Shown here: one piece after another, positions 1-64,000 of the stretch
Numbering within the stretch: the stretch's first letter is position 1
Layout of the letters: each line of letters starts with the position of its first letter
DNA from: Cytophagales bacterium
GTDB lineage: Bacteria; Bacteroidota; Bacteroidia; Cytophagales; Cyclobacteriaceae
Length of the DNA stretch: 64,000 nucleotides
Assembly (NCBI GenBank): GCA_017303805.1
Contig: JAFLBQ010000002.1
Span: 1 to 64,000, forward strand
Direction of reading: 5' to 3'
Made by a program: the position numbers and the translations under genes
The notes under the pieces: generated by a model
Databases searched by the model: none
What the model was told of the DNA's origin: nothing
What the model saw: the letters and a program-made list of their open reading frames with translations, nothing else

Positions 1-147
1 TATCGCTCGCTGGTCGCCGCCGGTGATGCGCGTCGTCTGGGCATCTACGGTTTCGGCGCGGCCGCGCACATCATTGCGCAGGTGGCCCGCTGGCAAGGCC
101 GCGAAATATTTGCCTTCACCAAGCCGGAGTTCAAAATTCATAGGTAG
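1..147 (+). pseudogene. Fragment of zinc-type alcohol dehydrogenase, both ends missing
   Basis: The open frame runs in from the window edge for 48 codons and stops at 145-147. Residues 14-40 ([12 protein letters not shown] and [16 protein letters not shown]) match the Rossmann-fold part of zinc-dependent alcohol dehydrogenases. After KPE the frame reads FKIHR and stops, where the family would continue for well over 100 residues. The first ~125 bases are clearly richer in G+C than the rest of the window. It is therefore a broken fragment, either a decayed transfer or a joining artefact at the contig end. No function is expected. Confidence 0.6.
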
Positions 148-171
148 TACGTTTTCAACTTCAAAGTAAAC

Positions 172-203
172 AAAAAAAGAAGCCTGAGGGTTAGCCCAGG
201 CTT
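172..203 (-). terminator. Intrinsic terminator after the zinc peptidase gene
   Basis: On the minus strand, AAGCCT and AGGCTT arms with an inner GGG/CCC pairing (180-203) are followed by a run of seven T (172-179). It lies 25 bases past the stop of the 229-924 gene and probably ends the panC-to-peptidase transcript. Confidence 0.65.
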
Positions 204-228
204 GCAATTTTACAATTAGAGGTAGGGA

Positions 229-924
229 TTAATCTCTTCGCCCTAAAAAAATCATTACATAGTACAACAACATGGTAATGGCACCAATGGCTGCAACCAC
301 GTAAGTCATGGCGGCAGTATGTAATGCATCTTTGGCCATGTCGTACTCCTGGCGGTTTACGATGCCGCGGTTTTGCACCCAGGCCAATGCGCGCTTGCTG
401 GCATCAAATTCTACCGGCAAGGTTACCAACGCAAATAATGCAAACACCCCGTAACAGGCAATGATAATCAGCAGTGCGGTATCTACGGAGAACAATCCTT
501 TTATAGCAAACGCACCAAACATCATGGCAATGAAAATAAAGTTAATAACCTTAGCGCTGATGTTTTGAATTGGCACCATGGCCGAACGAAACTGGAGCAT
601 GCTATAGGCGGTTGCATGTTGAACGGCATGGCCGCACTCGTGCGCAGCTACTGCAGTAGCGGCTGCATTCCGGCCATGATATACATCGTGGCTCAGGTTT
701 ACTGTTTTATTAGCCGGATTGTAATGATCAGTTAACTGGCCTTCTACCGAGATAACTTTTACATCGCTGATGCCACTATCGGCCAACATGAGTCGCGCTA
801 CTTCTGCGCCTGTCAAATCGCGGGTAAGGTGTATTTGTGAGTAACGCTGAAACTTGGATTTGAGCCGCGAGCTTACAATCCAGCCCAGCAACATAAAAAC
901 TCCGGTAATTACTAAAGCTCCCAT
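229..924 (-). CDS. YugP-like neutral zinc metallopeptidase
   Basis: This is a 231-residue membrane protein of the putative neutral zinc metallopeptidase family (PF04298 type). The N-terminus (about 1-18) is a membrane segment. The zinc-binding helix AAHECGHAVQHA carries the HEXXH motif at residues 95-99. Hydrophobic segments follow at about 120-170 and near the C-terminus. The length is normal for the family. Substrates are not well known; the active site is expected at the membrane face. It starts 7 bases after the stop of the adenylyltransferase gene and ends the operon at the terminator at 172-203. Confidence 0.85.
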   Translation of the reverse strand: MGALVITGVFMLLGWIVSSRLKSKFQRYSQIHLTRDLTGAEVARLMLADSGISDVKVISVEGQLTDHYNPANKTVNLSHDVYHGRNAAATAVAAHECGHAVQHATAYSMLQFRSAMVPIQNISAKVINFIFIAMMFGAFAIKGLFSVDTALLIIIACYGVFALFALVTLPVEFDASKRALAWVQNRGIVNRQEYDMAKDALHTAAMTYVVAAIGAITMLLYYVMIFLGRRD

Positions 925-931
925 ATTCTTT

Positions 932-1417
932 TTATTTAAGTTTTTTAATTTTCTCTACAATGCGGGTGGTAGAATATCCTTCAACAAAGTCGATAGTTTT
1001 TACCGTTCCGCCTGCTTTTTTTACAACATCTGCGCCAACAATATTTTCTGTCAAATAGTCACTTCCTTTAACTAAAATATCGGGTATCAACTCCGAAATC
1101 AAGTTAAGCGGGGTGTCTTCATTAAATAACACCACCAAATCTACAAATTGCAAGGCTGCCATAACGCGCGCCCTTGATTGTTCATCTTGCAAAGGTCTTT
1201 CGGGCCCTTTAAAGCGGGAAACGGAGCTGTCGGAATTTAAGCCCAGCACCAGCTTATCGCCCAGGTTATGGGCTTTCTCTAAATAATCTACATGGCCCAG
1301 GTGTACCAGATCGAAGCACCCGTTGGTAAAAACCACTTTAGCTCCGGCTTTTTTCCAGGCCTGAACCTGTTCTTTTGCCTGTGCCCACGAAACTATTTTA
1401 CCGGCTGTATTTTCCAT
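932..1417 (-). CDS. rfaE2: D-glycero-beta-D-manno-heptose 1-phosphate adenylyltransferase
   Basis: This 161-residue cytidylyltransferase-fold enzyme transfers AMP to heptose 1-phosphate to make ADP-heptose for the lipopolysaccharide core. The nucleotide-binding signature [11 protein letters not shown] is at residues 32-42 (HxGH at 39-42), and GLNSDSSV followed by KGPERP matches the substrate region. It is the stand-alone C-terminal half of the E. coli HldE fusion, common in Bacteroidota. Its start overlaps the end of the upstream flippase-like gene by 25 bases, which suggests translational coupling. Confidence 0.88.
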
Positions 1418-2391
1418 CGCATCCAGGCGTAACTTATTAACAAAGATATAATGCCACCTACAATCATTACAAAAGTTTGCCAGCCATGAAAGATAAACAC
1501 AAACGCTATGGCATCGGCTTGCGGTAGTTGGTACAACATAACCAACCCTAATGGAACCAAAGTATGATACGACCCCGCACCGCCCGGCAAGGGTGCCGCC
1601 ATGGCAATGGCGCCAATAGCAAACAATGTTAGCACCGCTCTAATACCTAATGTGCTTGTTTCCGGAAAGGCCAGCACCACCAGGTAACTCATTAAAAAAT
1701 ACAAACCCCAAATAGCTACCGAGTAAAATAAAAAAAGGCCTTTGCTCCTTAGCCGAAAAACGGCCAGTAATCCATCTTTAAATCCTAAGAATAATTTTCT
1801 AAGCTTTTCATTTTTGCGAACGAGGTAAATAATACCCGCCACAATGGCAAGCCCGGCAAGGGCTGCTGCAATCCATACGGCAAAAGATTTTTCGCCTGTG
1901 GCAAATGGCAGAGTTTCAATAAACCCTTTCAATTTATTCCATTCCATAACAAAAGAAATGGCAATTAGTATGAGTAAACATACCAGGTCAACCAAGCGCT
2001 CTACTACCACCGTACCAAACGAAACTTCGATGGGAGTTTTTTCAAGTTTATATAAGTTATAACAGCGGCTAACTTCGCCACCGCGCGGCACGGCCAGGTT
2101 TACGAGGTACCCAATCATTAACGAAAGAAAACTACCCGCCAGGCTTACCGCATTGCCCGTAGGCTGCAATAACATTCGCCAACGTTGAGCACGCAACAAA
2201 TGGCTTACCATAGCCACAGCCGCCATAAGCAATAAGTAAATCAGGTTAGATTTTTTCCAGGCACTCCATAAAAATTCCGACTTGTTTTCGCCACCGGCCA
2301 CTACCAACCCTCTAAGCGAAACCCACAGCAACACTCCTGTTAATGCAAACATGAAAACGTATTGGATGATTGCTTTAAGTTTAGGGTGCAA
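1393..2391 (-). CDS. Flippase-like membrane protein (LPG synthase TM-region family)
   Basis: This 332-residue inner-membrane protein has about eight hydrophobic segments and belongs to the UPF0104/lysylphosphatidylglycerol-synthase transmembrane family (PF03706). The motif [18 protein letters not shown] near residue 104 and the later [13 protein letters not shown] are typical of the family. There is no aminoacyl-transferase domain, so it is not a full MprF. A lipid-transfer or flippase role is an inference. It sits between panD (6 bases upstream) and rfaE2 in one minus-strand operon. Confidence 0.75.
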
Positions 2392-2397
2392 GGGTAG

Positions 2398-2745
2398 TTA
2401 ATTAATCAGGTTATCAGGATCGGGAAATACCAAGGCTGGTTTAAAGGTACGGGCTTCATCCAAATCCATCGAAGCGTAGGAAATAATTATTACAATATCG
2501 CCTACCTGCGCTTTGCGGGCAGCCGGGCCATTAAGGCACACCGTACCAGAATGGCGCGCACCCTTAATCACGTACGTTTCCAGGCGCTCGCCATTATTGA
2601 TATTTACTACCTGCACTTTTTCGCCTTCTATCAGGTTAGCTGCGGCCATCAGGGCTTCGTCTAACGTAATGCTGCCAACGTAGTGTAGCTCGGCCTGAGT
2701 GATTTTTACCCGGTGTATCTTCGACTTTAAAACTTCAATTCTCAT
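2398..2745 (-). CDS. panD: Aspartate 1-decarboxylase
   Basis: PanD decarboxylates L-aspartate to beta-alanine for pantothenate and CoA synthesis. The 115 residues are the normal length. The self-cleavage site is visible as Gly24-Ser25 in [12 protein letters not shown]; Ser25 becomes the pyruvoyl cofactor. The usual GSCTID is GSITLD here, which keeps the essential serine. The start overlaps the end of panC by 11 bases, so the two pantothenate genes are coupled. Confidence 0.95.
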
Positions 2746-3583
2746 CTGTTAACATCAAATTATCAATCAATCGCACTTCGCCTGCATAGCCGGCAATCAG
2801 TAAAATACTTTGCTCTGTAACGTTTTTGGTTAATGATAAGTTTGTTGAATCGGCTAATGCGAGGTATTCGAGTTGAATACCGGCATGGCTTTCGCAAAAG
2901 CGTTTTACTTCTGCCTGCACTTTGTCAAAATCGGTGCCGGCCAGCAGCAACGCTTTTGCTTTGTGCAAGCCATGGTAAAAGGCCACTGCATTTTTGCGAT
3001 GCTCTGTTGTAAGGCGCACATTGCGCGAAGACATAGCCAACCCATCGGCCTCGCGTACAATCGGCACTAGTATTATTTCGGTATCGAAGTTTAAATCTGC
3101 TACCAGTTTTTTAACCAATGCGGCTTGCTGAAAATCTTTTTGCCCAAAGTAAGCCCTTTGCGGGGTTACAATATTTAAGAGTTTAGATACCACCAGTGCT
3201 ACCCCGCTAAAATGCCCGGGACGAAATTCACCTTCTAAAATTTTGTCGAGGGAACCAAAGTCAAACTTAATATGATTTGCATGCACATACATTTCGGCTG
3301 CGGCCGGACAAAACACTACCTCGCATCCAACTTTTTTTAATAACTCCACATCGTTGGAAAGTGTGCTGGGATACCGGGCAAGGTCATCGGGGTTATTAAA
3401 CTGCGTAGGGTTAACAAAAATGCTGCAAACTGTAATTGTATTCTCTTTTTTCGAGGCCTCTACCAGGGCCAGATGGCCTTGGTGCAGGGCGCCCATGGTG
3501 GGCACAAAGCCAATAGCAACGGGAGATTTTTTAGCCTGTTGTAAAAAGGCTTTGAGCGGCCTTATTTCCTTAAAAATCTGCAT
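2735..3583 (-). CDS. panC: Pantothenate synthetase
   Basis: PanC joins pantoate and beta-alanine with ATP. The protein has 282 residues, normal for the family. The nucleotide-binding [10 protein letters not shown] motif has His34 and His37, followed by [16 protein letters not shown] and AMSSRNVRL (the KMSKS-like loop). It is the first gene of a minus-strand series panC-panD-flippase-rfaE2-peptidase. A TATATTTG -7 box lies upstream at 3607-3614. Confidence 0.95.
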
Positions 3584-3606
3584 TTTCAGGCCTTTTTAAA
3601 GGGTGG

Positions 3607-3614
3607 CAAATATA
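3607..3614 (-). promoter_or_regulatory. Bacteroidetes -7 box for panC
   Basis: The minus strand reads TATATTTG, an exact match to TAnnTTTG, ending 24 bases before the panC start. No convincing TTG -33 element is visible 19-21 bases upstream. It shares the intergenic region with the divergent promoter at 3635-3665. Confidence 0.5.
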
Positions 3615-3634
3615 GGTTTAAGATTGAAGATTAG

Positions 3635-3665
3635 TTGAACCCCGGGCGAAAATTCCGTACTTTTG
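3635..3665 (+). promoter_or_regulatory. Bacteroidetes-type promoter for the starch-synthase-like gene
   Basis: TTG at 3635-3637, a 20-base spacer and TACTTTTG at 3658-3665 match the TTG-N19/20-TAnnTTTG pattern of the primary sigma factor in Bacteroidota. The gene starts 39 bases downstream. Confidence 0.7.
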
Positions 3666-3704
3666 TAGTCCTATTTTTCCATTCTGTACTAAAAAATCAA
3701 GATT

Positions 3705-4508
3705 ATGTCTAAAATCCGTATTCTTTATGTAGCCAGCGAGATCAATCCATTTCTGCAGACTACGGAGGTTTCTGAATTTGTAAGAAAACTGCCGCAAGCC
3801 ATGCAAGAGAAGGGAATGGAGATCCGGATTCTGGTGCCGCGGTTTGGGTTGATTAATGAGAGAAAGAATCGGTTACACGAAGTAGTAAGACTTTCTGGAA
3901 TTAACATCGCGGTGGGCGATGAAGAAAAACCTTTAATAATTAAGGTGGCTTCTATTCCCAATGCCAAACTACAGGTATATTTTATCGACAACGAAGATTA
4001 CTTCCATCGCAAATCGGTATTTCACGACAAGGAAAACAAGTTTTACGAAGACAATGACGAGCGTGCCATTTTCTTCTGTAAAGGGGTAATTGAAACCGTG
4101 CGCAAACTAGGCTGGTCGCCCGATATTGTGCATTGCAACGATTGGATTACCAGCTTCATTCCTTTGTATTTGAAAACCACTTACAAGAACGACCCGCTTT
4201 TCAAGAACACCAAAACCGTATTTACCATTTACAACAACAGCTTTTCGCATAAATTCAAAGGCGACCTGATGGGTAAAGTGCGCATGATGGATATTGAAGA
4301 TGCCATGCTGGGTCATTTAAAAACTGGTGATTACGAAGGCTTTATTAAATTAGGCGCGCAATTCTCGGATGTGGTTTCTACGGCCGGGGACAATAAAAAG
4401 TTAGAAGGATTAGTTAAGAAGCTAAAAGAAACTAAAGTTGAAACCATCGAAAAAGACGATAACTATACCGAATCGTTCTATAATCTCTATACGGAGTTGG
4501 TGGGTTAA
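3705..4508 (+). CDS. Glycogen/starch synthase N-domain protein (short GT5-like)
   Basis: The protein has 267 residues and begins KIRILYVASEINPFLQTTEV, matching the N-terminal Rossmann domain of glycogen and starch synthases. Later segments DIVHCNDWITSFIPLYLK and KTVFTIYNNSFSHKFKG correspond to the HxHDW and HN regions of GlgA. The C-terminal nucleotide-sugar domain of GT5 enzymes is absent and the protein is about half the usual 470-500 residues. Similar short proteins next to panC occur in Bacteroidota, so this is probably a real family rather than a truncation. Whether it is catalytic alone is unclear. Confidence 0.75.
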   Translation: MSKIRILYVASEINPFLQTTEVSEFVRKLPQAMQEKGMEIRILVPRFGLINERKNRLHEVVRLSGINIAVGDEEKPLIIKVASIPNAKLQVYFIDNEDYFHRKSVFHDKENKFYEDNDERAIFFCKGVIETVRKLGWSPDIVHCNDWITSFIPLYLKTTYKNDPLFKNTKTVFTIYNNSFSHKFKGDLMGKVRMMDIEDAMLGHLKTGDYEGFIKLGAQFSDVVSTAGDNKKLEGLVKKLKETKVETIEKDDNYTESFYNLYTELVG

Positions 4509-5880
4509 TGCCCCCCTGCTCTTTTTACTTGCTTTTTTATTTTCGTGCGATGAAGACCTGAACCGGTTGGGCTTTAGAGGAGAAGAACAACAGTTTAAGG
4601 TTTATTTTGCCGATGTGCCTGTGCCAAGCAGTGTACTCTGGATGGATTCGGTACGCACCATGAACTACACTTCGGTTGAAACCAACCGGCTTTTGTTCGG
4701 CTCTTATTCCGATCCTTACTTTGGCGATGTGCAGTCGGTAGCCGTGGCGCAGTTCCGGCCCACACTCGTAACCACCTTTATCCCGAACGATGCCGTTTAC
4801 GATTCAGCCATTCTGCAGTTTCAATATGATTTTTACCATTATGGAAGTGCCGGCTTATCTGACTTTTCATTTACGGTGCACGAACTCTCTACCGAGTTAA
4901 GTTTTTACGATCAGTACTTCGCCAACTCAACTGCCAATTACGTGGCCACTCCTATTGGCTCGCTCGCTACCACCATCGATGCCGATTACTTTACCAAAGA
5001 AGCCGAGGACACTGATAAAGACTCTACAGTGCTTGCCAAAATTTACCTCGATAACAATTTCGGGCAACGGTTATTTAACTTCATTAATCCGGAAGACGAA
5101 AACTTTACCAACTTCCAATTGTTTAAAAAACAATTCAAGGGGCTGGCGTTTGTGCCTAACAATACCGATAAGGTTGTGGGCATCAGCACTGGCATCAATT
5201 CTTATATTCGTGTTTACTATCACTCCGGTACAACCTCCAATTACCAAACTTACCAGTTCACTACGGGTGCTGCATTTTCAAAAATTTCATCCGACCGCTC
5301 TTCCACAGAATTAAGTGGGCTTACACAATATCATACCGATTTTGAACCTGCCTCCAACCGCTACATTCAATCTGGTGTGGGGCTTATTACCAAACTGGAT
5401 ATTAGTGCGTTTTACGATTTGATCGAAGATTACCCGAACGTGATTATTAACTCGGTAGAGTTAAGCATTAATAATATACCAACACAGGGCACAAAAAAAT
5501 ACCCTACCCCTTTGGCGCTGGTCATGTTGGATGAGAACAACAAATTCAAAAAACTAAAAACCAAGCAAGATACTACCGACTACCAGGCTTTTAATAACAA
5601 AGTGATTTTGGGCACGTACATTAACTACGATTTGCCCACCGCTCCGTGCATGGCATCGGACGGTAGCAACTTGTTTTCGCTCACTTATTCCAGCACCAAC
5701 AACAAATACGTTGGATATCCTACCCTCGCATTTCAACAGTTGTATGCACTGCGCGAAAAGCGATATCCGTATTGGGCTATTCTACCTCAAAGCCCGGCTT
5801 TTGCTAAATCGTTAAACCAACTGGTTTTTAGTAAAGACGATCTTAAACTAAGAGTGTATTATACCCGACCAAACAACTAA
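4438..5880 (+). CDS. DUF4270 family lipoprotein; start disturbed at a C6 tract
   Basis: The frame is open from a TTG codon at 4438 to 5880. The recognisable protein begins with a lipoprotein signal core APLLFLLAFLFSC followed by DEDLN, so the mature N-terminus should be a lipidated Cys exposed at an outer membrane. The body looks like DUF4270, a secreted Bacteroidota family of unknown function. The only ATG near the signal core (4508-4510, overlapping the stop of the previous gene as TAATG) is out of frame. Adding one C to the C6 run at 4511-4516 would give ATG-Pro-Pro-Leu-Leu-Phe in frame. The 5' end is therefore uncertain: a TTG start with a 71-base overlap, a homopolymer error, or slippage. 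Confidence 0.7.
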   Translation: MKPSKKTITIPNRSIISIRSWWVNAPLLFLLAFLFSCDEDLNRLGFRGEEQQFKVYFADVPVPSSVLWMDSVRTMNYTSVETNRLLFGSYSDPYFGDVQSVAVAQFRPTLVTTFIPNDAVYDSAILQFQYDFYHYGSAGLSDFSFTVHELSTELSFYDQYFANSTANYVATPIGSLATTIDADYFTKEAEDTDKDSTVLAKIYLDNNFGQRLFNFINPEDENFTNFQLFKKQFKGLAFVPNNTDKVVGISTGINSYIRVYYHSGTTSNYQTYQFTTGAAFSKISSDRSSTELSGLTQYHTDFEPASNRYIQSGVGLITKLDISAFYDLIEDYPNVIINSVELSINNIPTQGTKKYPTPLALVMLDENNKFKKLKTKQDTTDYQAFNNKVILGTYINYDLPTAPCMASDGSNLFSLTYSSTNNKYVGYPTLAFQQLYALREKRYPYWAILPQSPAFAKSLNQLVFSKDDLKLRVYYTRPNN

Positions 5881-5886
5881 CAACCT

Positions 5887-7722
5887 ATGTGTGGTATTGT
5901 AGCGTATGTGGGCCAGCGCCAGGCGCATGAAGTTATTATTAAAGGATTAAAACGGTTGGAATACCGGGGCTATGACAGCACCGGTATTGCTGTTATCAAC
6001 AACGGGTTAAACGTTTATAAAAAGAAGGGAAAGGTTTCGGAGTTGGAGACCTTTATTAAAGGGCAGAACCTGACCAGCACCATTGGGATGGGCCACACAC
6101 GCTGGGCTACCCATGGCGAACCCAATGACGAAAATGCGCACCCGCACTATTCGGCCACAAAAAATCTGGCGATTATCCATAATGGTATTATTGAAAATTA
6201 TGCCGCCATTAAGCAAGACCTGTTACGCAAAGGCCATACATTTTTAAGCGAAACCGATACGGAAGTTTTCATTCATTTTATTGAAGACATTCAGCAGAAT
6301 GAAAAATGTACGCTTGATGAGGCCGTACGGCTGGCTCTTACCAAAGTAGTAGGAGCCTACGCCATTGTGGTAATGTCGGTACACCAGCCGAATTTATTGA
6401 TAGCCGCCCGCAAGGGAAGCCCGTTAGTATTAGGTGTTGGGCGTGGTGAATTTTTTATGGCTTCGGATGCTACACCCATTATTGAATATACCAATGAGGT
6501 GGTGTACCTCAACGACCAGGAGATTGCCATAATAGATAATGGTAAGCTAACGATAAAGGATACTTCTAACCTTCCGCTTACACCGTATATACAAACCATT
6601 GATCTGGAACTGGAGGCTATTGAGAAAGGTGGCTTTGAACATTTTATGCTCAAGGAAATTTTTGAGCAACCCCGTTCTATAAAAGATTGTATGCGCGGCC
6701 GGTTAGACTCTGCTTCAGGCCGATTAGTATTAGGCGGTTTGCGCGAATATCTGAATAAACTGGTACAGGCCGACCGGATAATTATTGTAGCCTGCGGCAC
6801 CTCGTGGCATGCAGGATTGGTAGCCGAATATTTCTTTGAAGAGTTTTGCCGCATCCCGGTAGAAGTAGAGTATGCATCAGAGTTTCGATATCGCAACCCG
6901 ATTGTGCGCGAAGGTGATGTTGTAGTGGCTATTTCACAGTCGGGCGAAACTGCGGATACGTTAGCTGCCATTGAGCTGGCTAAGTCTAAGGGTGCGATAA
7001 TTTTTGGAGTTTGTAATGTAGTTGGCTCTTCCATAGCCCGGGCTACCCATGCCGGTGCCTATACCCATGCCGGCCCCGAAATTGGTGTAGCCAGCACAAA
7101 AGCATTCACTGCGCAGCTTACGGTGCTCAACATGATTGCCCTTATTGTTGCCCGCAAGAAGGGCACTATTACCGAACAGAAATTCAACGAGCTTTTGGTA
7201 GAGATGGAAAACCTGCCAGCCAAAGTTGAAAAAGTTCTAAAGCTGAACGATAAGATTAAAAAGATTGCCGAAGAGTTTAAGGATTCAACCAACTTCCTTT
7301 ACCTCGGGCGGGGATACAATTTTCCGGTAGCATTAGAGGGTGCGCTTAAGTTAAAAGAGATTTCATACATCCATGCCGAGGGTTACCCGGCTGCTGAAAT
7401 GAAACACGGCCCCATTGCTTTAATTGATGCCGAGATGCCGGTAGCCTTTATTGCAACCAAAGATAGCTCGTACGAAAAAGTTGTATCCAATATTCAGGAA
7501 GTAAAAGCACGGAAGGGAAGAGTAATCTCCATTGTTACTGAGGGCGATACGCTAATTCCTAAAATGTCGGAGTTTGTAATTGAAGTGCCGCCCGTAGCTG
7601 AAGCGTTGGTGCCGTTGATTTCAGTTATACCGCTGCAGTTGCTTTCCTATCACATCGCAGTAATGCGGGGTTGTAATGTAGATCAACCTCGCAATCTGGC
7701 GAAGTCGGTTACAGTAGAATAA
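5887..7722 (+). CDS. glmS: Glutamine--fructose-6-phosphate aminotransferase (isomerizing)
   Basis: GlmS makes glucosamine 6-phosphate from fructose 6-phosphate and glutamine, the first step towards UDP-GlcNAc. The 611 residues begin MCGIVAYVG with the glutaminase nucleophile Cys2. TRWATHGEPND and HNGIIENY belong to the N-terminal amidotransferase domain. Two SIS domains follow (CGTSWHAG, SQSGETADT, STKAFTAQ), and the C-terminus ends NLAKSVTVE as in the family. It starts 6 bases after the DUF4270 stop. No glmS ribozyme is visible. Confidence 0.97.
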   Translation: MCGIVAYVGQRQAHEVIIKGLKRLEYRGYDSTGIAVINNGLNVYKKKGKVSELETFIKGQNLTSTIGMGHTRWATHGEPNDENAHPHYSATKNLAIIHNGIIENYAAIKQDLLRKGHTFLSETDTEVFIHFIEDIQQNEKCTLDEAVRLALTKVVGAYAIVVMSVHQPNLLIAARKGSPLVLGVGRGEFFMASDATPIIEYTNEVVYLNDQEIAIIDNGKLTIKDTSNLPLTPYIQTIDLELEAIEKGGFEHFMLKEIFEQPRSIKDCMRGRLDSASGRLVLGGLREYLNKLVQADRIIIVACGTSWHAGLVAEYFFEEFCRIPVEVEYASEFRYRNPIVREGDVVVAISQSGETADTLAAIELAKSKGAIIFGVCNVVGSSIARATHAGAYTHAGPEIGVASTKAFTAQLTVLNMIALIVARKKGTITEQKFNELLVEMENLPAKVEKVLKLNDKIKKIAEEFKDSTNFLYLGRGYNFPVALEGALKLKEISYIHAEGYPAAEMKHGPIALIDAEMPVAFIATKDSSYEKVVSNIQEVKARKGRVISIVTEGDTLIPKMSEFVIEVPPVAEALVPLISVIPLQLLSYHIAVMRGCNVDQPRNLAKSVTVE

Positions 7723-7760
7723 GCTTGTACATTTTCCGGCCTGCCAGAACACCAAGACTT

Positions 7761-8270
7761 TCAATGCGGCAATTTCTTTTGCACTATTCCATACACATAG
7801 GTTCCGGCAATAGCGCTTAGCAGTGTAATTACCACTACCAGCGAGCCACTCCCGATCTGTGCAAACAAGGGCCCGGGACAAGCGCCCGTAATTCCCCAAC
7901 CGATACCAAACAGCAAGCCCCCTATAACATTACCCCAATGAAATTGGCGTGGATGCAACACCACTGTTTCGCCTTGTAGCGTTTTTATTTTGAACCGCTT
8001 TATTAACCATACCGAAATGGCACCCACCACCACTGCGGTGCCAATTACCCCATACATGTGGAAGGAATGGAGCCTGAACATTTCCTGAATGCGGTACCAG
8101 CTAATGATTTCGGATTTAACCGCAATAATGCCAAATAAAATACCCATGCCGAGGTATTTTATGTTGGAGCCTACAAGTGATTCTTTTGCTACCTGATCGT
8201 TTCCCGCGCTGCACTCATCGGGCGTAGTTACCTGCTCGGTAAATTCATCATGTATTGGTTTAGTTGCCAT
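7761..8270 (-). CDS. YeeE/YedE-type transporter half (DUF6691 family)
   Basis: This 169-residue membrane protein has four hydrophobic stretches and the motif GWGITGACPGPLFAQIG near residues 123-139, typical of the second half of YeeE/YedE sulfur transporters. Known YeeE (TsuA) proteins import thiosulfate through conserved cysteines; here the Cys lies in GACPGP. It follows its partner by 12 bases and is last in the operon headed by the trans-sulfuration enzyme. Together the two halves probably form one transporter for a reduced sulfur compound. Confidence 0.8.
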   Translation of the reverse strand: MATKPIHDEFTEQVTTPDECSAGNDQVAKESLVGSNIKYLGMGILFGIIAVKSEIISWYRIQEMFRLHSFHMYGVIGTAVVVGAISVWLIKRFKIKTLQGETVVLHPRQFHWGNVIGGLLFGIGWGITGACPGPLFAQIGSGSLVVVITLLSAIAGTYVYGIVQKKLPH

Positions 8271-8282
8271 GCGATTGGTTCT

Positions 8283-8849
8283 TTAAATGATTTTGAATAA
8301 CCAGGGAAACACAAGATGAACTACTGCAAACCCACCTGCCATAAAGCAAACGGTAGCCACCAGCGATGGCCATTGCAACGTTGAAAGCCCCATGATAGAG
8401 TGGCCACTGGTACAACCGCCAGCATAGCGGGTTCCAAAGCCTACCAGAAAACCGCCCACTACAAAAAATACCAGGCCCTTTAAAGTAAACACATTCGAAA
8501 AGTTAAAAATAGAATGTGGAACCAAGTTGCCATCTGTAGCAACCCCTAACGCTGACAAAGCCTGCACTGTTTGTGGCGCCACCTGCACCGGCTGGTGGTT
8601 AGAGAAAAAATTAACTGCCAGCGCTGCCCCGGCAACAATACCGGCAACAAAAAACAAATTCCAGGCCTCGCGTTTCCAGTTGTAATTAAAGAACGGAACC
8701 TTACCTGGAAAACAGGCCGCGCAGATATGCCGCAAGGAAGACGAAATTCCGAAATGTTTATTACCTAATAGTAATAGGGCTGGCACTGTTAAACCAATGA
8801 GCGCCCCCGAAACGTACCAGCTCCAGGGTTGTGTAATAAATTCTGGCAT
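8283..8849 (-). CDS. YeeE/YedE family sulfur transporter half
   Basis: The 188 residues have several membrane spans and the conserved motif GTRYAGGCTSGHSIMGLSTLQ in the C-terminal half (Cys in GGCTSGH). This is the first half of the YeeE/YedE repeat that is fused in E. coli YeeE. It lies 37 bases downstream of the trans-sulfuration gene, so it is probably co-transcribed under the SAM-I riboswitch. That fits a role in supplying sulfur for cysteine and methionine. Confidence 0.82.
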   Translation of the reverse strand: MPEFITQPWSWYVSGALIGLTVPALLLLGNKHFGISSSLRHICAACFPGKVPFFNYNWKREAWNLFFVAGIVAGAALAVNFFSNHQPVQVAPQTVQALSALGVATDGNLVPHSIFNFSNVFTLKGLVFFVVGGFLVGFGTRYAGGCTSGHSIMGLSTLQWPSLVATVCFMAGGFAVVHLVFPWLFKII

Positions 8850-8886
8850 TTGCTTAAAATTTGAATTTCAAAAGTAAAGGATTCTG

Positions 8887-10053
8887 TTAAAGAATAATTT
8901 CTTCAGGCACCGAAACTGCTTTAAGTGCGCGCCTCAGGTCTGCAATAAGGTCAGTTGGTTCTTCCAATCCCACCGAAAGGCGCAACAATCCATCTGTAAT
9001 TCCAAAAGCAGCGTGTCTTTCTTTTGGTATGGATGCGTGGGTCATCGAAGCAGGATGAGCAATCAGGCTTTTTATTCCACCCAGGCTTTCGGCTAATTTA
9101 AAAAGTTTGGTAGCCGTGGTGAATTTACGCGCTGCCTCTAACGTATCGTTCCGCAACCGGAATGAAACAATACCGCCAAAATATTTTTGTTGGCTGGTAG
9201 CAATTGCATGGCCTGCATGCACTTTTAAACCGGGATAGAATACTTCTTTTACTTCGGGTCTCTCACTAAGATACTCGGCAATAGCTTGAGCGTTTTCGGA
9301 ATGTTGTCGAAACCGTAGTTCGAGAGTTTCCAGTCCGCGAATCAACAACCAGCTTTCGATGGGACTAAGAATTGCTCCGGTCGCATTTTGTACAAAAAGA
9401 ATTTGCTCCCCCAACTCTTTGGTGGCTGCTACCACAAGCCCGCTAATCACGTCACTATGTCCACCAATGTATTTGGTGGCACTGTGCACAACAAAGTCGG
9501 CTCCGAGTTCGATGGGGCGTTGAGCGGCTGGTGAAGCAAACGTGTTATCCACAGCAAGCCACACGTTATGGGCTTTTGCAACGCGTGCCACCTTACGAAT
9601 ATCTACAATCTTCAGCGAAGGATTGGTTGGTGTTTCCACCCAAATCAAGCGGGTTTGAGGCGTTAGCGCCAACTGAATCTCCGCTTCGCTTTGCAGGTCA
9701 ACAAAACTTACCGTTATCCCAACATTTTTGTAAAGTGTGGTTAGCAACCGGTACGTACCTCCGTAAATATCATTACCGGCAATTATGTGATCACCTGCTT
9801 TCAATAGCCTGAGCACCGCATCAATGGCAGCCATGCCGCTCGCAAAAGCAGCCCCGGTACTTCCTTTCTCTGCTTTGGCTATTAAATTCTCCAACACCTT
9901 GCGGGTGGGATTTCCAGAACGTGTATAGTCATAGCCCTGATACACTCCGGGCGAACTATGCACGAACGTGGTAGTTTGATAAATAGGAACTGAAATGGCT
10001 CCGGTAGATTCGTCAACCGGAATACTGTGGATAAGATCTGTTGTGAACGACAT
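8887..10053 (-). CDS. Cystathionine gamma-synthase/lyase family PLP enzyme
   Basis: This 388-residue Cys/Met-metabolism PLP enzyme has YDYTRSGNPTRKVLE near residue 42, the cofactor lysine in HSATKYIGGHSD, and the family ending SLGGIKSLIAHPASMTH followed by RLSVGLEEPTDLI. Family members interconvert homocysteine, cystathionine and cysteine, and sequence alone does not separate synthase from lyase. The SAM-I riboswitch directly upstream argues for the biosynthetic (MetB-like) direction, since SAM would shut it off. It is first in an operon with two YeeE/YedE genes. Confidence 0.9.
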   Translation of the reverse strand: MSFTTDLIHSIPVDESTGAISVPIYQTTTFVHSSPGVYQGYDYTRSGNPTRKVLENLIAKAEKGSTGAAFASGMAAIDAVLRLLKAGDHIIAGNDIYGGTYRLLTTLYKNVGITVSFVDLQSEAEIQLALTPQTRLIWVETPTNPSLKIVDIRKVARVAKAHNVWLAVDNTFASPAAQRPIELGADFVVHSATKYIGGHSDVISGLVVAATKELGEQILFVQNATGAILSPIESWLLIRGLETLELRFRQHSENAQAIAEYLSERPEVKEVFYPGLKVHAGHAIATSQQKYFGGIVSFRLRNDTLEAARKFTTATKLFKLAESLGGIKSLIAHPASMTHASIPKERHAAFGITDGLLRLSVGLEEPTDLIADLRRALKAVSVPEEIIL

Positions 10054-10120
10054 AAAAGATTTGGTTTAATGGTTTAAAAATTTTTACACCACTTACCAAA
10101 AAAAGCGGAGAGGCTTCCAT

Positions 10121-10153
10121 AAAAAAAGCTCTTCCGACAAATCAGAAGAGCTT
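10121..10153 (-). terminator. Riboswitch expression-platform terminator
   Basis: On the minus strand AAGCTCTTC (10145-10153) and GAAGAGCTT (10126-10134) form a 9-bp stem with a 10-base loop, followed by a T run at 10121-10125. It lies between the SAM-I aptamer and the start of the trans-sulfuration gene, as expected for a transcription-terminating OFF switch. Confidence 0.85.
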
Positions 10154-10190
10154 CTATTGTTTTAATGTTTTATAGATTTTCTCTTACTAA

Positions 10191-10289
10191 CTCATCTTTC
10201 CCCGATTAAAAATCGAAGCTGGATTTAGCACCTGATAAATCAGGTTGCTAAGGCTTCACAGGGCCAGTCCCTCTGCCTTTCTTGATAAG
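10191..10289 (-). promoter_or_regulatory. SAM-I (S-box) riboswitch aptamer
   Basis: The 99-nt minus-strand element shows the S-box core in order: P1 strand CUUAUC, AAG, the P2 region with GAGGGACUGGCCC, GUGAAGCC, GCAACC, P3, GGUGCUAAAUCCAGC, P4, AAA and the P1 partner GAUGAG. CUGG in the P2 loop can pair with CCAG after P3, the known pseudoknot. It precedes the cystathionine gamma-synthase type gene and is followed by a clear terminator. SAM binding should therefore stop transcription of the metB-like/YeeE/YedE operon. Confidence 0.95.
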
Positions 10290-10311
10290 TAATGTTACAA
10301 AGAACGTTGAG

Positions 10312-10342
10312 CAAACATATCAATCTGAATACTTCTGCTCAA
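10312..10342 (-). promoter_or_regulatory. Promoter for the SAM-riboswitch operon
   Basis: On the minus strand TTG (10342-10340), a 20-base spacer and TATGTTTG (10319-10312) match the Bacteroidetes promoter. The aptamer starts 22 bases downstream. Confidence 0.75.
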
Positions 10343-10378
10343 GAAATTTCAGAACTTTTTTTTATTTACGAATGCTTG

Positions 10379-11161
10379 TCAGGCATACCAGTTTTTCAGT
10401 CTGTTGGGTTCTTTTAAAAAAGCCAACAGGTATTTGTTGTATTGTTCTGCCTGTTCAATCATTGGTAAATGGCCGCACTCATCAATAAACTTTACCTCTG
10501 AGTTTGGTAATAAGTCATGAAAATGCAAAGCCGATTCAGGTGTAGAAATTTTATCATGCAAACCCCACATCAATAAAATCGGGTGATCAATCTTGTTCAG
10601 GAACGAGGTGACTTTAAAATGTTGAGAAGAACGTGCAATACTTCCCAAGGCCAATCGTTTCGGTATGTTCTGCACGGTTGTGAAAATTTCATTCACCATA
10701 TCTTCCGACACACAATCCTTATGAAAAAAAGCATCTTCTATTCTATCCTGAATGTATTCATAATCATCAATGTAAGCTTCCGCTTCGGTAAACGAAGGTT
10801 TATCTAACAAACCAGTGCTGCTGGTTAATATCAACCGATCTACATTCTGTGGATACTGGTGGGTGTACATCAGGGCAACTTGCCCACCCAAGGCATGTCC
10901 AATCAGCGTAACATCTGTAAGCTGATGCCAATCAATAAAATCATGTAACGTTTTAGTCAGGTACTTTACGGTTGTATTTTCAATGGTTAACTCAAACAAA
11001 GGTAAGCGCGGAACAATTACCTTATAGTCAGATTTAAGTACTTCAATAACTGATTTCCACATGGCCAGGTTACCGAACAACCCATGCAACAAAATGATTA
11101 CCGGTCCCTGACCAACTGTTATGTATGCCTGATTATACAAGGGTGGATTCTTTTTCTTCAT
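10379..11161 (-). CDS. Alpha/beta hydrolase
   Basis: This 260-residue cytosolic alpha/beta-hydrolase has the oxyanion segment ILLHGLFGN near residue 24, the region GHALGGQVALMY where the nucleophile elbow is expected, and the late Asp and His in LLMWGLHDKIS and DECGHLPMIEQ. The usual G-x-S-x-G elbow reads G-H-A-L-G-G, so the expected serine nucleophile is replaced by Ala. That raises doubt about ordinary esterase activity. It is the last gene of the unit ATP-grasp/TlpA-like/hydrolase, 5 bases after the TlpA-like gene. Confidence 0.75.
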   Translation of the reverse strand: MKKKNPPLYNQAYITVGQGPVIILLHGLFGNLAMWKSVIEVLKSDYKVIVPRLPLFELTIENTTVKYLTKTLHDFIDWHQLTDVTLIGHALGGQVALMYTHQYPQNVDRLILTSSTGLLDKPSFTEAEAYIDDYEYIQDRIEDAFFHKDCVSEDMVNEIFTTVQNIPKRLALGSIARSSQHFKVTSFLNKIDHPILLMWGLHDKISTPESALHFHDLLPNSEVKFIDECGHLPMIEQAEQYNKYLLAFLKEPNRLKNWYA

Positions 11162-11166
11162 AAATC

Positions 11167-12402
11167 TTAAATCGCATTCTCACTCTCATTTAATAACGTT
11201 GTAACATCTTCATTAAAATGCCGAATAAATTCCTGATAATACTCACCCGTAGCCGGGCCTGAAAATCCGGTATGTATTTTTCGAACCTTCCCTTTACGAT
11301 CTATGATTATAGTGGTTGGGAATGAAAGTACACGATTCAGGGCCGGAAGTTTTTCGCTGGCTTGTGCCTTGTCTGCCAAGCCTGCAAAAAGAATTTCATA
11401 TTCAATATCAAATCGTTTAATAAACTTGCTGATTCTTTCACGGGCAAAGGCAAGATCATCTTTTCGTTCGAAACTAAGCGCTACTATCTCTACACCGCGC
11501 GTCTTATTTTCTTTATACCACGGTGCTAAAAATGCAGCTTCATCCACACAGTTAGGGCACCAGCTTCCCATAATGGTTATTACCACCACTTTGTTCTTAT
11601 ATTTCTCATCCTGTAACGAAACCGGATTACCCGACAAATTCGGAAATGTAAAATCAAGTCTATCATAACCTTCTTTCAAATAGGTAAGCGCATAAGGATC
11701 GGGTAGCCTTGCCGTATCGCTTTTAATAGCCACAAACTGTGTTAAACCTGCAGGCGAAATCAACTCACCGGTTAAATGCAGACTGTCAACAATTTTTGCA
11801 CGCAACAAAGATGGATTGGATCCACTAAACCCGGAGATCTTCAAACTATCACCATCTATCACACCTTGAAAATACCGGAAGTCGCCCGTGGTGGTAAGTA
11901 TAGTACCATTTACCTGTGCTTGATCCTGATTTAACAAGCCTACTGTGTAGTGGGTTTCATTTTTTTCGTTCAGCAGACTTACTGACCACTTCCCTCCGAT
12001 TGAAACTGGCGTGGCGGAGTTGGTATTAAATCGGGAAGCTTGACCGCGGATGGCAGCAAATGGAATACCTTGCTTCCCAGATTGATTTTTCCGGAAGTAT
12101 CCTTTTAACGAATCTCCGGCAAGCTTACCTATTAACAAAGCATCATAAACATCAATAGGAACGATAACCGAGTCACGCTCATACCGAACGCTATCCAATT
12201 GAAATTTCTCTTCTCCGTTTGTCAATAAAACTTTTACAAGTCCTGCAGTATCGTCCTCCACTCTAAAATTGAATGGAATCTCAATGTTTTGTACCGTAAA
12301 GGTTCCGCGCCAGTTACCTATTTGCAGATAGCCCGGTTCTTCTTTGCAGGAAAGAAATACCGAACCAAAAAATAAAATACAAACGATTTTAGTCAGCTTC
12401 AT
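11167..12402 (-). CDS. TlpA-like thioredoxin-fold lipoprotein, paralogue 1
   Basis: The 411-residue protein starts with a lipoprotein signal ending FLSC (Cys19). Two beta-rich repeats of about 100 residues follow; then from about 233 (LPDPYALTYLKEGY) there is a thioredoxin-like domain with GSWCPNC, Cys282 and Cys285. It probably reduces or oxidises thiols in the periplasm. It is clearly paralogous to the product of 18163-19443, sharing LPDPYALT, WCPNC, FLAPW and FPTTIIIDRKG. It lies between the ATP-grasp gene (5 bases upstream) and the hydrolase gene (5 bases downstream). Confidence 0.85.
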   Translation of the reverse strand: MKLTKIVCILFFGSVFLSCKEEPGYLQIGNWRGTFTVQNIEIPFNFRVEDDTAGLVKVLLTNGEEKFQLDSVRYERDSVIVPIDVYDALLIGKLAGDSLKGYFRKNQSGKQGIPFAAIRGQASRFNTNSATPVSIGGKWSVSLLNEKNETHYTVGLLNQDQAQVNGTILTTTGDFRYFQGVIDGDSLKISGFSGSNPSLLRAKIVDSLHLTGELISPAGLTQFVAIKSDTARLPDPYALTYLKEGYDRLDFTFPNLSGNPVSLQDEKYKNKVVVITIMGSWCPNCVDEAAFLAPWYKENKTRGVEIVALSFERKDDLAFARERISKFIKRFDIEYEILFAGLADKAQASEKLPALNRVLSFPTTIIIDRKGKVRKIHTGFSGPATGEYYQEFIRHFNEDVTTLLNESENAI

Positions 12403-12407
12403 GCTAT

Positions 12408-13415
12408 TTATACTTCTTCTTTTTGGAATTCAGGTTCATGATCTATTTGAAACACCGGCTGAAGGCGACTTTCGATATAGTCTACAAGATTTGTGTAAGG
12501 ATTAAATCCAATAATGTTTACGGCATCGGCTACAAAGTTGGAGAGCGCGTTAATGTCATAATAGTGGGGTTCAGCGTGCTCATCCAGTAAATATTCTACA
12601 CCACCCACATCAAGGCGTGCTGTCTTTACAATACGCTCAACATCTTCAATAATCTGTTTGGGTGGATTATATTTTTCTACTTTAACTCCATTGCGGGCGG
12701 CTTCTGCAATGCAAGCTTCTGAATTGGTGTAAGCCGGTACCTCACACAAGTCAGCCGGGCACAGATTAAAACTTTTCCGGGTAGGATAAACCTTTATGGC
12801 ATACAGGAATTTTCCGTTTAGTGTTTCTACCCGCACAATGTGGCCATCTTTTGGCGCCAGGTATTCCTGCACAAGTGCTACCTGATCTGTTCCCAAACTG
12901 ATTTGATTTAAGAAGATAGCCTTTTGCAATGCTTCCTGGGTATCGAACTGAGTAATGCCTGCACCACTTCCACCTATATTGGCCTTTACCAAAACAGGAA
13001 ACTTTAATGCTTTGGCTGCAGCCAGAATCTGGTTAACATGATTTACAATACGCGACTTCGGAAAGCGTAAACCCAATGAAGCCAGTAATCCAACTTGTTT
13101 GGCTTTAGAGATTTCGTAAGACTGTGCCGTTAATCCGTTTATCACAGGCACACCAAGCCGTTCCAGGTGTTCAATGTATTGGGTGGCATAAAAAATACTT
13201 TGGCCATTTCCCCTTACATGAGCGGATGGACTGATTCTGTTGATTACAAGGCTATAGGGTACATCGCGTTCCAAAGGATTGAAGTGATGCTGGGCAGCAT
13301 TCAATCTTACGAACGGGATTCTTCTTTGCTCCAACTCTTCAAACAAAGGCTTAAACCACGATTGATGTTCATAAAATATAGCGATTGGTCGGTTGATAGT
13401 TTTGCTCATACTCAT
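12408..13415 (-). CDS. RimK-like ATP-grasp ligase
   Basis: The 335-residue ATP-grasp protein has an N-terminal domain (IAIFYEHQSWFKPL), a hinge region with ERLGVPVINGLTAQS and SKAKQVGLLASLG, and the ATP-binding part FPVLVKANIGGSGAGI near residue 140. The metal-binding end reads DVGGVEYLLDE and then DINALSNF near residues 275-300. The family joins a carboxylate to an amine or thiol with ATP; the substrate is not predictable. It is the first full-length gene after the S-box-like leader and Cys peptide 1. A truncated homologue is present at 27843-28192. Confidence 0.85.
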   Translation of the reverse strand: MSMSKTINRPIAIFYEHQSWFKPLFEELEQRRIPFVRLNAAQHHFNPLERDVPYSLVINRISPSAHVRGNGQSIFYATQYIEHLERLGVPVINGLTAQSYEISKAKQVGLLASLGLRFPKSRIVNHVNQILAAAKALKFPVLVKANIGGSGAGITQFDTQEALQKAIFLNQISLGTDQVALVQEYLAPKDGHIVRVETLNGKFLYAIKVYPTRKSFNLCPADLCEVPAYTNSEACIAEAARNGVKVEKYNPPKQIIEDVERIVKTARLDVGGVEYLLDEHAEPHYYDINALSNFVADAVNIIGFNPYTNLVDYIESRLQPVFQIDHEPEFQKEEV

Positions 13416-13434
13416 TGAAATTGATTTGAATTTT

Positions 13435-13471
13435 AAAAGGGCGGGTATCCACTTCGCTGAAGATTCCCCGC
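13435..13471 (-). terminator. Terminator-like hairpin between Cys peptide 1 and the ATP-grasp gene
   Basis: On the minus strand GCGGG and CCCGC close a hairpin with an inner CTTC/GAAG pairing, followed by CCTTTT. It starts 56 bases after the stop of the small ORF and ends 19 bases before the ATP-grasp start codon. The position fits an attenuator; the T run is short. Confidence 0.5.
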
Positions 13472-13527
13472 ACCTTTACCCCTCATATACCATGAAGGAG
13501 TTTCTTAAATTGATGGAAGGAGATGCT

Positions 13528-13635
13528 TTAACAACAACAACGCATTATACACGAACCTACAGGTACAGGTTGTAGTTGAAAGCCAGAGGACTTTAATTGT
13601 CCAAATTGTGTTGTGGTAATTCTCTTTTTATTCAT
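13528..13635 (-). CDS. 35-residue leader or precursor peptide 1, ending Cys-Cys-Cys
   Basis: The minus-strand ATG at 13635 opens a 35-codon frame starting MNKKRITTT and ending GSCIMRCCC-stop. The last seven residues fit C-x3-C-C-C, the pattern also found in the peptide at 21669-21791. The three cysteine codons are all TGT. The start lies 9 bases after the closing stem of the S-box-like RNA, and a terminator-like hairpin follows before the ATP-grasp gene. It could be a cysteine-sensing attenuation peptide or a Cys-rich ribosomal peptide. No homologue is known to me. Confidence 0.6.
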   Translation of the reverse strand: MNKKRITTTQFGQLKSSGFQLQPVPVGSCIMRCCC

Positions 13636-13644
13636 AACAGAAAA

Positions 13645-13747
13645 TTTATAATTCCCTTTTGTGGGCAGGTTGTAGCACTTATTCAGCTCTTATACTGAAA
13701 GTTGCCAGGGATTCTTTGAGCCTGTCTCTCCTCCCGTTCTTTATAAA
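13645..13747 (-). promoter_or_regulatory. Divergent S-box-like riboswitch candidate 1
   Basis: The minus-strand RNA keeps the S-box plan with different sequence. P1 is UUUAUA/UAUAAA, followed by AAGAA; P2 is GGGA/UCCC enclosing the small hairpin GAGACAGGCUC; then GGCAAC; P3 is CUUUCAG with CUGAAUAAG; then GUGCUACAACCUG; P4 is CCC/GGG. The P2 loop CAGG can pair with CCUG after P3, at the place of the SAM-I pseudoknot (CUGG with CCAG in the canonical copy at 10191-10289). The predicted transcription start falls at its 5' edge. The ligand is not proven; SAM or a relative is the first guess. Confidence 0.75.
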
Positions 13748-13754
13748 CGTGGCG

Positions 13755-13784
13755 TAAACATACCTAACATTTTTTAAATATCAA
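13755..13784 (-). promoter_or_regulatory. Promoter of leader 1
   Basis: On the minus strand TTG (13784-13782), a 19-base spacer and TATGTTTAC (-7 box 13762-13755) match the Bacteroidetes promoter. The -33 element abuts the palindrome at 13786-13810, so a bound protein there should block RNA polymerase. Confidence 0.7.
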
Positions 13785-13785
13785 T

Positions 13786-13810
13786 AAAGTCTATAGATTT
13801 TATAGACTTT
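13786..13810. promoter_or_regulatory. Palindromic operator 1 (AGTCTA-N9-TAGACT)
   Basis: This is a perfect inverted repeat with 10-bp arms AAAGTCTATA and TATAGACTTT and a 5-base centre GATTT. It touches the stop codon of the TonB receptor gene and lies directly upstream of the leader 1 promoter. The same core occurs at 21938-21958 and, degenerate, at 28229-28249 and 27793-27813. It is probably the site of a dimeric transcription factor encoded elsewhere. Confidence 0.75.
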
Positions 13811-16689
13811 TAAAAACTAAAAGTCAATCTTCCATAGTAAAATGCCCCATTAAAGCCGAATTGTTGACCGGCAGCTGTACCATAAGGCAAAGCACCGGTT
13901 TGGTTATTGGCAACAATCTGTTCATCGGGGTACACATCAAACAGATTATTAGCTCCAGCTGTTATTGATACAAAAGGTGCCAACTGGTAACTTAAGGTTA
14001 AATCAGAAACCCATTTGCTGGTAAAGGTCTGATCGCGCGCACCGGTGGGATTGTCCAGGTTGTTTTGGCTAGCGAAGGATGTGTATTCTCCAAAACGGGT
14101 AAGACGCACGAAAGGTGTAAGTTTTTTATAGGTATAGCTGGCGCTCAGAATAATTTTATCTTGAGGCGTGCCCCTTTCGTACCGCCCCTTTTGAAGTCTG
14201 TCAAAGAATATTCGTTCGGACAAATAGTTGCGAACCTCCGTTGATGCGCCTTCCACTAATCCAACGGGTGGTTTTACATTCACTACCTCGGTTCGTGTAA
14301 AATTGGATGCCACCGATACATTTAAGATACCTTTACCAATAGCAGACCGATACGATAAAATTGCATCAATTCCTCGCGTGCGCGTATCGATCGAATTACT
14401 AAAGAACTGTGCCGAGTTAACATCTGGATAGGCACTTAGTAAATTTGCTACTATAGCAGCTGCACCCTGTACAACAGGATCTGAACTTGAAGTTGTCGTT
14501 TGAAAAAATCCTGTAAGTGTAACCCGGTCGTCAATATCAATTTGATAGGCATCAACAGTAAGATTGAAATCATTAAACAATCTGGCGGTAGCCCCGGCAC
14601 TTAGGTTAAATGATGTTTCGGCCTTAAGTTGAGGAACACCAAATGCCTTTGTAACCGCACTTTCGTTGTTTGCCACAGCCGAGAGAAGCAATGAACCATC
14701 GCCTTGCGGAATAGAAGTAGTGGCTGAATAATATTGTTGCTGCAAAGAAGGTGCACGAAAGCCTGTGCTTACCGCCCCACGCAAGGCAATATCATCTGTA
14801 AGTTTAATTCGTGTAGAAGCTTTCCAGGTTAGCTTATCTCCAAAATCGCTATAGTTTTCATAACGCAGCGCACCTGTTAACAATATGCTGTTAGTGATGT
14901 CATACTCCAGATCGCCATATAAACCGATGTTACTTCTTGTTTCGTCTTGTTCATCGCCTGGTTGATAACCGGGAAAAGCCTGGGCTCCTGCCGGTGTAAT
15001 GCCTGTGGCTGTGCCGCCAACTAGGGTTACATATGTTCTTCCATAACCTTTATACGATGCTTCTTCGCCCGCTTCAATCTGATAATTTTCAATTCTGTGT
15101 TCGGCACCAAAGGCAACACCTAAAGATTGGCCAAAACTTAGTTCATTAAACTTTCTTACAAAGCCGAGGTTGGTTGTGTTTTGGGAAAACAGAAGTTTGC
15201 CAGAGTAAAACCGTGTTGGACTTGAAGCTCCTAATGAAGCATTTAAGGTATTCTCTACATAATACTGCACACTATTACTTCCAAAAGTATTACTTAAATC
15301 CACATCCCAGCCCGATTTATTTCCACGTAAGCCAGCGGTAAAAGACTTATCGTTAATACGCGCTACGTTCTCTGGCAAAAAGCCATCCGGGTATAGTTCA
15401 GGAACGTACCTGCTGGAGATACTGCGAATGTTACTCGTACCGTTCGGAAAACGATACGCATTATTCGGGCTGTTACTTTCTCGGCTGCCTATTCCACCAA
15501 AAGCATATACTTCGGCACCTAAGCCCAAGGGTATTGCAGCATTAAAAAATAATCCAGATCCGTTTTGAGCTGCATTGCCACTGGCTACCGAACTGTAGCG
15601 ATCTACAGAAAGTTCTTTTGCATCCACTTCCTCATTAGGTGTTGCCGCTGCATACGAATACCAATACTGTCGTGCATTCGTTAAGCGATTAGTAAGTTCA
15701 TAATAACCACCGCGCCTGGTGCCTTCACGTTGATTAATTTGAGCTGTCAAATTGAGGTATCCCCCATTTCCAAAACCGAAACCATAATTGATATCAGTTT
15801 GAAACAAGGTTCCATCTGTAGTATTTCTGAATTTAGTGCTGTGTGCACCGGCTGTAGTGGTCACACTAATGTTCTCGGTTTCCTTTTTAAGCACAATGTT
15901 TACTACGCCTGCAATGGCATCAGAACCATATTGTGCGGCTGCGCCATCGCGCAATACTTCAATGCGTTCGATCGCTCCTACGGGAATAGAGTTAAAATCC
16001 ACCGCTACCGAGCCTTGTGCCGGTGTGCCCAATACGTTGACCAACGCGCTACCGTGTCTTCTTTTTCCATTGATCAACACCAGCGTTTGGTCTGGAGCCA
16101 CACCCCGTAAAGCAACAGGATCTATATGTGCCGAACCATCGCCACCTGGCTGACGGTTAGAACTAATGGAAGGAGCTACAAAGTTTAATATCTGAGTGAT
16201 GTCTACCTGGCCGGTTGCCCGAATTTCCTTGGCTTGAATAATATCTACAGGCACCGGTGTATCGATTCGCGACCGGCCAGAAGTTGCACGTGAACCAATA
16301 ATCACAACTTCTTCTGAAAGTAAAGAGCCCTCCTCCAAAGAAAAATTAAGTCTTGTGTTATCACCAGCTTTAACCTCAGCTTGTAACTCTTTGGTTTGAT
16401 AACCGACAAAACTAATCCGAACTTTGGCCGTGCCTGCAGGAGCATTCAATGTAAAATCTCCATTCTGATCCGTTATCGTTCCCAGGGAAGTTCCCACCAG
16501 AACTACCGTTGCTCTGGGAAGAGGTGACGAATTAGCGTCCGTAACTTTACCGGACAGGGAACCTGTTTGCTGAGCATTTACATTCCCTGAGATAAAAATA
16601 AATAACAAGAGTAAAAGCAAAATCTGTACTCTTCGTTCCACCCATTCTATGAGCGGAGATCCTTTGATAATAAGTAATGTTGTTTTCAT
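13810..16689 (-). CDS. TonB-dependent outer-membrane receptor
   Basis: The 959-residue protein has a signal peptide (to about residue 40, NVNAQ), a carboxypeptidase-D-like regulatory domain (GSLSGKVTDANSSPLPRATV), and a plug domain with ALRGVAPDQTLVLINGKRRHG and IERIEVLRDGAAAQYGSDAI. A long beta-barrel ends in an aromatic terminus (YYGRLTFSF). It imports an unknown large or scarce ligand with TonB energy. It is last in the operon with the diheme peroxidase, DsbD-N-like, TlpA-like and dipeptidase genes, 11 bases after the peroxidase. No SusD partner is next to it. Confidence 0.92.
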   Translation of the reverse strand: MKTTLLIIKGSPLIEWVERRVQILLLLLLFIFISGNVNAQQTGSLSGKVTDANSSPLPRATVVLVGTSLGTITDQNGDFTLNAPAGTAKVRISFVGYQTKELQAEVKAGDNTRLNFSLEEGSLLSEEVVIIGSRATSGRSRIDTPVPVDIIQAKEIRATGQVDITQILNFVAPSISSNRQPGGDGSAHIDPVALRGVAPDQTLVLINGKRRHGSALVNVLGTPAQGSVAVDFNSIPVGAIERIEVLRDGAAAQYGSDAIAGVVNIVLKKETENISVTTTAGAHSTKFRNTTDGTLFQTDINYGFGFGNGGYLNLTAQINQREGTRRGGYYELTNRLTNARQYWYSYAAATPNEEVDAKELSVDRYSSVASGNAAQNGSGLFFNAAIPLGLGAEVYAFGGIGSRESNSPNNAYRFPNGTSNIRSISSRYVPELYPDGFLPENVARINDKSFTAGLRGNKSGWDVDLSNTFGSNSVQYYVENTLNASLGASSPTRFYSGKLLFSQNTTNLGFVRKFNELSFGQSLGVAFGAEHRIENYQIEAGEEASYKGYGRTYVTLVGGTATGITPAGAQAFPGYQPGDEQDETRSNIGLYGDLEYDITNSILLTGALRYENYSDFGDKLTWKASTRIKLTDDIALRGAVSTGFRAPSLQQQYYSATTSIPQGDGSLLLSAVANNESAVTKAFGVPQLKAETSFNLSAGATARLFNDFNLTVDAYQIDIDDRVTLTGFFQTTTSSSDPVVQGAAAIVANLLSAYPDVNSAQFFSNSIDTRTRGIDAILSYRSAIGKGILNVSVASNFTRTEVVNVKPPVGLVEGASTEVRNYLSERIFFDRLQKGRYERGTPQDKIILSASYTYKKLTPFVRLTRFGEYTSFASQNNLDNPTGARDQTFTSKWVSDLTLSYQLAPFVSITAGANNLFDVYPDEQIVANNQTGALPYGTAAGQQFGFNGAFYYGRLTFSF

Positions 16690-16700
16690 AAAATGTTCTT

Positions 16701-17678
16701 TTAATTGTTTGTTTTTTTTGTTTTTAGAAATTGGTCATCAGTTAATGCATGTAAAAATTCTTCGAGGTCATTTATTTCTTGCTCTGATAGATTTAAGGGT
16801 TCACTAAGGGATAAATCGCGATGAATCGCACCAGAAATTATTTCATCAGGTCGATTATAATAATCCAATACCTCACGCAACGTGCTGAACATTCCGTTGT
16901 GCATGTAAGGGGCGGTGAGCGCAACATTTCGTAAACCTGGAATTCGAAAATGGCCAAGCTGTGAACTATCCTGTGTTACCTCAAATCGTCCCGGGTCATC
17001 CAATTCTTTGCCATTGTAAAGCCCAATGTTTTTAAACCGATCGGCTGTAAAGTCATCTCCGGCATGACAGTTGGCACAATTCGCTTTACCAATAAATAAA
17101 AGTCGACCCCGAATGGCGGACTCATTCATCGCGCTTTCATCGCCATCAATAAAACGGTCATAAGGCGAGTCGGCTGTTTCCAGCGTGCGTTCAAATTCTG
17201 CAATGGCCTTAGCTAATAAATCTGCCGTGGGTGCTGACTTAAATAATTTTCTAAACACCCTACCATACATTTCATCGCGTTGTAAACGATCTACCGCTTC
17301 GATTATAGGTAAATTCATTTCGTCTGGCGACTCAATCGGCTTAAGGGCTTGCTCTTCAAGAGAATTTACGCGCCCATCCCAAAATAATTGCAACCGGCCA
17401 CTCAGGTTGGCCGCTGAAGGTGCATTTCGTTTTGTCGGAATTCCATTGATGCCCACACTGAAAGCGGTGTTATCTGCAAAAGCAAATTCGCGCTTATGGC
17501 AAGAGGCACAACTTATCGTTCGGTCTTTAGACAAAATTGGATCAAAAAATAATTTCTCGCCTAGTTGGGCAACAGTGGCAGGTTCTCTTTCGTGCACATG
17601 GACGGTATGGAAGCTGGTGAGCGATCCCGCCAAGGCAATAAAGAGCACTATCAACAAGGTTGACAAGAATGTTTTCAT
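16701..17678 (-). CDS. MauG/cytochrome c peroxidase-type diheme protein
   Basis: The 325-residue periplasmic diheme cytochrome has a signal peptide and two heme c motifs, CASCH at 57-61 and CANCH at 201-205. The context KLFFDPILSKDRTISCASCHKREF and the C-terminal APYMHNGMFSTLREVLDYYN are typical of the bacterial cytochrome c peroxidase/MauG family. Members either reduce peroxide or oxidise protein side chains. Location beside a TonB receptor and thiol-redox genes could mean peroxide defence or oxidation of a substrate handled by this operon; the latter is inference. Confidence 0.88.
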   Translation of the reverse strand: MKTFLSTLLIVLFIALAGSLTSFHTVHVHEREPATVAQLGEKLFFDPILSKDRTISCASCHKREFAFADNTAFSVGINGIPTKRNAPSAANLSGRLQLFWDGRVNSLEEQALKPIESPDEMNLPIIEAVDRLQRDEMYGRVFRKLFKSAPTADLLAKAIAEFERTLETADSPYDRFIDGDESAMNESAIRGRLLFIGKANCANCHAGDDFTADRFKNIGLYNGKELDDPGRFEVTQDSSQLGHFRIPGLRNVALTAPYMHNGMFSTLREVLDYYNRPDEIISGAIHRDLSLSEPLNLSEQEINDLEEFLHALTDDQFLKTKKTNN

Positions 17679-17696
17679 ATCGTTTGGCTAATTATA

Positions 17697-18140
17697 CTAT
17701 AGCTGAAAAGTTTCGCGAAAGGGAATGCATTGACCGTCCTTTGCGTTGCAATACTGTCCTGAAATAATTCCACGAATCACAGGCTTGTCCTTTAGAATTT
17801 TGATTCGTTGCCGAAACTCCGCTTTTGCGGAAAAGTATGTCACGTCTGCCTCCCATGTAGCATCATACTTTTTTGATGCATTGATGGGTTGAAGCTTTTC
17901 CACAACCAAATAGGAATCATCAGCAACCCATTCAATGTGCGTGGGTATCGGCCCAAGCTCTTCGGATACGTCTGAAGAATACAAATACCAGTTCTTTTTT
18001 ATACCAGCGCTAAAAATCAATTCGGTTTCAGCCTTAGCAACAGGCTGTGCACTAAATCGAAACGACCAGCGAGCAATTTCTTTCTCTGGATCAGGCGGAG
18101 CCAGGTAAAGAAAAAAAAGAATGATACTTATACTCTTCAT
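17697..18140 (-). CDS. Free-standing DsbD N-terminal-like domain protein
   Basis: The 147-residue exported protein has a short signal (to about residue 14) and an immunoglobulin-like domain resembling the N-terminal domain of DsbD. KKNWYLYSSDVSEELGPIPT matches the family, and the paired cysteines Cys131 and Cys138 lie in GQYCNAKDGQCIPF. In DsbD this domain takes electrons from the membrane part and passes them to periplasmic thioredoxins. No DsbD membrane domain is nearby, so its reductant is unknown; the adjacent TlpA-like protein (22 bases upstream) is a plausible partner. Confidence 0.75.
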   Translation of the reverse strand: MKSISIILFFLYLAPPDPEKEIARWSFRFSAQPVAKAETELIFSAGIKKNWYLYSSDVSEELGPIPTHIEWVADDSYLVVEKLQPINASKKYDATWEADVTYFSAKAEFRQRIKILKDKPVIRGIISGQYCNAKDGQCIPFRETFQL

Positions 18141-18162
18141 CGGTATCTTATTTTTTTAGTAC

Positions 18163-19443
18163 TTACTTACCTGCTCCAGCCGCTAGTGTCGTTTGATATT
18201 CTGCTGGCACTGGTTCAGCAATAAGTTCATCCAGGGTTTTGTTCCACTGCTTTTCATACTTCTTAAAGTATTTACCGGTAATCTCACCGGTATAGCCGGT
18301 ATGAATCTGCCGCACATTACCTTTCCGATCGATGATAATTGTGGTCGGGAATGCCATCATCTTATTAAGTGCTGCAAATTTTTCAGAGGCTACTTTCTTG
18401 TCGGCAATGCCACCAAAAAGTATATCGTATTCAATACCATACTTTTCTTTTAGCTTACCCAATGTGTAGCGTGCATACTCAAGGTCATCTTTCTGCTCAA
18501 AGCCCACGGCAATCGCTTCTACCCCGCGATTTTTATTTTCGCGAAACCAGGGCGCAAGGAAAGTAGTTTGATCCGTACAATTAGGGCACCAGGTACCGAT
18601 GATATCGATGATTACCACTTTACCCTTGTACTTTTCATCATTCAGGGTGACCGTTTTTCCATCTAAGTCTGGCAGACTAAAATCAAATTTGGTGTAACCT
18701 TCTTTTAAAAAAGTAAGTGCATACGGATCGGGCAACTCGGCATCGGCTTCTGCTTCCGCTTCAAATTTTTGATTGAGGTAAATGCCCAACCCAATTTCTC
18801 CTTGTAGTTTTTTATCAGCCGTAATTTTTCCTTTCACAAAAAATGGACTTGGGCCAGTAAAGCCAGAAAGATAAAACTCATCGCCTTGCACAGTACCTTC
18901 CAACTCGCGTGTGTCGCCTACCACCGACAAGATCACACCCGTAAGTTTGTTTCCCTTTTGTTTAAATAAGGCAACACGGTCAGCTGACTTATCTTTGCTA
19001 ATAATGTTCACTCTCCATTTACCTGAGAGATTGGCTATAGGTTTTACATCCTTGCCGGGCTCCACAAAGCGATACTTCTTTCCATGCTCAGCCACAAATG
19101 GAAGTGAGTTGCCCCGAAAATTAGGAACCAGACTTTTATAAACTCCTGAAAGGCGACCGTCAGTTTCTACTTTGGCGATTAACGCAGCATCATACGTATT
19201 CATCTTTACGAAAATAGAATCGCTGCCACGCGGAATAATCACAAATTCATCTCTGCGCGTACCGTTAATCAAAATGAGTTTTAATGCTTTTGATTCATGT
19301 TTTATTTCAAAATTGAATGGTACTTTATTTTCGCTTAGAGTGAACTCGCCACGCCACAAACCATTTTTGGCAATTACAATCGGATCGGCAAACGTTAGCT
19401 GGCTACTAAATGCCAGCAGAAAAAATAGAATTTTTGTTTTCAT
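18163..19443 (-). CDS. TlpA-like thioredoxin-fold protein, paralogue 2
   Basis: The 426-residue periplasmic protein begins with a cleavable signal (SQLTFADP). Two beta-rich repeats are followed by a thioredoxin domain with GTWCPNC and a cis-proline region FPTTIIIDRKG. It is a paralogue of 11167-12402 but lacks that protein's lipobox, so one copy is probably lipid-anchored and the other soluble. The C-terminus is longer (ends LAAGAGK). The gene sits between the dipeptidase and the DsbD-N-like gene, spaced 18 and 22 bases. Confidence 0.85.
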   Translation of the reverse strand: MKTKILFFLLAFSSQLTFADPIVIAKNGLWRGEFTLSENKVPFNFEIKHESKALKLILINGTRRDEFVIIPRGSDSIFVKMNTYDAALIAKVETDGRLSGVYKSLVPNFRGNSLPFVAEHGKKYRFVEPGKDVKPIANLSGKWRVNIISKDKSADRVALFKQKGNKLTGVILSVVGDTRELEGTVQGDEFYLSGFTGPSPFFVKGKITADKKLQGEIGLGIYLNQKFEAEAEADAELPDPYALTFLKEGYTKFDFSLPDLDGKTVTLNDEKYKGKVVIIDIIGTWCPNCTDQTTFLAPWFRENKNRGVEAIAVGFEQKDDLEYARYTLGKLKEKYGIEYDILFGGIADKKVASEKFAALNKMMAFPTTIIIDRKGNVRQIHTGYTGEITGKYFKKYEKQWNKTLDELIAEPVPAEYQTTLAAGAGK

Positions 19444-19461
19444 GTTATAGTTGGTTTAGGT

Positions 19462-20724
19462 TTAGTTTAAAGCCACTTTAATTTGTTGTTGTTTAGCCAC
19501 CGCTTCTACTTCTTTGAATACGCGAAGGAAATTACCACCCCATAGTTTTCTGATTTCTTCTTCGGTGTAGCCACGTTTTAATAGTTCGCGGGTTACGTTA
19601 GGCGCTTCGGCTACACTGTTAAAGCCGGTTACACCACCACCGTGATTGAAGTCGCTGCCGAAGCCCACATGATCTATACCAATCAATCGCACGGCATAAT
19701 CTACCGCATCGAGGTAATCTGTCAGGTGGCTATAGCGCCATTCGTTTCTTGAAAATTCACGATAAGCATCCAGATGTTTTTGATACGTAGCCGCATCTAA
19801 TTTTTGGCGCGGATCATCTTTCCCGTACGTGATGCCAAACGGCTCCCACACTTGTTTCAGATATGCTTTTGTAAACTCAGAATTTTGCCGCAGGTAAGGT
19901 GTAAATGCAGCAATGTGTACTACACCTCCACTAGCAGCAATAGCTTTCAACTCTTCATTGGTAAGATTGCGGGAATTTTCAACACGACCATACACAGCGG
20001 AGTGCGATGCAATAACCGGGGCCTTGCTTAGTTGTATGGCTTGAAAAACTCCGGCTGGAGTTAGTTGCGATACATCGATAATGATGCCTAACCGGTTTAA
20101 CTCATTGATTCCTTTTTTACCAAGATCGGTTAAACCTTTATTCTCATTAGGTTTGTCACCAAAGGCAGCATTGGGTCGCGAAGAATCTGCCCAATCGTTA
20201 TTGCCTACGTGGGTAAATCCAAATACGCGAACACCTTCTTTGTAATACTTTTCGATGAGCGTAAGATCTTGCCCGAGCGAAAGCGCATTCAGAAAGCTAA
20301 GCAAGATGGCGTGTTTTCCTTTGGCAGGGATTCGCTCCAGGTCTTGGGATGTGTATGCAAACTCTAATCGATCGGGGTGTTTAGTAACCCATTGTTTAAC
20401 ACTGGCAAGTTTATTATCAACTTGCTTGCGAGCCAACACGATGTTTTCTGGTGAACGCTTTAGCGGATCAGCAAACAGTGCGATGGTTGCCACATCGAGT
20501 TCGCCCCGTTCAAGCTTGGGTAAATCAAGTTGATCTATGGTTTCTTTTCCAGCCTCATTTCCAACTGCATTAAAATCGCTGCGCAGATCAATATGCGCAT
20601 CAAGGGTGAGTAGATTTTTATGAATAGCCCGTGCCCGTAAAGAATCTGCTTGTTTGTTTTGATTTTGAGCTATTGCCGGAACGCTTAACACCAGCACGGC
20701 AACTGTTAGTAGTTTTAGTTTCAT
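19462..20724 (-). CDS. Membrane dipeptidase (renal dipeptidase family)
   Basis: The 420-residue exported metallopeptidase of the M19 family has a signal peptide ending near AIAQ and the first metal site HIDLRSDF. Further matches are VSQLTPAGVFQAI, the second metal His in IASHSAVYG, and DHVGFGSDFNHGG near the C-terminus. M19 enzymes cleave dipeptides, including Cys-Gly from glutathione breakdown, and D-amino-acid dipeptides. In this thiol-oriented operon a Cys-containing dipeptide is a reasonable guess only. The 216 bases upstream hold a terminator (20871-20915) and a poor promoter-like match. Confidence 0.88.
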   Translation of the reverse strand: MKLKLLTVAVLVLSVPAIAQNQNKQADSLRARAIHKNLLTLDAHIDLRSDFNAVGNEAGKETIDQLDLPKLERGELDVATIALFADPLKRSPENIVLARKQVDNKLASVKQWVTKHPDRLEFAYTSQDLERIPAKGKHAILLSFLNALSLGQDLTLIEKYYKEGVRVFGFTHVGNNDWADSSRPNAAFGDKPNENKGLTDLGKKGINELNRLGIIIDVSQLTPAGVFQAIQLSKAPVIASHSAVYGRVENSRNLTNEELKAIAASGGVVHIAAFTPYLRQNSEFTKAYLKQVWEPFGITYGKDDPRQKLDAATYQKHLDAYREFSRNEWRYSHLTDYLDAVDYAVRLIGIDHVGFGSDFNHGGGVTGFNSVAEAPNVTRELLKRGYTEEEIRKLWGGNFLRVFKEVEAVAKQQQIKVALN

Positions 20725-20870
20725 AGTTGTTTCTGTTTCCTGTTTTGAGATTTATAATCATCCAGGAGCAGCAACACATGAGCGCGGTAAAGGCTATAAA
20801 AATTCTTTAATAAGCCAACGAGATTTATTACCTTACACCTGTGTTAACTTGCCTCTGGCGGGTTGATTTC

Positions 20871-20915
20871 AAAAAAGGGGGAGGGACTTCTAAACTTTCG
20901 CGAGCAAGAATCCCT
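20871..20915 (-). terminator. Intrinsic terminator after the YceI gene
   Basis: On the minus strand AGGGATTCT...AGAAGTCCCT forms a strong imperfect hairpin with an inner CTT/AAG pairing, then CCCCC and six T. It begins 26 bases after the YceI stop. It should end or attenuate the leader 2 transcript before the dipeptidase. Its sequence resembles dispersed hairpins seen in Cytophagales genomes, so it may be a repeat copy. Confidence 0.75.
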
Positions 20916-20940
20916 CTTCCCTTTACACCTAGTCTACCCT

Positions 20941-21558
20941 CTAGGCGCCTGTCTGAGCATTGGCTACCAGCTTAAGGTCCAGTTCAAAATCATCATAGAT
21001 TGCCTTATCTCCCAAGTTGTCAAAGAAACTCTTAGACCCATAGCGAATATCATATTTGGTTCGGTCAACTATAATCTTGGCCGTTGCTGTCACTTTCTTT
21101 CCATCGTTAACAATAGTGGCTGGAAATTCAACATCATTGGTTTTTCCTTTGATGGTTAATTTTCCTTTAACTAAATATTCGTTACCCGATTTTTGGGTTA
21201 AAGAAGTTAACACAAAAGATGCTTTGGGAAATTTGGTTGTGCCAAAGAAATCATCGCTTTTTAAATGCCCTACTAACTTGGCGTTACTATCTTTATCAGT
21301 AATATCCGTTACTGTTAAAGAATTAACATCAATTTCAAAAGTACCTTCTTTAACAAGTTTCCCATCGGCTGTCAACTCGCCCGATGCGATGGCAATGGTG
21401 CCTGTGTGTTGGCCCGTTACTTTTTTGCCCGTCCAAGTCAAGGAACTTGCTTGCGGATCTACTTTAAATTTAGCGAGTGCCGGAGGTTCGGTGAATGAGA
21501 AAAAAGTAATGGCAAACAGTGCCAATACTGCGAGACTGAAAATGGTTTTAGTTTTCAT
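20941..21558 (-). CDS. YceI family periplasmic lipid-binding protein
   Basis: The 205-residue protein has a signal peptide and the YceI lipocalin-like domain: FKVDPQASSLTWTGKKV at the start, HLKSDDFFGTTKFPKASF in the middle and IVDRTKYDIRYGSKSFFDN near the end. YceI proteins bind long isoprenoid or amide lipids in the periplasm and often accompany oxidative-stress genes. It is the first full-length gene after S-box-like leader 2 and Cys peptide 2, and is separated from the dipeptidase by a terminator. Confidence 0.92.
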   Translation of the reverse strand: MKTKTIFSLAVLALFAITFFSFTEPPALAKFKVDPQASSLTWTGKKVTGQHTGTIAIASGELTADGKLVKEGTFEIDVNSLTVTDITDKDSNAKLVGHLKSDDFFGTTKFPKASFVLTSLTQKSGNEYLVKGKLTIKGKTNDVEFPATIVNDGKKVTATAKIIVDRTKYDIRYGSKSFFDNLGDKAIYDDFELDLKLVANAQTGA

Positions 21559-21598
21559 AATTGTATTTGATTAAGTATTAAATTGGTTTTTGATAATT

Positions 21599-21623
21599 AA
21601 AAATTTGAGTGGCGCCAGCCTCA
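21599..21623 (-). terminator. Terminator-like hairpin between Cys peptide 2 and YceI
   Basis: On the minus strand TGAG and CTCA close a GC-rich hairpin (21606-21623) followed by AAATTTTT. It stands between the small ORF stop (21669) and the YceI start (21558), as the hairpin at 13435-13471 does in leader 1. The stem is short, so the call is moderate. Confidence 0.4.
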
Positions 21624-21668
21624 CGGATTTGTGAAGTGGACATAAGCTTTAATAGCCTAAAAGGGAGA

Positions 21669-21791
21669 TCAACAACAACAAGTGGTCGGGCATACCGACA
21701 TGACTTCAAAACCTATAGAGGATTTCGAAGTAAGAACTTTGTGAAGTCCGTGTTGTTCAGTTTGAAGTGTGTTCGTTTTCATGTGTTTCAT
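21669..21791 (-). CDS. 40-residue leader or precursor peptide 2, ending Cys-Cys-Cys
   Basis: The minus-strand ATG at 21791 opens 40 codons starting MKHMKTNTLQ and ending MSVCPTTCCC-stop; a second ATG at codon 4 could also serve. The C-terminus repeats the C-x3-C-C-C pattern of peptide 1, while the rest is similar only in size and in being polar and basic. All three final Cys codons are TGT. The ATG is one base from the P1 stem of the S-box-like RNA, so ligand binding could hide the start. It may be a cysteine sensor or a Cys-rich ribosomal peptide; I recognise no homologue. Confidence 0.6.
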   Translation of the reverse strand: MKHMKTNTLQTEQHGLHKVLTSKSSIGFEVMSVCPTTCCC

Positions 21792-21792
21792 A

Positions 21793-21897
21793 TTTATAGT
21801 TCCCATTAGTTGGGCAGGTTGTGGCACTTATTTAATAATTGCTTATTAAAAGTTGCCAGGGGATTTTCGAGCCTGTCTCTCCCCCCTTCTTTATAAA
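21793..21897 (-). promoter_or_regulatory. Divergent S-box-like riboswitch candidate 2
   Basis: The element has the same order as candidate 1. P1 is UUUAUA/UAUAAA; then AAGAAGG; P2 is GGGGA/UCCCC around GAGACAGGCUC; then GGCAAC; P3 is CUUUUAAUAA with UUAUUAAAUAAG; then GUGCCACAACCUG; P4 is CCC/GGG. P3 and the P2 bases differ from candidate 1 but stay paired, which is compensatory change. The loop CAGG can pair with CCUG as in candidate 1. An extended P1 would include the AUG of the peptide gene, which suggests control of its translation. Confidence 0.75.
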
Positions 21898-21904
21898 TGT
21901 GATG

Positions 21905-21934
21905 TAAAGGTAAAAACTATTTTCAATTTATCAA
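21905..21934 (-). promoter_or_regulatory. Promoter of leader 2
   Basis: On the minus strand TTG (21934-21932), a 19-base spacer and TACCTTTAC (-7 box 21912-21905) are arranged exactly as in leader 1. The predicted transcription start coincides with the 5' edge of the riboswitch candidate. Confidence 0.7.
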
Positions 21935-21935
21935 T

Positions 21936-21960
21936 AAAGTCTATAGATTTTATAGACTAT
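21936..21960. promoter_or_regulatory. Palindromic operator 2 (AGTCTA-N9-TAGACT)
   Basis: The core 21938-21958 is identical to operator 1: 8-bp arms AGTCTATA and TATAGACT around GATTT. It abuts the leader 2 promoter and lies 54 bases before the divergent gene at 22012, so it could control both directions. Confidence 0.75.
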
Positions 21961-22011
21961 TTTTACAACCTAGCTCCTTAATCAAAAGTTCCCTAACGAA
22001 AACCTTTTCAC

Positions 22012-22446
22012 ATGAAACTCAAAAACACTTCTTTAACGCTGGTGCTAACAATAGTTAGTGTTCTTCTTTACGCTCAAAAGCCGACAGACGAAACATTTAT
22101 CATTGAGAATTATTATAAAGCGAAGTGGGGTTATGCCGAAGAATTCTTAGAACTCTACAAGAAGAATCATTTTCCGCTCTTAAAAAAAGCACAAGAGAAG
22201 GGCGACCTGCTCTCAATTAAAATAGAAAAACCACGCCAACATGCCTCAGAAGAAACGCGGTGGGACTATCGGGTTACGCTAGTCTTTAAAAATATTCAGG
22301 CTGCTTTCGATCCTAACCTTACAGAGCCTTACAAAAAAGCGCTTTACCCTGATTTAGAGAAACTTAAAAAAGATGAGCAACATCGGTTTGAAATTTTGCT
22401 GGCGCATTGGGATGTGGAAGTACAAGCCGTACCATTAGATAAATAA
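22012..22446 (+). CDS. Exported hypothetical protein, dimeric alpha-beta-barrel-like
   Basis: The 144-residue protein has a signal peptide (to about residue 22, LLYAQ). The mature part has YYKAKWGYAEEFLELYKKNH and WDYRVTLVFKN, a pattern reminiscent of small ferredoxin-like (dimeric alpha-beta barrel) proteins. I cannot name the family. It is the first gene of a plus-strand series divergent from leader 2, with operator 2 in the shared region. A broken distant relative may lie at 27113-27517. Confidence 0.65.
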   Translation: MKLKNTSLTLVLTIVSVLLYAQKPTDETFIIENYYKAKWGYAEEFLELYKKNHFPLLKKAQEKGDLLSIKIEKPRQHASEETRWDYRVTLVFKNIQAAFDPNLTEPYKKALYPDLEKLKKDEQHRFEILLAHWDVEVQAVPLDK

Positions 22447-22475
22447 TTCAGACATTCATAAGATATTTAGTACTC

Positions 22476-23099
22476 ATGCTCCAGAGGGTTTTTCTAATCA
22501 TAGTGTTTGTATTAGCAAGTGCTGTCCTAACCAATGCTCAGTCAGCAAACAACTTAAAAGAGTTCGCCCAACTTCTTCCAGGCTTTTACAGCACCGAGGC
22601 TATGTGGAAGCAAGACTCCACCTTTAGTCACGTGCAACTTCGCATTGTACCAATTTGGAAGGAAGACCCTGATGGTTATTGGTTTTACCTGGAGCAGGCC
22701 GAAGTGAAAAATCTAACAAGACCCTATCGGCAAGTGGTGCTTCACCTCACTACTGATGGTAATAAAATAGTAAGCAGTAATCTTCCCATTAAAAACCGTC
22801 TTTCATTTGCAGGTGCCTGGAAAGATGAAGCGCTTCTAAAAAAGCTTGCGAAGGCAGATCTGGACTTTAGTGATTCCTGCAATATATACTTTGAGAAAAC
22901 TTCGGGGCAAAATTTTGAAGGCGGTACCGGACCCGGTGGATGCCCCAATCAATATCGGGGTGCTGCTTACTTTACCAATGTGAGTATGTTTACGCCAACC
23001 AGTTTGGCCAGTTGGGATCGCGGGTGGAAAGCCGATGGACAATTGGCTTGGGGTCCGGCTGCTCACGGCTATACTTTTGATAAAATCTCTGGTTTATAA
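22476..23099 (+). CDS. CpcT/CpeT-like exported protein
   Basis: The 207-residue protein has a signal peptide ending NAQS and a CpcT/CpeT-type domain: LPGFYSTEAMWKQDSTFSHV, DGYWFYLEQAEVKNLTRPYRQVVLHL and a GGTGPGGCPNQYRGAAYFTN turn. In cyanobacteria the family attaches bilins to phycobiliproteins; in Bacteroidota the substrate is unknown and bilin attachment should not be assumed. It lies 29 bases after the 22012 gene and 20 bases before the antiporter. Confidence 0.75.
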   Translation: MLQRVFLIIVFVLASAVLTNAQSANNLKEFAQLLPGFYSTEAMWKQDSTFSHVQLRIVPIWKEDPDGYWFYLEQAEVKNLTRPYRQVVLHLTTDGNKIVSSNLPIKNRLSFAGAWKDEALLKKLAKADLDFSDSCNIYFEKTSGQNFEGGTGPGGCPNQYRGAAYFTNVSMFTPTSLASWDRGWKADGQLAWGPAAHGYTFDKISGL

Positions 23100-23119
23100 A
23101 ACTGATGCACTATTAAAAA

Positions 23120-24430
23120 ATGATAAAAAAAGAAACGGGTCGCTTTTGGGCATTGCTTCCTTTGATAACATTTCTTGTTGTCTACTTGGCAACCTCACTC
23201 ATATTAAATGATTTTTATAAAATGCCCCTTTTGGTGGCTTTTCTATTCTCAGCTATTGTTGGCTTTGCTCAGTATCCAAAACTATCTTTTGCCAGTAAAA
23301 CAGAAACGTTTTCAAAAGGGGCCGGAGACTCTGGCATCATGCTGATGATTCTGATTTTTTTATTGGCTGGCGCTTTCGCGGAATTAAGTAAAACAATCGG
23401 TGCGGTTCAATCCACCATTAACTTTGCACTCTCCTATCTATCGCCCAGTTTACTAATAGCTGGTTTATTTCTAACCGCGTGTTTCATTTCGCTATCGCTC
23501 GGCACTTCGGTAGGCACTGTGGTAGCACTGGCACCCATTGCCGTAGGTCTAAATGAAACTATATCGGGAAGCTTGGCCATTAACCTTGGAGCCGTAGTGG
23601 GTGGCGCCATGTTTGGCGATAATCTTTCTATGATTTCTGATACTACCATTGCGGCTACCCGCACACAAGGTGTAGAAATGCGCGATAAGTTTAAGGTCAA
23701 TTTTATGATTGTACTCCCGGCCGCGATAATTACGTTTATCATATACGCCTTCAGTAACGATCTGGCTCAACCTGTCAGTAATGCGACTTACGAATATTCC
23801 ATTATTAAAATATTACCCTACATTTTTATTTTCGTAGCAGCCCTGCTTGGTATGAATGTAATCTGGGTTTTGATTTCCGGCATTATGCTTACCCTGCTGA
23901 TAGGTCTTTATTATGATCTTGGATTTTGGTCTGCCTTGGGCGCACTTAATTCCGGAATGGCTTCTATGTTTGAATTAAGCATTGTTTGTATTTTGATTGG
24001 AGGCATTGTTGGTTTAATCCAATATTATGGTGGTATTGATTTTATTATACATCATGTATCGCGTAAAATAAAAAATGCGCGGGGCGGAGAATTAGGAATT
24101 TTTTCGTTGACTGCATTGGTTAATATTGCCTTGGCCAATAATACCATTACCATTTTAATTGTTGGACCCTTGGCAAAAACTATTGCCGATAATAATAATG
24201 TCGATCCAAAACGAAGCGCCAGTATTCTAGATACCACCTCATGTTTTATTCAAGGATTGCTTCCGTATGGTGCTCAACTTTTGGCTGCCGTTGCTGTTTC
24301 AGCCAATCAGGTAACTGCCTTTGAAATTATGAGGTATCTCTACTATCCCTATTTAATAGGAATTAGTACCTTATTATTTATTCTATTCCGCAAACAAAAA
24401 TTTAATTCCACACTTTCAATTGCTACCTAA
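23120..24430 (+). CDS. NhaC-family Na+/H+ antiporter
   Basis: The 436-residue integral membrane protein has about 11-12 hydrophobic segments. SLGTSVGTVVALAPIAVGL, GAMFGDNLSMISDTTIAATRTQG and ANNTITILIVGPLAKTIAD match the NhaC/Na+-H+ antiporter superfamily. NhaC relatives exchange sodium, malate/lactate or small organic substrates for protons or ions. It overlaps nothing upstream, and the next gene starts one base after its stop. Confidence 0.85.
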   Translation: MIKKETGRFWALLPLITFLVVYLATSLILNDFYKMPLLVAFLFSAIVGFAQYPKLSFASKTETFSKGAGDSGIMLMILIFLLAGAFAELSKTIGAVQSTINFALSYLSPSLLIAGLFLTACFISLSLGTSVGTVVALAPIAVGLNETISGSLAINLGAVVGGAMFGDNLSMISDTTIAATRTQGVEMRDKFKVNFMIVLPAAIITFIIYAFSNDLAQPVSNATYEYSIIKILPYIFIFVAALLGMNVIWVLISGIMLTLLIGLYYDLGFWSALGALNSGMASMFELSIVCILIGGIVGLIQYYGGIDFIIHHVSRKIKNARGGELGIFSLTALVNIALANNTITILIVGPLAKTIADNNNVDPKRSASILDTTSCFIQGLLPYGAQLLAAVAVSANQVTAFEIMRYLYYPYLIGISTLLFILFRKQKFNSTLSIAT

Positions 24431-24431
24431 C

Positions 24432-24971
24432 ATGCCACGCATCTCACCACTACCTGAAGAAAATACTGCTACCGAAGTAAAGATTGCTTATCACCAACAT
24501 AAAGCAATTTATAACGGCCGCATTACCAACATGAAAGCCACGTTGGGGCACTCGTATAATGCTTTCCAAACCTACATGCAGTGGTACCCGCTCTACGAAG
24601 ACGTAAAGCGAATTCTGGGTACGCGGCTATCACCGTTATTTGCCTGGGCAATTTCAGAAGCAGCGGATTGCCCGCTATGCAGTACTTTCTTTCGAAAAAT
24701 TATTATTGATGCGGGCGAAAGCCCAGAAAACTTAGCGCTAACGGTAGAAGAACAGCAACTGCTTACCTTTGGCGCAGCCATCGCCCGGCATAAAGGATTT
24801 GTTGCCGATGAAATTTTTGCACCTATTCGTAAAAAATATTCCGACAAGGACATTGTCGTACTCACTGCTTTCGCGGGAATTATGATCGCTACGAATATTT
24901 TTAATAACGTCATTCATACTGAGATTGACGAGTATCTGGAACTATATAAGAAAGACGTTATCCATCAATAA
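24432..24971 (+). CDS. Carboxymuconolactone decarboxylase-like (AhpD fold) protein
   Basis: This small all-alpha protein has the AhpD-like pattern EAADCPLCSTFF, with a CxxC pair near residue 80, preceded by a helix-rich LGHSYNAFQTYMQWYPL segment. CMD/AhpD proteins act as peroxidase partners or thiol reductases. The frame opens at a TTG at 24420 inside the antiporter gene, but the ATG at 24432, one base after that stop, gives the natural start and about 179 residues. The CxxC again fits the redox theme of the region. Confidence 0.75.
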   Translation: MPRISPLPEENTATEVKIAYHQHKAIYNGRITNMKATLGHSYNAFQTYMQWYPLYEDVKRILGTRLSPLFAWAISEAADCPLCSTFFRKIIIDAGESPENLALTVEEQQLLTFGAAIARHKGFVADEIFAPIRKKYSDKDIVVLTAFAGIMIATNIFNNVIHTEIDEYLELYKKDVIHQ

Positions 24972-24979
24972 CTTCAGCC

Positions 24980-25780
24980 ATGTCACTAACAAATCAGGTA
25001 GCTTTTATTACCGGGGCCGCACATGGACAAGGCCGTGCTACTGCGCTGGCATTGGCAAAAGAAGGTGTACACATTGCCGCTTTTGATGTAGCAAAACCAT
25101 TGAGTTACCCCGGTTATGAATTAGCGAAGCTGAGCGACCTGGAATCGTTGAAGCAGGAAGTAGAAAAACTCGGTGCGAAAGCGCTGATCTTTCAAGGCGA
25201 TGTACGAAACAATGAAGAAGTGCGAAAAGCAGTGGAAGCTACCATTACTACGTTCAAACGAATCGATATTTTATTCAACAACGCGGGCATCTGCGCGTAT
25301 GGTTTGGCCCATGAACTAACCGAAGAAGCCTGGGACTCGATGATTGATATCAATTTAAAAGGAGCGTGGATTACCGCCCGACATATCATACCGCAAATGA
25401 TCGCCCAGAAATCAGGAAATATTATCAACAACTCTTCCATCGCAGGGTTGCGCGGCATGAATCGATTGAGTCATTATGCAACGTCTAAGTGGGGACTTGT
25501 TGGCTTAACAAAATCATGGGCGATTGAATTGGCCCCGCATAACATTCGAGTAAACTCTATTCATCCCACCGGAGTAAACACACCGATGAACGATGGTCTT
25601 GCTGCGTTAGAAGGAAAAACCACCGAAGAAATAGCAGTAGCCTCTGCCGGAAATTTATTGCCCGTGCCGTGGATTGAAACCGAAGATGTTGCGCATGCGG
25701 TACTTTATCTTGTCTCTGATAAAGCAAGATTTGTTACCGGGTCACAGTTTGTAATTGATGCAGGATTGCTGACCCGCTAG
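24980..25780 (+). CDS. Short-chain dehydrogenase/reductase
   Basis: The 266-residue classical SDR has the NAD-binding TGAAHGQGRATALAL near residue 12, NNAGICAYG near residue 103, and the catalytic set Ser (NSSIAG), Tyr and Lys (YATSK). The insertion after strand two (LSYPGYELAKLSDLESL) is like carveol-dehydrogenase or mycofactocin-linked SDRs, although no mycofactocin genes are visible. It probably oxidises a secondary alcohol. It is 8 bases after the CMD gene and 1 base before the permease gene. Confidence 0.88.
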   Translation: MSLTNQVAFITGAAHGQGRATALALAKEGVHIAAFDVAKPLSYPGYELAKLSDLESLKQEVEKLGAKALIFQGDVRNNEEVRKAVEATITTFKRIDILFNNAGICAYGLAHELTEEAWDSMIDINLKGAWITARHIIPQMIAQKSGNIINNSSIAGLRGMNRLSHYATSKWGLVGLTKSWAIELAPHNIRVNSIHPTGVNTPMNDGLAALEGKTTEEIAVASAGNLLPVPWIETEDVAHAVLYLVSDKARFVTGSQFVIDAGLLTR

Positions 25781-25781
25781 T

Positions 25782-27116
25782 ATGTCGATCAAACCGAAGC
25801 TGAACACCTTCGACCTCACCATGATTGTGGTGAGCGTGGTGATTGGCACTGGCATTTTTCGCACGCCCGTAGAAATTGCACAGAAAGCGGTAGTGCCCAC
25901 CATTTTTTTTGCAGCCTGGATTGCCGGAGCCATCATCAGTTTGTTCGGGGCGCTTACGTTAGCGGAGGTAGGATCGCGTTATCCAAAAGCTGGTGGGTTC
26001 TATAAAATTTTTTCTCATTGCTATCATCCCGCTTTTGCCTTTATGGTGAATTGGATTTCCGTGATTGCCAATGCGGGTTCTAGCGCTTCCGTAGCTATAA
26101 TTGGATCCGATTATATCAGTCCGCTGTTATTCCCCAATCTTGATCGTGAAACCGGCACACGCATCACCACCATTGCAGCAGTGCTATTATTATATGGATT
26201 GAATCTGTTAGGAATTAAAATGGGGGCGCGTACACTCAATCTGTTGATGATCATAAAAATTGGGGTAATTATCTTTTTGATTGGCATGGTGTTTTTTAAT
26301 CCAGCTCCCCCGCAATCTTCATTGGTCAATAAATTGACAACAGAAGATTCACTAAAAGCTTTTTGGTTGTGTTTTGTTCCGATCTTCTTTACCTATGGAG
26401 GTTATCATCAAACCATGAACTTTGGTAGCGATGTGCCGAATGCCAACCGAACGATGCCGCGATCTATTTTTATTGGGATGGCCATTGTGCTCGTGCTTTA
26501 CCTGTTGGTTAACTTTTCGTATGTGCAAGTGTTGGGTTTTGAAGGGTTGAAAAATTCTCCTGCGCTGGCGGCAGAAATGACAAGCGTTATTTTTGGAACA
26601 GCAACCTCAAAAGTTATTTCTGTAATTCTATTTTTAGCCGTGTTGGCGTATGTCAATGCTTCGCTACTCTCTAATCCACGCGTATATTATGCGATGGCGG
26701 AAGAAAATGTGTTACCGGCTGCTTTCAAAAAAGTAAATCCTAAAACACAAACCCAGGAAATTGCTTTGAGTGCCTATGTAGCCATCATCATTGTATTTTT
26801 ATTTGCACTGGGCTCACTGCAACAAATCTTAAACTACGTGATGTTCTTTGATAGCATCGGGCTGATTGCAGCGTGTGCAGCTATTTTTATTCTGCGCAGA
26901 AGAGCAAAGCAATCCGGTGAACCAGCGGGTATTTATAAAATGAAACTGTACCCATGGATGACGATTATTTTTATCCTTGGCTATGCATTAGTGAACGTAA
27001 GTGTGATGTATTTTGAACCAAGCACTGCTTTGATCGGATTTATTCTTTTTATTGTTGGCTTGCCGTTATACCTTTTATTACAAAAGATTTTCAAAAAAGA
27101 AATTAGTGCACCGTGA
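25782..27116 (+). CDS. APC-family amino acid permease
   Basis: The 444-residue transporter has 12 predicted spans. The first span VSVVIGTGIFRTPVEIAQ carries the unwound GxG(I)F motif of the APC superfamily; EVGSRYPKAGGFYKIFSHCYHP and FFTYGGYHQTMNFGSDVPNANRTMPRSI follow. The substrate is an amino acid or polyamine and is not predictable. It is the last intact gene of the plus-strand series starting at 22012; the decayed genes at 27113-28192 come next. Confidence 0.9.
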   Translation: MSIKPKLNTFDLTMIVVSVVIGTGIFRTPVEIAQKAVVPTIFFAAWIAGAIISLFGALTLAEVGSRYPKAGGFYKIFSHCYHPAFAFMVNWISVIANAGSSASVAIIGSDYISPLLFPNLDRETGTRITTIAAVLLLYGLNLLGIKMGARTLNLLMIIKIGVIIFLIGMVFFNPAPPQSSLVNKLTTEDSLKAFWLCFVPIFFTYGGYHQTMNFGSDVPNANRTMPRSIFIGMAIVLVLYLLVNFSYVQVLGFEGLKNSPALAAEMTSVIFGTATSKVISVILFLAVLAYVNASLLSNPRVYYAMAEENVLPAAFKKVNPKTQTQEIALSAYVAIIIVFLFALGSLQQILNYVMFFDSIGLIAACAAIFILRRRAKQSGEPAGIYKMKLYPWMTIIFILGYALVNVSVMYFEPSTALIGFILFIVGLPLYLLLQKIFKKEISAP

Positions 27117-27517
27117 AAAATTTTACTTTCCCGGTTATGCTGCTAGGCTCTGCAGAACTACTTGGTCAGCCCAAGGAAACAGAATTGAGTGGCAAAGCCT
27201 AGACATTCACCTATCTGAAATCTGAAATAGGCCAAAAACAAAATCTAAAAAAATTTATTCAGCGCAATTGGTTTGTCCTGAACTCCCTTGCAGTCAAGCA
27301 GGGACTTATTCAATCGTATAAACTGCTGGAAAGTCTGGAAGGAAAAGAGCGGGACTATACAGTCATAGTAGTTTATAATTCCCGCCACGGATATGAGGCT
27401 ATTAAAGAATCTTTCGAAACAATCAGGTCATCAACAAAAAAAGTTTTGATTGACGGAAAAGATTTGCCCTCGCTCGGAAAGATTGTTAAGTTGGAAAGTG
27501 CAATTAAAGAAAGGTAA
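27113..27517 (+). pseudogene. Exported small protein gene with an internal stop
   Basis: From a GTG at 27113, overlapping the permease end, the frame reads a signal-like KNFTFPVMLLGSAELLGQ. It then hits TAG at 27200-27202 and continues in the same frame to TAA at 27515-27517. After the stop it reads FTYLKSEIGQKQNLKKFIQ, NWFVLNSLAVKQGLIQSYK and GKDLPSLGKIVKLES. The continuing frame with protein-like composition marks a recently broken gene. The layout resembles the small exported protein at 22012-22446, but the identity is low. Confidence 0.7.
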
Positions 27518-27549
27518 TAAACATTTTTAAACCTCACGGTTAAAAAAGT

Positions 27550-27706
27550 ATGAACTGTCTCATGTTATTATTACTCCTTTCCGTAAGTAGCCTCCTTCAG
27601 TGTTCAAGCATGCAAACTCCTGCTTTTTGGAAAAGCCGAGCACATTGAACAACTTACGCTTTTAAAACAAGATAGCGCAGGCATGTCTGCCACCCTTAAC
27701 AAATAA
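27550..27706 (+). pseudogene. Frameshifted small lipoprotein
   Basis: ATG at 27550 starts a lipoprotein signal ending SLLQC followed by SSMQTPAF, and stops at 27646-27648. In the neighbouring frame the text continues FGKAEHIEQLTLLKQDSAGM to a TAA at 27704-27706, so a one-base change near 27626 probably broke the gene. Function unknown. Confidence 0.5.
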
Positions 27707-27792
27707 GTCGCTTTGCTAGCGCTCGCTCTGTAAGCCATTATTGCCTATTATATGTCTTATACGTTTGAATTTGTAAAATTCTTTAATTATTT

Positions 27793-27813
27793 AGTCTACC
27801 AGTTCAATAGAAT
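27793..27813. promoter_or_regulatory. Degenerate operator before the ATP-grasp pseudogene
   Basis: AGTCTA, nine bases, then TAGAAT keeps the spacing of operators 1 and 2 with one mismatch. It lies 30 bases before the broken ATP-grasp copy, as expected if the whole control region was duplicated and then decayed. Confidence 0.4.
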
Positions 27814-27842
27814 TTATAAATTGTTAATTTAAATTTCAGATC

Positions 27843-28192
27843 ATGAATCTTTCCAATAAGCCAATAGGCATTTTTTATGAACACCCTACTTGGTTCGGCC
27901 CATTGTTTGCAGAACTGGAGCAGAGACAAATTCCATTTGTTAAAATTCCAGCAGAAGCCCACCAGTACGATCCTTTAGAAAAGGAACCACCTTTTAGTTT
28001 ATTCATTAATCGAATGAGTTCCATTTGCGTGGTCACGTGCAGGGTTATTTTCATGTTACTAATTATTTGTTTCATTTAGAACGATTAGGTGTTCCCGTTA
28101 TCAATGGATTATCTGCGCAGCAAATCGAAAGTTCTAAAGCCAAACAGCTTGCTTTACTATCAAGCTTAGGGTTTAAAGTTTCCAAAGAGTAA
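27843..28192 (+). pseudogene. Truncated, frameshifted ATP-grasp gene copy
   Basis: Residues 1-58 (KPIGIFYEHPTWFGPLFAEL and onward to LFINRMSS) match the N-terminus of the ATP-grasp enzyme at 12408-13415. Near 28020 the frame shifts; in the new frame LRGHVQGYFHVTNYLFHLER and LGVPVINGLSAQQIESSKAK continue the match to LGFKVSKE, then TAA at 28190-28192. The ATP-binding and metal-binding regions are missing. It is a decayed paralogue rather than a functional short protein. Confidence 0.85.
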
Positions 28193-28225
28193 GGATACAA
28201 AGGAGCAATATTTTTCATTATTTTA

Positions 28226-28252
28226 TATAGTCTATAGATTTAGTGGACTATA
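28226..28252. promoter_or_regulatory. Operator 3 upstream of the sterol desaturase gene
   Basis: The outer arms TATAGTC and GACTATA (7 bp, perfect) contain AGTCTA-N9-TGGACT at 28229-28249, one mismatch from the operator 1/2 core. The right arm overlaps the -7 box at 28249-28256, so binding would block this promoter directly. Confidence 0.6.
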
Positions 28253-28256
28253 TTTG
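28249..28256 (+). promoter_or_regulatory. -7 box of the sterol desaturase promoter
   Basis: TATATTTG is an exact TAnnTTTG match 20 bases before the gene start. The -33 position falls inside operator 3 and has no TTG, so the promoter may be weak or need help. Confidence 0.55.
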
Positions 28257-28276
28257 AACGAAATTACCCTTGATTT

Positions 28277-29512
28277 ATGGACTACTCACTCAATTTTGTA
28301 GCCTTTATCATTCCGGCCTTCTTCCTGTTTTTGGGGCTTGAATACTGGCTGGCGAAAAAAAAAAGTAAGACCCCACTATTCACTTATGAAAGCTCTATTA
28401 CCAATATTTCCGTGGGTATTGCAGAGCGGTTATTGAATTTGTTGATAACCGGAAGTTTCTATGGGCTCTACTATTATCTATTCGAACACTTTGCCTTATG
28501 GGAAATACCCAACGTTTGGTGGGTATGGATTTTACTTTTACTAGCAACAGATTTGGTGTGGTACTGGTATCATCGTCTGGGCCATGAAGTAAATCTGTTT
28601 TGGGGAGCCCACATTGTGCATCACCAAAGTGAAGAGTTTAACTACACAGTTTCTGCGCGCATAACCACCATTCAAGCTGTTGTTCGGAATATATTTTGGT
28701 GCCTATTACCATTGGCAGGATTTCACCCCGCGATGGTTATTGCCATTTTGGTTGTTCATGGAACTTACTCCTTTTTTACGCATACCCAAATAATCGGCAA
28801 ACTCGGCTGGCTCGAGCATATTCTTATTACCCCCTCCCATCATGGAGTTCATCATGCCTCTAATCCAAAATACCTCGACAAAAACTATGGCGATATCTTT
28901 GTGTTTTGGGACAAGCTTTTCGGCACTTTTCAGGTTGAAGATGAAAAGGAAAAGCCGATTTACGGTATCACGCATCCGTTAAAAAGTAACAGTTTCCTCT
29001 GGCAACACTTTCATTACTATGCCGAGTTATTTGAGGCCTGCAGACGAAGCGGCAGCGTTTGGAAATCGTTTAAAATTGTTTTTGGTAAACCTGATAGCGT
29101 TGATGCTACCATTCGAAAAGATCTGGAGAAAAAACTATTGCCTGCTAAGGCGCCTTTCCGATCAACCTTTAGATTCAAGGCGTATCTTAATATTCAGATC
29201 ATCACCAGTCTGATTAGTCTGTTTTTGTTTACCCTATATTTTAATCAATTAACTTCAGTAGATATCCTTTTTATAAGCATACTTATCCTGATTACGCTAA
29301 TCAATTGTGGTGCCATGCTGGAGCAACAAAAATGGGTATTTCAAGCCGAGGTAGTCCGGCTACTTCTTGTTTGTACTTACACAAGTATATTGGAACAAAG
29401 TATCGGACTTTTTATTGTAAGTATTCTTCTCATTCTCGCATTTTCAACACTTGAACTTGTCGAAAGCAAGTATTACAAGTTCGTTTACGATCATGAAGAT
29501 TCCAAAACATAG
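28277..29512 (+). CDS. Sterol desaturase/fatty acid hydroxylase family protein
   Basis: The 411-residue membrane di-iron enzyme has several spans and the histidine boxes YHRLGHEVN, HIVHHQSEEFN and HHGVHHASNPK, the eight-His pattern of the fatty acid hydroxylase superfamily. The C-terminal 120 residues add about four hydrophobic segments, a layout known from alkylglycerol monooxygenase-like members. The substrate is probably a membrane lipid. The upstream palindrome links it to the Cys-peptide leaders. The next gene starts 20 bases before its stop. Confidence 0.85.
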   Translation: MDYSLNFVAFIIPAFFLFLGLEYWLAKKKSKTPLFTYESSITNISVGIAERLLNLLITGSFYGLYYYLFEHFALWEIPNVWWVWILLLLATDLVWYWYHRLGHEVNLFWGAHIVHHQSEEFNYTVSARITTIQAVVRNIFWCLLPLAGFHPAMVIAILVVHGTYSFFTHTQIIGKLGWLEHILITPSHHGVHHASNPKYLDKNYGDIFVFWDKLFGTFQVEDEKEKPIYGITHPLKSNSFLWQHFHYYAELFEACRRSGSVWKSFKIVFGKPDSVDATIRKDLEKKLLPAKAPFRSTFRFKAYLNIQIITSLISLFLFTLYFNQLTSVDILFISILILITLINCGAMLEQQKWVFQAEVVRLLLVCTYTSILEQSIGLFIVSILLILAFSTLELVESKYYKFVYDHEDSKT

Positions 29513-30800
29513 ATTACTTGTAATCATAGTTTTGGGTATATATTCCTCGAGTCTTTTCATAAATACGTGCATGGCACAGCAGCCAGATTCCTTGAAGAGG
29601 ATCTGGTTAATTGACCTTGAAATAAGACCGAGAACAGAATACCGCGATAACTATATTTTATCACCTACCGATTCAGTAATTCCTGACTTTCACATCAATC
29701 AACGAAACAGACTAAGAATAAGCTATCAGTCAGAAAGAATTAAACTCATGGGTTCTTTTCAGGAAATCCATCTGTGGGCCAAATCAGATAAAGCATCCAC
29801 GGTAGGCAGTATCAATTTTTATGAATTGTTTGCCGAACCCAGGATTACGGATAAGTTGTCAATTCGAATCGGAAGACAGGGCGTGTTGCTTGATAATGGT
29901 CGCATTTTTTCTGATGCTCCCTGGGCACAGCAAGGAAGGTCGCACGAAGGCGTTAGGATCATGCATAAGATCAAAAATACCTATAATGATTTATTCTTGC
30001 TATTTACCCGCCCATATTCTGATAATTATGATAAGGCCTATTCACCGGTGTCCTCCCATCAGTATAAGTACATGATTATCCATCATCTGAAATTTAAAAC
30101 TGGAAATTACCTGAGTTTAATAACGAATAATGTCGTTGAATTTTTAGAGCAGCAGGATCTTGATAATAAATACAAGCGAATTACCACAGGGGGCAGAATA
30201 GAATGGGAAACGAATAATGTGTATGTTACTTTAAATGGTTTTTATCAATTTGGTAAAAATGCGATGCAGCAGCGTATCAGTGCATATTATCTTCAACCCG
30301 AATTAAGAGTACGGAACAATAAAACTACGTTGCGATTGGGTGCCGAAATATTAAGTGGCAACAAGAGCAATGGAGGGCGAACAATCACTCAGAATTTTGA
30401 TATCTCCTATGGTGTAGCCTGGAAGTTCATGGGAAATATGAATTTCTTCACTCGTTTCCCAGCCGATGTAGGAGGCAAAGGATTGGTAAATCCTTACCTT
30501 TTTGTAATACAACAGTTCCATCCAAAATTCTCTGCAAAAGTAGATTTTCATCTCTTTGCCAATCAATATCAGTTGGAAACCTCCAATGGAGAATTCTTAA
30601 ACAAGTATCTGGGTTTTGAAAATGATATTTCTTTTAAGTATAAACCCATGAAGCTATTGGAATTAAATTATGGATTCTCATATTTAATCGCTCAAAAAGA
30701 AATGGAAGAACTTAATAAAATCATCAATCCAGACAAGATTTCTGTATGGAGCTACCTCATGATTTCTTACACCTTCCAACTTCTAAATCATTCAAAATAA
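29493..30800 (+). CDS. Outer-membrane beta-barrel protein, alginate-export type
   Basis: The open frame starts at a TTG at 29451, but ATG at 29493 begins a proper signal sequence (KIPKHRLLVIIVLG to CMAQQ) and gives about 435 residues. The mature part has IRPRTEYRDNY, RNRLRISYQSE, IRIGRQGVLLDNGRIFSDAP and many alternating strands, as in the alginate_exp outer-membrane porin family. It probably forms a passive or substrate-specific pore. It overlaps the hydroxylase gene by 20 bases, so the two are coupled. Confidence 0.8.
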   Translation: MKIPKHRLLVIIVLGIYSSSLFINTCMAQQPDSLKRIWLIDLEIRPRTEYRDNYILSPTDSVIPDFHINQRNRLRISYQSERIKLMGSFQEIHLWAKSDKASTVGSINFYELFAEPRITDKLSIRIGRQGVLLDNGRIFSDAPWAQQGRSHEGVRIMHKIKNTYNDLFLLFTRPYSDNYDKAYSPVSSHQYKYMIIHHLKFKTGNYLSLITNNVVEFLEQQDLDNKYKRITTGGRIEWETNNVYVTLNGFYQFGKNAMQQRISAYYLQPELRVRNNKTTLRLGAEILSGNKSNGGRTITQNFDISYGVAWKFMGNMNFFTRFPADVGGKGLVNPYLFVIQQFHPKFSAKVDFHLFANQYQLETSNGEFLNKYLGFENDISFKYKPMKLLELNYGFSYLIAQKEMEELNKIINPDKISVWSYLMISYTFQLLNHSK

Positions 30801-30834
30801 AGAAATTGATTTTTTGAAAACAGCAAGAATCAGG

Positions 30835-30865
30835 TTTGTGATCGAACCGTCTCATCCTACCTTTG
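30835..30865 (+). promoter_or_regulatory. Promoter of the Ada-like/alkB pair
   Basis: TTTG (30835-30838), a 19-base spacer and TACCTTTG (30858-30865) form a near-ideal Bacteroidetes promoter. The first ATG lies only 7 bases after the -7 box, so the transcript should be leaderless or nearly so. Confidence 0.8.
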
Positions 30866-30872
30866 TCAGGAA

Positions 30873-31124
30873 ATGTTCTCTCATTCCGAATTAGATAAAC
30901 AAGAACTTCGAAAGCTTATAAAAAATCAATCCATTACGCTGGCAGGCAATAGTCGATTGAAGATTTATGGATTCCTATTCTGCAAATCTGGTAGACGAAT
31001 GAAAAAACAGAATCGTGTGTTTTTTGTTTCAGAAATAGAAGCTTTGAAAAACGGGTATCGGCCTTGCAGAAACTGTACATACAAAAAGTATCAACAATGG
31101 ATTTATTCAATACAGAACAGGTAA
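30873..31124 (+). CDS. Ada-type metal-binding domain protein
   Basis: The 83-residue protein matches the N-terminal zinc domain of Ada: GNSRLKIYGFLFCKSGRRMK, NRVFFVSEIEA and GYRPCRNC. Cys37, Cys65 and Cys68 are present; one of the four Ada zinc cysteines is not obvious. In Ada this domain repairs methylphosphotriesters and triggers the response. Here it stands alone, and its end overlaps the alkB start by 28 bases, so the two likely act together in alkylation repair. Confidence 0.75.
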   Translation: MFSHSELDKQELRKLIKNQSITLAGNSRLKIYGFLFCKSGRRMKKQNRVFFVSEIEALKNGYRPCRNCTYKKYQQWIYSIQNR

Positions 31125-31699
31125 CTAATTTGTTGCCCTTTGATGGCGAGGTGGAATATTTTGGAAAAGTGATGCACCCCGAAAAAGCACAACACTACCT
31201 GCAGCAACTTCTTACCACTATCGAGTGGCGGAATGATGAAGCTGTTATTTTTGGTAAGCATATCATTACCAAACGCAAGGTGGCCTGGTATGGCGATCGG
31301 GATTTTTCGTACACCTACTCGAATATTACCAAACAGGCATTACCCTGGACACCCGAATTACTGGCACTAAAGAATCTTTGCGAAAAGATAACAGGCGCTA
31401 CCTACAATTCGTGTTTGCTTAACCTCTACCATACAGGCGAAGAAGGTATGGCGTGGCACAGCGATGATGAAAAAACTTTAGGGCATCACGCAGCCATTGC
31501 TTCTTTAAGCTTTGGCGCCCCTCGCAAATTTGCTTTCAAGCATAAGCAAACAAAACAAACCGTTTCAATCATTCTTGAAGCAGGGAGTTTGTTGGTAATG
31601 CAGGGCGCTACTCAGGCTAACTGGCTACATCGGTTGCCGCCTACTAAAAAAGTTACAGAGCCCCGAATCAACTTAACCTTCCGGTTAATGGTTGCTTAA
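31097..31699 (+). CDS. alkB: AlkB-type 2-oxoglutarate/Fe(II) DNA dealkylase
   Basis: The frame is open from 31064, but ATG at 31097 gives the natural start MDLFNTEQV and 200 residues. Iron ligands His121, Asp123 (HSDDEKTLGHH) and His178 (NWLHRLPP), and the 2-oxoglutarate arginines Arg190 and Arg196 (EPRINLTFR), are all present. The enzyme oxidatively removes alkyl groups from DNA bases. Short size and the WYGDRDFSYTYS loop are like AlkB homologue 2/3-type bacterial proteins. Its 3' end overlaps the convergent gene by 15 bases. Confidence 0.92.
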   Translation: MDLFNTEQVTNLLPFDGEVEYFGKVMHPEKAQHYLQQLLTTIEWRNDEAVIFGKHIITKRKVAWYGDRDFSYTYSNITKQALPWTPELLALKNLCEKITGATYNSCLLNLYHTGEEGMAWHSDDEKTLGHHAAIASLSFGAPRKFAFKHKQTKQTVSIILEAGSLLVMQGATQANWLHRLPPTKKVTEPRINLTFRLMVA

Positions 31700-32338
31700 C
31701 GCCTCGGCTTTTAATAAATCGTTTATCTGATAGCGGTCGTCTGTTGTAGTACGTTGCAAAGCCTGCAATAGCGCAACAACATTTGGCAGTCCTATTTGCT
31801 GGCTCCATTCAAAAGGTCCAAATGGATAGTTTGTTCCTAACTTCATTGCACGGTCAATATCCTCCCGGCTTGCGGTTCCTTCGGCTGCCGTTATATAGGC
31901 TTCATTAATGATCATGCAAATGATACGCGGGGTAACAAAGCCAATTTGATCGGCCACAACCTCAACGCGTGTGGCCAGGTTGGCGCACGTTGTGGTAAGC
32001 ACCTGTCGGGCATTGTTATTCAAAACACAAACCTCCAATACCTCGCGCTTTAAAAACGTGGGTAGCCCACAAAAACCAATAACGCAGCCGCTGGGCACGG
32101 CCCGCGCACAGGCCGCAAGCGATGTAAAGGTTGTATTCAAAAAAACGGGCACGCGCGTGTGTTGGTACAGGTCACTACCCTCATCCGGTTGTGGTAAAAA
32201 GTCAAAAACAACCTCCGCCCGCTCCAACTTAGCTGCCACATGCGCGTGCTGTTCAGCAAAATCGTACGAATGTTGCTCTCCAAATTTCTGCCTGCACTCC
32301 AGCAGATTTGCCGCGCTTCCAATTACCAGAATGTTCAT
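31685..32338 (-). CDS. 3-hydroxyacyl-CoA dehydrogenase-like protein, shortened
   Basis: The C-terminal half (GFVTPRIICMIINEAYITAAEGTAS followed by DRAMKLGTNYPFGPFEW) is the helical domain of 3-hydroxyacyl-CoA dehydrogenases. The N-terminal half is short (217 residues in total against about 285). It begins NILVIGSAANLLEC without the normal GxGxxG dinucleotide loop, so NAD binding is doubtful. It may be a diverged or non-catalytic member. Convergent with alkB. Confidence 0.75.
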   Translation of the reverse strand: MNILVIGSAANLLECRQKFGEQHSYDFAEQHAHVAAKLERAEVVFDFLPQPDEGSDLYQHTRVPVFLNTTFTSLAACARAVPSGCVIGFCGLPTFLKREVLEVCVLNNNARQVLTTTCANLATRVEVVADQIGFVTPRIICMIINEAYITAAEGTASREDIDRAMKLGTNYPFGPFEWSQQIGLPNVVALLQALQRTTTDDRYQINDLLKAEALSNH

Positions 32339-32395
32339 GCGGGTTTATGTTTTGCGATTACCGATATTTGATCAAAAGTAATACACGTAAACACT

Positions 32396-32776
32396 ATGCC
32401 AAAAGAAGTAATCTACTCTGCCCATGCGCCCGAGCCCATTGGGCCCTACAGCCAGGCTATAAAAATCGGCTCTATGCTCTTTGTTTCGGGGCAAATCGCT
32501 ATCGATAAAGCCTCTGGTAAAATAATTACCGATACCATTGAAGCCGAAACCAACCAGGTGCTGAAAAACCTCGAAGCCGTACTACAGGCAGCCGGTATGG
32601 ATTTTACACACGTGGTTAAGTGCTCGATTTTTTTAAAAGATCTGGGGCAGTTTCCGGTGGTGAATGAAACATATGGTAAAAAATTTAATGCGAATCCTCC
32701 TGCACGCGAAACAGTAGAGGTGAGTCGCCTGCCCAAAGATGCGAACGTAGAAATTTCGTGCATCGCGGTGAAGTAA
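32396..32776 (+). CDS. ridA: RidA family enamine/imine deaminase
   Basis: RidA hydrolyses reactive enamines and imines formed by PLP enzymes, releasing ammonia. The 126 residues are the normal length. The start KEVIYSAHAPEPIGPYSQAI, GKIITDTIEAETNQVLKNLE and the C-terminal PARETVEVSRLPKDANVEI, with the carboxylate-binding Arg, match the family. It is encoded 34 bases before gltX. Confidence 0.93.
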   Translation: MPKEVIYSAHAPEPIGPYSQAIKIGSMLFVSGQIAIDKASGKIITDTIEAETNQVLKNLEAVLQAAGMDFTHVVKCSIFLKDLGQFPVVNETYGKKFNANPPARETVEVSRLPKDANVEISCIAVK

Positions 32777-32810
32777 TTCCTATACCTTTGCTCCTTATTC
32801 TCATTCGTTA

Positions 32811-34337
32811 ATGAAACCTGTTCGCGTTCGTTTTGCCCCCAGCCCTACCGGTGCCCTGCACATAGGTGGTGTGCGCACGGCAATTTACAACTACTTGTTG
32901 GCTAAGCAAACCAACGGCACCATGATACTCCGGATTGAAGATACGGACCAAACACGTTTTGTGCCGGGAGCCGAGGAATATATCTTAAAGGCGTTGGAAT
33001 GGGTAGGCATTAAAATAGACGAGGGCGTAGGCGTGGGTGGCCCGCACGCACCCTATAGGCAATCGGAACGAAAATCCATTTACCATCAATACGCACAGCA
33101 ACTGCTTGCCGATGGCAATGCCTATTATGCCTTCGATACGGAGGATGAACTTGAGGCCATGCGTAATCGCCTGAAGGCGGCCGGTTCTTCCAACCAGCAA
33201 TACAGTGCCACCACGCGGATGATGATGGATAACTCCCTTACCTTACCGGAAAGCGAAGTGCAACGCAAACTTGAGTCGGGCCATCCGTACGTTATCCGGT
33301 TAAAGGTTCCGGACTCTGAGGAAATTCACTTACATGATTTAATTCGGGGCGAAGTAAATGTGCACACTTCGCAGATAGATGATAAGGTACTGATGAAGTC
33401 GGATGGAATGCCCACCTACCACCTGGCCAATGTGGTTGATGATTACCTGATGCAGATTACCCACGTAATCCGGGGCGAAGAGTGGTTGCCATCGGCACCC
33501 TTGCACGTTTTATTGTATCGGTTTTTGGGGTGGGAAAAACAAATGCCCCAGTTTGCGCATTTGCCTTTGCTCTTAAAACCGGATGGCAACGGCAAGTTGA
33601 GCAAGCGCGATGCTGACAAAGCCGGCTTTCCACTATTTCCTCTTAATTGGATTGATCCAACCAGTGGCGAATTGTCTAAAGGATTTCGAGAGTCGGGTTA
33701 TTTGCCCGATGCCTTGCTTAACTTCCTCGCCTTTCTGGGGTGGAATCCGGGCACGGAACAAGAAATATTTTCGCTGCAAGAATTAACAGCTGCCTTTTCT
33801 GTTGACCGCATTGGCAAAGCAGGAGCTCGCTTCGATATTCACAAAGCACAATGGTTTAACCAACAATACCTTAAAAATAAATCCAACGAAGCGCTGGCCG
33901 CCTACCTGTTGGCCGCACTTCCGCCAGGAGCAACATGCACTCCCAACAAAGCCGAAAAAATCTGCGGCCTGTTAAAAGACAGGGTAACCTTTACGCACGA
34001 CTTTGCGCTGCAGGCTCAATTCTTCTTTGAAGCACCCACTGCCTACGATCAGCACGTGGTGAGCAAAAGGTGGAATGACGATGCCATTAAAGTTTTAACT
34101 GCCTACAGCCATGCCTTGAGCTCGCTAACCGGATTAACAGCAGAAGTTGCAAAAACCACGTTGGAAAATGTAACAGCTACGTTGGGTATTGGTACCGGCA
34201 AAATACTGCAAGCACTACGCGTAGCCATAAGTGGCGCGGCATCGGGCCCCGATCTTATGGTTTCGATGGAAATCTTAGGAGCACCCGAGGTGGCAGCCAG
34301 AATTAACCGGGCGTTATCAACTTTACCAAAAGTATAA
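32811..34337 (+). CDS. gltX: Glutamate--tRNA ligase
   Basis: The 508-residue class I synthetase charges tRNA-Glu. RFAPSPTGALHIGGVRTA is the HIGH region, GEEWLPSAPLHVLLY the middle part, and KLSKRDADKAG the KMSKS loop. The C-terminal helical anticodon-binding domain follows. Insertions such as FPLFPLNWIDPTSGE are typical of Bacteroidota GltX. A TACCTTTG -7 box lies at 32783-32790. The next gene starts at the last base of its stop codon. Confidence 0.96.
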   Translation: MKPVRVRFAPSPTGALHIGGVRTAIYNYLLAKQTNGTMILRIEDTDQTRFVPGAEEYILKALEWVGIKIDEGVGVGGPHAPYRQSERKSIYHQYAQQLLADGNAYYAFDTEDELEAMRNRLKAAGSSNQQYSATTRMMMDNSLTLPESEVQRKLESGHPYVIRLKVPDSEEIHLHDLIRGEVNVHTSQIDDKVLMKSDGMPTYHLANVVDDYLMQITHVIRGEEWLPSAPLHVLLYRFLGWEKQMPQFAHLPLLLKPDGNGKLSKRDADKAGFPLFPLNWIDPTSGELSKGFRESGYLPDALLNFLAFLGWNPGTEQEIFSLQELTAAFSVDRIGKAGARFDIHKAQWFNQQYLKNKSNEALAAYLLAALPPGATCTPNKAEKICGLLKDRVTFTHDFALQAQFFFEAPTAYDQHVVSKRWNDDAIKVLTAYSHALSSLTGLTAEVAKTTLENVTATLGIGTGKILQALRVAISGAASGPDLMVSMEILGAPEVAARINRALSTLPKV

Positions 34338-34558
34338 TGGCAAAGAAAAAATCCAAGCCGGGCAAAAAGCAAAGTAAACCCCGCGTTCATAAAGAGTTGT
34401 CGGGCTTTGAGGTTTCTATCGATCAATTTGGTGAGCTAAAAACCAACATGGCCATTGAAAAACTTAACGAGTTCTTAAATGAAAATGTGGACGATAAAAA
34501 ACTTGCCGAGCGTGAGGATTATGAAAAACTAAAGCAACCAAAAAAGAAAAAGCCGTAA
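34337..34558 (+). CDS. Small basic hypothetical protein
   Basis: The 73 residues have strongly basic ends ([20 protein letters not shown] and KQPKKKKP) and an acidic middle ([20 protein letters not shown]). No signal or membrane segment is present. The start overlaps the gltX stop by one base (TAATG), which implies coupled expression. Basic tails suggest nucleic acid or ribosome contact, an inference only. Confidence 0.75.
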
Positions 34559-34623
34559 GCGCCCACTCCGGCAAAACCCGGTTACGAAGCCTTCCGTTAA
34601 TTGCTACAAACGCATTCAACACC

Positions 34624-35394
34624 ATGGCAACCTCGCACGTAATCGACTACCAGATTAAAGGTGAAAGCATTCAAATTGTAGAAATTGAGTTAGACCCGCA
34701 GGAAACCGTAATTGCAGAGGCGGGGGCGATGCTCTTTATGGAAGATGGAATTCAGTTTGAAACAAAAATGGGCGATGGGTCCAATCCCAATCAAAGCATT
34801 TTTGACAAACTGCTGTCGGCTGGCAGCCGGGTGTTAACGGGCGAGTCGCTTTTCATGACTCATTTTACCAATCGCGGAAGTCGCAAGGCTAAAGTAGGTT
34901 TTGCAGCTCCCTATCCCGGTACAATCATTCCGGTTGACCTGGCCACCAGCCGCAACAACGAGTTAATTGTACAGAAGGACGGCTTTCTCTGTGCGGCTTT
35001 TGGAACCAAACTTTCCATAGCGTTTAATAGAAAAATCGGTGCCGGCCTGGTGGGTGGCGAAGGGTTTATTTTACAAAAGTTGCAGGGCGATGGTAAAGCC
35101 TTTGTACATGCCGGTGGTACGGTTATCGAAAAAACTTTGAATAATGAAACGCTGCGCGTAGATACCGGGTGCGTGGTGGCTTTCGAATCGCACATTGATT
35201 TTGATGTAGAAACAACCGGTAGCCTAAAGTCCATGATTTTTGGAGGTGAAGGAATTTTCCTCGCAACGTTGCGGGGCACTGGTAAAGTTTGGCTTCAATC
35301 CATGCCCATACGTAAATTAATTCAGGCACTTGCGCCTTATGGCCGTAATGCACGTAAAGAATCCAGCTCTCTGCTCGGTAACTTCCTGGAATAA
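34624..35394 (+). CDS. AIM24/TIGR00266 family protein
   Basis: The 256-residue beta-rich protein begins [20 protein letters not shown] with [17 protein letters not shown], followed by [13 protein letters not shown] and the late [20 protein letters not shown]. These are signatures of the TIGR00266/AIM24 tryptophan-RNA-attenuator-fold family. The molecular role is not established in bacteria. It is a stand-alone gene 65 bases after the small basic protein. Confidence 0.88.
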
Positions 35395-35431
35395 GCGCGG
35401 CATTATTAATTCACGTAAGCCAAAGCTGCAA

Positions 35432-35453
35432 AAGCTTACTATATTGTAAGCTT
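35432..35453. repeat. Perfect inverted repeat upstream of the AlaDH-like gene
   Basis: AAGCTTAC and GTAAGCTT (8-bp arms, 6-base centre TATATT) lie 12 bases before the next gene. No T run follows, so an operator or mRNA hairpin is more likely than a terminator. Confidence 0.5.
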
Positions 35454-35465
35454 AAGTTATAGGTC

Positions 35466-36683
35466 ATGTCGCTTATTAAAATTGGTTTGATTCGGGAAGG
35501 AAAAAATCCGCCCGACAAGCGCGTACCCTTTACGCCAGCCCAGGCCGAAGAAATTGAACAGCGCTTTCCGCAAGTAAAAATTGTTTGCCAACAAAGCGAC
35601 ATCCGCTGCTATTCCGATGCCGAGTACGAGGCCCGGGGGATTGCCATCCAGCAAGACGTAACCAATTGCGATATTCTGATGGGAATAAAAGAAGTGCCCA
35701 TCAATCAACTAATCCCGGATAAAACGTACCTTTTTTTTTCGCACACTATTAAAGCCCAGCCTTACAACCGCAAGTTGCTGCAAACTATACTGCGCAATAA
35801 TATCCGGCTTATCGATTATGAAGTACTGAAAGACACGCAGGGAAACCGCCTGGTGGCTTTTGGTCGCTATGCCGGAATAGTAGGTGCTTATAACGGCTTG
35901 TGGGCCTATGGTAAACGGTTCGGGCATTTTGAGTTGCGCAGAGCTTTTGAGTGTTTCGATATTAACGATCTTAAACTTGAATTGCGAAAAGTTAATCTGC
36001 CGCCAATAAAAATAGTTTTAACAGGAGCGGGCCGCGTAGCAAAAGGCGCCATGGAAACGTTGGACACAGCCGGAATTCGTAAGGTTAATCCTTCTGATTT
36101 TCTACACCAAACCTACAGCGGGCCGGTATATACCCAATTGAACAGCGCAGCGTATCACCAGAAAAATGGTGGTGGATCGTTCAACCGCGATGAGTTTCAT
36201 CGCAACCCAGAACGATACCATTCTACCTTTACCCAGTTTACAAAAGTTGCTGATATCCTACTGGCCGGGGCCTATTGGAACCCCAACGCCCCCGTACTAT
36301 TTACGCGACAAGAAATGCTTGCCCCGGATTTTAAGACCAAAGTAATAGCCGACATTACTTGTGATATTAATGGATCAGTTCCAAGCACCATCCGGGCCAG
36401 TTCTATTCCGGAGCCGCTCTACGATTACGATCCCGCTACCCATGCAGCATACCCGGTAAACTCTCATCCCAACTTTGTAACCGTTATGGCAGTGGACAAT
36501 TTACCGTGCGAACTTCCGCGCAGTGCCTCGGAAGAATTTGGGCGCGACTTAATAGACCGGATTCTGAAACCGCTTCTTTTTGAAGACAAAGAAGAAACAA
36601 TTAAACGTGCTACTGTAGCCGAGAATGGAAAACTTACCTCTGGGTTTAACTACCTGTCGGAATTTGTAAATGCAAAAAACTAA
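35466..36683 (+). CDS. Alanine dehydrogenase/saccharopine dehydrogenase-like NAD(P) enzyme
   Basis: The 405-residue protein begins IKIGLIREGKNPPDKRVPFT, the AlaDH/PNT N-terminal substrate-binding domain, with DILMGIKEVP next. A Rossmann core follows at IKIVLTGAGRVAKGAMETL (GxGxxxxG). The C-terminal part has ADITCDINGSVPSTIRASSI, like lysine-forming saccharopine dehydrogenases. It probably oxidises or reduces an amino-acid adduct; the exact substrate is open. Confidence 0.85.
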   Translation: MSLIKIGLIREGKNPPDKRVPFTPAQAEEIEQRFPQVKIVCQQSDIRCYSDAEYEARGIAIQQDVTNCDILMGIKEVPINQLIPDKTYLFFSHTIKAQPYNRKLLQTILRNNIRLIDYEVLKDTQGNRLVAFGRYAGIVGAYNGLWAYGKRFGHFELRRAFECFDINDLKLELRKVNLPPIKIVLTGAGRVAKGAMETLDTAGIRKVNPSDFLHQTYSGPVYTQLNSAAYHQKNGGGSFNRDEFHRNPERYHSTFTQFTKVADILLAGAYWNPNAPVLFTRQEMLAPDFKTKVIADITCDINGSVPSTIRASSIPEPLYDYDPATHAAYPVNSHPNFVTVMAVDNLPCELPRSASEEFGRDLIDRILKPLLFEDKEETIKRATVAENGKLTSGFNYLSEFVNAKN

Positions 36684-36691
36684 TTGCGGCC

Positions 36692-36994
36692 ATGCTTTTA
36701 TACAACGTAACCTTCGGTATTGACAAACAAATTGAGTCGGAATGGCTCGAGTGGATTAAAGCCAACTACATTACAAAAATCAAAAACACGGGGCTTTTTA
36801 CAGAATTCAAAATTTACAAAGTACTAACGCACGATGAAGAGAATAGTGTTTCGTATAGCATCCAGTGCTTTGCGCCCTCTATTGAGAATGTGGTGTTGTA
36901 TCTTAATGAATTTGCCCCTGCGGTAGTTGAGGTGCACCGCCAGCAATTTAAAGACCAGCACGTGGCCTTTAACACCTTGTTGCAAGAAGTTTAA
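36692..36994 (+). CDS. DUF4286 family protein
   Basis: The 100-residue cytosolic protein begins MLLYNVTFGIDKQIESEWLE and contains SYSIQCFAPSIENVVLYLNE. It is a Bacteroidota family of ferredoxin-like fold with unknown function. It lies 8 bases after the dehydrogenase and overlaps the convergent acetyltransferase gene by 4 bases at the stop codons. Confidence 0.8.
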   Translation: MLLYNVTFGIDKQIESEWLEWIKANYITKIKNTGLFTEFKIYKVLTHDEENSVSYSIQCFAPSIENVVLYLNEFAPAVVEVHRQQFKDQHVAFNTLLQEV

Positions 36995-37464
36995 AGTTGG
37001 TTCAGTCGGTGGTTAATCTGCTCCGCCTCAAGGTGGCAGTTGATCCATTCTGAATCCAGCCTTGCTCCATAGCCCTCATAAAATGTTATTGCTGGTTTGT
37101 TCCAGTCTAGCACCTGCCACATCATACCTGTGCAATTGGCATTTAAGGCTTGCTGCATCGTAGCTTCAAACAATGCCTTCCCTAATCCGCGCCCGCGCAT
37201 CGCTTCCGTTACTATAATGTCTTCCAGGTAAAGCCGCTTGCCCTTCCAGGTGGAGTAGCGGTAATAATACAGTGCTAAACCGTGGATGCCTGCAGTGTCT
37301 TCCGCCACGAAAAAACCAAACAACGGGTTGGCACCAAAACCATCCAACTCCATTTGCTTTATGTTATTGGTAACTTCGTGCGGGGCTTTTTCAAATACCG
37401 CCAGTTCTACAATCAATTCAAAAACCCGCGGCAGATCTGCCTTGGTTCCAATTCTTATTTGCAT
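36991..37464 (-). CDS. GNAT family N-acetyltransferase
   Basis: The 157-residue protein has IRIGTKADLPRVFELIVEL at the start, LYLEDIIVTEAMRGRGLGKALF containing the acetyl-CoA loop R-G-R-G-L-G-K, and WQVLDWNKPAITFYEGYGA at the end. It resembles diamine N-acetyltransferase-type proteins. It begins 11 bases after the gliding operon terminator. Confidence 0.88.
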   Translation of the reverse strand: MQIRIGTKADLPRVFELIVELAVFEKAPHEVTNNIKQMELDGFGANPLFGFFVAEDTAGIHGLALYYYRYSTWKGKRLYLEDIIVTEAMRGRGLGKALFEATMQQALNANCTGMMWQVLDWNKPAITFYEGYGARLDSEWINCHLEAEQINHRLNQL

Positions 37465-37474
37465 AGATAAAAAT

Positions 37475-37498
37475 AAAAAAGGGCCTGCAAGAGGCCCC
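37475..37498 (-). terminator. Intrinsic terminator of the gliding operon
   Basis: On the minus strand GGGCCT/AGGCCC with a 5-base loop (37481-37497) is followed by six T (37480-37475). It lies 21 bases after the gldN stop. Confidence 0.85.
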
Positions 37499-37518
37499 TT
37501 CTAATATTGCAATACAGC

Positions 37519-38415
37519 TTAATACTCCCAAAGATTATGCTCCTTCTCCATCAGGCGCATTTCTTCTTCCCATCGGGCAAATACCGATTCGCCATAACTC
37601 CGGCCATTGCGCTCATAAATTTGCTGAATGGAGCGGTCATCCGGGTTTTCAACTTTGTCGATTACTCCTCTGAACAACCTCAGCTTAAAGGCATCGGTAA
37701 ACGTGCGGTTCTCAGCAGGATTGTAGCGATTACGCCACAACACTTTATCACGCTCTTTGTAATCCTTGCTATGGGCTGTCTTTTCCACCACATTATAAAA
37801 ATCACGGTAGTTAATAAAGGCAATGGGGTTAATGGTTGTTTCGCCCGAGCGTTGTGCCAATAAACCAATGGATTGAATATCATAATACAATCTCGACCTT
37901 CTTTTATCGAAAATCACATCTTCAATGATGGTAATGGCTACAATATTATCCTTAGTAAAGTACTCCGTTTGCGAAGGCGCCAGTTCCCACCATTGATTGT
38001 CGGTAGGCAAATGGTTTTTGTTATCGTTCCGAGTGGACTGATAATTCTTGCCGTTGTAGCTGGCCGTTTCGTTAGTGAAGTACGATTTCTTCGCATCGAA
38101 AGGCGGCTCAATAACAGCCTGGTTACTAACCAGAATTTCTGAAGCTGGCCGTACATTTTTAAGCGAGTCATCGTAAGCGGTTATAGCACCACTCTGAATA
38201 CTCTTAATCAAAAAGTTGGTTAAGTCAGACTGGGCCGACTTAAAGCCGGCATTTTGTTTCTCGCCCAAGTCAACAGTGCGCCATACCCGAAAGCGATAAA
38301 GCTGCTCGTAGTACGGGATTTTCTCCGTAGAGTTTGGGTTGTAGATTGTATCAGGTTGCGCATACGCTGCACCCGCCAAGCCAAAAGACAGAATTGCTAT
38401 TTTAACAAGTTTCAT
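37519..38415 (-). CDS. gldN: Gliding motility/T9SS protein GldN
   Basis: The 298-residue exported protein has a signal peptide (to AYAQ) and the GldN/PorN domain with YEQLYRFRVWRTVDLGEKQN and DVIFDKRRSRLYYDIQSIG. GldN binds GldK in the ring beneath the outer membrane in the type IX secretion machine. It follows gldM by 12 bases and is last before the terminator. Confidence 0.92.
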   Translation of the reverse strand: MKLVKIAILSFGLAGAAYAQPDTIYNPNSTEKIPYYEQLYRFRVWRTVDLGEKQNAGFKSAQSDLTNFLIKSIQSGAITAYDDSLKNVRPASEILVSNQAVIEPPFDAKKSYFTNETASYNGKNYQSTRNDNKNHLPTDNQWWELAPSQTEYFTKDNIVAITIIEDVIFDKRRSRLYYDIQSIGLLAQRSGETTINPIAFINYRDFYNVVEKTAHSKDYKERDKVLWRNRYNPAENRTFTDAFKLRLFRGVIDKVENPDDRSIQQIYERNGRSYGESVFARWEEEMRLMEKEHNLWEY

Positions 38416-38427
38416 TTTCTTTGAGTG

Positions 38428-40002
38428 TTATTTACCCATCACGTAAACGCCTTCCAGTTTTGCGTTTACCGGTTTCGCATCGTTATCGTTCGGATCCCAC
38501 GTAGAGCGCACAACCTGAACATTATAGATTGAGAAGCTATCGCCCGGACGTAAACCATACTTAGCCAGTTCTATCGTACCAGAAGTTAAGGTTATCGGGG
38601 TTTTGCCTGTAATCTGTAATGTCATTTGAGTAACGCGGTAACCGGCATCTTTCGCATTCTGACGCTTGAAAGTTTCGTCTGAAATTTCTGGAACCAGCCG
38701 TACAATAGATGTTCCGGGAGGGATACCCTTTTTAACATCGTATTCGCCATTGCCAACCATTAGTTTTGGATAAGGGCTCGGAACAGCCTTAGCTTTAAAT
38801 TGCTTTACTTCAATCTGAGAACCATTAACCAATACGCGCACATCCATTTGCGGACGGGTAGGAATCAATACAAATTTACCTGAGCCTTCAGGAATAACCT
38901 TGCCCTGATCAGCCGGAACCTGCAGGGAGATACCAGATGATTCTGTCAATCCTTGTACGCTTACTGACATTTCGTTACCGCAATCCAGATAGAGGGTACT
39001 GGCGCTTTCCGATTCAAACTTAGCAACCGGACGAGCCACTTTGTAGCGAACTACTTCTTCGTAAGGTTTACCCTTTACATTAATCTTCACTTTGTACGAC
39101 ATGTCGGCCAAGCCATTCTTATCGTACGTACCTCCCGATGTTCTGAATTTAATCTTACCCATTTTAATACCGGTAACCTGATCTACATCTACTTTAACCG
39201 GTTGGCCATCTTTAAACATTTCAGGCTCTTCATCCGAAGCAGCGGCAATAAATAAATCAGCCGAATATTCCTGGCCGGCAACCAATGTATTCGATTCGGC
39301 ACGCACCATAGGTACTACCTTATTGAATTTAATAGTAGAAGCATCGGCTCTTTTGAAGAGGGTATCTAACGCAGCCCGCTCGTATTCCAGAATTTCTGTT
39401 TGCATCTGGCTGAGTGTTGCAATGGCTCCCATAGTTGGAGTTAACTCAAACGAAAACTGAAGGAAGGTTTTATCCAACTGGTTCGTATTATCCTTAAACT
39501 TTTCATAGTCCTCGGCTTTCCGCGTTAACTTTGGAAACGGCTGCTTAAGCGCCATTATCTTGTTAAGGTTGCTTACATATTCCGTTAGTTTGCGTTCGTA
39601 GGTAATACCTTCTTCAGGTTTTTGGCTATCGAGCATCAACTCTTCTGAACGGTTCGTATTCAACACTAACTCTTCGCCTTCTATGGCTCGGCCATCGGGC
39701 TCAGTTGACATTTTCTTCTTCAACTCATCCAGGTACACGACCATCTCTTTGGTAATCTCGCGAATCTGTTTCGCCTGTTGCTTGGAGGCTTCTGCACGTT
39801 CATCCTGGTTTGCTCCAAGAATGTCGCTAAGTTTTTTCTCATTGGCTGCGTCTGTTTCTTTGACCAGCTTAACCAGGGTGTCGTCAATGATGGCGAATTT
39901 CTCCAATACCGCATTACTTACGTTAAGCGCAAGGAGCGCAGTAAGTACGAGGTACATCATACCAATCATCTTCTGCCTGGGTGTTTCCTTACCACCTGCC
40001 AT
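38428..40002 (-). CDS. gldM: Gliding motility/T9SS motor protein GldM
   Basis: The 524-residue protein starts AGGKETPRQKMIGMMYLVLT, has a single membrane helix (about 13-33) and a long periplasmic part of stacked domains. GldM with GldL forms the proton-driven motor of the type IX secretion system; the Glu in the helix region (NAVLEKF) is conserved in the family. The length and gene order gldL-gldM-gldN are typical. Confidence 0.94.
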   Translation of the reverse strand: MAGGKETPRQKMIGMMYLVLTALLALNVSNAVLEKFAIIDDTLVKLVKETDAANEKKLSDILGANQDERAEASKQQAKQIREITKEMVVYLDELKKKMSTEPDGRAIEGEELVLNTNRSEELMLDSQKPEEGITYERKLTEYVSNLNKIMALKQPFPKLTRKAEDYEKFKDNTNQLDKTFLQFSFELTPTMGAIATLSQMQTEILEYERAALDTLFKRADASTIKFNKVVPMVRAESNTLVAGQEYSADLFIAAASDEEPEMFKDGQPVKVDVDQVTGIKMGKIKFRTSGGTYDKNGLADMSYKVKINVKGKPYEEVVRYKVARPVAKFESESASTLYLDCGNEMSVSVQGLTESSGISLQVPADQGKVIPEGSGKFVLIPTRPQMDVRVLVNGSQIEVKQFKAKAVPSPYPKLMVGNGEYDVKKGIPPGTSIVRLVPEISDETFKRQNAKDAGYRVTQMTLQITGKTPITLTSGTIELAKYGLRPGDSFSIYNVQVVRSTWDPNDNDAKPVNAKLEGVYVMGK

Positions 40003-40053
40003 TTTTTATTCCGTTTTAGTTTAAAACTTTAATCTCAAAATAATTTGTAAGGC

Positions 40054-40878
40054 TTAGTTTGCTCCGCCTTTCATAGCTGAGAGCATACCTCCGTACACTT
40101 TGTTAAGAGCCGTAATGTTAGAGGTAAGGCTGCCTAACTCTGTTGTAAACTTGGCTGTGTTTTCACCCACTTTAGAAAGTCCCTGCATAGCACCTGTAAG
40201 GCTTTCATAAAACTTGTTCATGTTCTTCACGTGCGAATCGGCATCTTTCAACTCCAATTCGTAGATGGTGTTAAGTGCAGCAAGGTTCTTGGTAACTTTT
40301 TGAACCTGTGCATGGTATTCACTGGTATCTTTCGATGCATCGGCCATGGCGGTTACAGCTTTCATAGCAGTGCCGTAAGACTTATTCATTTCAGTTAATG
40401 CTGAAGAGGCAGCCTGTACATTCTTGGCATATTCATTAGTAGCAACGGCCGCATTAGAAAGGTTGCTCATTTGCGAAGCCGAGGTAGCCAGGTTCGTTAA
40501 CCCTTTGCCCAGGTTATCCAACAGGTTTTGATCCACCTTGGCGGTCTTCAACATTTCATCAATTTTGAGAAGCGGAGATTCTCCCGCAGGACGGTTGCTG
40601 ATGCGGGTAGCTGTTTGGTTTACCGGCCCTTCGTAATCTTCTGCCAGTTCGGGGTAAACTTTAGACCAATCCGGTTCGTCATGCTTGGGTTCAAATGCAC
40701 TTAAGAAGAAGATACCCGCCTCTACGCTCAAACCGATCATGAGCATCGCGTTAGCACCTTCTAAGTGAAGGATTTTGAAAAGAGCTCCGATAATTACAAC
40801 CGCTGCGCCAATACCATAAACTTTGGGCATAATGGTTGCGAAGAATAATGCGACAAATCCGCCTTTTTTCTTTGCCAT
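40054..40878 (-). CDS. gldL: Gliding motility/T9SS motor protein GldL
   Basis: The 274-residue inner-membrane protein has two N-terminal helices (about 8-32 and 42-62), the second carrying the motor glutamate in SVEAGIFFLSAF. A long helical cytoplasmic tail of coiled-coil character follows. It forms the pentameric stator-like part around GldM. It is 51 bases upstream of gldM. Confidence 0.94.
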   Translation of the reverse strand: MAKKKGGFVALFFATIMPKVYGIGAAVVIIGALFKILHLEGANAMLMIGLSVEAGIFFLSAFEPKHDEPDWSKVYPELAEDYEGPVNQTATRISNRPAGESPLLKIDEMLKTAKVDQNLLDNLGKGLTNLATSASQMSNLSNAAVATNEYAKNVQAASSALTEMNKSYGTAMKAVTAMADASKDTSEYHAQVQKVTKNLAALNTIYELELKDADSHVKNMNKFYESLTGAMQGLSKVGENTAKFTTELGSLTSNITALNKVYGGMLSAMKGGAN

Positions 40879-40937
40879 GGTTCTGTGAGATTTAAGTTTA
40901 GTCTGTTTTAAATTTTAAATATAACCAGAGTTTTTAG

Positions 40938-42068
40938 TTATTGAAATTCAGCCCCGGATGAACGGCCCAGATTGGTCATAGCACAACGAAATCCAATGTA
41001 GGCACGGGTTGAATCTTTATACTCATATGTTCTAGTTCCGGTTTCCAGGTAATACGCAACATCTTTCCACGAACCTCCACGAACCACTTTACGCGCATTA
41101 TAATTTTGTTTTGAGTTTCCTTCTCGGTCATACGCACGCTTGTCGATAAACTGCGGGTTCAGATCCCAAACGGTTGGCACGCTGGCAGGATTGAAATCAT
41201 CTAAACACCACTCAGAAACATTGCCGGCCATATCTACCAGTCCGTAGTCGTTAGGGAAATAAATACCTACCGGAGCGGTATAAGCGAATCCATCGTCATA
41301 AAAGTTACCACGACCAGGCTTAAAGTTGGCAAGCATACATCCTTTTGAGTTACGGATGTAAGGGTTACCCCAAGGATATTTTGCCATGTCACGACCACCG
41401 CGGGCTGCATATTCCCACTCGGCTTCAGAAGGCAGGCGGAAAGCAGGCATGGGTGGCTGGCCACCGTTTACCTGGCGCCATTCGTTCAGGAATGCAGTAC
41501 GCCATTTCCCAAAAAATATAGCTGCTTCCCAACTTACACCCACTACCGGGTAATCTTTATAGCCAGGATGTTGCCAGTAATAATCCACCAACGGGTCGCC
41601 CATGTGGTGTGAGAAATCTTTCATCCACACGGTTGTGTCGGGGTAGTATTTTTCACGAAACTCCTGCTGACCAATTTGCTGAAAGTTGGTTAATCCTTCG
41701 GCTCCGTTTGGATCGAGGAAGAAGGTAGTGAACTGAAGATATTCGTCATTGGTAATCTCCGTTTCGTCCATGAACAACGGGCCAATAGTAATTTGCTTGT
41801 TAAAATTTATTTGAGTGGAAGCCGGATCTTCATCGGCCTGCCCCATGTGGAAAGTTCCTGCCGGGATGGGCACCATTCCATAAGGAATTACCATTGACCA
41901 GCCTTCTCTACGCTCCAGGGTAGATTGGCCTACCACCTCGCCCCGGGCATCGCCACCTTTTTTGCCGCCAATGCCGAGAAGGCCGCAGCCCCCTGCCAGG
42001 GATCCTGCGCATAGAATTAAAGCATAGTACAGAACCTTTGGAGAAACTCTTTTCTTCATACTTATCAT
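40938..42068 (-). CDS. gldK: Gliding motility/T9SS lipoprotein GldK
   Basis: GldK is an outer-membrane lipoprotein of the formylglycine-generating-enzyme (SUMF1) fold without known catalysis. The lipobox is SLAGGC, followed by GLLGIGGKKG. The domain shows GMVPIPAGTFHMG, GVSWEAAIFFGKWRT, RLPSEAEWEYAARGG and VVRGGSWKD. The frame is open from 42164, but that N-terminus has no signal logic. ATG at 42068 (ISMKKRVS) or 42059 fits a lipoprotein signal. It is first in the gldKLMN operon. Confidence 0.92.
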   Translation of the reverse strand: MISMKKRVSPKVLYYALILCAGSLAGGCGLLGIGGKKGGDARGEVVGQSTLERREGWSMVIPYGMVPIPAGTFHMGQADEDPASTQINFNKQITIGPLFMDETEITNDEYLQFTTFFLDPNGAEGLTNFQQIGQQEFREKYYPDTTVWMKDFSHHMGDPLVDYYWQHPGYKDYPVVGVSWEAAIFFGKWRTAFLNEWRQVNGGQPPMPAFRLPSEAEWEYAARGGRDMAKYPWGNPYIRNSKGCMLANFKPGRGNFYDDGFAYTAPVGIYFPNDYGLVDMAGNVSEWCLDDFNPASVPTVWDLNPQFIDKRAYDREGNSKQNYNARKVVRGGSWKDVAYYLETGTRTYEYKDSTRAYIGFRCAMTNLGRSSGAEFQ

Positions 42069-42198
42069 GTTATTTCCGGTCTTTCGGTTTAGTATGCCAA
42101 CGATACAGACCCGAAAGTTATTCTTTTTCACCTTGTTTTTAAAAACCTGAAGTACCAAATTCAATAAAATCTACAAAAAACCAAAATACCCGGCCCGC

Positions 42199-43164
42199 TT
42201 AATGCCGATACCGGGGTGTGCGAACTATCTTTTTACCAATATTGGGATTTACCGGCAACTCGTAGGTTAGCAGGATTTCGTGCGACAAAGGTTGCTTAGC
42301 CTCCCTGTCTTTAACAATAACGTCCATACCATACCCCACCTTTAGCGCGCGGTCTTTTAATAGACTATACCCCAACATTACAATGGCTGCCTCAGACTGC
42401 CTGAAGGAAAGGCCGCCCCACATTTTTTCTTTATAGTAAGCAAGGCCGCCCACATCAAAAGTTGTTTTGGTAAAGTCTGATTTTATAAGTGTTGAAAACT
42501 GTAAACGCAAATCAAAATTTACCTGGTAGTAATAACCTCCCGTTACATACATGTGAGGTTCCAGCGAACTGCGTTGACTTACGCCAAAGTCGAAGGTGGA
42601 TTTAATAAGGTGATTAAAACTTACACCTGCATAAAACTTTTCGCGTTGCATAAATACCCCCGCTGCCAAATCGGGGCGTACTTGTGAAGTTTTACCAGCC
42701 TGGTCTTTCAAGAGTGGGTCGTTCGGATCGATGTACCGATACAAATCAAAATTTAATGTTTGCGAATACATGCCAGCTTTTAGGCCGAAGCTGAGTTTGG
42801 TGTCTTTTAATGCCAGGTTGTAAGCAAAGGACGCCTGCGCCTCCAGATTATTAAGTGCGCCCAGCCGGTCGTTTACTATATAAGCTCCAACCCCACTTCG
42901 CATCTTATTTAAAGGTGATGACATGGAGATAACCTGTGAGGTTGGCGCTCCGCCATCACCAAACGTGGGAACGTACCCAGCCCACTGGCTGCGGTGGATG
43001 GCTGTAAATTTGGTAACACCTTCGGCCCCCGCATAGGCAGGGTTATAGTATAAGGTGTTAAACATATAATGCGTAAACTGCGGGTCTTGCTGACCTTGGG
43101 CGGCATTAAAAATGAGTAGTGCCAGCGGAAGTAAAAAATGGAATTTCTTCACGGGGTATCTCAA
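42199..43164 (-). CDS. PorP/SprF-type T9SS outer-membrane protein
   Basis: The 321-residue protein has a signal peptide (to AAQG) and the PorP/SprF opening QDPQFTHYMFNTLYYNPAYAG, followed by HRSQWAGY and barrel strands. PorP/SprF proteins help deliver or anchor T9SS substrates such as adhesins at the cell surface. It lies upstream of gldK, an arrangement seen in many gliding Bacteroidota. Confidence 0.9.
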   Translation of the reverse strand: MRYPVKKFHFLLPLALLIFNAAQGQQDPQFTHYMFNTLYYNPAYAGAEGVTKFTAIHRSQWAGYVPTFGDGGAPTSQVISMSSPLNKMRSGVGAYIVNDRLGALNNLEAQASFAYNLALKDTKLSFGLKAGMYSQTLNFDLYRYIDPNDPLLKDQAGKTSQVRPDLAAGVFMQREKFYAGVSFNHLIKSTFDFGVSQRSSLEPHMYVTGGYYYQVNFDLRLQFSTLIKSDFTKTTFDVGGLAYYKEKMWGGLSFRQSEAAIVMLGYSLLKDRALKVGYGMDVIVKDREAKQPLSHEILLTYELPVNPNIGKKIVRTPRYRH

Positions 43165-43265
43165 ACAGGTCTTAAAGATAAGCCAAATCTTATTATACTT
43201 TCAAAACCAATGTAATTAAAGTGTAATAAAATCTGGTTATAGGTAAAAACGTAACTGTTAATTAG

Positions 43266-44042
43266 TTATTTGATTCCGTTGGCTGCTTTTACATAAAGTT
43301 CAAGGGCGCCTGTCATGGAAGGTGCGTTGGGCAAGGGTGCTTCAATGTCCAGAATAAGGTTGGCATCGCGCACCGCCTTGGCAGTAGTGGGCCCAAAGGT
43401 GGCAATTCGGGTATTGTTCTGTTTAAAATCAGGAAAGTTAACAAACAACGAGCTTATACCTGACGGGCTAAAGAAAGCAAGGATATCGTAATAGACATTT
43501 TTTAGGTCGCTGAGATTGGCCGCTACCGTTTGGTACATGATGGCTTCCGTAAAGTTAAATCCGTTGGCTGTTAAAAAATCCGGAATGTCGTTCTTGCGGA
43601 TGTCCGAACACGGGAAGAGAAATTTTTCGTTCTTATGTTTCTTTATAATCTCCAGCAAATCTTTTGTGTCTTTTAAGCCTGAGAAGATTTTGCGTTTACG
43701 GATTACAATGTACTTCTGCAGATAGTTGGATGTTTGATCGGAGATGCAGAAGTACTTCATATCGGGTGGCATCTCAAGTTTAAGTTCGCGACAAATAGAA
43801 AAGAAGTGATCTACTGCGTGGCGGCTGGTAAAGATGATAGCCGTATGTTGTAGTATATCTACTTTTTGTTTGCGAAAATCTTTAATGGGTACCGCTTCGA
43901 CCTGAATGAATGGACGAAAGTCTATTTTAAGGCCGTATTTCTCTGCAAGTTTAAGGTAGGGTGAATTTGCATCGGTGGGAGCCTCCTGTGTGACTAAAAT
44001 GCTTTTTACTTTTCGCATTCTGTCCGTAGCAGTTTCTGTCAT
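43266..44042 (-). CDS. Uroporphyrinogen-III synthase-like protein
   Basis: The 258-residue two-domain protein of the HemD family has KSILVTQEAPTDANSPYLKL, IIFTSRHAVDHFF and the late DILAFFSPSGISSLFVNFPD followed by IATFGPTTAKAV. HemD closes the tetrapyrrole ring in heme synthesis. Sequence conservation in this Bacteroidota branch, next to T9SS genes, is loose, so a changed role cannot be excluded. It is 25 bases after the DUF4271 gene. Confidence 0.82.
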   Translation of the reverse strand: MTETATDRMRKVKSILVTQEAPTDANSPYLKLAEKYGLKIDFRPFIQVEAVPIKDFRKQKVDILQHTAIIFTSRHAVDHFFSICRELKLEMPPDMKYFCISDQTSNYLQKYIVIRKRKIFSGLKDTKDLLEIIKKHKNEKFLFPCSDIRKNDIPDFLTANGFNFTEAIMYQTVAANLSDLKNVYYDILAFFSPSGISSLFVNFPDFKQNNTRIATFGPTTAKAVRDANLILDIEAPLPNAPSMTGALELYVKAANGIK

Positions 44043-44067
44043 ATCAACACGTGTCGGGGTTCGGCTT

Positions 44068-45138
44068 TTAAAACAATAACACTTTACCTAAAATTATCAA
44101 CGGAATAATTTCAGATGCGCAAAGGTATGAAAATAAATGAAAAACCGGGAGACTTGTGCGGCCCAATAATTTAATAAAAAGAAATGCACTGCCTGCCAGC
44201 GAACTGATGCATGCCATTAGGAATAAGGTGGCATAACCCGATGGTGTTGCAACGCCCAGCATAAAATAAACTACCAGTGTTACTCCCGTTAAAAGTGAAA
44301 CAATGAATAGGAATCTTACAAAATGAAAAAAGTGAAAACGTACTGTATCGCGCAAACCAAAAAGACTTGAACACAAAAAAATTAGTACAAGGCGCAGCAA
44401 GAGTATTACAAACACACCGGCTGCCAATGTTAACCAGGCAGCAAATGCACCTGCTGTAGTGGCAGGTTCAATTAAGGTAGCAAGATAAAATCGGTCTCCC
44501 GAGTATTTAAATAAGATTAACACGAGCAGCCCAACCAAAAAACTAATTACCGCAAAAAATATCAGGTTAATACTGGCTCCTATTCTTCCAGTGCTGGATG
44601 CATCATCGCGCTCTTGGGCCGAAAACAATTTTATCACATTGAGGTAATCGAACATTAACGAGGGGCTTGCCCGGTACAGGCTCACTAAAAAAATAAAAAC
44701 CAGCAACACGGCTACAATGGTAAAGTTATGGAAGTAAGTGGGTGGCCTGAGTGGATTACTGGCATCTTCTTGTAACTGGATTTTTGCTTGCCGAAATGTT
44801 TGCAACGAATGGAGCTGAGGCTGGTACACACTTAACCAAGCGTTGCCTTTGTAAACCCGTAACAAACTGTCGGCATCTATGCGAAGGGTATCTTGTGCCT
44901 GCCATTGCAACGTACCGTTAACAAAAACACTGTAACAGTGTCGGTTAACAACCACCAAATAACTCCCTTGCATGGCTGCATCTACACCAAAGTGAATAGC
45001 CTGCACGGTCTGGTTACGATAGGGTTGATAACCAGCCTCGGTACTTACCAGCCATGTGGACTTTAAGCTGCTAAGGTCCGGTTGGGCAAACAAGGCTGTA
45101 GATCCCAGTAAGAAGTACAAAAGCGTGCATCGAATCAT
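44068..45138 (-). CDS. DUF4271 family membrane protein
   Basis: The 356-residue protein has a signal peptide (to LFAQ), an N-terminal periplasmic part of about 100 residues and seven or so hydrophobic segments in the C-terminal 220. It is the Bacteroidota DUF4271 family, found regularly beside hemD and T9SS genes; function unknown. It is divergent from hemW with 69 bases between. Confidence 0.78.
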   Translation of the reverse strand: MIRCTLLYFLLGSTALFAQPDLSSLKSTWLVSTEAGYQPYRNQTVQAIHFGVDAAMQGSYLVVVNRHCYSVFVNGTLQWQAQDTLRIDADSLLRVYKGNAWLSVYQPQLHSLQTFRQAKIQLQEDASNPLRPPTYFHNFTIVAVLLVFIFLVSLYRASPSLMFDYLNVIKLFSAQERDDASSTGRIGASINLIFFAVISFLVGLLVLILFKYSGDRFYLATLIEPATTAGAFAAWLTLAAGVFVILLLRLVLIFLCSSLFGLRDTVRFHFFHFVRFLFIVSLLTGVTLVVYFMLGVATPSGYATLFLMACISSLAGSAFLFIKLLGRTSLPVFHLFSYLCASEIIPLIILGKVLLF

Positions 45139-45194
45139 GAAGGAGCAAAAATATTACGAATCCTGGTTAGCACGAAATCTAAATTTTGCAATCC

Positions 45195-45202
45195 TATATT
45201 TG
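45195..45202 (+). promoter_or_regulatory. -7 box of hemW, very close to the start codon
   Basis: TATATTTG matches TAnnTTTG exactly and ends only 5 bases before the hemW ATG. This predicts a leaderless transcript or a later true start. No TTG is visible at the -33 spacing. Confidence 0.5.
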
Positions 45203-45207
45203 CTTGC

Positions 45208-46338
45208 ATGGGTGGAGTTTATATACATGTGCCTTTTTGTAAACAAGCGTGTTACTATTGCGATTTTCATTTTTCAGTAAACACCACGCAGCAAGGCGAA
45301 TTGGTTGATCAGATTGCGCGCGAACTGGAGTTGCAGAAAGACTACCTGCAAGAACCTGTGCAAACCATATATCTGGGCGGAGGCACACCCTCGTTGCTCA
45401 CCACATCTCAACTGGAAAAAATTCTGAATACCGTTTACAAACATTTTTCAGTGGCCTCGCTTCCGGAAATTACACTCGAAGCCAACCCGGACGACCTTTC
45501 GGTAGAAAAACTAACAGCGCTGAAACAATCCGGTGTTAACCGGCTTAGCATTGGCATTCAAACTTTTCAACCCGAACTGCTTCGGCTGCTAAACCGGGCG
45601 CATTCGGTGGCCGATGCCCACCGCTGTGTGGAAGCAGCACGGCAGGCTGGCATTAACAACCTTAGCATTGACCTGATGTTTGGATTACCCGGCCAAACAA
45701 CTTCCTTACTAGAGGCCGACCTGGCAACCGCCTTGCAGGTAAACCCTCCGCACATTTCGCTCTACTCACTTACAATAGAAGAAAAAACTGTGTTTGGTAA
45801 CTGGGCACGTAAGGGCAAACTGCAGCAAGTTAACGAACCCGAGGCTGCGCGGCAGTTTGAATTGGTAATGGAAACCCTTGATGCGGCCGGATACCTGCAA
45901 TACGAGATCTCCAATTATTGTCGTAGCGGATACGAGTCGAAACACAATAGCAGCTACTGGCAGCGCAAAAAATACCTGGGGGTTGGGCCCAGCGCCCACT
46001 CATTTAACGGCAACACCCGCCAGTTTAACATTCGTAACAACGCACGTTACCTGCAACAACTGAAGCAAGGCGTTATTCCGTTTGAGCTTGAAGTGCTTAC
46101 GCCCGAAAATAAGATTAATGAATACATCTTAACTACACTTCGAACCGCTGCCGGTTGCAACCTCGGGTTTCTGCTAAAAGAATTTGGTTTCAACCTGCTT
46201 ACCGCGCACCCCGCGGCCATCCAACAGATGCTTGCCCAACAACAAATAACCCTTGATGGGGGCTTGCTAAAACTTACCCGGGCAGGCAAGCTTATAGCCG
46301 ATACCCTGGCTGCCGAGTTGTTTGCCTTAGAAAAATAG
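45208..46338 (+). CDS. hemW: Radical SAM heme chaperone HemW (coproporphyrinogen oxidase-like)
   Basis: The 376-residue radical SAM protein begins GGVYIHVPFCKQACYYCDFH, with the iron-sulfur cysteines Cys11, Cys15 and Cys18 (C-x3-C-x2-C). TIYLGGGTPSLL, the SAM-binding glycine region, and GVNRLSIGIQTF follow. The family inserts heme into respiratory enzymes and generally lacks coproporphyrinogen oxidase activity. The C-terminal HemN domain is present. Confidence 0.92.
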   Translation: MGGVYIHVPFCKQACYYCDFHFSVNTTQQGELVDQIARELELQKDYLQEPVQTIYLGGGTPSLLTTSQLEKILNTVYKHFSVASLPEITLEANPDDLSVEKLTALKQSGVNRLSIGIQTFQPELLRLLNRAHSVADAHRCVEAARQAGINNLSIDLMFGLPGQTTSLLEADLATALQVNPPHISLYSLTIEEKTVFGNWARKGKLQQVNEPEAARQFELVMETLDAAGYLQYEISNYCRSGYESKHNSSYWQRKKYLGVGPSAHSFNGNTRQFNIRNNARYLQQLKQGVIPFELEVLTPENKINEYILTTLRTAAGCNLGFLLKEFGFNLLTAHPAAIQQMLAQQQITLDGGLLKLTRAGKLIADTLAAELFALEK

Positions 46339-46373
46339 ACTTGGATTGTGGAAATTTGTACTTTAGAAAAGGA

Positions 46374-46739
46374 ATGACCCACGAAGAAAAGAAAGTTTAC
46401 CTGCTACTGAAAGCCGTTATCTACCACTATCATGGATTGGATGAAATAGAGCAACGCGACCTGGAGAGCGCGGCCCGCGAAATGGAAGGCGAACAAGAAT
46501 TGGCCTGGGCCCTCGACTTTGTGGCCGAAGATTACCTTACCGCCTTCGACAGGGCACGAGCCTACCTTAATACTATTATTGGCGACTACTCCAAAGCTAA
46601 ACGCGTGGATCTGATTAACATGGTTTGGCAATCCAACAACCTGAAAGGGTATGTTACGGAAATGGAGGCTACCGCCATGTTAAAACTTGCCCGCGATTGG
46701 AATGTGGAACGCGAATTAATTGACCTGGTGTTGCGATAA
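46374..46739 (+). CDS. Small acidic hypothetical protein, all-helical
   Basis: From ATG 46374 it has 121 residues, starting THEEKKVYLLLKAVIYHYHG. An earlier in-frame TTG at 46341 lies right behind the hemW stop and gives an unlikely N-terminus. The protein is helical, rich in Glu and Leu, and without signal or membrane segments; a TerB-like fold is possible but unproven. The next gene follows after 8 bases. Confidence 0.7.
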   Translation: MTHEEKKVYLLLKAVIYHYHGLDEIEQRDLESAAREMEGEQELAWALDFVAEDYLTAFDRARAYLNTIIGDYSKAKRVDLINMVWQSNNLKGYVTEMEATAMLKLARDWNVERELIDLVLR

Positions 46740-46747
46740 CCCAACCT

Positions 46748-49267
46748 ATGCGATATCTCCTGATTTTTTTTCAACTGCTTGCATTCCATTTGGGTGCCCA
46801 GCATAAATCGGTAAAGCTAACCCCAGCCCCCGCATGGGTAAAACAAATTGAATACCCGCTTCAAGTAGCGGACACATCCAACGCGCACGGTGGCTACTAC
46901 GATCTGTTAGTTGATGAACAGTTTAATCAATCCGAAAAGGAAGGGTATTACCGGTATGCTCAACTGATAATTTCAGAAAAAGGACTTTCCAATGTTACCC
47001 CGGTTTCCGTTTCCTTCGACCCCTCTTATCAGCAACTGGCTTTCCATAGTTTATTCATTATCCGAAATGGTAAAAAGCTGGATCAGCTTGCCCAGCATAA
47101 AATTGAAGTTTTGCGCAGAGAGCAAAATCTGGAACGTGCCGTGTACGATGGAGATTTGACTGCCATTTGCAACTTGCAGGATTTGCAAATTGGCGATGTA
47201 CTGGAATATGCCTATAGCATAAGGGGTACTAACCCGGTATTCGGAGATAAACTCTTTCGCACCTATTATTTTAATTTTGGAGTGCCTGTTAAAAAAGTTT
47301 ATTACCGGTTGTTGCTGCCAGCCAATAGCCACATAAACCAGAAAAGTTTTAACCAGGCCCCCGAGGCTACAGTATCTACGTGGGGTGGCCTGAAAGAATA
47401 CGAGTGGCAGGCACAGCAGGTGCAAGCACTTAGTATGGAAGAAGGCGCTCCCGCGTGGTACAATCCCTATCAATATGTTCAGCTCTCTGAGTTTAACAAC
47501 TGGCAGGAAGTTGCCACCTGGGCCAATGAGTTGTTTAGTTTAAAAAATACTTCCAACCTTGCGGCTCGCGTGCCAGGGCTAGAAGCCGATAAACCTCTGG
47601 AAGAAAAAGTTGCCCGTACCATTCAATTTATTCAAGATGAAATACGCTACTTGTCTTTTTCCGATGGCATTCATGGATTTAAACCACACCCGCCCGATCA
47701 GATTATCAGCCAACGCTTTGGCGATTGCAAAGACAAATCGCTGCTGCTTTCCAAAATATTAAACGAGTTAGGTATTGAGAGTAACCCGGTTTTGATTAAC
47801 ACCAGTTACGGGCCGGTACTTACCGAAGTATTACCCTCGCCTCGCATGTTCGATCATTGCATTGTTCAGTTTAAGCTGAATGATTCTACGTATTGGGTAG
47901 ATCCAACCATTACTTTTCAGCGCGGCTCGTTAAAGAATCTTTTCTTGCCGGATTACCGACAGGGCCTGGTGATTAATGCCGCAACCTCTGAGCTTACTCC
48001 TATTGCATCCCGTAGTAAAAACGGCAGCATTCGCGTAGAAGAAGTTTTTAACGTGCACGAAGTGGGAGGCGCGGCTACCTTGCAGGTAACCTCTGTGTAC
48101 GAAGGTGCGGATGCAGATTACATTCGTGAATATTTTAAATCCAAAAGCCTAACGGATATTGATACGCAGTATTTGAATTTCTATGCCACCGATTATCCTG
48201 AAATTGAACTAGCCACGGCCATAGAATTTACCGATGACGATGCTCTAAATCGGTTTACCACCCGCGAAAAATATGAGATTGCGAATTTTTGGGAGCATGA
48301 CTCAACAAATGAAATTCAGAGCGCTTCGGTGTATCCGCGCAACCTGGCCGGCTACCTAAGTACACCCAGTACTAAAATCAGGCGCATGCCCTATGCCCTC
48401 AATCATCCTCAACACATCTCGTACTCCATTCAACTTATTATGCCCGAGGATTGGACCATTACGCCAGCGCAAAAAACAATTGAGTCGGCTGGATTTATCT
48501 ATACATCGGCCACCACGTTGAAAAACGGTAATGAAATATACCTTGACTTTACCTATCAATCTAAAAAGAAATACCTCGAAAAAGACGAAGTAAAAGACCA
48601 CGTAAAAAAAGTGAATGACGCGCGTGGGGATATGACCTTTTCGGTTACCTACAAACATGAAGGCAAAACCAATAAGGCTTTTAACACTCCGTTTTTATTG
48701 ATTCTACTCATGCTATTTATTCCTGGCTTTTTTGCCCTTAAACTCATGTACGAATTTGACCCCGAACCGAAAGCGGCCTCCACGCATCGGGCCATTGGCG
48801 GTTGGTTAATTCTTCCGGCAATTGGGTTGAGTCTAACACCCTTCCGGATGCTGTATGATTTCTTCCAAATTGAATACTTTAATTACTCCAACTGGCGCAT
48901 ACTTACCGATCCTGCCTATGGCGCCTACAATGTAGAGTTAGGGATATTTATTTTGGTGGAAATGATCTTTAACGTGGCCCTGCTGTTTTACAGCATTGTG
49001 CTGGTGTTCCTGTTTTTTAAACGCAGAAGCAACGTGCCCATTCTGGCTGCCGCATTTTATGGCATCAACTTTTTGTTTATTCTGCTCGATGCGATAGCCG
49101 GCAGTGCCTACTCCGAAATGGATAACGAAACCCTGCGTTCCATAGGCCGGTCTATGATAGCCGCAGCCATTTGGATTCCGTACTTCCTGATATCCGGCAG
49201 AAGTAAAGGAACTTTTACCGAGCGAAATTTCGAGCCGGTTGCTCCTACAAACTCATCATATCTTTAA
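46748..49267 (+). CDS. DUF3857/transglutaminase-like protein with C-terminal membrane domain
   Basis: The 839-residue protein has a signal peptide (to LGAQ). A DUF3857 domain (GYYRYAQLIISEKG to QIGDVLEYAYSIRG) and a transglutaminase-like core follow: IRYLSFSDGIHGFKPH, QRFGDCKDKSLLLSKIL with the active Cys, and PRMFDHCIV with the His. A DUF3858-like region comes next, then a C-terminal membrane part starting HRAIGGWLILPAIGLSLTP (DUF2569 type, four spans). It may crosslink or cleave cell-surface peptides. Its end overlaps the convergent regulator gene by 23 bases. Confidence 0.85.
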   Translation: MRYLLIFFQLLAFHLGAQHKSVKLTPAPAWVKQIEYPLQVADTSNAHGGYYDLLVDEQFNQSEKEGYYRYAQLIISEKGLSNVTPVSVSFDPSYQQLAFHSLFIIRNGKKLDQLAQHKIEVLRREQNLERAVYDGDLTAICNLQDLQIGDVLEYAYSIRGTNPVFGDKLFRTYYFNFGVPVKKVYYRLLLPANSHINQKSFNQAPEATVSTWGGLKEYEWQAQQVQALSMEEGAPAWYNPYQYVQLSEFNNWQEVATWANELFSLKNTSNLAARVPGLEADKPLEEKVARTIQFIQDEIRYLSFSDGIHGFKPHPPDQIISQRFGDCKDKSLLLSKILNELGIESNPVLINTSYGPVLTEVLPSPRMFDHCIVQFKLNDSTYWVDPTITFQRGSLKNLFLPDYRQGLVINAATSELTPIASRSKNGSIRVEEVFNVHEVGGAATLQVTSVYEGADADYIREYFKSKSLTDIDTQYLNFYATDYPEIELATAIEFTDDDALNRFTTREKYEIANFWEHDSTNEIQSASVYPRNLAGYLSTPSTKIRRMPYALNHPQHISYSIQLIMPEDWTITPAQKTIESAGFIYTSATTLKNGNEIYLDFTYQSKKKYLEKDEVKDHVKKVNDARGDMTFSVTYKHEGKTNKAFNTPFLLILLMLFIPGFFALKLMYEFDPEPKAASTHRAIGGWLILPAIGLSLTPFRMLYDFFQIEYFNYSNWRILTDPAYGAYNVELGIFILVEMIFNVALLFYSIVLVFLFFKRRSNVPILAAAFYGINFLFILLDAIAGSAYSEMDNETLRSIGRSMIAAAIWIPYFLISGRSKGTFTERNFEPVAPTNSSYL

Positions 49268-49961
49268 ACTTGGCAGCTTGCCTGCGGCTTACTTCTACTT
49301 TATCGCCACCTTTTAGTTTCACCATCAACCCACCGTTAAACCACGGCTCAATAGCCTCCACCCAACTTAGGTTAACAATGTGCTTGCGGCTGGCCCGGAA
49401 AAAGGCCCGCTCATCCAGCCGATCGTCCAGGGCATTAAGCGATTTGTGGATCATCGGGCGGTTGGCATCAAAATATACTTTAATGTAATTCCCGTCCGAC
49501 TCGAAATACCGGATGTTAGCCAGGCTTACAAACCAACAACGCTCACCATCTTTTACAAAAACCTGGTCTTCCAATCCTAATTTTTTTCCCGGCCCGCGGC
49601 CTATCTTGGCTCGCTCCTTATCCATTATCTTATGAATGGTTTCGCTCAGGCGCTCGGCTTGTATGGGCTTTAGAAGATAGTCTAACGCATTTACCTGAAA
49701 TGCCTTTAAGGCGTACTCATCGTAAGCGGTAGTAAACACCACCAACGGTACCGACTCCAACGACTCGAGCAATTGAAAACCGGTGCGGCCCGGCATTTGA
49801 ATATCCAGAAAGAGCAAGTCGGGGTTAAGCTCATTTATCATTTGCTCTGCTTCATCGGCATTCATGGCCTCGCCCACCACTTCTATGGATGGATGTTCTT
49901 CTAAAAGTTTAATCAGTTCTTTGCGCGCCAGGCGCTCATCGTCAATTATCAACGCTCTCAT
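49245..49961 (-). CDS. LytTR-family response regulator
   Basis: The 238-residue regulator has an N-terminal receiver (RALIIDDERLARKELIKLL, phosphorylated Asp in PDLLFLDIQMPG, Lys in LDYLLKPIQ). The C-terminal LytTR DNA-binding domain includes RYFESDGNYIKVYF, FFRASRKHIVNL and KVEVSRRQAAKFKDMM. It overlaps the sensor kinase gene by 4 bases, so the pair is translated together. Targets are unknown. Confidence 0.94.
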   Translation of the reverse strand: MRALIIDDERLARKELIKLLEEHPSIEVVGEAMNADEAEQMINELNPDLLFLDIQMPGRTGFQLLESLESVPLVVFTTAYDEYALKAFQVNALDYLLKPIQAERLSETIHKIMDKERAKIGRGPGKKLGLEDQVFVKDGERCWFVSLANIRYFESDGNYIKVYFDANRPMIHKSLNALDDRLDERAFFRASRKHIVNLSWVEAIEPWFNGGLMVKLKGGDKVEVSRRQAAKFKDMMSL

Positions 49962-51001
49962 GTAGTATGTATAGGTGGAATTATTATTTCTGTGAGCACA
50001 AAATTATCTTTTTCGTTACTAATTGCGAAGTAGGCCCCTTCGCCATATAAAAGTTTAAGGCGCTGCGATGTGTTTACCAGCCCCAGGCCGCTTCTGCGCT
50101 TAAGGCCATGCGGGGCCTGGTACTGGCCGCTGTTGCGGATTCGGATGGTTAATTTGCCACGCTCCACCTTGGTTTTTAATTCAATTAAACCGCCCTCGGT
50201 TAGTTTGGAAATACCGTGCTTCACTCCGTTTTCTACTAAGGTTTGAACCATTAGCGGGGGCACCAGAAAATTTTTAGAAGCCGGGTCTATATCAAAATCG
50301 GTTTTCAGGCGCTCTTCAAACCGAATGCTTTCCAGGCCCAGGTAGTCGCGCACCACCTTTAGCTCATCGCCAAATTTGGTAAGTCCCTTCTTTTCGGTTA
50401 CCAACGTATTGCGTAAAATATTCGATAGCTGGTTTATGGCCAGTTTGGCCTTTTCGGGATTTTCATCTACCAATGCCCGGATGCTGTTAAGAGCGTTAAA
50501 AATAAAATGCGGGTTAAGCTGCGACTTAAGGTTGCTTAGTTCTATTTCTTTTACCGAGGCCTCCAGTTTAAGCGACTTATTATACCGTTCGAAATAATTG
50601 TAAACAAAATAGAAGATAGACCAGGTGAAAAAGAAGAATGAATAGACCCACGATAAGCCTAAAATATTGTTTACATCGAACACCACATTCCTGTTAAAGA
50701 GGCCCAACGGAACCGACAGGGGAATGCGCAGAAAATACATGAGTATGCCCATACAAAGCACAGCCGAAAGCACGCGCGGTATCAGGCGCGATAAGCTAAG
50801 GCTAAACCACCGGTTGTGATTGATGTACGTGCGAAAGGCATGGGTTAGTAAAAAACAAAAAAAAGCTTCGTACGCTAAAAACACAATGCGCTTGGTGCTG
50901 ATGGCCTGGCTGGAAAGTGTAGCGGCTACTATTTGTACCACTCCGTAAAGTGTCCACCCGCCTATCTGTAAAAGCCAATATAATCGCGACTTATTGAGCA
51001 T
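49958..51001 (-). CDS. LytS-type sensor histidine kinase
   Basis: The membrane kinase has four hydrophobic segments in the first ~150 residues, then the HisKA_LytS block LKSQLNPHFIFNALNSIRAL with the phosphorylated His, and an ATPase domain (PPLMVQTLVENGVKHGIS, GLGLVNTSQRLKLLYG). The frame is open from 51031; ATG at 51001 (LNKSRLYWLLQIGGW) matches the usual start of the family. It partners with the LytTR regulator at 49245. Confidence 0.92.
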   Translation of the reverse strand: MLNKSRLYWLLQIGGWTLYGVVQIVAATLSSQAISTKRIVFLAYEAFFCFLLTHAFRTYINHNRWFSLSLSRLIPRVLSAVLCMGILMYFLRIPLSVPLGLFNRNVVFDVNNILGLSWVYSFFFFTWSIFYFVYNYFERYNKSLKLEASVKEIELSNLKSQLNPHFIFNALNSIRALVDENPEKAKLAINQLSNILRNTLVTEKKGLTKFGDELKVVRDYLGLESIRFEERLKTDFDIDPASKNFLVPPLMVQTLVENGVKHGISKLTEGGLIELKTKVERGKLTIRIRNSGQYQAPHGLKRRSGLGLVNTSQRLKLLYGEGAYFAISNEKDNFVLTEIIIPPIHTT

Positions 51002-51109
51002 TCGAACCTCAAAGGTAAAGAATACAGCCAATGCCAGGCGGCTTTCTTACATAAGCGGAGCCAAACCTGCCGTTGCACTAAGACTTTGTAAATTTGTATA
51101 TGGGAAAGC

Positions 51110-51211
51110 ATGAAATCATTCAGCACTGGGTTACTAATGACTGAAACAAAAGAAGGCAATCCGTTTATCGAAGAGATTGAAAAGTCTGGGATTGAAATTC
51201 CGGTAGCTTAA
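51110..51211 (+). CDS. Possible 33-residue small protein
   Basis: ATG 51110 opens 33 codons (KSFSTGLLMTETKEGNPFIE, ending GIEIPVA). An exact -7 box TAAATTTG lies at 51089-51096, 13 bases upstream. A second ATG at 51137 is in frame. The stop overlaps the uvrA stop region by 4 bases. There is a promoter and plausible composition but no known family, so confidence is low. Confidence 0.35.
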   Translation: MKSFSTGLLMTETKEGNPFIEEIEKSGIEIPVA

Positions 51212-54051
51212 TTTAACTCGGGCTTTAAAAACCTGCCCGTATAACTTGCCGGATTTTTCGCAACTTGTTCAGGTGTTCCTTTTGCAATAATTCTTCCGCC
51301 TCCTGCACCGCCTTCAGGGCCCAGGTCCACAATATAATCGGCCGATTTAATAACATCCATGTTGTGCTCAATCACCAACACGGTGTTGCCTTTATCTACC
51401 AACTTTTGCAGTACATCCAGCAAATGGCTTATGTCTTGAAAGTGCAGGCCGGTGGTAGGTTCATCTAAAATGTAAAGCGTTTTGCCGGTATCGCGCTTAG
51501 AAAGTTCGGTAGCCAGTTTTACACGCTGCGCTTCGCCCCCGGAAAGAGTGGTTGCATGTTGGCCTAATGAAATATATCCTAGCCCTACTTCGCTAAGGGT
51601 TTGAATCTTGCGCAGGATTTTAGGTTGGTTTTCAAAAAAGGTTACCGCCTCTTCCACTGTCATGTCTAGCACATCGCTTATCGACTTACCTTTAAAGCGC
51701 ACTTCTAATGTTTCGCGGTTATAGCGCTTGCCCTTGCAGGTTTCGCACGGCACATATACATCGGGTAAAAATTCCATTTCGATAAGGCGCAAGCCGGCCC
51801 CTTCGCAGGTTTCGCACCGGCCACCTTTTACATTAAACGAAAACCGGCCGGTCTTATAGCCCCGGATTTTTGCTTCCGGCATTTGTGCAAACAAATCGCG
51901 GATGTCGGTAAAAACACTGGTATAGGTTGCCGGGTTGGAGCGCGGTGTGCGGCCAATAGGCGATTGATCTACCTCAATAACTTTATCAATTAGTTTCAGG
52001 CCTTCAATTTTTTTGTAGGTCAACGGCTCGGTGCGCGAATTAAAAAAGTGTTGGTTCAAAATCGGAAACAGTGTATCGTGCACCAGGGTAGATTTGCCAC
52101 TACCCGATACTCCGGTAATACAGGTAAGTGTACTTAGCGGAATTTCCAGATCTACTTCTTTGAGATTGTTGCCGGTGGCGCCCAACAACTGAATTTTTTC
52201 ACCACTACCTTTTCTGCGATTGCGCTTATAGTTAATGGCCAGCTTGCCATTAAGATATTTTGCAGTGGTGCTGTCCGATTTCAAAAACGCCTGTGGGTTA
52301 CCTGCGGCTACCACTGTGCCCCCGTGGCGGCCAGCACCGGGGCCAATGTCAATAATATAATCCGACTCCAGCATCATTTCTTTGTCGTGCTCAACTACAA
52401 TTACCGAGTTGCCCAGGTCGCGCAAATCTTTTAAGGCTTTTATCAGCCTGGTGTTATCGCGGGCATGCAATCCAATACTCGGCTCGTCCAAAATGTACAA
52501 TACGCCTACCAGTTGCGTTCCTATTTGTGTGGCCAGCCTAATGCGTTGTGCTTCGCCTCCGCTTAAGGTGCGCAACGGGCGATTGAGGTGCAGGTAGTCC
52601 AACCCAACATCCAATAAAAAACCAATACGCTTACGAATTTCTTTCAGAACCTCAGTGGCAATAAGGCGCTGCTTTTCGCTGATGCGGTTCTCTAAGCCTC
52701 CCAGCCATTTTTGCAGCGCACTAATATTAAGTTCGGCCAGTTGCGCAATGTTCTTGTTATCGATCTTAAAATGGAGCGACTCTTTCTTTAACCGGGCTCC
52801 GCCACACTCCGGACAAATTTTGGTAGTAGTAAAGTCTTCAATCCATTTGCGAATATTATCCGAGCCCTCGTCTTTCTGTTTTTGCAAAAAGTTGATAATA
52901 CCTTCAAATTTGGTATTCCACTCCGTGCCCGGATATTTTACCGAAGCCACAGCCACGGGTTCATCATCGCCATACAAAAGTATTCTCAGGGCATCTTTTG
53001 GAATTTCTTTTACCGGGGTAGAGAGGGTGAGTTTGTACCGCTTTAGTATGGCTTCAATCTTTTTAAAGATCCAGATGTCGCGGTACTCGCCCAAGGGCAA
53101 AATAGCTCCACGGCTAATGCTTAGTTTCTTATCGGGGATTACACTGTCTTCGGTAATTTCTTCTATAACACCTAACCCGGTGCAGGCCGGGCAAGCCCCG
53201 TACGGGGAGTTGAATGAAAAATTATTGGGTGCCGGTTCATCGTACGACAACCCGGTTTTAGGATCCATTAAAAACTTTGAGAAGTGCTGCACTTTCCCAT
53301 TCTCTTCCATTACCATTATCACTCCTTTGCCCTCCTTCATGGCTGTATTGATAGATTGCCCTATGCGGTGGCGATCTTTCTGGTTGGGCACAATGCGGTC
53401 TATAACAATTTCAATATCATGAATCTTAAACCGATCGACTTGCATTTTGGCGGTAATGTCCAGTACCTCGCCATCTACCCGTACTTTAGCATACCCTTGT
53501 TTGCGTATCTGCACAAACAACTCGCGGTAGTGCCCTTTGCGCCCTTTTACAACCGGAGCCAGCAGGGTAAGTTTTTTACCGGCAAAGTTGGTTAAAATGG
53601 TATCTACAATCTGGTCTTCCGATTGGCGCACCATCTTATCGCCCGATAAATAGGAGAAGGCTTCACCGGCCCGCGCGTAGAGCAAACGCATAAAATCATA
53701 AATCTCGGTAACGGTACCCACCGTAGAGCGTGGATTGCGCGAGGTGGTTTTCTGCTCTATGGAGATTACCGGGCTCAGCCCGTTTATCTTGTCCACATCG
53801 GGGCGCTCCAGGTTGCCAATAAAGCTACGGGCATAGGCTGAAAAACTTTCCATGTACCTGCGCTGGCCTTCGGCATAAATAGTATCGAACGCCAGCGAAG
53901 ATTTGCCACTGCCGCTAATGCCGGTAAGCACCACCAATTGGTTGCGCGGAAAAGCAATGCTGATGTTCTTCAGGTTGTGCTCGCGGGCACCTACTATCTC
54001 AAAATTTTCATGACCGGAAAGGTCTATGTTTTTCTTTTGCGGATTGGACAT
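51208..54051 (-). CDS. uvrA: Excinuclease ABC subunit A
   Basis: The 947-residue nucleotide-excision-repair protein recognises helix distortion with UvrB. Two ABC ATPase modules are seen: GISGSGKSSLAFD near residue 45 with LSGGEAQRIRLA, and GVSGSGKSTLVHD near residue 650 with LSGGEAQRVKLA. Zinc fingers CPACTGLG, CPECGG and CETCEGAG/CETCKG are present. The length is normal. Confidence 0.97.
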   Translation of the reverse strand: MSNPQKKNIDLSGHENFEIVGAREHNLKNISIAFPRNQLVVLTGISGSGKSSLAFDTIYAEGQRRYMESFSAYARSFIGNLERPDVDKINGLSPVISIEQKTTSRNPRSTVGTVTEIYDFMRLLYARAGEAFSYLSGDKMVRQSEDQIVDTILTNFAGKKLTLLAPVVKGRKGHYRELFVQIRKQGYAKVRVDGEVLDITAKMQVDRFKIHDIEIVIDRIVPNQKDRHRIGQSINTAMKEGKGVIMVMEENGKVQHFSKFLMDPKTGLSYDEPAPNNFSFNSPYGACPACTGLGVIEEITEDSVIPDKKLSISRGAILPLGEYRDIWIFKKIEAILKRYKLTLSTPVKEIPKDALRILLYGDDEPVAVASVKYPGTEWNTKFEGIINFLQKQKDEGSDNIRKWIEDFTTTKICPECGGARLKKESLHFKIDNKNIAQLAELNISALQKWLGGLENRISEKQRLIATEVLKEIRKRIGFLLDVGLDYLHLNRPLRTLSGGEAQRIRLATQIGTQLVGVLYILDEPSIGLHARDNTRLIKALKDLRDLGNSVIVVEHDKEMMLESDYIIDIGPGAGRHGGTVVAAGNPQAFLKSDSTTAKYLNGKLAINYKRNRRKGSGEKIQLLGATGNNLKEVDLEIPLSTLTCITGVSGSGKSTLVHDTLFPILNQHFFNSRTEPLTYKKIEGLKLIDKVIEVDQSPIGRTPRSNPATYTSVFTDIRDLFAQMPEAKIRGYKTGRFSFNVKGGRCETCEGAGLRLIEMEFLPDVYVPCETCKGKRYNRETLEVRFKGKSISDVLDMTVEEAVTFFENQPKILRKIQTLSEVGLGYISLGQHATTLSGGEAQRVKLATELSKRDTGKTLYILDEPTTGLHFQDISHLLDVLQKLVDKGNTVLVIEHNMDVIKSADYIVDLGPEGGAGGGRIIAKGTPEQVAKNPASYTGRFLKPELN

Positions 54052-54108
54052 TACAGGAAAAAGGAATTACAAGAATACAAAAATCCCGCAAGGAAGGTTT
54101 CGGAAATT

Positions 54109-54666
54109 TTAAAATTGAAGAGTAAGGTTTAATAGGGGAGATTCTATTTGACCCAAGCCTTCATAATGAAGCTGATACGTTTGATTCTGAAGCTGAAATA
54201 CCGATGCTCTTTTTGAATCCGGATCAACAATCCAATACTCTTTTACACCAAATTTTTCATACAGATTTTTCTTGCGTACGGTATCGTGCTGGGTATTGCC
54301 GGGCGAAAGTATCTCAATCAAAAGATCAGGCACACCGTGTATGTGCCCTTCTTCATTTAAGATTGCCAGGTTATCTTTTAGCACCACCACAAGGTCGGGT
54401 TGAACTGCATTGCTGGTTTCATCCAAATAAACATCAAAAGGAGCAAAAGCTATAATACCTAAACCCTTTTCCTCCAGGTTTTTCTGAAGTTGAACCGCTA
54501 AAGTTAAAATAACTTTTTGGTGGCGGTAAATCGGAGATGGTGACATAAAAATTATATTATCAATAAGCTCAGCCAAGGTGCCTTCCGGCAACGATTGGTA
54601 AACCTGCATGATAGTGCGGGGCGGGCTTTCTATTTCAAAATTCTTTCGCATTTGTAAATTTAACAA
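54109..54666 (-). CDS. Uma2 family endonuclease-like protein
   Basis: The 185-residue PD-(D/E)xK fold protein has GTLAELIDNIIFMSPSPIYRHQ, NAVQPDLVVVL (metal Asp), VPDLLIEILSPGNTQHD and YEKFGVKEYWIVDPDSK. The Uma2 (DUF820) family is abundant in cyanobacteria and some Bacteroidota; a nuclease role is predicted but unproven. It is a stand-alone gene between uvrA and the caspase-like gene. Confidence 0.88.
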   Translation of the reverse strand: MLNLQMRKNFEIESPPRTIMQVYQSLPEGTLAELIDNIIFMSPSPIYRHQKVILTLAVQLQKNLEEKGLGIIAFAPFDVYLDETSNAVQPDLVVVLKDNLAILNEEGHIHGVPDLLIEILSPGNTQHDTVRKKNLYEKFGVKEYWIVDPDSKRASVFQLQNQTYQLHYEGLGQIESPLLNLTLQF

Positions 54667-54711
54667 AATTAACCTCGCTGTGATTGGTTCACTGCGATTG
54701 AAGGGCTACAC

Positions 54712-57069
54712 CTATTTCTCGAATACCGCAATCGGAAAATCATTTCCAAAAGAATAAGCCGAAGGGAATTGTGCGGTGCCCTTTAATTGCTCCGATAACT
54801 CGGGTACTTTGTTTTCGATATAGGTACTTAACTCGCGGATGGTTAACCGTTGATCTTTATTCGCATCGGCTGCACCAGCTACTCCCTCCAGCAACGCATA
54901 GGTAAATATTCCATGCCCCAGTTTGGCAAACTCTGTGGCAAATTGTTCGGCTCCGGTAGAGGTAATCCAAAACGTTCCGGTACTGCGCGCCAGTTGGGCA
55001 ATGGCTTTTTCTTCGGCTGCTCCCCGGGCCCGGTTCTCCAATGCATCCAACGCTCCGGCCGATTGACACGCATCTAAAATGAATACTTGCTTTTGTGCAT
55101 TGATGGCCGAGGCAAACGTTTTTAATTCGCTTGCCGAAATTCCCTTTTCAGCCAGCATGTCATCGCGGCCATACAACTGCGTAACATCGTGCGGCACAAT
55201 ATAAAACTCTTTGTTCGCCCCACCCGACATAACTCCGTGCCCGGCATAATAAACCACAATCATGTCCTGCTCCAGGGCTTTTGCCTTTATCTGATTTAAG
55301 GCTGCCAGAATGTTTGCCTTCACCGCCTTATCGTTGCGAATGGCAAACGGAATTACTTCCTGAAATAACGACCTGGACTGTTTGTTAATTACTTCGGCTA
55401 CCCCATCGGCATCGGCCTGCGCATAGTTCAGGTTGTACTTTGCATTTTTGTATTTATCAATGCCAATGGTAACAAGATAAAGTTTGGGTTTAGCTTCGGA
55501 AGCACCTGTGTAAGTAATTGTAAATTTCAGTTTCTCCGACTCAACCCCGGCCTTGCTGCTGGCCGTTGCAAAAAAATAGTTCTGCTCGCCAAACGAGTTG
55601 GTTAACGACAAATCAAAACTATACGCGTTCTTTCCGGCACCCGCAATTACTTTTACCAGTTTAGAGTTCTGATATAATTTTATTTCGGTTACTTCTTGTG
55701 GGTTTTGCGTTACCGCGATTTCTACCTTCGATTGCTTTTGAGTAGCCGAGGTGGTTCCACTTGCTGCGGCTCCGTTTACCGATTTAAGTTGCAAGGCCGG
55801 CACCTTAGAAATTACTTTTTCAACTTCAAAAGTTGTTTGGGCCAACTGCGTCTTTTCGTCCTCATCAATAATTTGCGATAGCAGGCGTGGGGTAAAGCCA
55901 CTTTCAAACGTACTTTCTAATGCAGTGCGTTGATTGGAAAGCCTGGCCGTCCAATACACTTTGCGCAAGGCTTCGGGTGTGCCTTCTACTCTACCATCGC
56001 GCGCCACCACGGCAAAGTCTTCGTTGCTATCGCAAAAAAAGTAACCTACTATCGAGTTGGTTGCCAAGTCATAAACCTGGTTGATGTTATTGCCCAGCGA
56101 GTTGATCAGAAACTTACCCGAATTACCAAGTGGAAATGCCTGCGCATTGCCTACCCCGAGGGTAAGCGTGCCACTTAATCTAAATCCGTCCGATTTGGTT
56201 GTAAATGATATTCCCCCCCATTGAAGGTCGTACACATTAAATGAAAGCGATGCCGTTATGGCGAGCAGCTTGTTACCCGAAACCTTGCCGCTGTAAGGCA
56301 TGATGTTATTACCCCATACTACCTTTGCTTCAATCTCCTTGATCAGGTTGAGCGATGTTCCATTTAAAACCTCCACGGTGGTTTTGGTCATTAGCATATT
56401 TAAACCCGACACCACCAGGTTATCACCCTGTTCATCAAAAGTTGCCATGGTGTAAAATCCCTTCTTCGACTCGGCTACCACTTTACCCGAACTGATCTCA
56501 AAGACTTTTAGCGGATTCATCTCCTTTAATAAAGGAATAACACCCACCACCACATGCTTGCCATTGGGGTGCAGCGCCAACGCACTTACGTGATGTTTCT
56601 TGTATTGCACGGTGCTAAGCTCCTTCAGCATTTTGGTGTCGTACACCGTTACCCATCCTTCGCGTTGGCCTACTGCAAGTAAATTATTTTTGTGCGATAA
56701 GCTTGATTTGGTTATTTCGTGCTTGCTAGTAAAAGTGGCCAACACCTGGTCGGTCTTCCAATCGATAATCACCACCTGGCGGCCCTCCATAATAATGATT
56801 TTATTGGAAGCCATAAGTTCCATATCAAATACCTCGGTAAAGGTGGTGGTAAGGCGTTTTATAAACCGGCCGGCCTTTACATCAAAAATCCGGAGCTCTT
56901 TGTTTTTAAATGCAAAGGCTGCGTAGTTCCCATCGGGCGAGGCGGCCATTCCCACCTGTTCGGATGTAATTTCATTTTTCAAATACCCTAAGCGCACCAA
57001 ATCCACTTGCGGTTCTTGTGCAGCGGCTGTTACCCCAATCCATACCAGAATTACCGTTAGTGCCTTCAT
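54712..57069 (-). CDS. Caspase-family protease with N-terminal beta-propeller-like region
   Basis: The 785-residue exported protein has a signal peptide (to TAAAQ), about 400 residues of WD40/propeller-like repeats (SPDGNYAAFAFKNKELRIFD), and a linker domain. A C-terminal caspase (peptidase C14) domain follows, with His611 in YYAGHGV and Cys668 in LDACQSAG. Residues 735-746 read D-A-N-K-D-Q-R-L-T-I-R-E, matching an EF-hand calcium loop within the protease part. The architecture suggests a sensor fused to a protease acting at the periphery of the cell. No partner toxin or immunity gene is evident. Confidence 0.88.
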   Translation of the reverse strand: MKALTVILVWIGVTAAAQEPQVDLVRLGYLKNEITSEQVGMAASPDGNYAAFAFKNKELRIFDVKAGRFIKRLTTTFTEVFDMELMASNKIIIMEGRQVVIIDWKTDQVLATFTSKHEITKSSLSHKNNLLAVGQREGWVTVYDTKMLKELSTVQYKKHHVSALALHPNGKHVVVGVIPLLKEMNPLKVFEISSGKVVAESKKGFYTMATFDEQGDNLVVSGLNMLMTKTTVEVLNGTSLNLIKEIEAKVVWGNNIMPYSGKVSGNKLLAITASLSFNVYDLQWGGISFTTKSDGFRLSGTLTLGVGNAQAFPLGNSGKFLINSLGNNINQVYDLATNSIVGYFFCDSNEDFAVVARDGRVEGTPEALRKVYWTARLSNQRTALESTFESGFTPRLLSQIIDEDEKTQLAQTTFEVEKVISKVPALQLKSVNGAAASGTTSATQKQSKVEIAVTQNPQEVTEIKLYQNSKLVKVIAGAGKNAYSFDLSLTNSFGEQNYFFATASSKAGVESEKLKFTITYTGASEAKPKLYLVTIGIDKYKNAKYNLNYAQADADGVAEVINKQSRSLFQEVIPFAIRNDKAVKANILAALNQIKAKALEQDMIVVYYAGHGVMSGGANKEFYIVPHDVTQLYGRDDMLAEKGISASELKTFASAINAQKQVFILDACQSAGALDALENRARGAAEEKAIAQLARSTGTFWITSTGAEQFATEFAKLGHGIFTYALLEGVAGAADANKDQRLTIRELSTYIENKVPELSEQLKGTAQFPSAYSFGNDFPIAVFEK

Positions 57070-57085
57070 GCGATTTATAGTTTTG

Positions 57086-57955
57086 TCAGGCTACTTCTTT
57101 ACCAGTTGCCCACTGCAACATTTCAAACCAATCCTGCTTGTCGAGGTGCACTTCCAATGCTTTGGCCGCTTCGGCTATGCGCTCGGGTTGTGTAGTACCA
57201 ATTACCGGAAAAATGGAAGACGGATGCACGAGCAACCAGGCCAGCAACAGTTGGGTGTAGGTGGCATTGTATTGCGAGGCTTTGCTAAACAACTCGCGCT
57301 CGCCTGCCATAAGTTTTCCTCCCGCCAAAGGCGACCAGGCCATGGCCGAAGCCCGGTGCTCCATCAGCAAATCCAAGTCGCCATTAAAAAACGGATCGAC
57401 ACGCGCCAAAGAAATTTCTATTTGATTTGTTACCAGCGGCATGGGTAAAAATTTCTGCAGCATGTAAAACTGCGGCCGTGTAAAATTAGAAACCCCAAAG
57501 TGCAACACCTTGCCCTGTTCTTTCAGTTTGGTAAACGCTTCGGCTACATCGTGCGGATTAAGCAACGGATCGGGGCGATGAATCAGCAGCAGATCTAATC
57601 GGTCGGTGTTTAACATCCTAAGCGAATTATCGGCAGACCAGACAATATGCTCTTTAGAAGTGTCGTAATGTTTTACCCAGGTTTTAGGTCGTTTGTCCGA
57701 TTGAAACTTAATACCACACTTGGTTACCAGTTGCATCTTATCGCGCAAAGCCGGTTGCTGGCGCAGCACTTCGCCAAAAATTTCTTCGTTGCTGTGGTCG
57801 CCATAAATATCGGCATGGTCAAACGTGGTAATGCCTTCGGCTAACGAGGTTTGAATTAATCTTTCTACCGATGAGGCCGAAAGTTTCCAACGCCAGGCAC
57901 CGGCAATAATTCTGGAAAATGTGGGCCCTTGCGGATGAAGCGGAAGTTGTTGCAT
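57086..57955 (-). CDS. Aldo/keto reductase
   Basis: The NADPH-dependent AKR has SVERLIQTSLAEGITTFDHAD (catalytic Asp), IYGDHSNEEIFGEVL (Tyr), QLVTKCGIKF (Lys) and LDLLLIHRPDPL (His). It is closest to the YdhF-type. The frame is open from 58039, but the ATG at 57955 (QQLPLHPQGPTFSRIIAG) gives the natural start and 289 residues. It starts 2 bases after the preceding small gene. Confidence 0.9.
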   Translation of the reverse strand: MQQLPLHPQGPTFSRIIAGAWRWKLSASSVERLIQTSLAEGITTFDHADIYGDHSNEEIFGEVLRQQPALRDKMQLVTKCGIKFQSDKRPKTWVKHYDTSKEHIVWSADNSLRMLNTDRLDLLLIHRPDPLLNPHDVAEAFTKLKEQGKVLHFGVSNFTRPQFYMLQKFLPMPLVTNQIEISLARVDPFFNGDLDLLMEHRASAMAWSPLAGGKLMAGERELFSKASQYNATYTQLLLAWLLVHPSSIFPVIGTTQPERIAEAAKALEVHLDKQDWFEMLQWATGKEVA

Positions 57956-57957
57956 AG

Positions 57958-58263
57958 CTATTGATGTTGAAAGCATTTTTTGTTGGTGTTGGCCGTCATG
58001 CGTTTGCAGCGGGTGCCATCGGCCGTTTTGCCGGTGCATTGGTTTAGTTTAGCCTTGCCCAACTCATTGGGTTTACAAACTTCGCACGCGGTTTTACCGG
58101 CCTTCTTTGCTTCGGCTAGTTTAAGCGGGGCTGCTTCGCCCGATAAGCGGCAGTCTGCCGTATGGTATTTTTCGCCTTTGGGCGAGGAGTACACCGTTTG
58201 GCTAACCGCTTTGAACCCAAAGCCGAAGCTGATGCAGAGCGTAATGAAAATCAGTTTCTTCAT
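57958..58263 (-). CDS. Small exported Cys-rich protein (DUF5763-like C-terminus)
   Basis: The 101-residue protein has a signal peptide (to AVSQ). The middle part GEKYHTADCRLSGEAAPLKL followed by GKTACEVCKP resembles a metal or Ada-like finger. The end part QCTGKTADGTRCKRMTA and KKCFQHQ has four Cys/His ligands in the C..C..C..H pattern of DUF5763. It probably binds zinc; function unknown. Confidence 0.75.
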   Translation of the reverse strand: MKKLIFITLCISFGFGFKAVSQTVYSSPKGEKYHTADCRLSGEAAPLKLAEAKKAGKTACEVCKPNELGKAKLNQCTGKTADGTRCKRMTANTNKKCFQHQ

Positions 58264-58346
58264 ATGCAGTAGTATTTGACAGACAAGTTCAGGTTTTTTC
58301 TATTTTATACACAAGCTAAGAGGGAATGTTAAAATAATTTACCCTT

Positions 58347-59162
58347 TCACAACCGCTCAATCAAATCCACATACAACTCGGTAAGCCGGGGTTCGGCTTT
58401 GTTAGCTACTGCTACTATCTCGCTCAGCACTGCAGGTTTCAGGTTATCGGGGTCGCACTCATCGGTTAAAACCGAAATGGCACAACACGGCAGCCCCATG
58501 TGGTTGGCTACCAGCACCTCGGGCACGGTGCTCATGCCTACCGCATCGGCTCCTATCCGATTTAAAAACCGGTACTCGGCCCGCGTTTCTAAATTGGGGC
58601 CCATTACAGCAACATACACACCCGCGTTTAGTTTTATCTTTCGCGCTTTGGCTATCTTTTGCAACAGTCCATTTAACTTTTTTGAATAGGGGCGGCTCAT
58701 ATCCGGAAACCGCGGACCGAAAATTTCGAAGTTAGCTCCGCGCAACGGGTTATCGGGTTGCAGATTGATATGATCGTCTATCAGCATCATCTGCCCTTTC
58801 TTCCATTTCAGATTTAAACAACCGGCCGCGTTGGAAATAAGCAGGTAATCTACACCCAGTAATTTCATTACGCGCACCGGCAACGTAATCTGTTGCATGG
58901 AGTAGCCCTCGTAATAATGAAAGCGCCCTTGCATGGCCACTACATTTTTCCCTTTTACTTTTCCGTAAATAAGTCTGCCTTTATGATGTTCTACTGTAGA
59001 AATAGGAAAGTGCGGAATGGAGTTGTAATTGATAACCACCGGGTCTTTTATTTTTTCTACAAACTTATTGCCGAGGCCGGTGCCAAGAATAATGCCTACT
59101 TCGGGGTTTGTAATACCGTTTTTCTTCAGGTAGTTGGTTGCTTCTTTCAGTTGATCGATCAT
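58347..59162 (-). CDS. punA: Purine-nucleoside phosphorylase
   Basis: The trimeric-type PNP splits inosine and guanosine with phosphate. The 271 residues show VGIILGTGLGN, FPISTVEHHKGRLIYG with the phosphate His, QGRFHYYEGYS, LISNAAGCLN and MGPNLETRAEYRFLNRIGAD followed by VGMSTVPEVLVANH. Length and motifs match family members from Bacteroidota. Confidence 0.95.
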   Translation of the reverse strand: MIDQLKEATNYLKKNGITNPEVGIILGTGLGNKFVEKIKDPVVINYNSIPHFPISTVEHHKGRLIYGKVKGKNVVAMQGRFHYYEGYSMQQITLPVRVMKLLGVDYLLISNAAGCLNLKWKKGQMMLIDDHINLQPDNPLRGANFEIFGPRFPDMSRPYSKKLNGLLQKIAKARKIKLNAGVYVAVMGPNLETRAEYRFLNRIGADAVGMSTVPEVLVANHMGLPCCAISVLTDECDPDNLKPAVLSEIVAVANKAEPRLTELYVDLIERL

Positions 59163-59281
59163 AGTACTGGTTTAAAAAAAATAAACTTAACAAAAATACC
59201 TAAGCCGCCCCGGCAAAGGGCAGCCGTTTACACTTGCGCCCATTAAAATATTACCCTTACCTTGCCACGTCTTACCAGTTC

Positions 59282-60517
59282 ATGAGTTCATCCGATCCTT
59301 ACGCAGCCCTACGCATTCGCGATTTCAGGCTGTTTGTACTCTCGCGCCTGTTCATTACACTGGCTATACAAATGCAGGGGGTTATTGTGGGATGGCAGAT
59401 TTATGCGCTCACCAAAGACCCGCTTTCGCTTGGGCTGATTGGATTGGCGGAAGCCTTGCCCGCCATTGGGGTTTCGTTGTATGCTGGCCACCTGGCCGAT
59501 GTGGTTGAACGAAAAAAAATAATTGTTACGTGTGTGGCTGTGTTGGCGCTGTGTTCTGCCGCACTGCTTTACTTTACCACCCCGGCCGGGGCCCATCTTA
59601 TCTCGCAAAATACGCTAGCCATTTATGCAGTAATTTTTGTAAGTGGTTTTGCGCGCGGATTTCTCTCTCCGGCCAACTTTTCGTTTATGCCGCAGTTGGT
59701 TGACAGGTCTATTTACCAAAACGCCATTACCTGGAACAGCACCATTTGGGAGGGCGCGGCCGTGGGTGGGCCTATGATTGGCGGATTGATTTATGGCTTT
59801 GGCGGCATAACCGCTGCCTACTCGGCCGATGCGTTCCTGGTGGTTGCCGCCCTGGTTTGTTACCTCTCTATTCCTAACCGGCCGTTGCCTCCGGTAAGTG
59901 CCGAACAAGGCACGTGGCAAAAAATTAAAGCGGGAATAAAGTTTGTGTTTGGCCACCAGATTATACTTAGTGCCATCTCGCTCGATCTCTTTGCCGTGCT
60001 GTTTGGTGGAGCCGTGGCGCTGTTACCCATTTTTGCGGATGAGATTTTACATACCGGAGAAATCGGGTTAGGGTTTTTGCGCTCTGCTCCTGCCATTGGG
60101 GCGGTGCTCATGGCCGTGTACATTACACACAACCCCATTAAAAAGAACATTGGTAAAATTTTGCTGTGGTGTGTGGCCGGCTTTGGCTTATCTATGATTG
60201 CCTTTAGTCTTTCTACCTGGTTTTGGGTTTCGATGGCGTTGCTTGTACTTAGCGGCATGTTCGATTGTGTAAGTGTGATTGTGCGCGGCACACTAATCCA
60301 TACACTTACACCCGAAAACATGAAGGGCCGCGTGGCGGCTGTTAACAGTATGTTCATCGGCTCATCCAACGAAATAGGTATGTTGGAGTCGGGGGTGGCC
60401 GCACGCTTATTGGGCGTGGTGCCTTCGGTAATTTTTGGTGGCCTGATGACGTTGGGCGTAGTGGGCATTACCGCGTGGCGCGCACCCGCCTTGCGCGCAC
60501 TGCAACAGGTTAAATAA
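59282..60517 (+). CDS. Major facilitator superfamily transporter (MFS_3 type)
   Basis: The 12-span transporter begins SSSDPYAALRIRDFRLFVLS, with GHLADVVERKK, the MFS loop 2-3 motif, near residue 75. It resembles EntS/bacterial MFS_3 exporters. The frame is open from 59234; ATG at 59282 matches the family start and gives 411 residues. Convergent with the MscS gene. Confidence 0.87.
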   Translation: MSSSDPYAALRIRDFRLFVLSRLFITLAIQMQGVIVGWQIYALTKDPLSLGLIGLAEALPAIGVSLYAGHLADVVERKKIIVTCVAVLALCSAALLYFTTPAGAHLISQNTLAIYAVIFVSGFARGFLSPANFSFMPQLVDRSIYQNAITWNSTIWEGAAVGGPMIGGLIYGFGGITAAYSADAFLVVAALVCYLSIPNRPLPPVSAEQGTWQKIKAGIKFVFGHQIILSAISLDLFAVLFGGAVALLPIFADEILHTGEIGLGFLRSAPAIGAVLMAVYITHNPIKKNIGKILLWCVAGFGLSMIAFSLSTWFWVSMALLVLSGMFDCVSVIVRGTLIHTLTPENMKGRVAAVNSMFIGSSNEIGMLESGVAARLLGVVPSVIFGGLMTLGVVGITAWRAPALRALQQVK

Positions 60518-60541
60518 ACTTTGGCCTTACACGAAGCGAAC

Positions 60542-61588
60542 TTACTTTGCTACTAAAACTGTTTGCGTGGGGAACGCAAACTCAATACCTGCATCGGCAA
60601 AAGTTTTAAATAGCGAAAGATTAATTTCCTGTTGCACATTCATGTAGCTGATGTAATCGGGGGCCTCTACAAAATAAACTATTTCATAATCCAGACTATA
60701 AGCGCCAAAGCGGGCAAAGTGGGCCCGATCGAACGTTGCCAAAGGCTGGGTTTTGATTATCTGCTCTATAATTGCCGGAATGCGTGCGAGCTGCTCGGCC
60801 GGGGTGTTGTACACCACACCAATAGAAAACACAATTCTTCTGCGGTTCATCCGCTTAAAGTTGTGGATTCTGGATTTGGTTAAATCGCTGTTGGCGAATG
60901 CCAGTTGCTCGCCCCCGGCACTTATTAACCGGGTAGTTTTAATCCCAATGTATTCTACTGTTCCCTTCTTATCATCTACGGTAATGTAATCGCCCACTTC
61001 AAACGGCCGGTCGAAGAAGATAACAAAGTAGTTGAATAAGTCGCCCAGAATATTTTGAGCCGCCAGGGCAATGGCAATACCTCCAATGCCCAACCCGGCA
61101 ATGATGGCCGTAACATCGTAGCCCAGGTTATCAAACAAAAAGAGTAAACCGATACCCCAAATAACTACGTTAATAATCAGCATTATTCCGTTCAACTGCT
61201 TCAGCTTTTCTGCGCCTTCGGGTTGGTTCTTGATAAACGACTCCAACAGCAAGCGGATAAATGCAGAGAGCAGGCGTATGGCATAAAAGGTAAACACAAC
61301 CCCCAGGGCATTGTGCACGAGTTTATCGGCCCGCTCGGGTAAGGTCAGGTACGAAAGCCCGATATAAATAACCACAAAATTAAAAATGGGCAATCCGAAT
61401 TTCTCGAGGCCCTTCACCAGGTAGTCGTCCCACTTTGTTTCGGTTTTTTCGGCCCACCGCCTGGCTTGCGCCAGCAGGCGCTTTCTAAATAGCCGTAGCA
61501 ACAACAAGCCACCCACAATTATGGCAACCGCCTCCAAATAGTTTTGTACTGAGTTTCCGTAATACGTCTGTTCTAACAATTCTTTCAT
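60542..61588 (-). CDS. Small-conductance mechanosensitive channel (MscS family)
   Basis: The 348-residue protein has four or five N-terminal spans. The pore helix region is GLGIGGIAIALAAQNILGDL, followed by the beta domain FDRPFEVGDYITVDDKKGTV and EYIGIKTTRLISAGG. It releases osmolytes under hypo-osmotic stress. Confidence 0.92.
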   Translation of the reverse strand: MKELLEQTYYGNSVQNYLEAVAIIVGGLLLLRLFRKRLLAQARRWAEKTETKWDDYLVKGLEKFGLPIFNFVVIYIGLSYLTLPERADKLVHNALGVVFTFYAIRLLSAFIRLLLESFIKNQPEGAEKLKQLNGIMLIINVVIWGIGLLFLFDNLGYDVTAIIAGLGIGGIAIALAAQNILGDLFNYFVIFFDRPFEVGDYITVDDKKGTVEYIGIKTTRLISAGGEQLAFANSDLTKSRIHNFKRMNRRRIVFSIGVVYNTPAEQLARIPAIIEQIIKTQPLATFDRAHFARFGAYSLDYEIVYFVEAPDYISYMNVQQEINLSLFKTFADAGIEFAFPTQTVLVAK

Positions 61589-61716
61589 CCTGCAAAGTTA
61601 AAAGGCTTATCAAAAAATAAATAAGACCGCACGGTTGTATTTCATTTTACCACTAGTACAAATTTTAATTTCCGGTTCACCTGCTTTTCCTAATTTTAAC
61701 TTGTAACATTTTGTCT

Positions 61717-64000
61717 ATGAAAAAACTTGTACTGCTTCTGTTAATTGCACCTGCTGCGTGGGCACAACCCATAGCTCCACTTACCGTTGAAAAAATTATG
61801 CGCGACCCGCGGTGGATAGGTGTAGCGCCCTCCAATCTTAACTGGTCGCACGACAGCAAGCAACTGTTCTTTTCGTGGAATCCGGATAACAATGCGGGCG
61901 ACTCGTTGTACAGCATTACCCTTACCAACCGCACGCCTCAAAAAGTGGCCGCGGCTACCCGCAGGGCACTACCCGCTTTTAACGGAGTTTACAATAAAGC
62001 ATTCAGCAAAAAAGTATTCGAAAAAAATGGCGATGTGATGCTGCTGGATATTGCTACCAGCAAGGTTACACAGATAACTGCTACCACCGATCGCGAATCC
62101 GTAGCGGGTTTCTCGCAAGACGAGCGCAAAATTATTTTTATTGCTAACAGCAATTTATACAGTTGGGAAATTGCCACCGGAACCTTTGCACAGCTAACTG
62201 ATTTTAAGCGCGGTGCTAAACGGCCCGAGCCCAAAGCATCGGAACAAGAAAAATGGCTAAAGGCCGATCAGCTCGCCTACTTTGAAGTTTTGAAACAACG
62301 CAGCACCAACCGCGAGGCAGCAGAAAAGATGCGCAAAGCCGACCAACCTAAACGCCCTAAAGAAATTTACCTCGATGATAAAAACATCAGCATGTTGCAA
62401 TTGAGCCCCGATGGAAATTTTGTTACCTACCAACTGGTAAAAAGCAGCAGCGCCAAAAACACCATTGTTCCCAACTACGTAACCGAATCGGGGTTTACCG
62501 AAGATATTCCAGCGCGCTCAAAAGTGGGAGGCTTGCAAGGTAGCTTCGAACTGTTTGTTTACGACCTTACCCGCGATACGGTGCTGCAGGTTAAAACCGA
62601 TGAACTTCCTGGTATTTCAGATAACCCGGAGTTCAAAAAAGATTATCCTGTAAAAGAAACCAAAGACAGCAAGGATAAAAAACCAACCCCGCGCACTGTT
62701 ACGTTCAGCAGCCTGGTATGGTCTGCCGATGGTAAAAACAATGCGCTTTCCATCCGCGCGCAAGACAACAAAGATCGTTGGATTGCAACACTTGATGTAA
62801 CTACTGCCAGGTTAAAAGTAATAGACCGGCAGCATGACGATGCGTGGATTGGCGGCCCCGGTACGGGTGGTGGTTTTTTTGGGAATGCAACCATGGGTTG
62901 GTTAGGCGATAACAAAAGTCTTTGGTTCCAATCGGAAGAAAGCGGCTACTCGCATTTGTATGTAGCCGATGTAACCACCGGCAAAAAGCAGGCGCTAACA
63001 ACCGGCACCTACGAGGTACAGTCGGTAACGCTTTCGCGCGATAAAAAATTCTTCTACTTAATTACCAACGAAGTGCACCCGGGTGAAAAACATTTTTATA
63101 AGCTTGCCGTAACCGGAGGCAAAGCCGAAAAGTTTACCGCCTTACCAGGCGCACACGAAGTGGAGCTATCGCCCGATGAAAAATGGATTGCCTACCGTTA
63201 TTCGTACAGCAACAAGCCGTGGGAAATTTTTCTGCAGGAAAATAAAGCCGGTGCAAAACCTGTTCAGATTACCAACTCCCTTTCGGCCGAGTTTAAATCG
63301 TATGCCTGGCGCGAACCCACTGTTACTACTTTTAAGGCCCGCGATGGGGCCGATGTGTACACGCGCCTGTACAAACCTGAAAAACCTAATGGCGCAGCTG
63401 TAATTTTTGTACACGGGGCCGGCTATCTGCAAAATGCCCACAAGTGGTGGAGCAGTTATTTCCGCGAATACATGTTTCATAATTTGTTAGCCGAACGCGG
63501 CTATACCGTACTTGATTTAGACTATCGCGCAAGCGCAGGCTATGGCCGCGACTGGCGCACGGGTATTTACCGTTTTATGGGTGGCAAAGATTTAACCGAC
63601 AATGTAGATGGTGCAAAATGGCTGGTTGAAAAACACGGCATTGATCCAAAACGTATTGGTGTGTATGGCGGATCGTACGGTGGCTTTATTACTTTAATGG
63701 GGATGTTTACCACCCCCGATGTATTTGCAGCCGGGGCAGCCTTGCGCCCCGTTACAGATTGGGCACAGTACAACCATGGTTATACTGCAAACATCTTAAA
63801 TACTCCGGCTGCCGATAGCATTGCCTACGCTAAAAGTTCTCCGCTCTACCATGCGGCCGGATTAAAAGGCCATCTGCTTATCTGCCACGGCATGGTAGAT
63901 GTGAATGTGCATTTTCAGGATGCCGTTAAGTTGGTGCAACGCCTGATTGAACTGGGCAAAGATAATTGGGAGTTGGCCGTGTATCCGTTAGAAGACCACG
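61717..64000 (+). CDS. S9 family prolyl oligopeptidase (DPP IV-like), 3' end beyond window
   Basis: From ATG 61717 the frame is open to the window end (761 codons). The signal peptide is KKLVLLLLIAPAAWAQ, followed by a beta-propeller region with WSADGKNNALSIRAQDN. The alpha/beta-hydrolase domain has Ser653 in YGGSYGGF, Asp728 in GMVDVNVHF and His761 (EDH) as the last full codon, completing the triad. Such exported peptidases cleave Xaa-Pro or short peptides. Only the last residues are missing. Confidence 0.93.
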   Translation, partial: MKKLVLLLLIAPAAWAQPIAPLTVEKIMRDPRWIGVAPSNLNWSHDSKQLFFSWNPDNNAGDSLYSITLTNRTPQKVAAATRRALPAFNGVYNKAFSKKVFEKNGDVMLLDIATSKVTQITATTDRESVAGFSQDERKIIFIANSNLYSWEIATGTFAQLTDFKRGAKRPEPKASEQEKWLKADQLAYFEVLKQRSTNREAAEKMRKADQPKRPKEIYLDDKNISMLQLSPDGNFVTYQLVKSSSAKNTIVPNYVTESGFTEDIPARSKVGGLQGSFELFVYDLTRDTVLQVKTDELPGISDNPEFKKDYPVKETKDSKDKKPTPRTVTFSSLVWSADGKNNALSIRAQDNKDRWIATLDVTTARLKVIDRQHDDAWIGGPGTGGGFFGNATMGWLGDNKSLWFQSEESGYSHLYVADVTTGKKQALTTGTYEVQSVTLSRDKKFFYLITNEVHPGEKHFYKLAVTGGKAEKFTALPGAHEVELSPDEKWIAYRYSYSNKPWEIFLQENKAGAKPVQITNSLSAEFKSYAWREPTVTTFKARDGADVYTRLYKPEKPNGAAVIFVHGAGYLQNAHKWWSSYFREYMFHNLLAERGYTVLDLDYRASAGYGRDWRTGIYRFMGGKDLTDNVDGAKWLVEKHGIDPKRIGVYGGSYGGFITLMGMFTTPDVFAAGAALRPVTDWAQYNHGYTANILNTPAADSIAYAKSSPLYHAAGLKGHLLICHGMVDVNVHFQDAVKLVQRLIELGKDNWELAVYPLEDH

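Follow-up and report, generated by a model that had tools for sequence, protein, structure and literature searches.

Two neighbouring operons in a Cytophagales bacterium, apparently for sulfur scavenging, have one control segment in common

The window analysed here, a whole stretch of 64 000 nucleotides from a Cytophagales bacterium, contains two neighbouring operons, apparently for sulfur scavenging, with one control segment common to both (Table 1). The order of elements is the same in each operon: a 21-nucleotide palindrome, a similar promoter, a SAM-I riboswitch and a short upstream open reading frame (uORF) ending in Cys-Cys-Cys-stop precede the genes, which include a TlpA-like paralogue. 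When aligned, the two leaders are identical at 48/63 positions over the palindrome and promoter, at 86/104 over the riboswitch and at 59/109 over the uORF. A first-pass annotation had placed one leader module at the head of both operons (10379..21960), consisting of a palindrome, promoter, S-box-like RNA, CCC peptide and hairpin and accompanied by a TlpA-like paralogue. The coordinates are right, the co-occurrence is above chance and each of these parts is found twice, although the hairpins differ: that of the ATP-grasp leader is terminator-like, whereas that of the YceI leader is short and no terminator-like fold stands out from shuffles there.

Table 1. Features of the two operons and their leaders (window coordinates; '.' marks an unstranded element)
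Feature	Position	Strand	Basis or remark
SAM-I riboswitch, ATP-grasp operon	13643..13749	-	RF00162, 66.9 bits
SAM-I riboswitch, YceI operon	21791..21899	-	RF00162, 72.3 bits
Third SAM-I riboswitch, before metB-like gene; internal contrast lacking the Cys uORF	10189..10291	-	RF00162, 89.2 bits
Palindrome AGTCTATA-N5-TATAGACT, copy 1, ATP-grasp operon	13788..13808	.	Identical to copy 2
Palindrome AGTCTATA-N5-TATAGACT, copy 2, YceI operon; putative target of Rrf2	21938..21958	.	
Predicted promoter, ATP-grasp operon: TTG, 19 nt, TATGTTTAC	13754..13784	-	Leader alignment
Predicted promoter, YceI operon: TTG, 19 nt, TACCTTTAC	21904..21934	-	Leader alignment
Leader-peptide uORF, ATP-grasp operon, 35 codons, end C-I-M-R-C-C-C-stop	13528..13635	-	
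Leader-peptide uORF, YceI operon, 37 codons, end C-P-T-T-C-C-C-stop	21669..21782	-	Alternative in-frame ATG at 21791
Terminator-like hairpin, U-rich 3' arm, ATP-grasp leader	about 13435..13477	-	-12.3 kcal/mol, 0/25 shuffles as low
Short hairpin between uORF and yceI, not terminator-like	21615..21639	-	Kept in G008, one-sided change
RimK-like ATP-grasp (GRASP)	12408..13415	-	PF08443, family alignments
TlpA/ResA-like thioredoxin protein 1	11167..12402	-	PF00578
Alpha/beta hydrolase	10379..11161	-	PF00561
YceI-like protein	20941..21558	-	PF04264
M19 membrane-type dipeptidase	19462..20724	-	PF01244
TlpA/ResA-like thioredoxin protein 2, N-terminal half without family assignment	18163..19443	-	PF00578
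Stand-alone DsbD N-terminal-like domain, C-x6-C pair	17697..18140	-	PF11412
MauG/CCP-type diheme protein (CCP_MauG)	16701..17678	-	PF03150
TonB-dependent receptor	13810..16689	-	PF00593/PF07715

Pfam matches bear out the families previously read from the genes, namely ATP-grasp and hydrolase in one unit and YceI, M19 dipeptidase, a DsbD-N-like protein, a diheme protein and a TonB receptor in the other. The two TlpA-like paralogues are 42% identical. In relatives, most DsbD_N matches lie within frames of about 550–860 codons. A covariance-model match above the RF00162 gathering score of 44.4 was taken as a SAM-I call, and all three aptamers exceed it; in the two operon-leader aptamers base pairs fail within P4 and at the P1 terminus. 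What the first-pass annotation called a SAM-like aptamer is a plain SAM-I riboswitch. The third riboswitch lies just outside the stretch 10379..21960. SAM leaders without a Cys uORF are found in the same genome before the metB-like gene and before metH.

Both window peptides carry C-x3-CCC at the C-terminus, and neither has an NCBIfam match. A uORF with at least three Cys in its last 12 codons follows 34/163 sampled SAM riboswitches, compared with 17/3260 shuffles, 2/163 reverse complements and 0/163 stretches taken 400 nt further on. These counts show Cys codons clustered in a short leader ORF at a rate above chance, as in a cysteine attenuator, and the comparison with shuffles supports the earlier proposal of a dual sensor in which aptamer and cysteine codons read both ends of sulfur metabolism. 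One of the 34 leaders was judged to be a chance hit; in the other 33 an in-frame ATG invariably lies 6–12 nt after the aptamer (33/33), whereas an ATG in any frame occurs at +6 to +12 in 16/129 riboswitches without a Cys uORF. The uORF also tracks riboswitch subtype, being present with 28/37 aptamers of the UUUAUA P1 form (and lacking from the other 9/37) versus 6/126 of the rest (Fisher p = 4.6e-18), and it was found after 0/37 riboswitches sampled from outside the class. TGT and TGC are both used (122:57). Only the frame and the terminal Cys codons are conserved; the remainder of the peptide varies freely from one sister genome to another, with 18 non-synonymous to 2 synonymous codon changes in one ungapped comparison and 8 to 1 in another. 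Comparison among relatives establishes a SAM-I aptamer with a predicted Cys-ending leader ORF 6–12 nt beyond the 3' strand of P1 as a recurrent composite element.

This composite leader recurs across the order of the window and, outside that order, in some other families of the class, and it precedes mainly metY but also ATP-grasp genes. A metY-like gene follows 30/34 poly-Cys leaders, and the metY label in the window's own genome is above the family cut-off (666.9 versus 495.1 bits). A further 40 sampled SAM riboswitches, 35 of other subtypes and five of the UUUAUA-P1 subtype, precede metY-like genes without a Cys uORF. At the ATP-grasp loci, 54 riboswitch model matches were obtained in 82 loci, 50 of them not before metB. 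At least two Cys follow 49 of these 50 leaders, but 457/1000 shuffles also pass, so the stricter counts are used: 44/50 leaders (30/1000 shuffles) have at least three Cys in the last 12 codons and 39/50 (14/1000 shuffles) have a run of three. A strict CCC-stop pattern lies upstream of ATP-grasp at 19/83 loci. An SfnG/SsuD-like flavin monooxygenase gene follows ATP-grasp in 73/80 named loci, and the pair also occurs in Gemmatimonadota and Planctomycetota, without the composite leader as far as seen. The first-pass annotation was to be abandoned if its leader module and these gene families did not co-occur in other genomes; genome-neighbourhood comparison shows that they do, and the proposal does not fall on this count.

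The promoter form common to both leaders, TTG, 19 nt, TAnnTTTAC, resembles the Bacteroidetes consensus. A copy of the palindrome with one mismatch precedes a TonB receptor–DUF2490–TauE operon, one further one-mismatch core site lies at C7:304526, and a related site stands beside Rrf2/peroxiredoxin genes, the Rrf2 gene being the only one found in the genome. In Chryseolinea serpens three weaker sites (2–3 mismatches) lie in a cluster that also holds Rrf2. As in an Rrf2 regulon, several genes related to sulfur share a palindromic site and the regulator is encoded close by. Weak sites are at chance level: the genome-wide count of sites with at least two mismatches is not above control. An FA_hydroxylase gene (28277–29512) was rejected as a target because its site has three mismatches. 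This gene is a recurrent neighbour at 7/83 ATP-grasp loci (L040 and L142 being one contig).

From these sequence data we consider it probable that both operons serve sulfur scavenging and are controlled by sulfur limitation, with a leader peptide that reads Cys-tRNA placed under the gate of a SAM riboswitch. SAM binding would lock P1 and block the start of the leader ORF, and low SAM would allow its translation; a ribosome short of Cys-tRNA as well would stall at the Cys codons before the stop, and the RNA beyond the ORF would then let expression of the operon continue. With SAM acting at the start and Cys-tRNA at the terminal codons, full expression would need low SAM and low cysteine together. 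The single Rrf2 (CymR/IscR-like) regulator of the genome is the putative binder of the palindrome, which lies just 5' of the -33 box. The proteins may take up an organosulfur or disulfide nutrient, process it and reduce it, roles that would fall to the TonB receptor, the M19 dipeptidase, the TlpA and DsbD-N-like redox proteins and ATP-grasp. The sulfur-starvation scavenging regulon suggested earlier gains support from MetY, TauE, the CymR/IscR-like Rrf2 protein and, in relatives, the SfnG/SsuD-like monooxygenase. Several of the results count against the gated scheme or the regulon: the aptamers of the UUUAUA P1 form and the metY-like genes that lack a Cys uORF, the 0/37 outside the class, the chance level of weak palindrome sites, the want of a terminator-like hairpin in the YceI leader and the missing monooxygenase in the window genome.

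The RNA downstream of the uORF bears on how the two sensors might be joined. Relative to shuffles, folding is stronger in the 120 nt that follow the uORF (mean z -1.20 ± 0.16, n = 64), pairing of the Cys-codon segment with RNA further downstream is slightly better (mean z -0.71 ± 0.14, n = 64) and terminator-like hairpins show only modest enrichment (mean z -0.52 ± 0.24; empirical p <= 0.1 in 18/64). The hairpin of the ATP-grasp leader is kept in two relatives (G008/L073 and L074; L035 and L073 are one locus). When 13 metY leaders were folded with the Cys codons or the stop covered by a ribosome, the outcomes were mixed and in part opposite to expectation, with no consistent terminator/antiterminator switch; a single shared switching helix was therefore dropped and no switch is claimed. 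This result, together with the SAM leaders of the same genome that lack a Cys uORF, would also fit a scheme in which the riboswitch and a Cys attenuator (or translational coupling through the uORF) act on separate steps with additive inputs and no mutual gating. We consider such additivity unlikely, since the 6–12 nt between aptamer and uORF start in 33/33 leaders is the spacing that a gate would need and the uORF is tied to one riboswitch subtype.

An improbable alternative is that the operons serve copper or redox homeostasis and are under sulfur control for another reason. The TlpA, DsbD-N, MauG, YceI and TonB families presumably fit periplasmic redox or copper work, but a near-copy of the palindrome precedes the operon with the TauE-type gene, the ATP-grasp family is accompanied by a monooxygenase from a C–S cleaving family and the riboswitch-controlled neighbours are metB-like and metY genes. 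It is scarcely credible that the CCC peptides are functional products (RiPP precursor, thiol metallophore or metal-sensing nascent peptide) with ATP-grasp as maturase, as their common C-terminal motif and the nearby ATP-grasp, diheme protein and TonB receptor might suggest, and we reject the RiPP and metallophore versions: the body of the peptide drifts and matches no NCBIfam family, the context is mostly metY, ATP-grasp reaches only 18.5 of the 230 bits that a grasp-with-spasm maturase would need (TIGR04192), the diheme protein is below the cut-off of MbnH and not its equivalog (TIGR04039, 219.7 versus 362.85 bits), neither a maturase above cut-off nor a precursor with conserved leader and core was found for ATP-grasp, and cysteines at the last residues would probably still sit in the exit tunnel at termination. 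The earlier suggestion that the operons make, oxidize or export a thiol compound or Cys peptide, possibly a metal-binding one, lacks support: the CCC peptides drift, stand mostly before metY and carry their cysteines at the very end.

Returning to the gated leader, a wider reading is tentative, and we give it a little less than even weight: a natural two-input RNA gate, open when SAM and cysteinyl-tRNA are both low and stacked under a protein-sensed Rrf2 layer, may drive metY together with a new pathway for organosulfur compounds, of which the ATP-grasp/flavin monooxygenase pair would be the marker. By coupling a riboswitch to a leader-peptide attenuator in a fixed arrangement, each of them a textbook sensor, such an element would let the cell combine its readings of two products of the same nutrient. 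Sulfur starvation in Bacteroidota would become easier to study through it, and the ATP-grasp/monooxygenase pair stands out as a candidate pathway marker. The leader occurs in named Hymenobacter, Pontibacter and Chryseolinea strains, which makes the proposal testable. A search of open-licence papers found no description of a leader combining a SAM riboswitch with a Cys uORF, or of the ATP-grasp/monooxygenase pair.

Several known systems resemble parts of this arrangement. The window aptamers belong with SAM-I (S-box) RNAs by their scores above the curated value for RF00162. Published designs of this class have the ribosome binding site within P1 or a terminator downstream of it, whereas in the window leaders a poly-Cys leader ORF comes first (PMC2258182). 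Tandem Cys codons form a proposed attenuator in uORFC-8-2 upstream of cysS in Rhodobacterales, which differs in having two Cys codons, in the gene and class concerned and in that no aptamer is described there (PMC8632094). The M. tuberculosis metE/ppe2 leaders join a B12 riboswitch to a translated uORF, but the ligand is another one and the uORF is not presented there as an amino-acid sensor (PMC11260477). CymR/IscR-type regulators are matched by the Rrf2 family protein encoded beside a palindrome copy, although it scores below the cut-offs of CymR (70.0 versus 195 bits) and IscR (71.1 versus 207.55 bits) and is not a CymR equivalog. The SfnG/SsuD sulfur-scavenging monooxygenases are matched by the ATP-grasp neighbour family in relatives; its best NCBIfam match, SfnG, is below cut-off (240.5 versus 382.95 bits), so it is not SfnG proper, and it has no match in the window genome, which thus lacks the partner that best suggests C–S cleavage. 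The mycobacterial poly-cysteine leader ORFs of Canestrari (2020) are reportedly short, with a Cys run, and cysteine-responsive according to the title of that work; they are said to be leaderless and without a riboswitch, in a phylum other than that of the window. The mgtA leader of Salmonella combines a metal-sensing RNA with a proline-codon leader peptide and senses Mg2+ and proline, whereas the window leaders are proposed to sense SAM and cysteine.

The window carries two head-to-tail operons on its minus strand. The upstream operon encodes, in order, YceI, an M19 dipeptidase, TlpA-like 2, a DsbD-N-like protein, a MauG-like diheme protein and a TonB receptor; the second encodes an ATP-grasp protein, TlpA-like 1 and an alpha/beta hydrolase. 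Behind this second operon comes a metB-like gene, which has a separate SAM riboswitch. Both operons open with one series of elements, namely an identical 21-nt palindrome, a promoter in which 19 nt separate TTG from TAnnTTTAC, a SAM-I riboswitch, an upstream open reading frame (uORF) ending in Cys-Cys-Cys-stop and a hairpin. The gene content and leader series proposed in the first-pass annotation are borne out. The N-terminal halves (~240 residues) of both TlpA-like proteins have no Pfam match at 0.001 and by eye resemble two repeats. The DsbD N-terminal domain stands alone as a protein, and DsbD-N matches in relatives lie mostly within long open frames, like full-length DsbD.

Coordinates of features in the window
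Feature	Position	Strand	Place
YceI	20941-21558	-	first gene, upstream operon
TlpA-like protein	18163-19443		
DsbD N-terminal domain protein	17697-18140		
TonB receptor	13810-16689	-	last gene, upstream operon
ATP-grasp	12408-13415	-	first gene, second operon
TlpA-like protein	11167-12402		
alpha/beta hydrolase	10379-11161	-	last gene, second operon
Na+/H+ antiporter-family protein	23120-24430		
FA_hydroxylase-family protein	28277-29512		

Both operon riboswitches are genuine SAM-I aptamers, scoring 66.9 and 72.3 bits against the RF00162 threshold of 44.4. A covariance search found five SAM riboswitches in the genome: the two operon leaders and those of a metB-like gene, metH (L003; best family matches, methionine synthase) and an OsmC/metY locus (L005; metY at 666.9 bits, cut-off 495.1). 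The OsmC/metY leader also contains a Cys-rich uORF.

The two operons are the only places in this genome where the 21-mer occurs without mismatch. A copy with one mismatch lies ahead of a TonB receptor-DUF2490-TauE operon, and a two-mismatch copy (19-nt core exact) lies between a 1-Cys peroxiredoxin gene and an Rrf2 gene, the only one that turned up in this genome. Overall palindrome counts are near the control (4 versus 2; 29 versus 26 at two mismatches), and the Rrf2/peroxiredoxin site therefore rests on its position. Sites with at most three mismatches, most of them closely preceding one of these genes or its riboswitch, occur in 13 of 80 related loci; the reversed control pattern gave none in 927,177 bases of related loci. 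A one-mismatch core palindrome was also seen at G000:C7:304526-304544, ~12 kb from the genome's own metY leader.

Recurrence of the Cys leader was assessed in 163 RF00162 hits: 74 from the own genome, genus and order, where 111 were counted, and 89 among the wider-taxa matches listed. The criterion was a uORF of 10-80 codons that starts -12 to +40 nt from the aptamer end and has at least three Cys in its last 12 codons. Such a uORF follows 34 of the 163 riboswitches (29/74 and 5/89, respectively), as opposed to 17/3260 dinucleotide shuffles, 2/163 reverse complements and 0/163 stretches 400 nt downstream. Among the wider-taxa matches listed, the positives comprise 5/52 from the same family or class and 0/37 from outside the class; one (L182) was judged a chance match, and three of the other four belong to one family (f22). 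The uORF accompanies 28/37 riboswitches of a subtype with a UUUAUA P1 helix versus 6/126 of the remainder, and five of these six resemble the subtype by eye. With L182 dropped, all 33 Cys-uORF leaders have an in-frame ATG 6-12 nt past the aptamer and uORFs of 35-53 codons, while any ATG at that distance occurs in 16/129 other leaders. These sequence comparisons show the Cys leader to be genuine and to recur.

Taking the best tblastn match within 1.5 kb as the target, the 34 Cys leaders precede metY-like genes (30), ATP-grasp (1), yceI (1), a TonB receptor (1) and another gene (1). The uORF is absent from all 45 metH-like and 20 metB-like leaders sampled, and from 40 metY-like ones. At 82 ATP-grasp loci the covariance search gave 54 riboswitch hits, four of them metB-like leaders; 44 of the other 50 have at least three Cys in the last 12 codons (30/1000 shuffles) and 39 a run of at least three (14/1000). 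Of the 50, the majority (30) use GTG as start codon and 17 use ATG. ATP-grasp, or once yceI and then ATP-grasp, follows 46 of the 50, the exceptions being both L076 hits and the hits at L098 and L111; 43 of the 46 carry the Cys-rich end. A looser criterion of at least two Cys was uninformative (49/50, but also 457/1000 shuffles).

The ATP-grasp family scan of named genomes gave 322 relatives. Among the best 80 of these, a luciferase-like monooxygenase gene follows on the same strand in 73 and lies within 300 nt in 67; SfnG is the best match of the one scored (240.5 bits; cut-off 382.95). Record titles place the pair in Bacteroidota, Gemmatimonadota and Planctomycetota. ATP-grasp with an SfnG/SsuD-like monooxygenase is a recurrent pair across three phyla (loci L073-L152; for example L076:5983-8000). 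A search of the window's genome, which has the ATP-grasp gene, gave no monooxygenase match, and its closest relatives have TlpA-like and hydrolase genes after ATP-grasp instead. One of these relatives (L042) has YceI, ATP-grasp, TlpA and hydrolase in one row, and a Chryseolinea serpens cluster (L076) combines both ATP-grasp versions with YceI and an Rrf2 gene. Relatives of the FA_hydroxylase-family protein recur near ATP-grasp or hydrolase genes at 7/83 loci (two on one contig), directly behind them in L042. Homologues of the antiporter-family protein, which may be a MetT-like methionine transporter, adjoin the metB-like gene in relatives (L036 and L040).

Cys codons concentrate in the last seven uORF positions in both spellings (122 TGT, 57 TGC), and against the related genome G008 (ungapped comparison) the codon changes number 18 non-synonymous and 2 synonymous in one leader, 8 and 1 in the other. 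Because Cys sits at the end in both spellings while the peptide body drifts, the uORF looks like codons being read rather than a peptide being used.

From the observed anatomy and recurrence of the leader, we infer the steps of a likely SAM/Cys gate. SAM binding would close P1 and hide the uORF start; at low SAM the uORF would be translated, at low Cys-tRNA the ribosome would stall at its end, and the downstream RNA would then permit expression. In 64 leaders, folding of the 120 nt past the uORF exceeds that of shuffles (mean z -1.20 +/- 0.16), and pairing between this stretch and the Cys segment is slightly above shuffle level (mean z -0.71 +/- 0.14). Terminator-like hairpins were found in 18/64 at p <= 0.1. 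One ends the ATP-grasp leader and is kept in two relatives; folding against shuffles gave none in the YceI leader, and 13 metY leaders folded with masked ribosomes showed no uniform switch. Separately, in 14 metY leaders the poly-Cys uORF is followed by a hairpin whose loop reads RGUGACR (L005:1815-1874 on contig C7 of the own genome, and 13 relatives). It has 93.5% of cells paired (sliding controls, at most 42.3%), four pairs changed on both sides (reached by 23/500 shuffles) and 13 such cells (0/500), and had no Rfam match in the 10 of 14 loci scanned.

The control elements and neighbouring genes point to a role of the operons in sulfur scavenging. Going by family names, a nutrient that is a disulfide, a peptide or an organosulfur compound would fit M19 peptide cleavage, TlpA/DsbD-N thiol redox and uptake through the TonB receptor; the evidence lends no support to a secreted thiol, a metallophore or a modified Cys peptide.

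Published precedents exist for the parts, both for a riboswitch combined with a translated leader ORF (PMC11260477) and for cysteine-codon leaders (PMC8632094; Canestrari 2020, as cited in PMC13236596). No description of a SAM riboswitch together with a cysteine leader was found in the literature searched.
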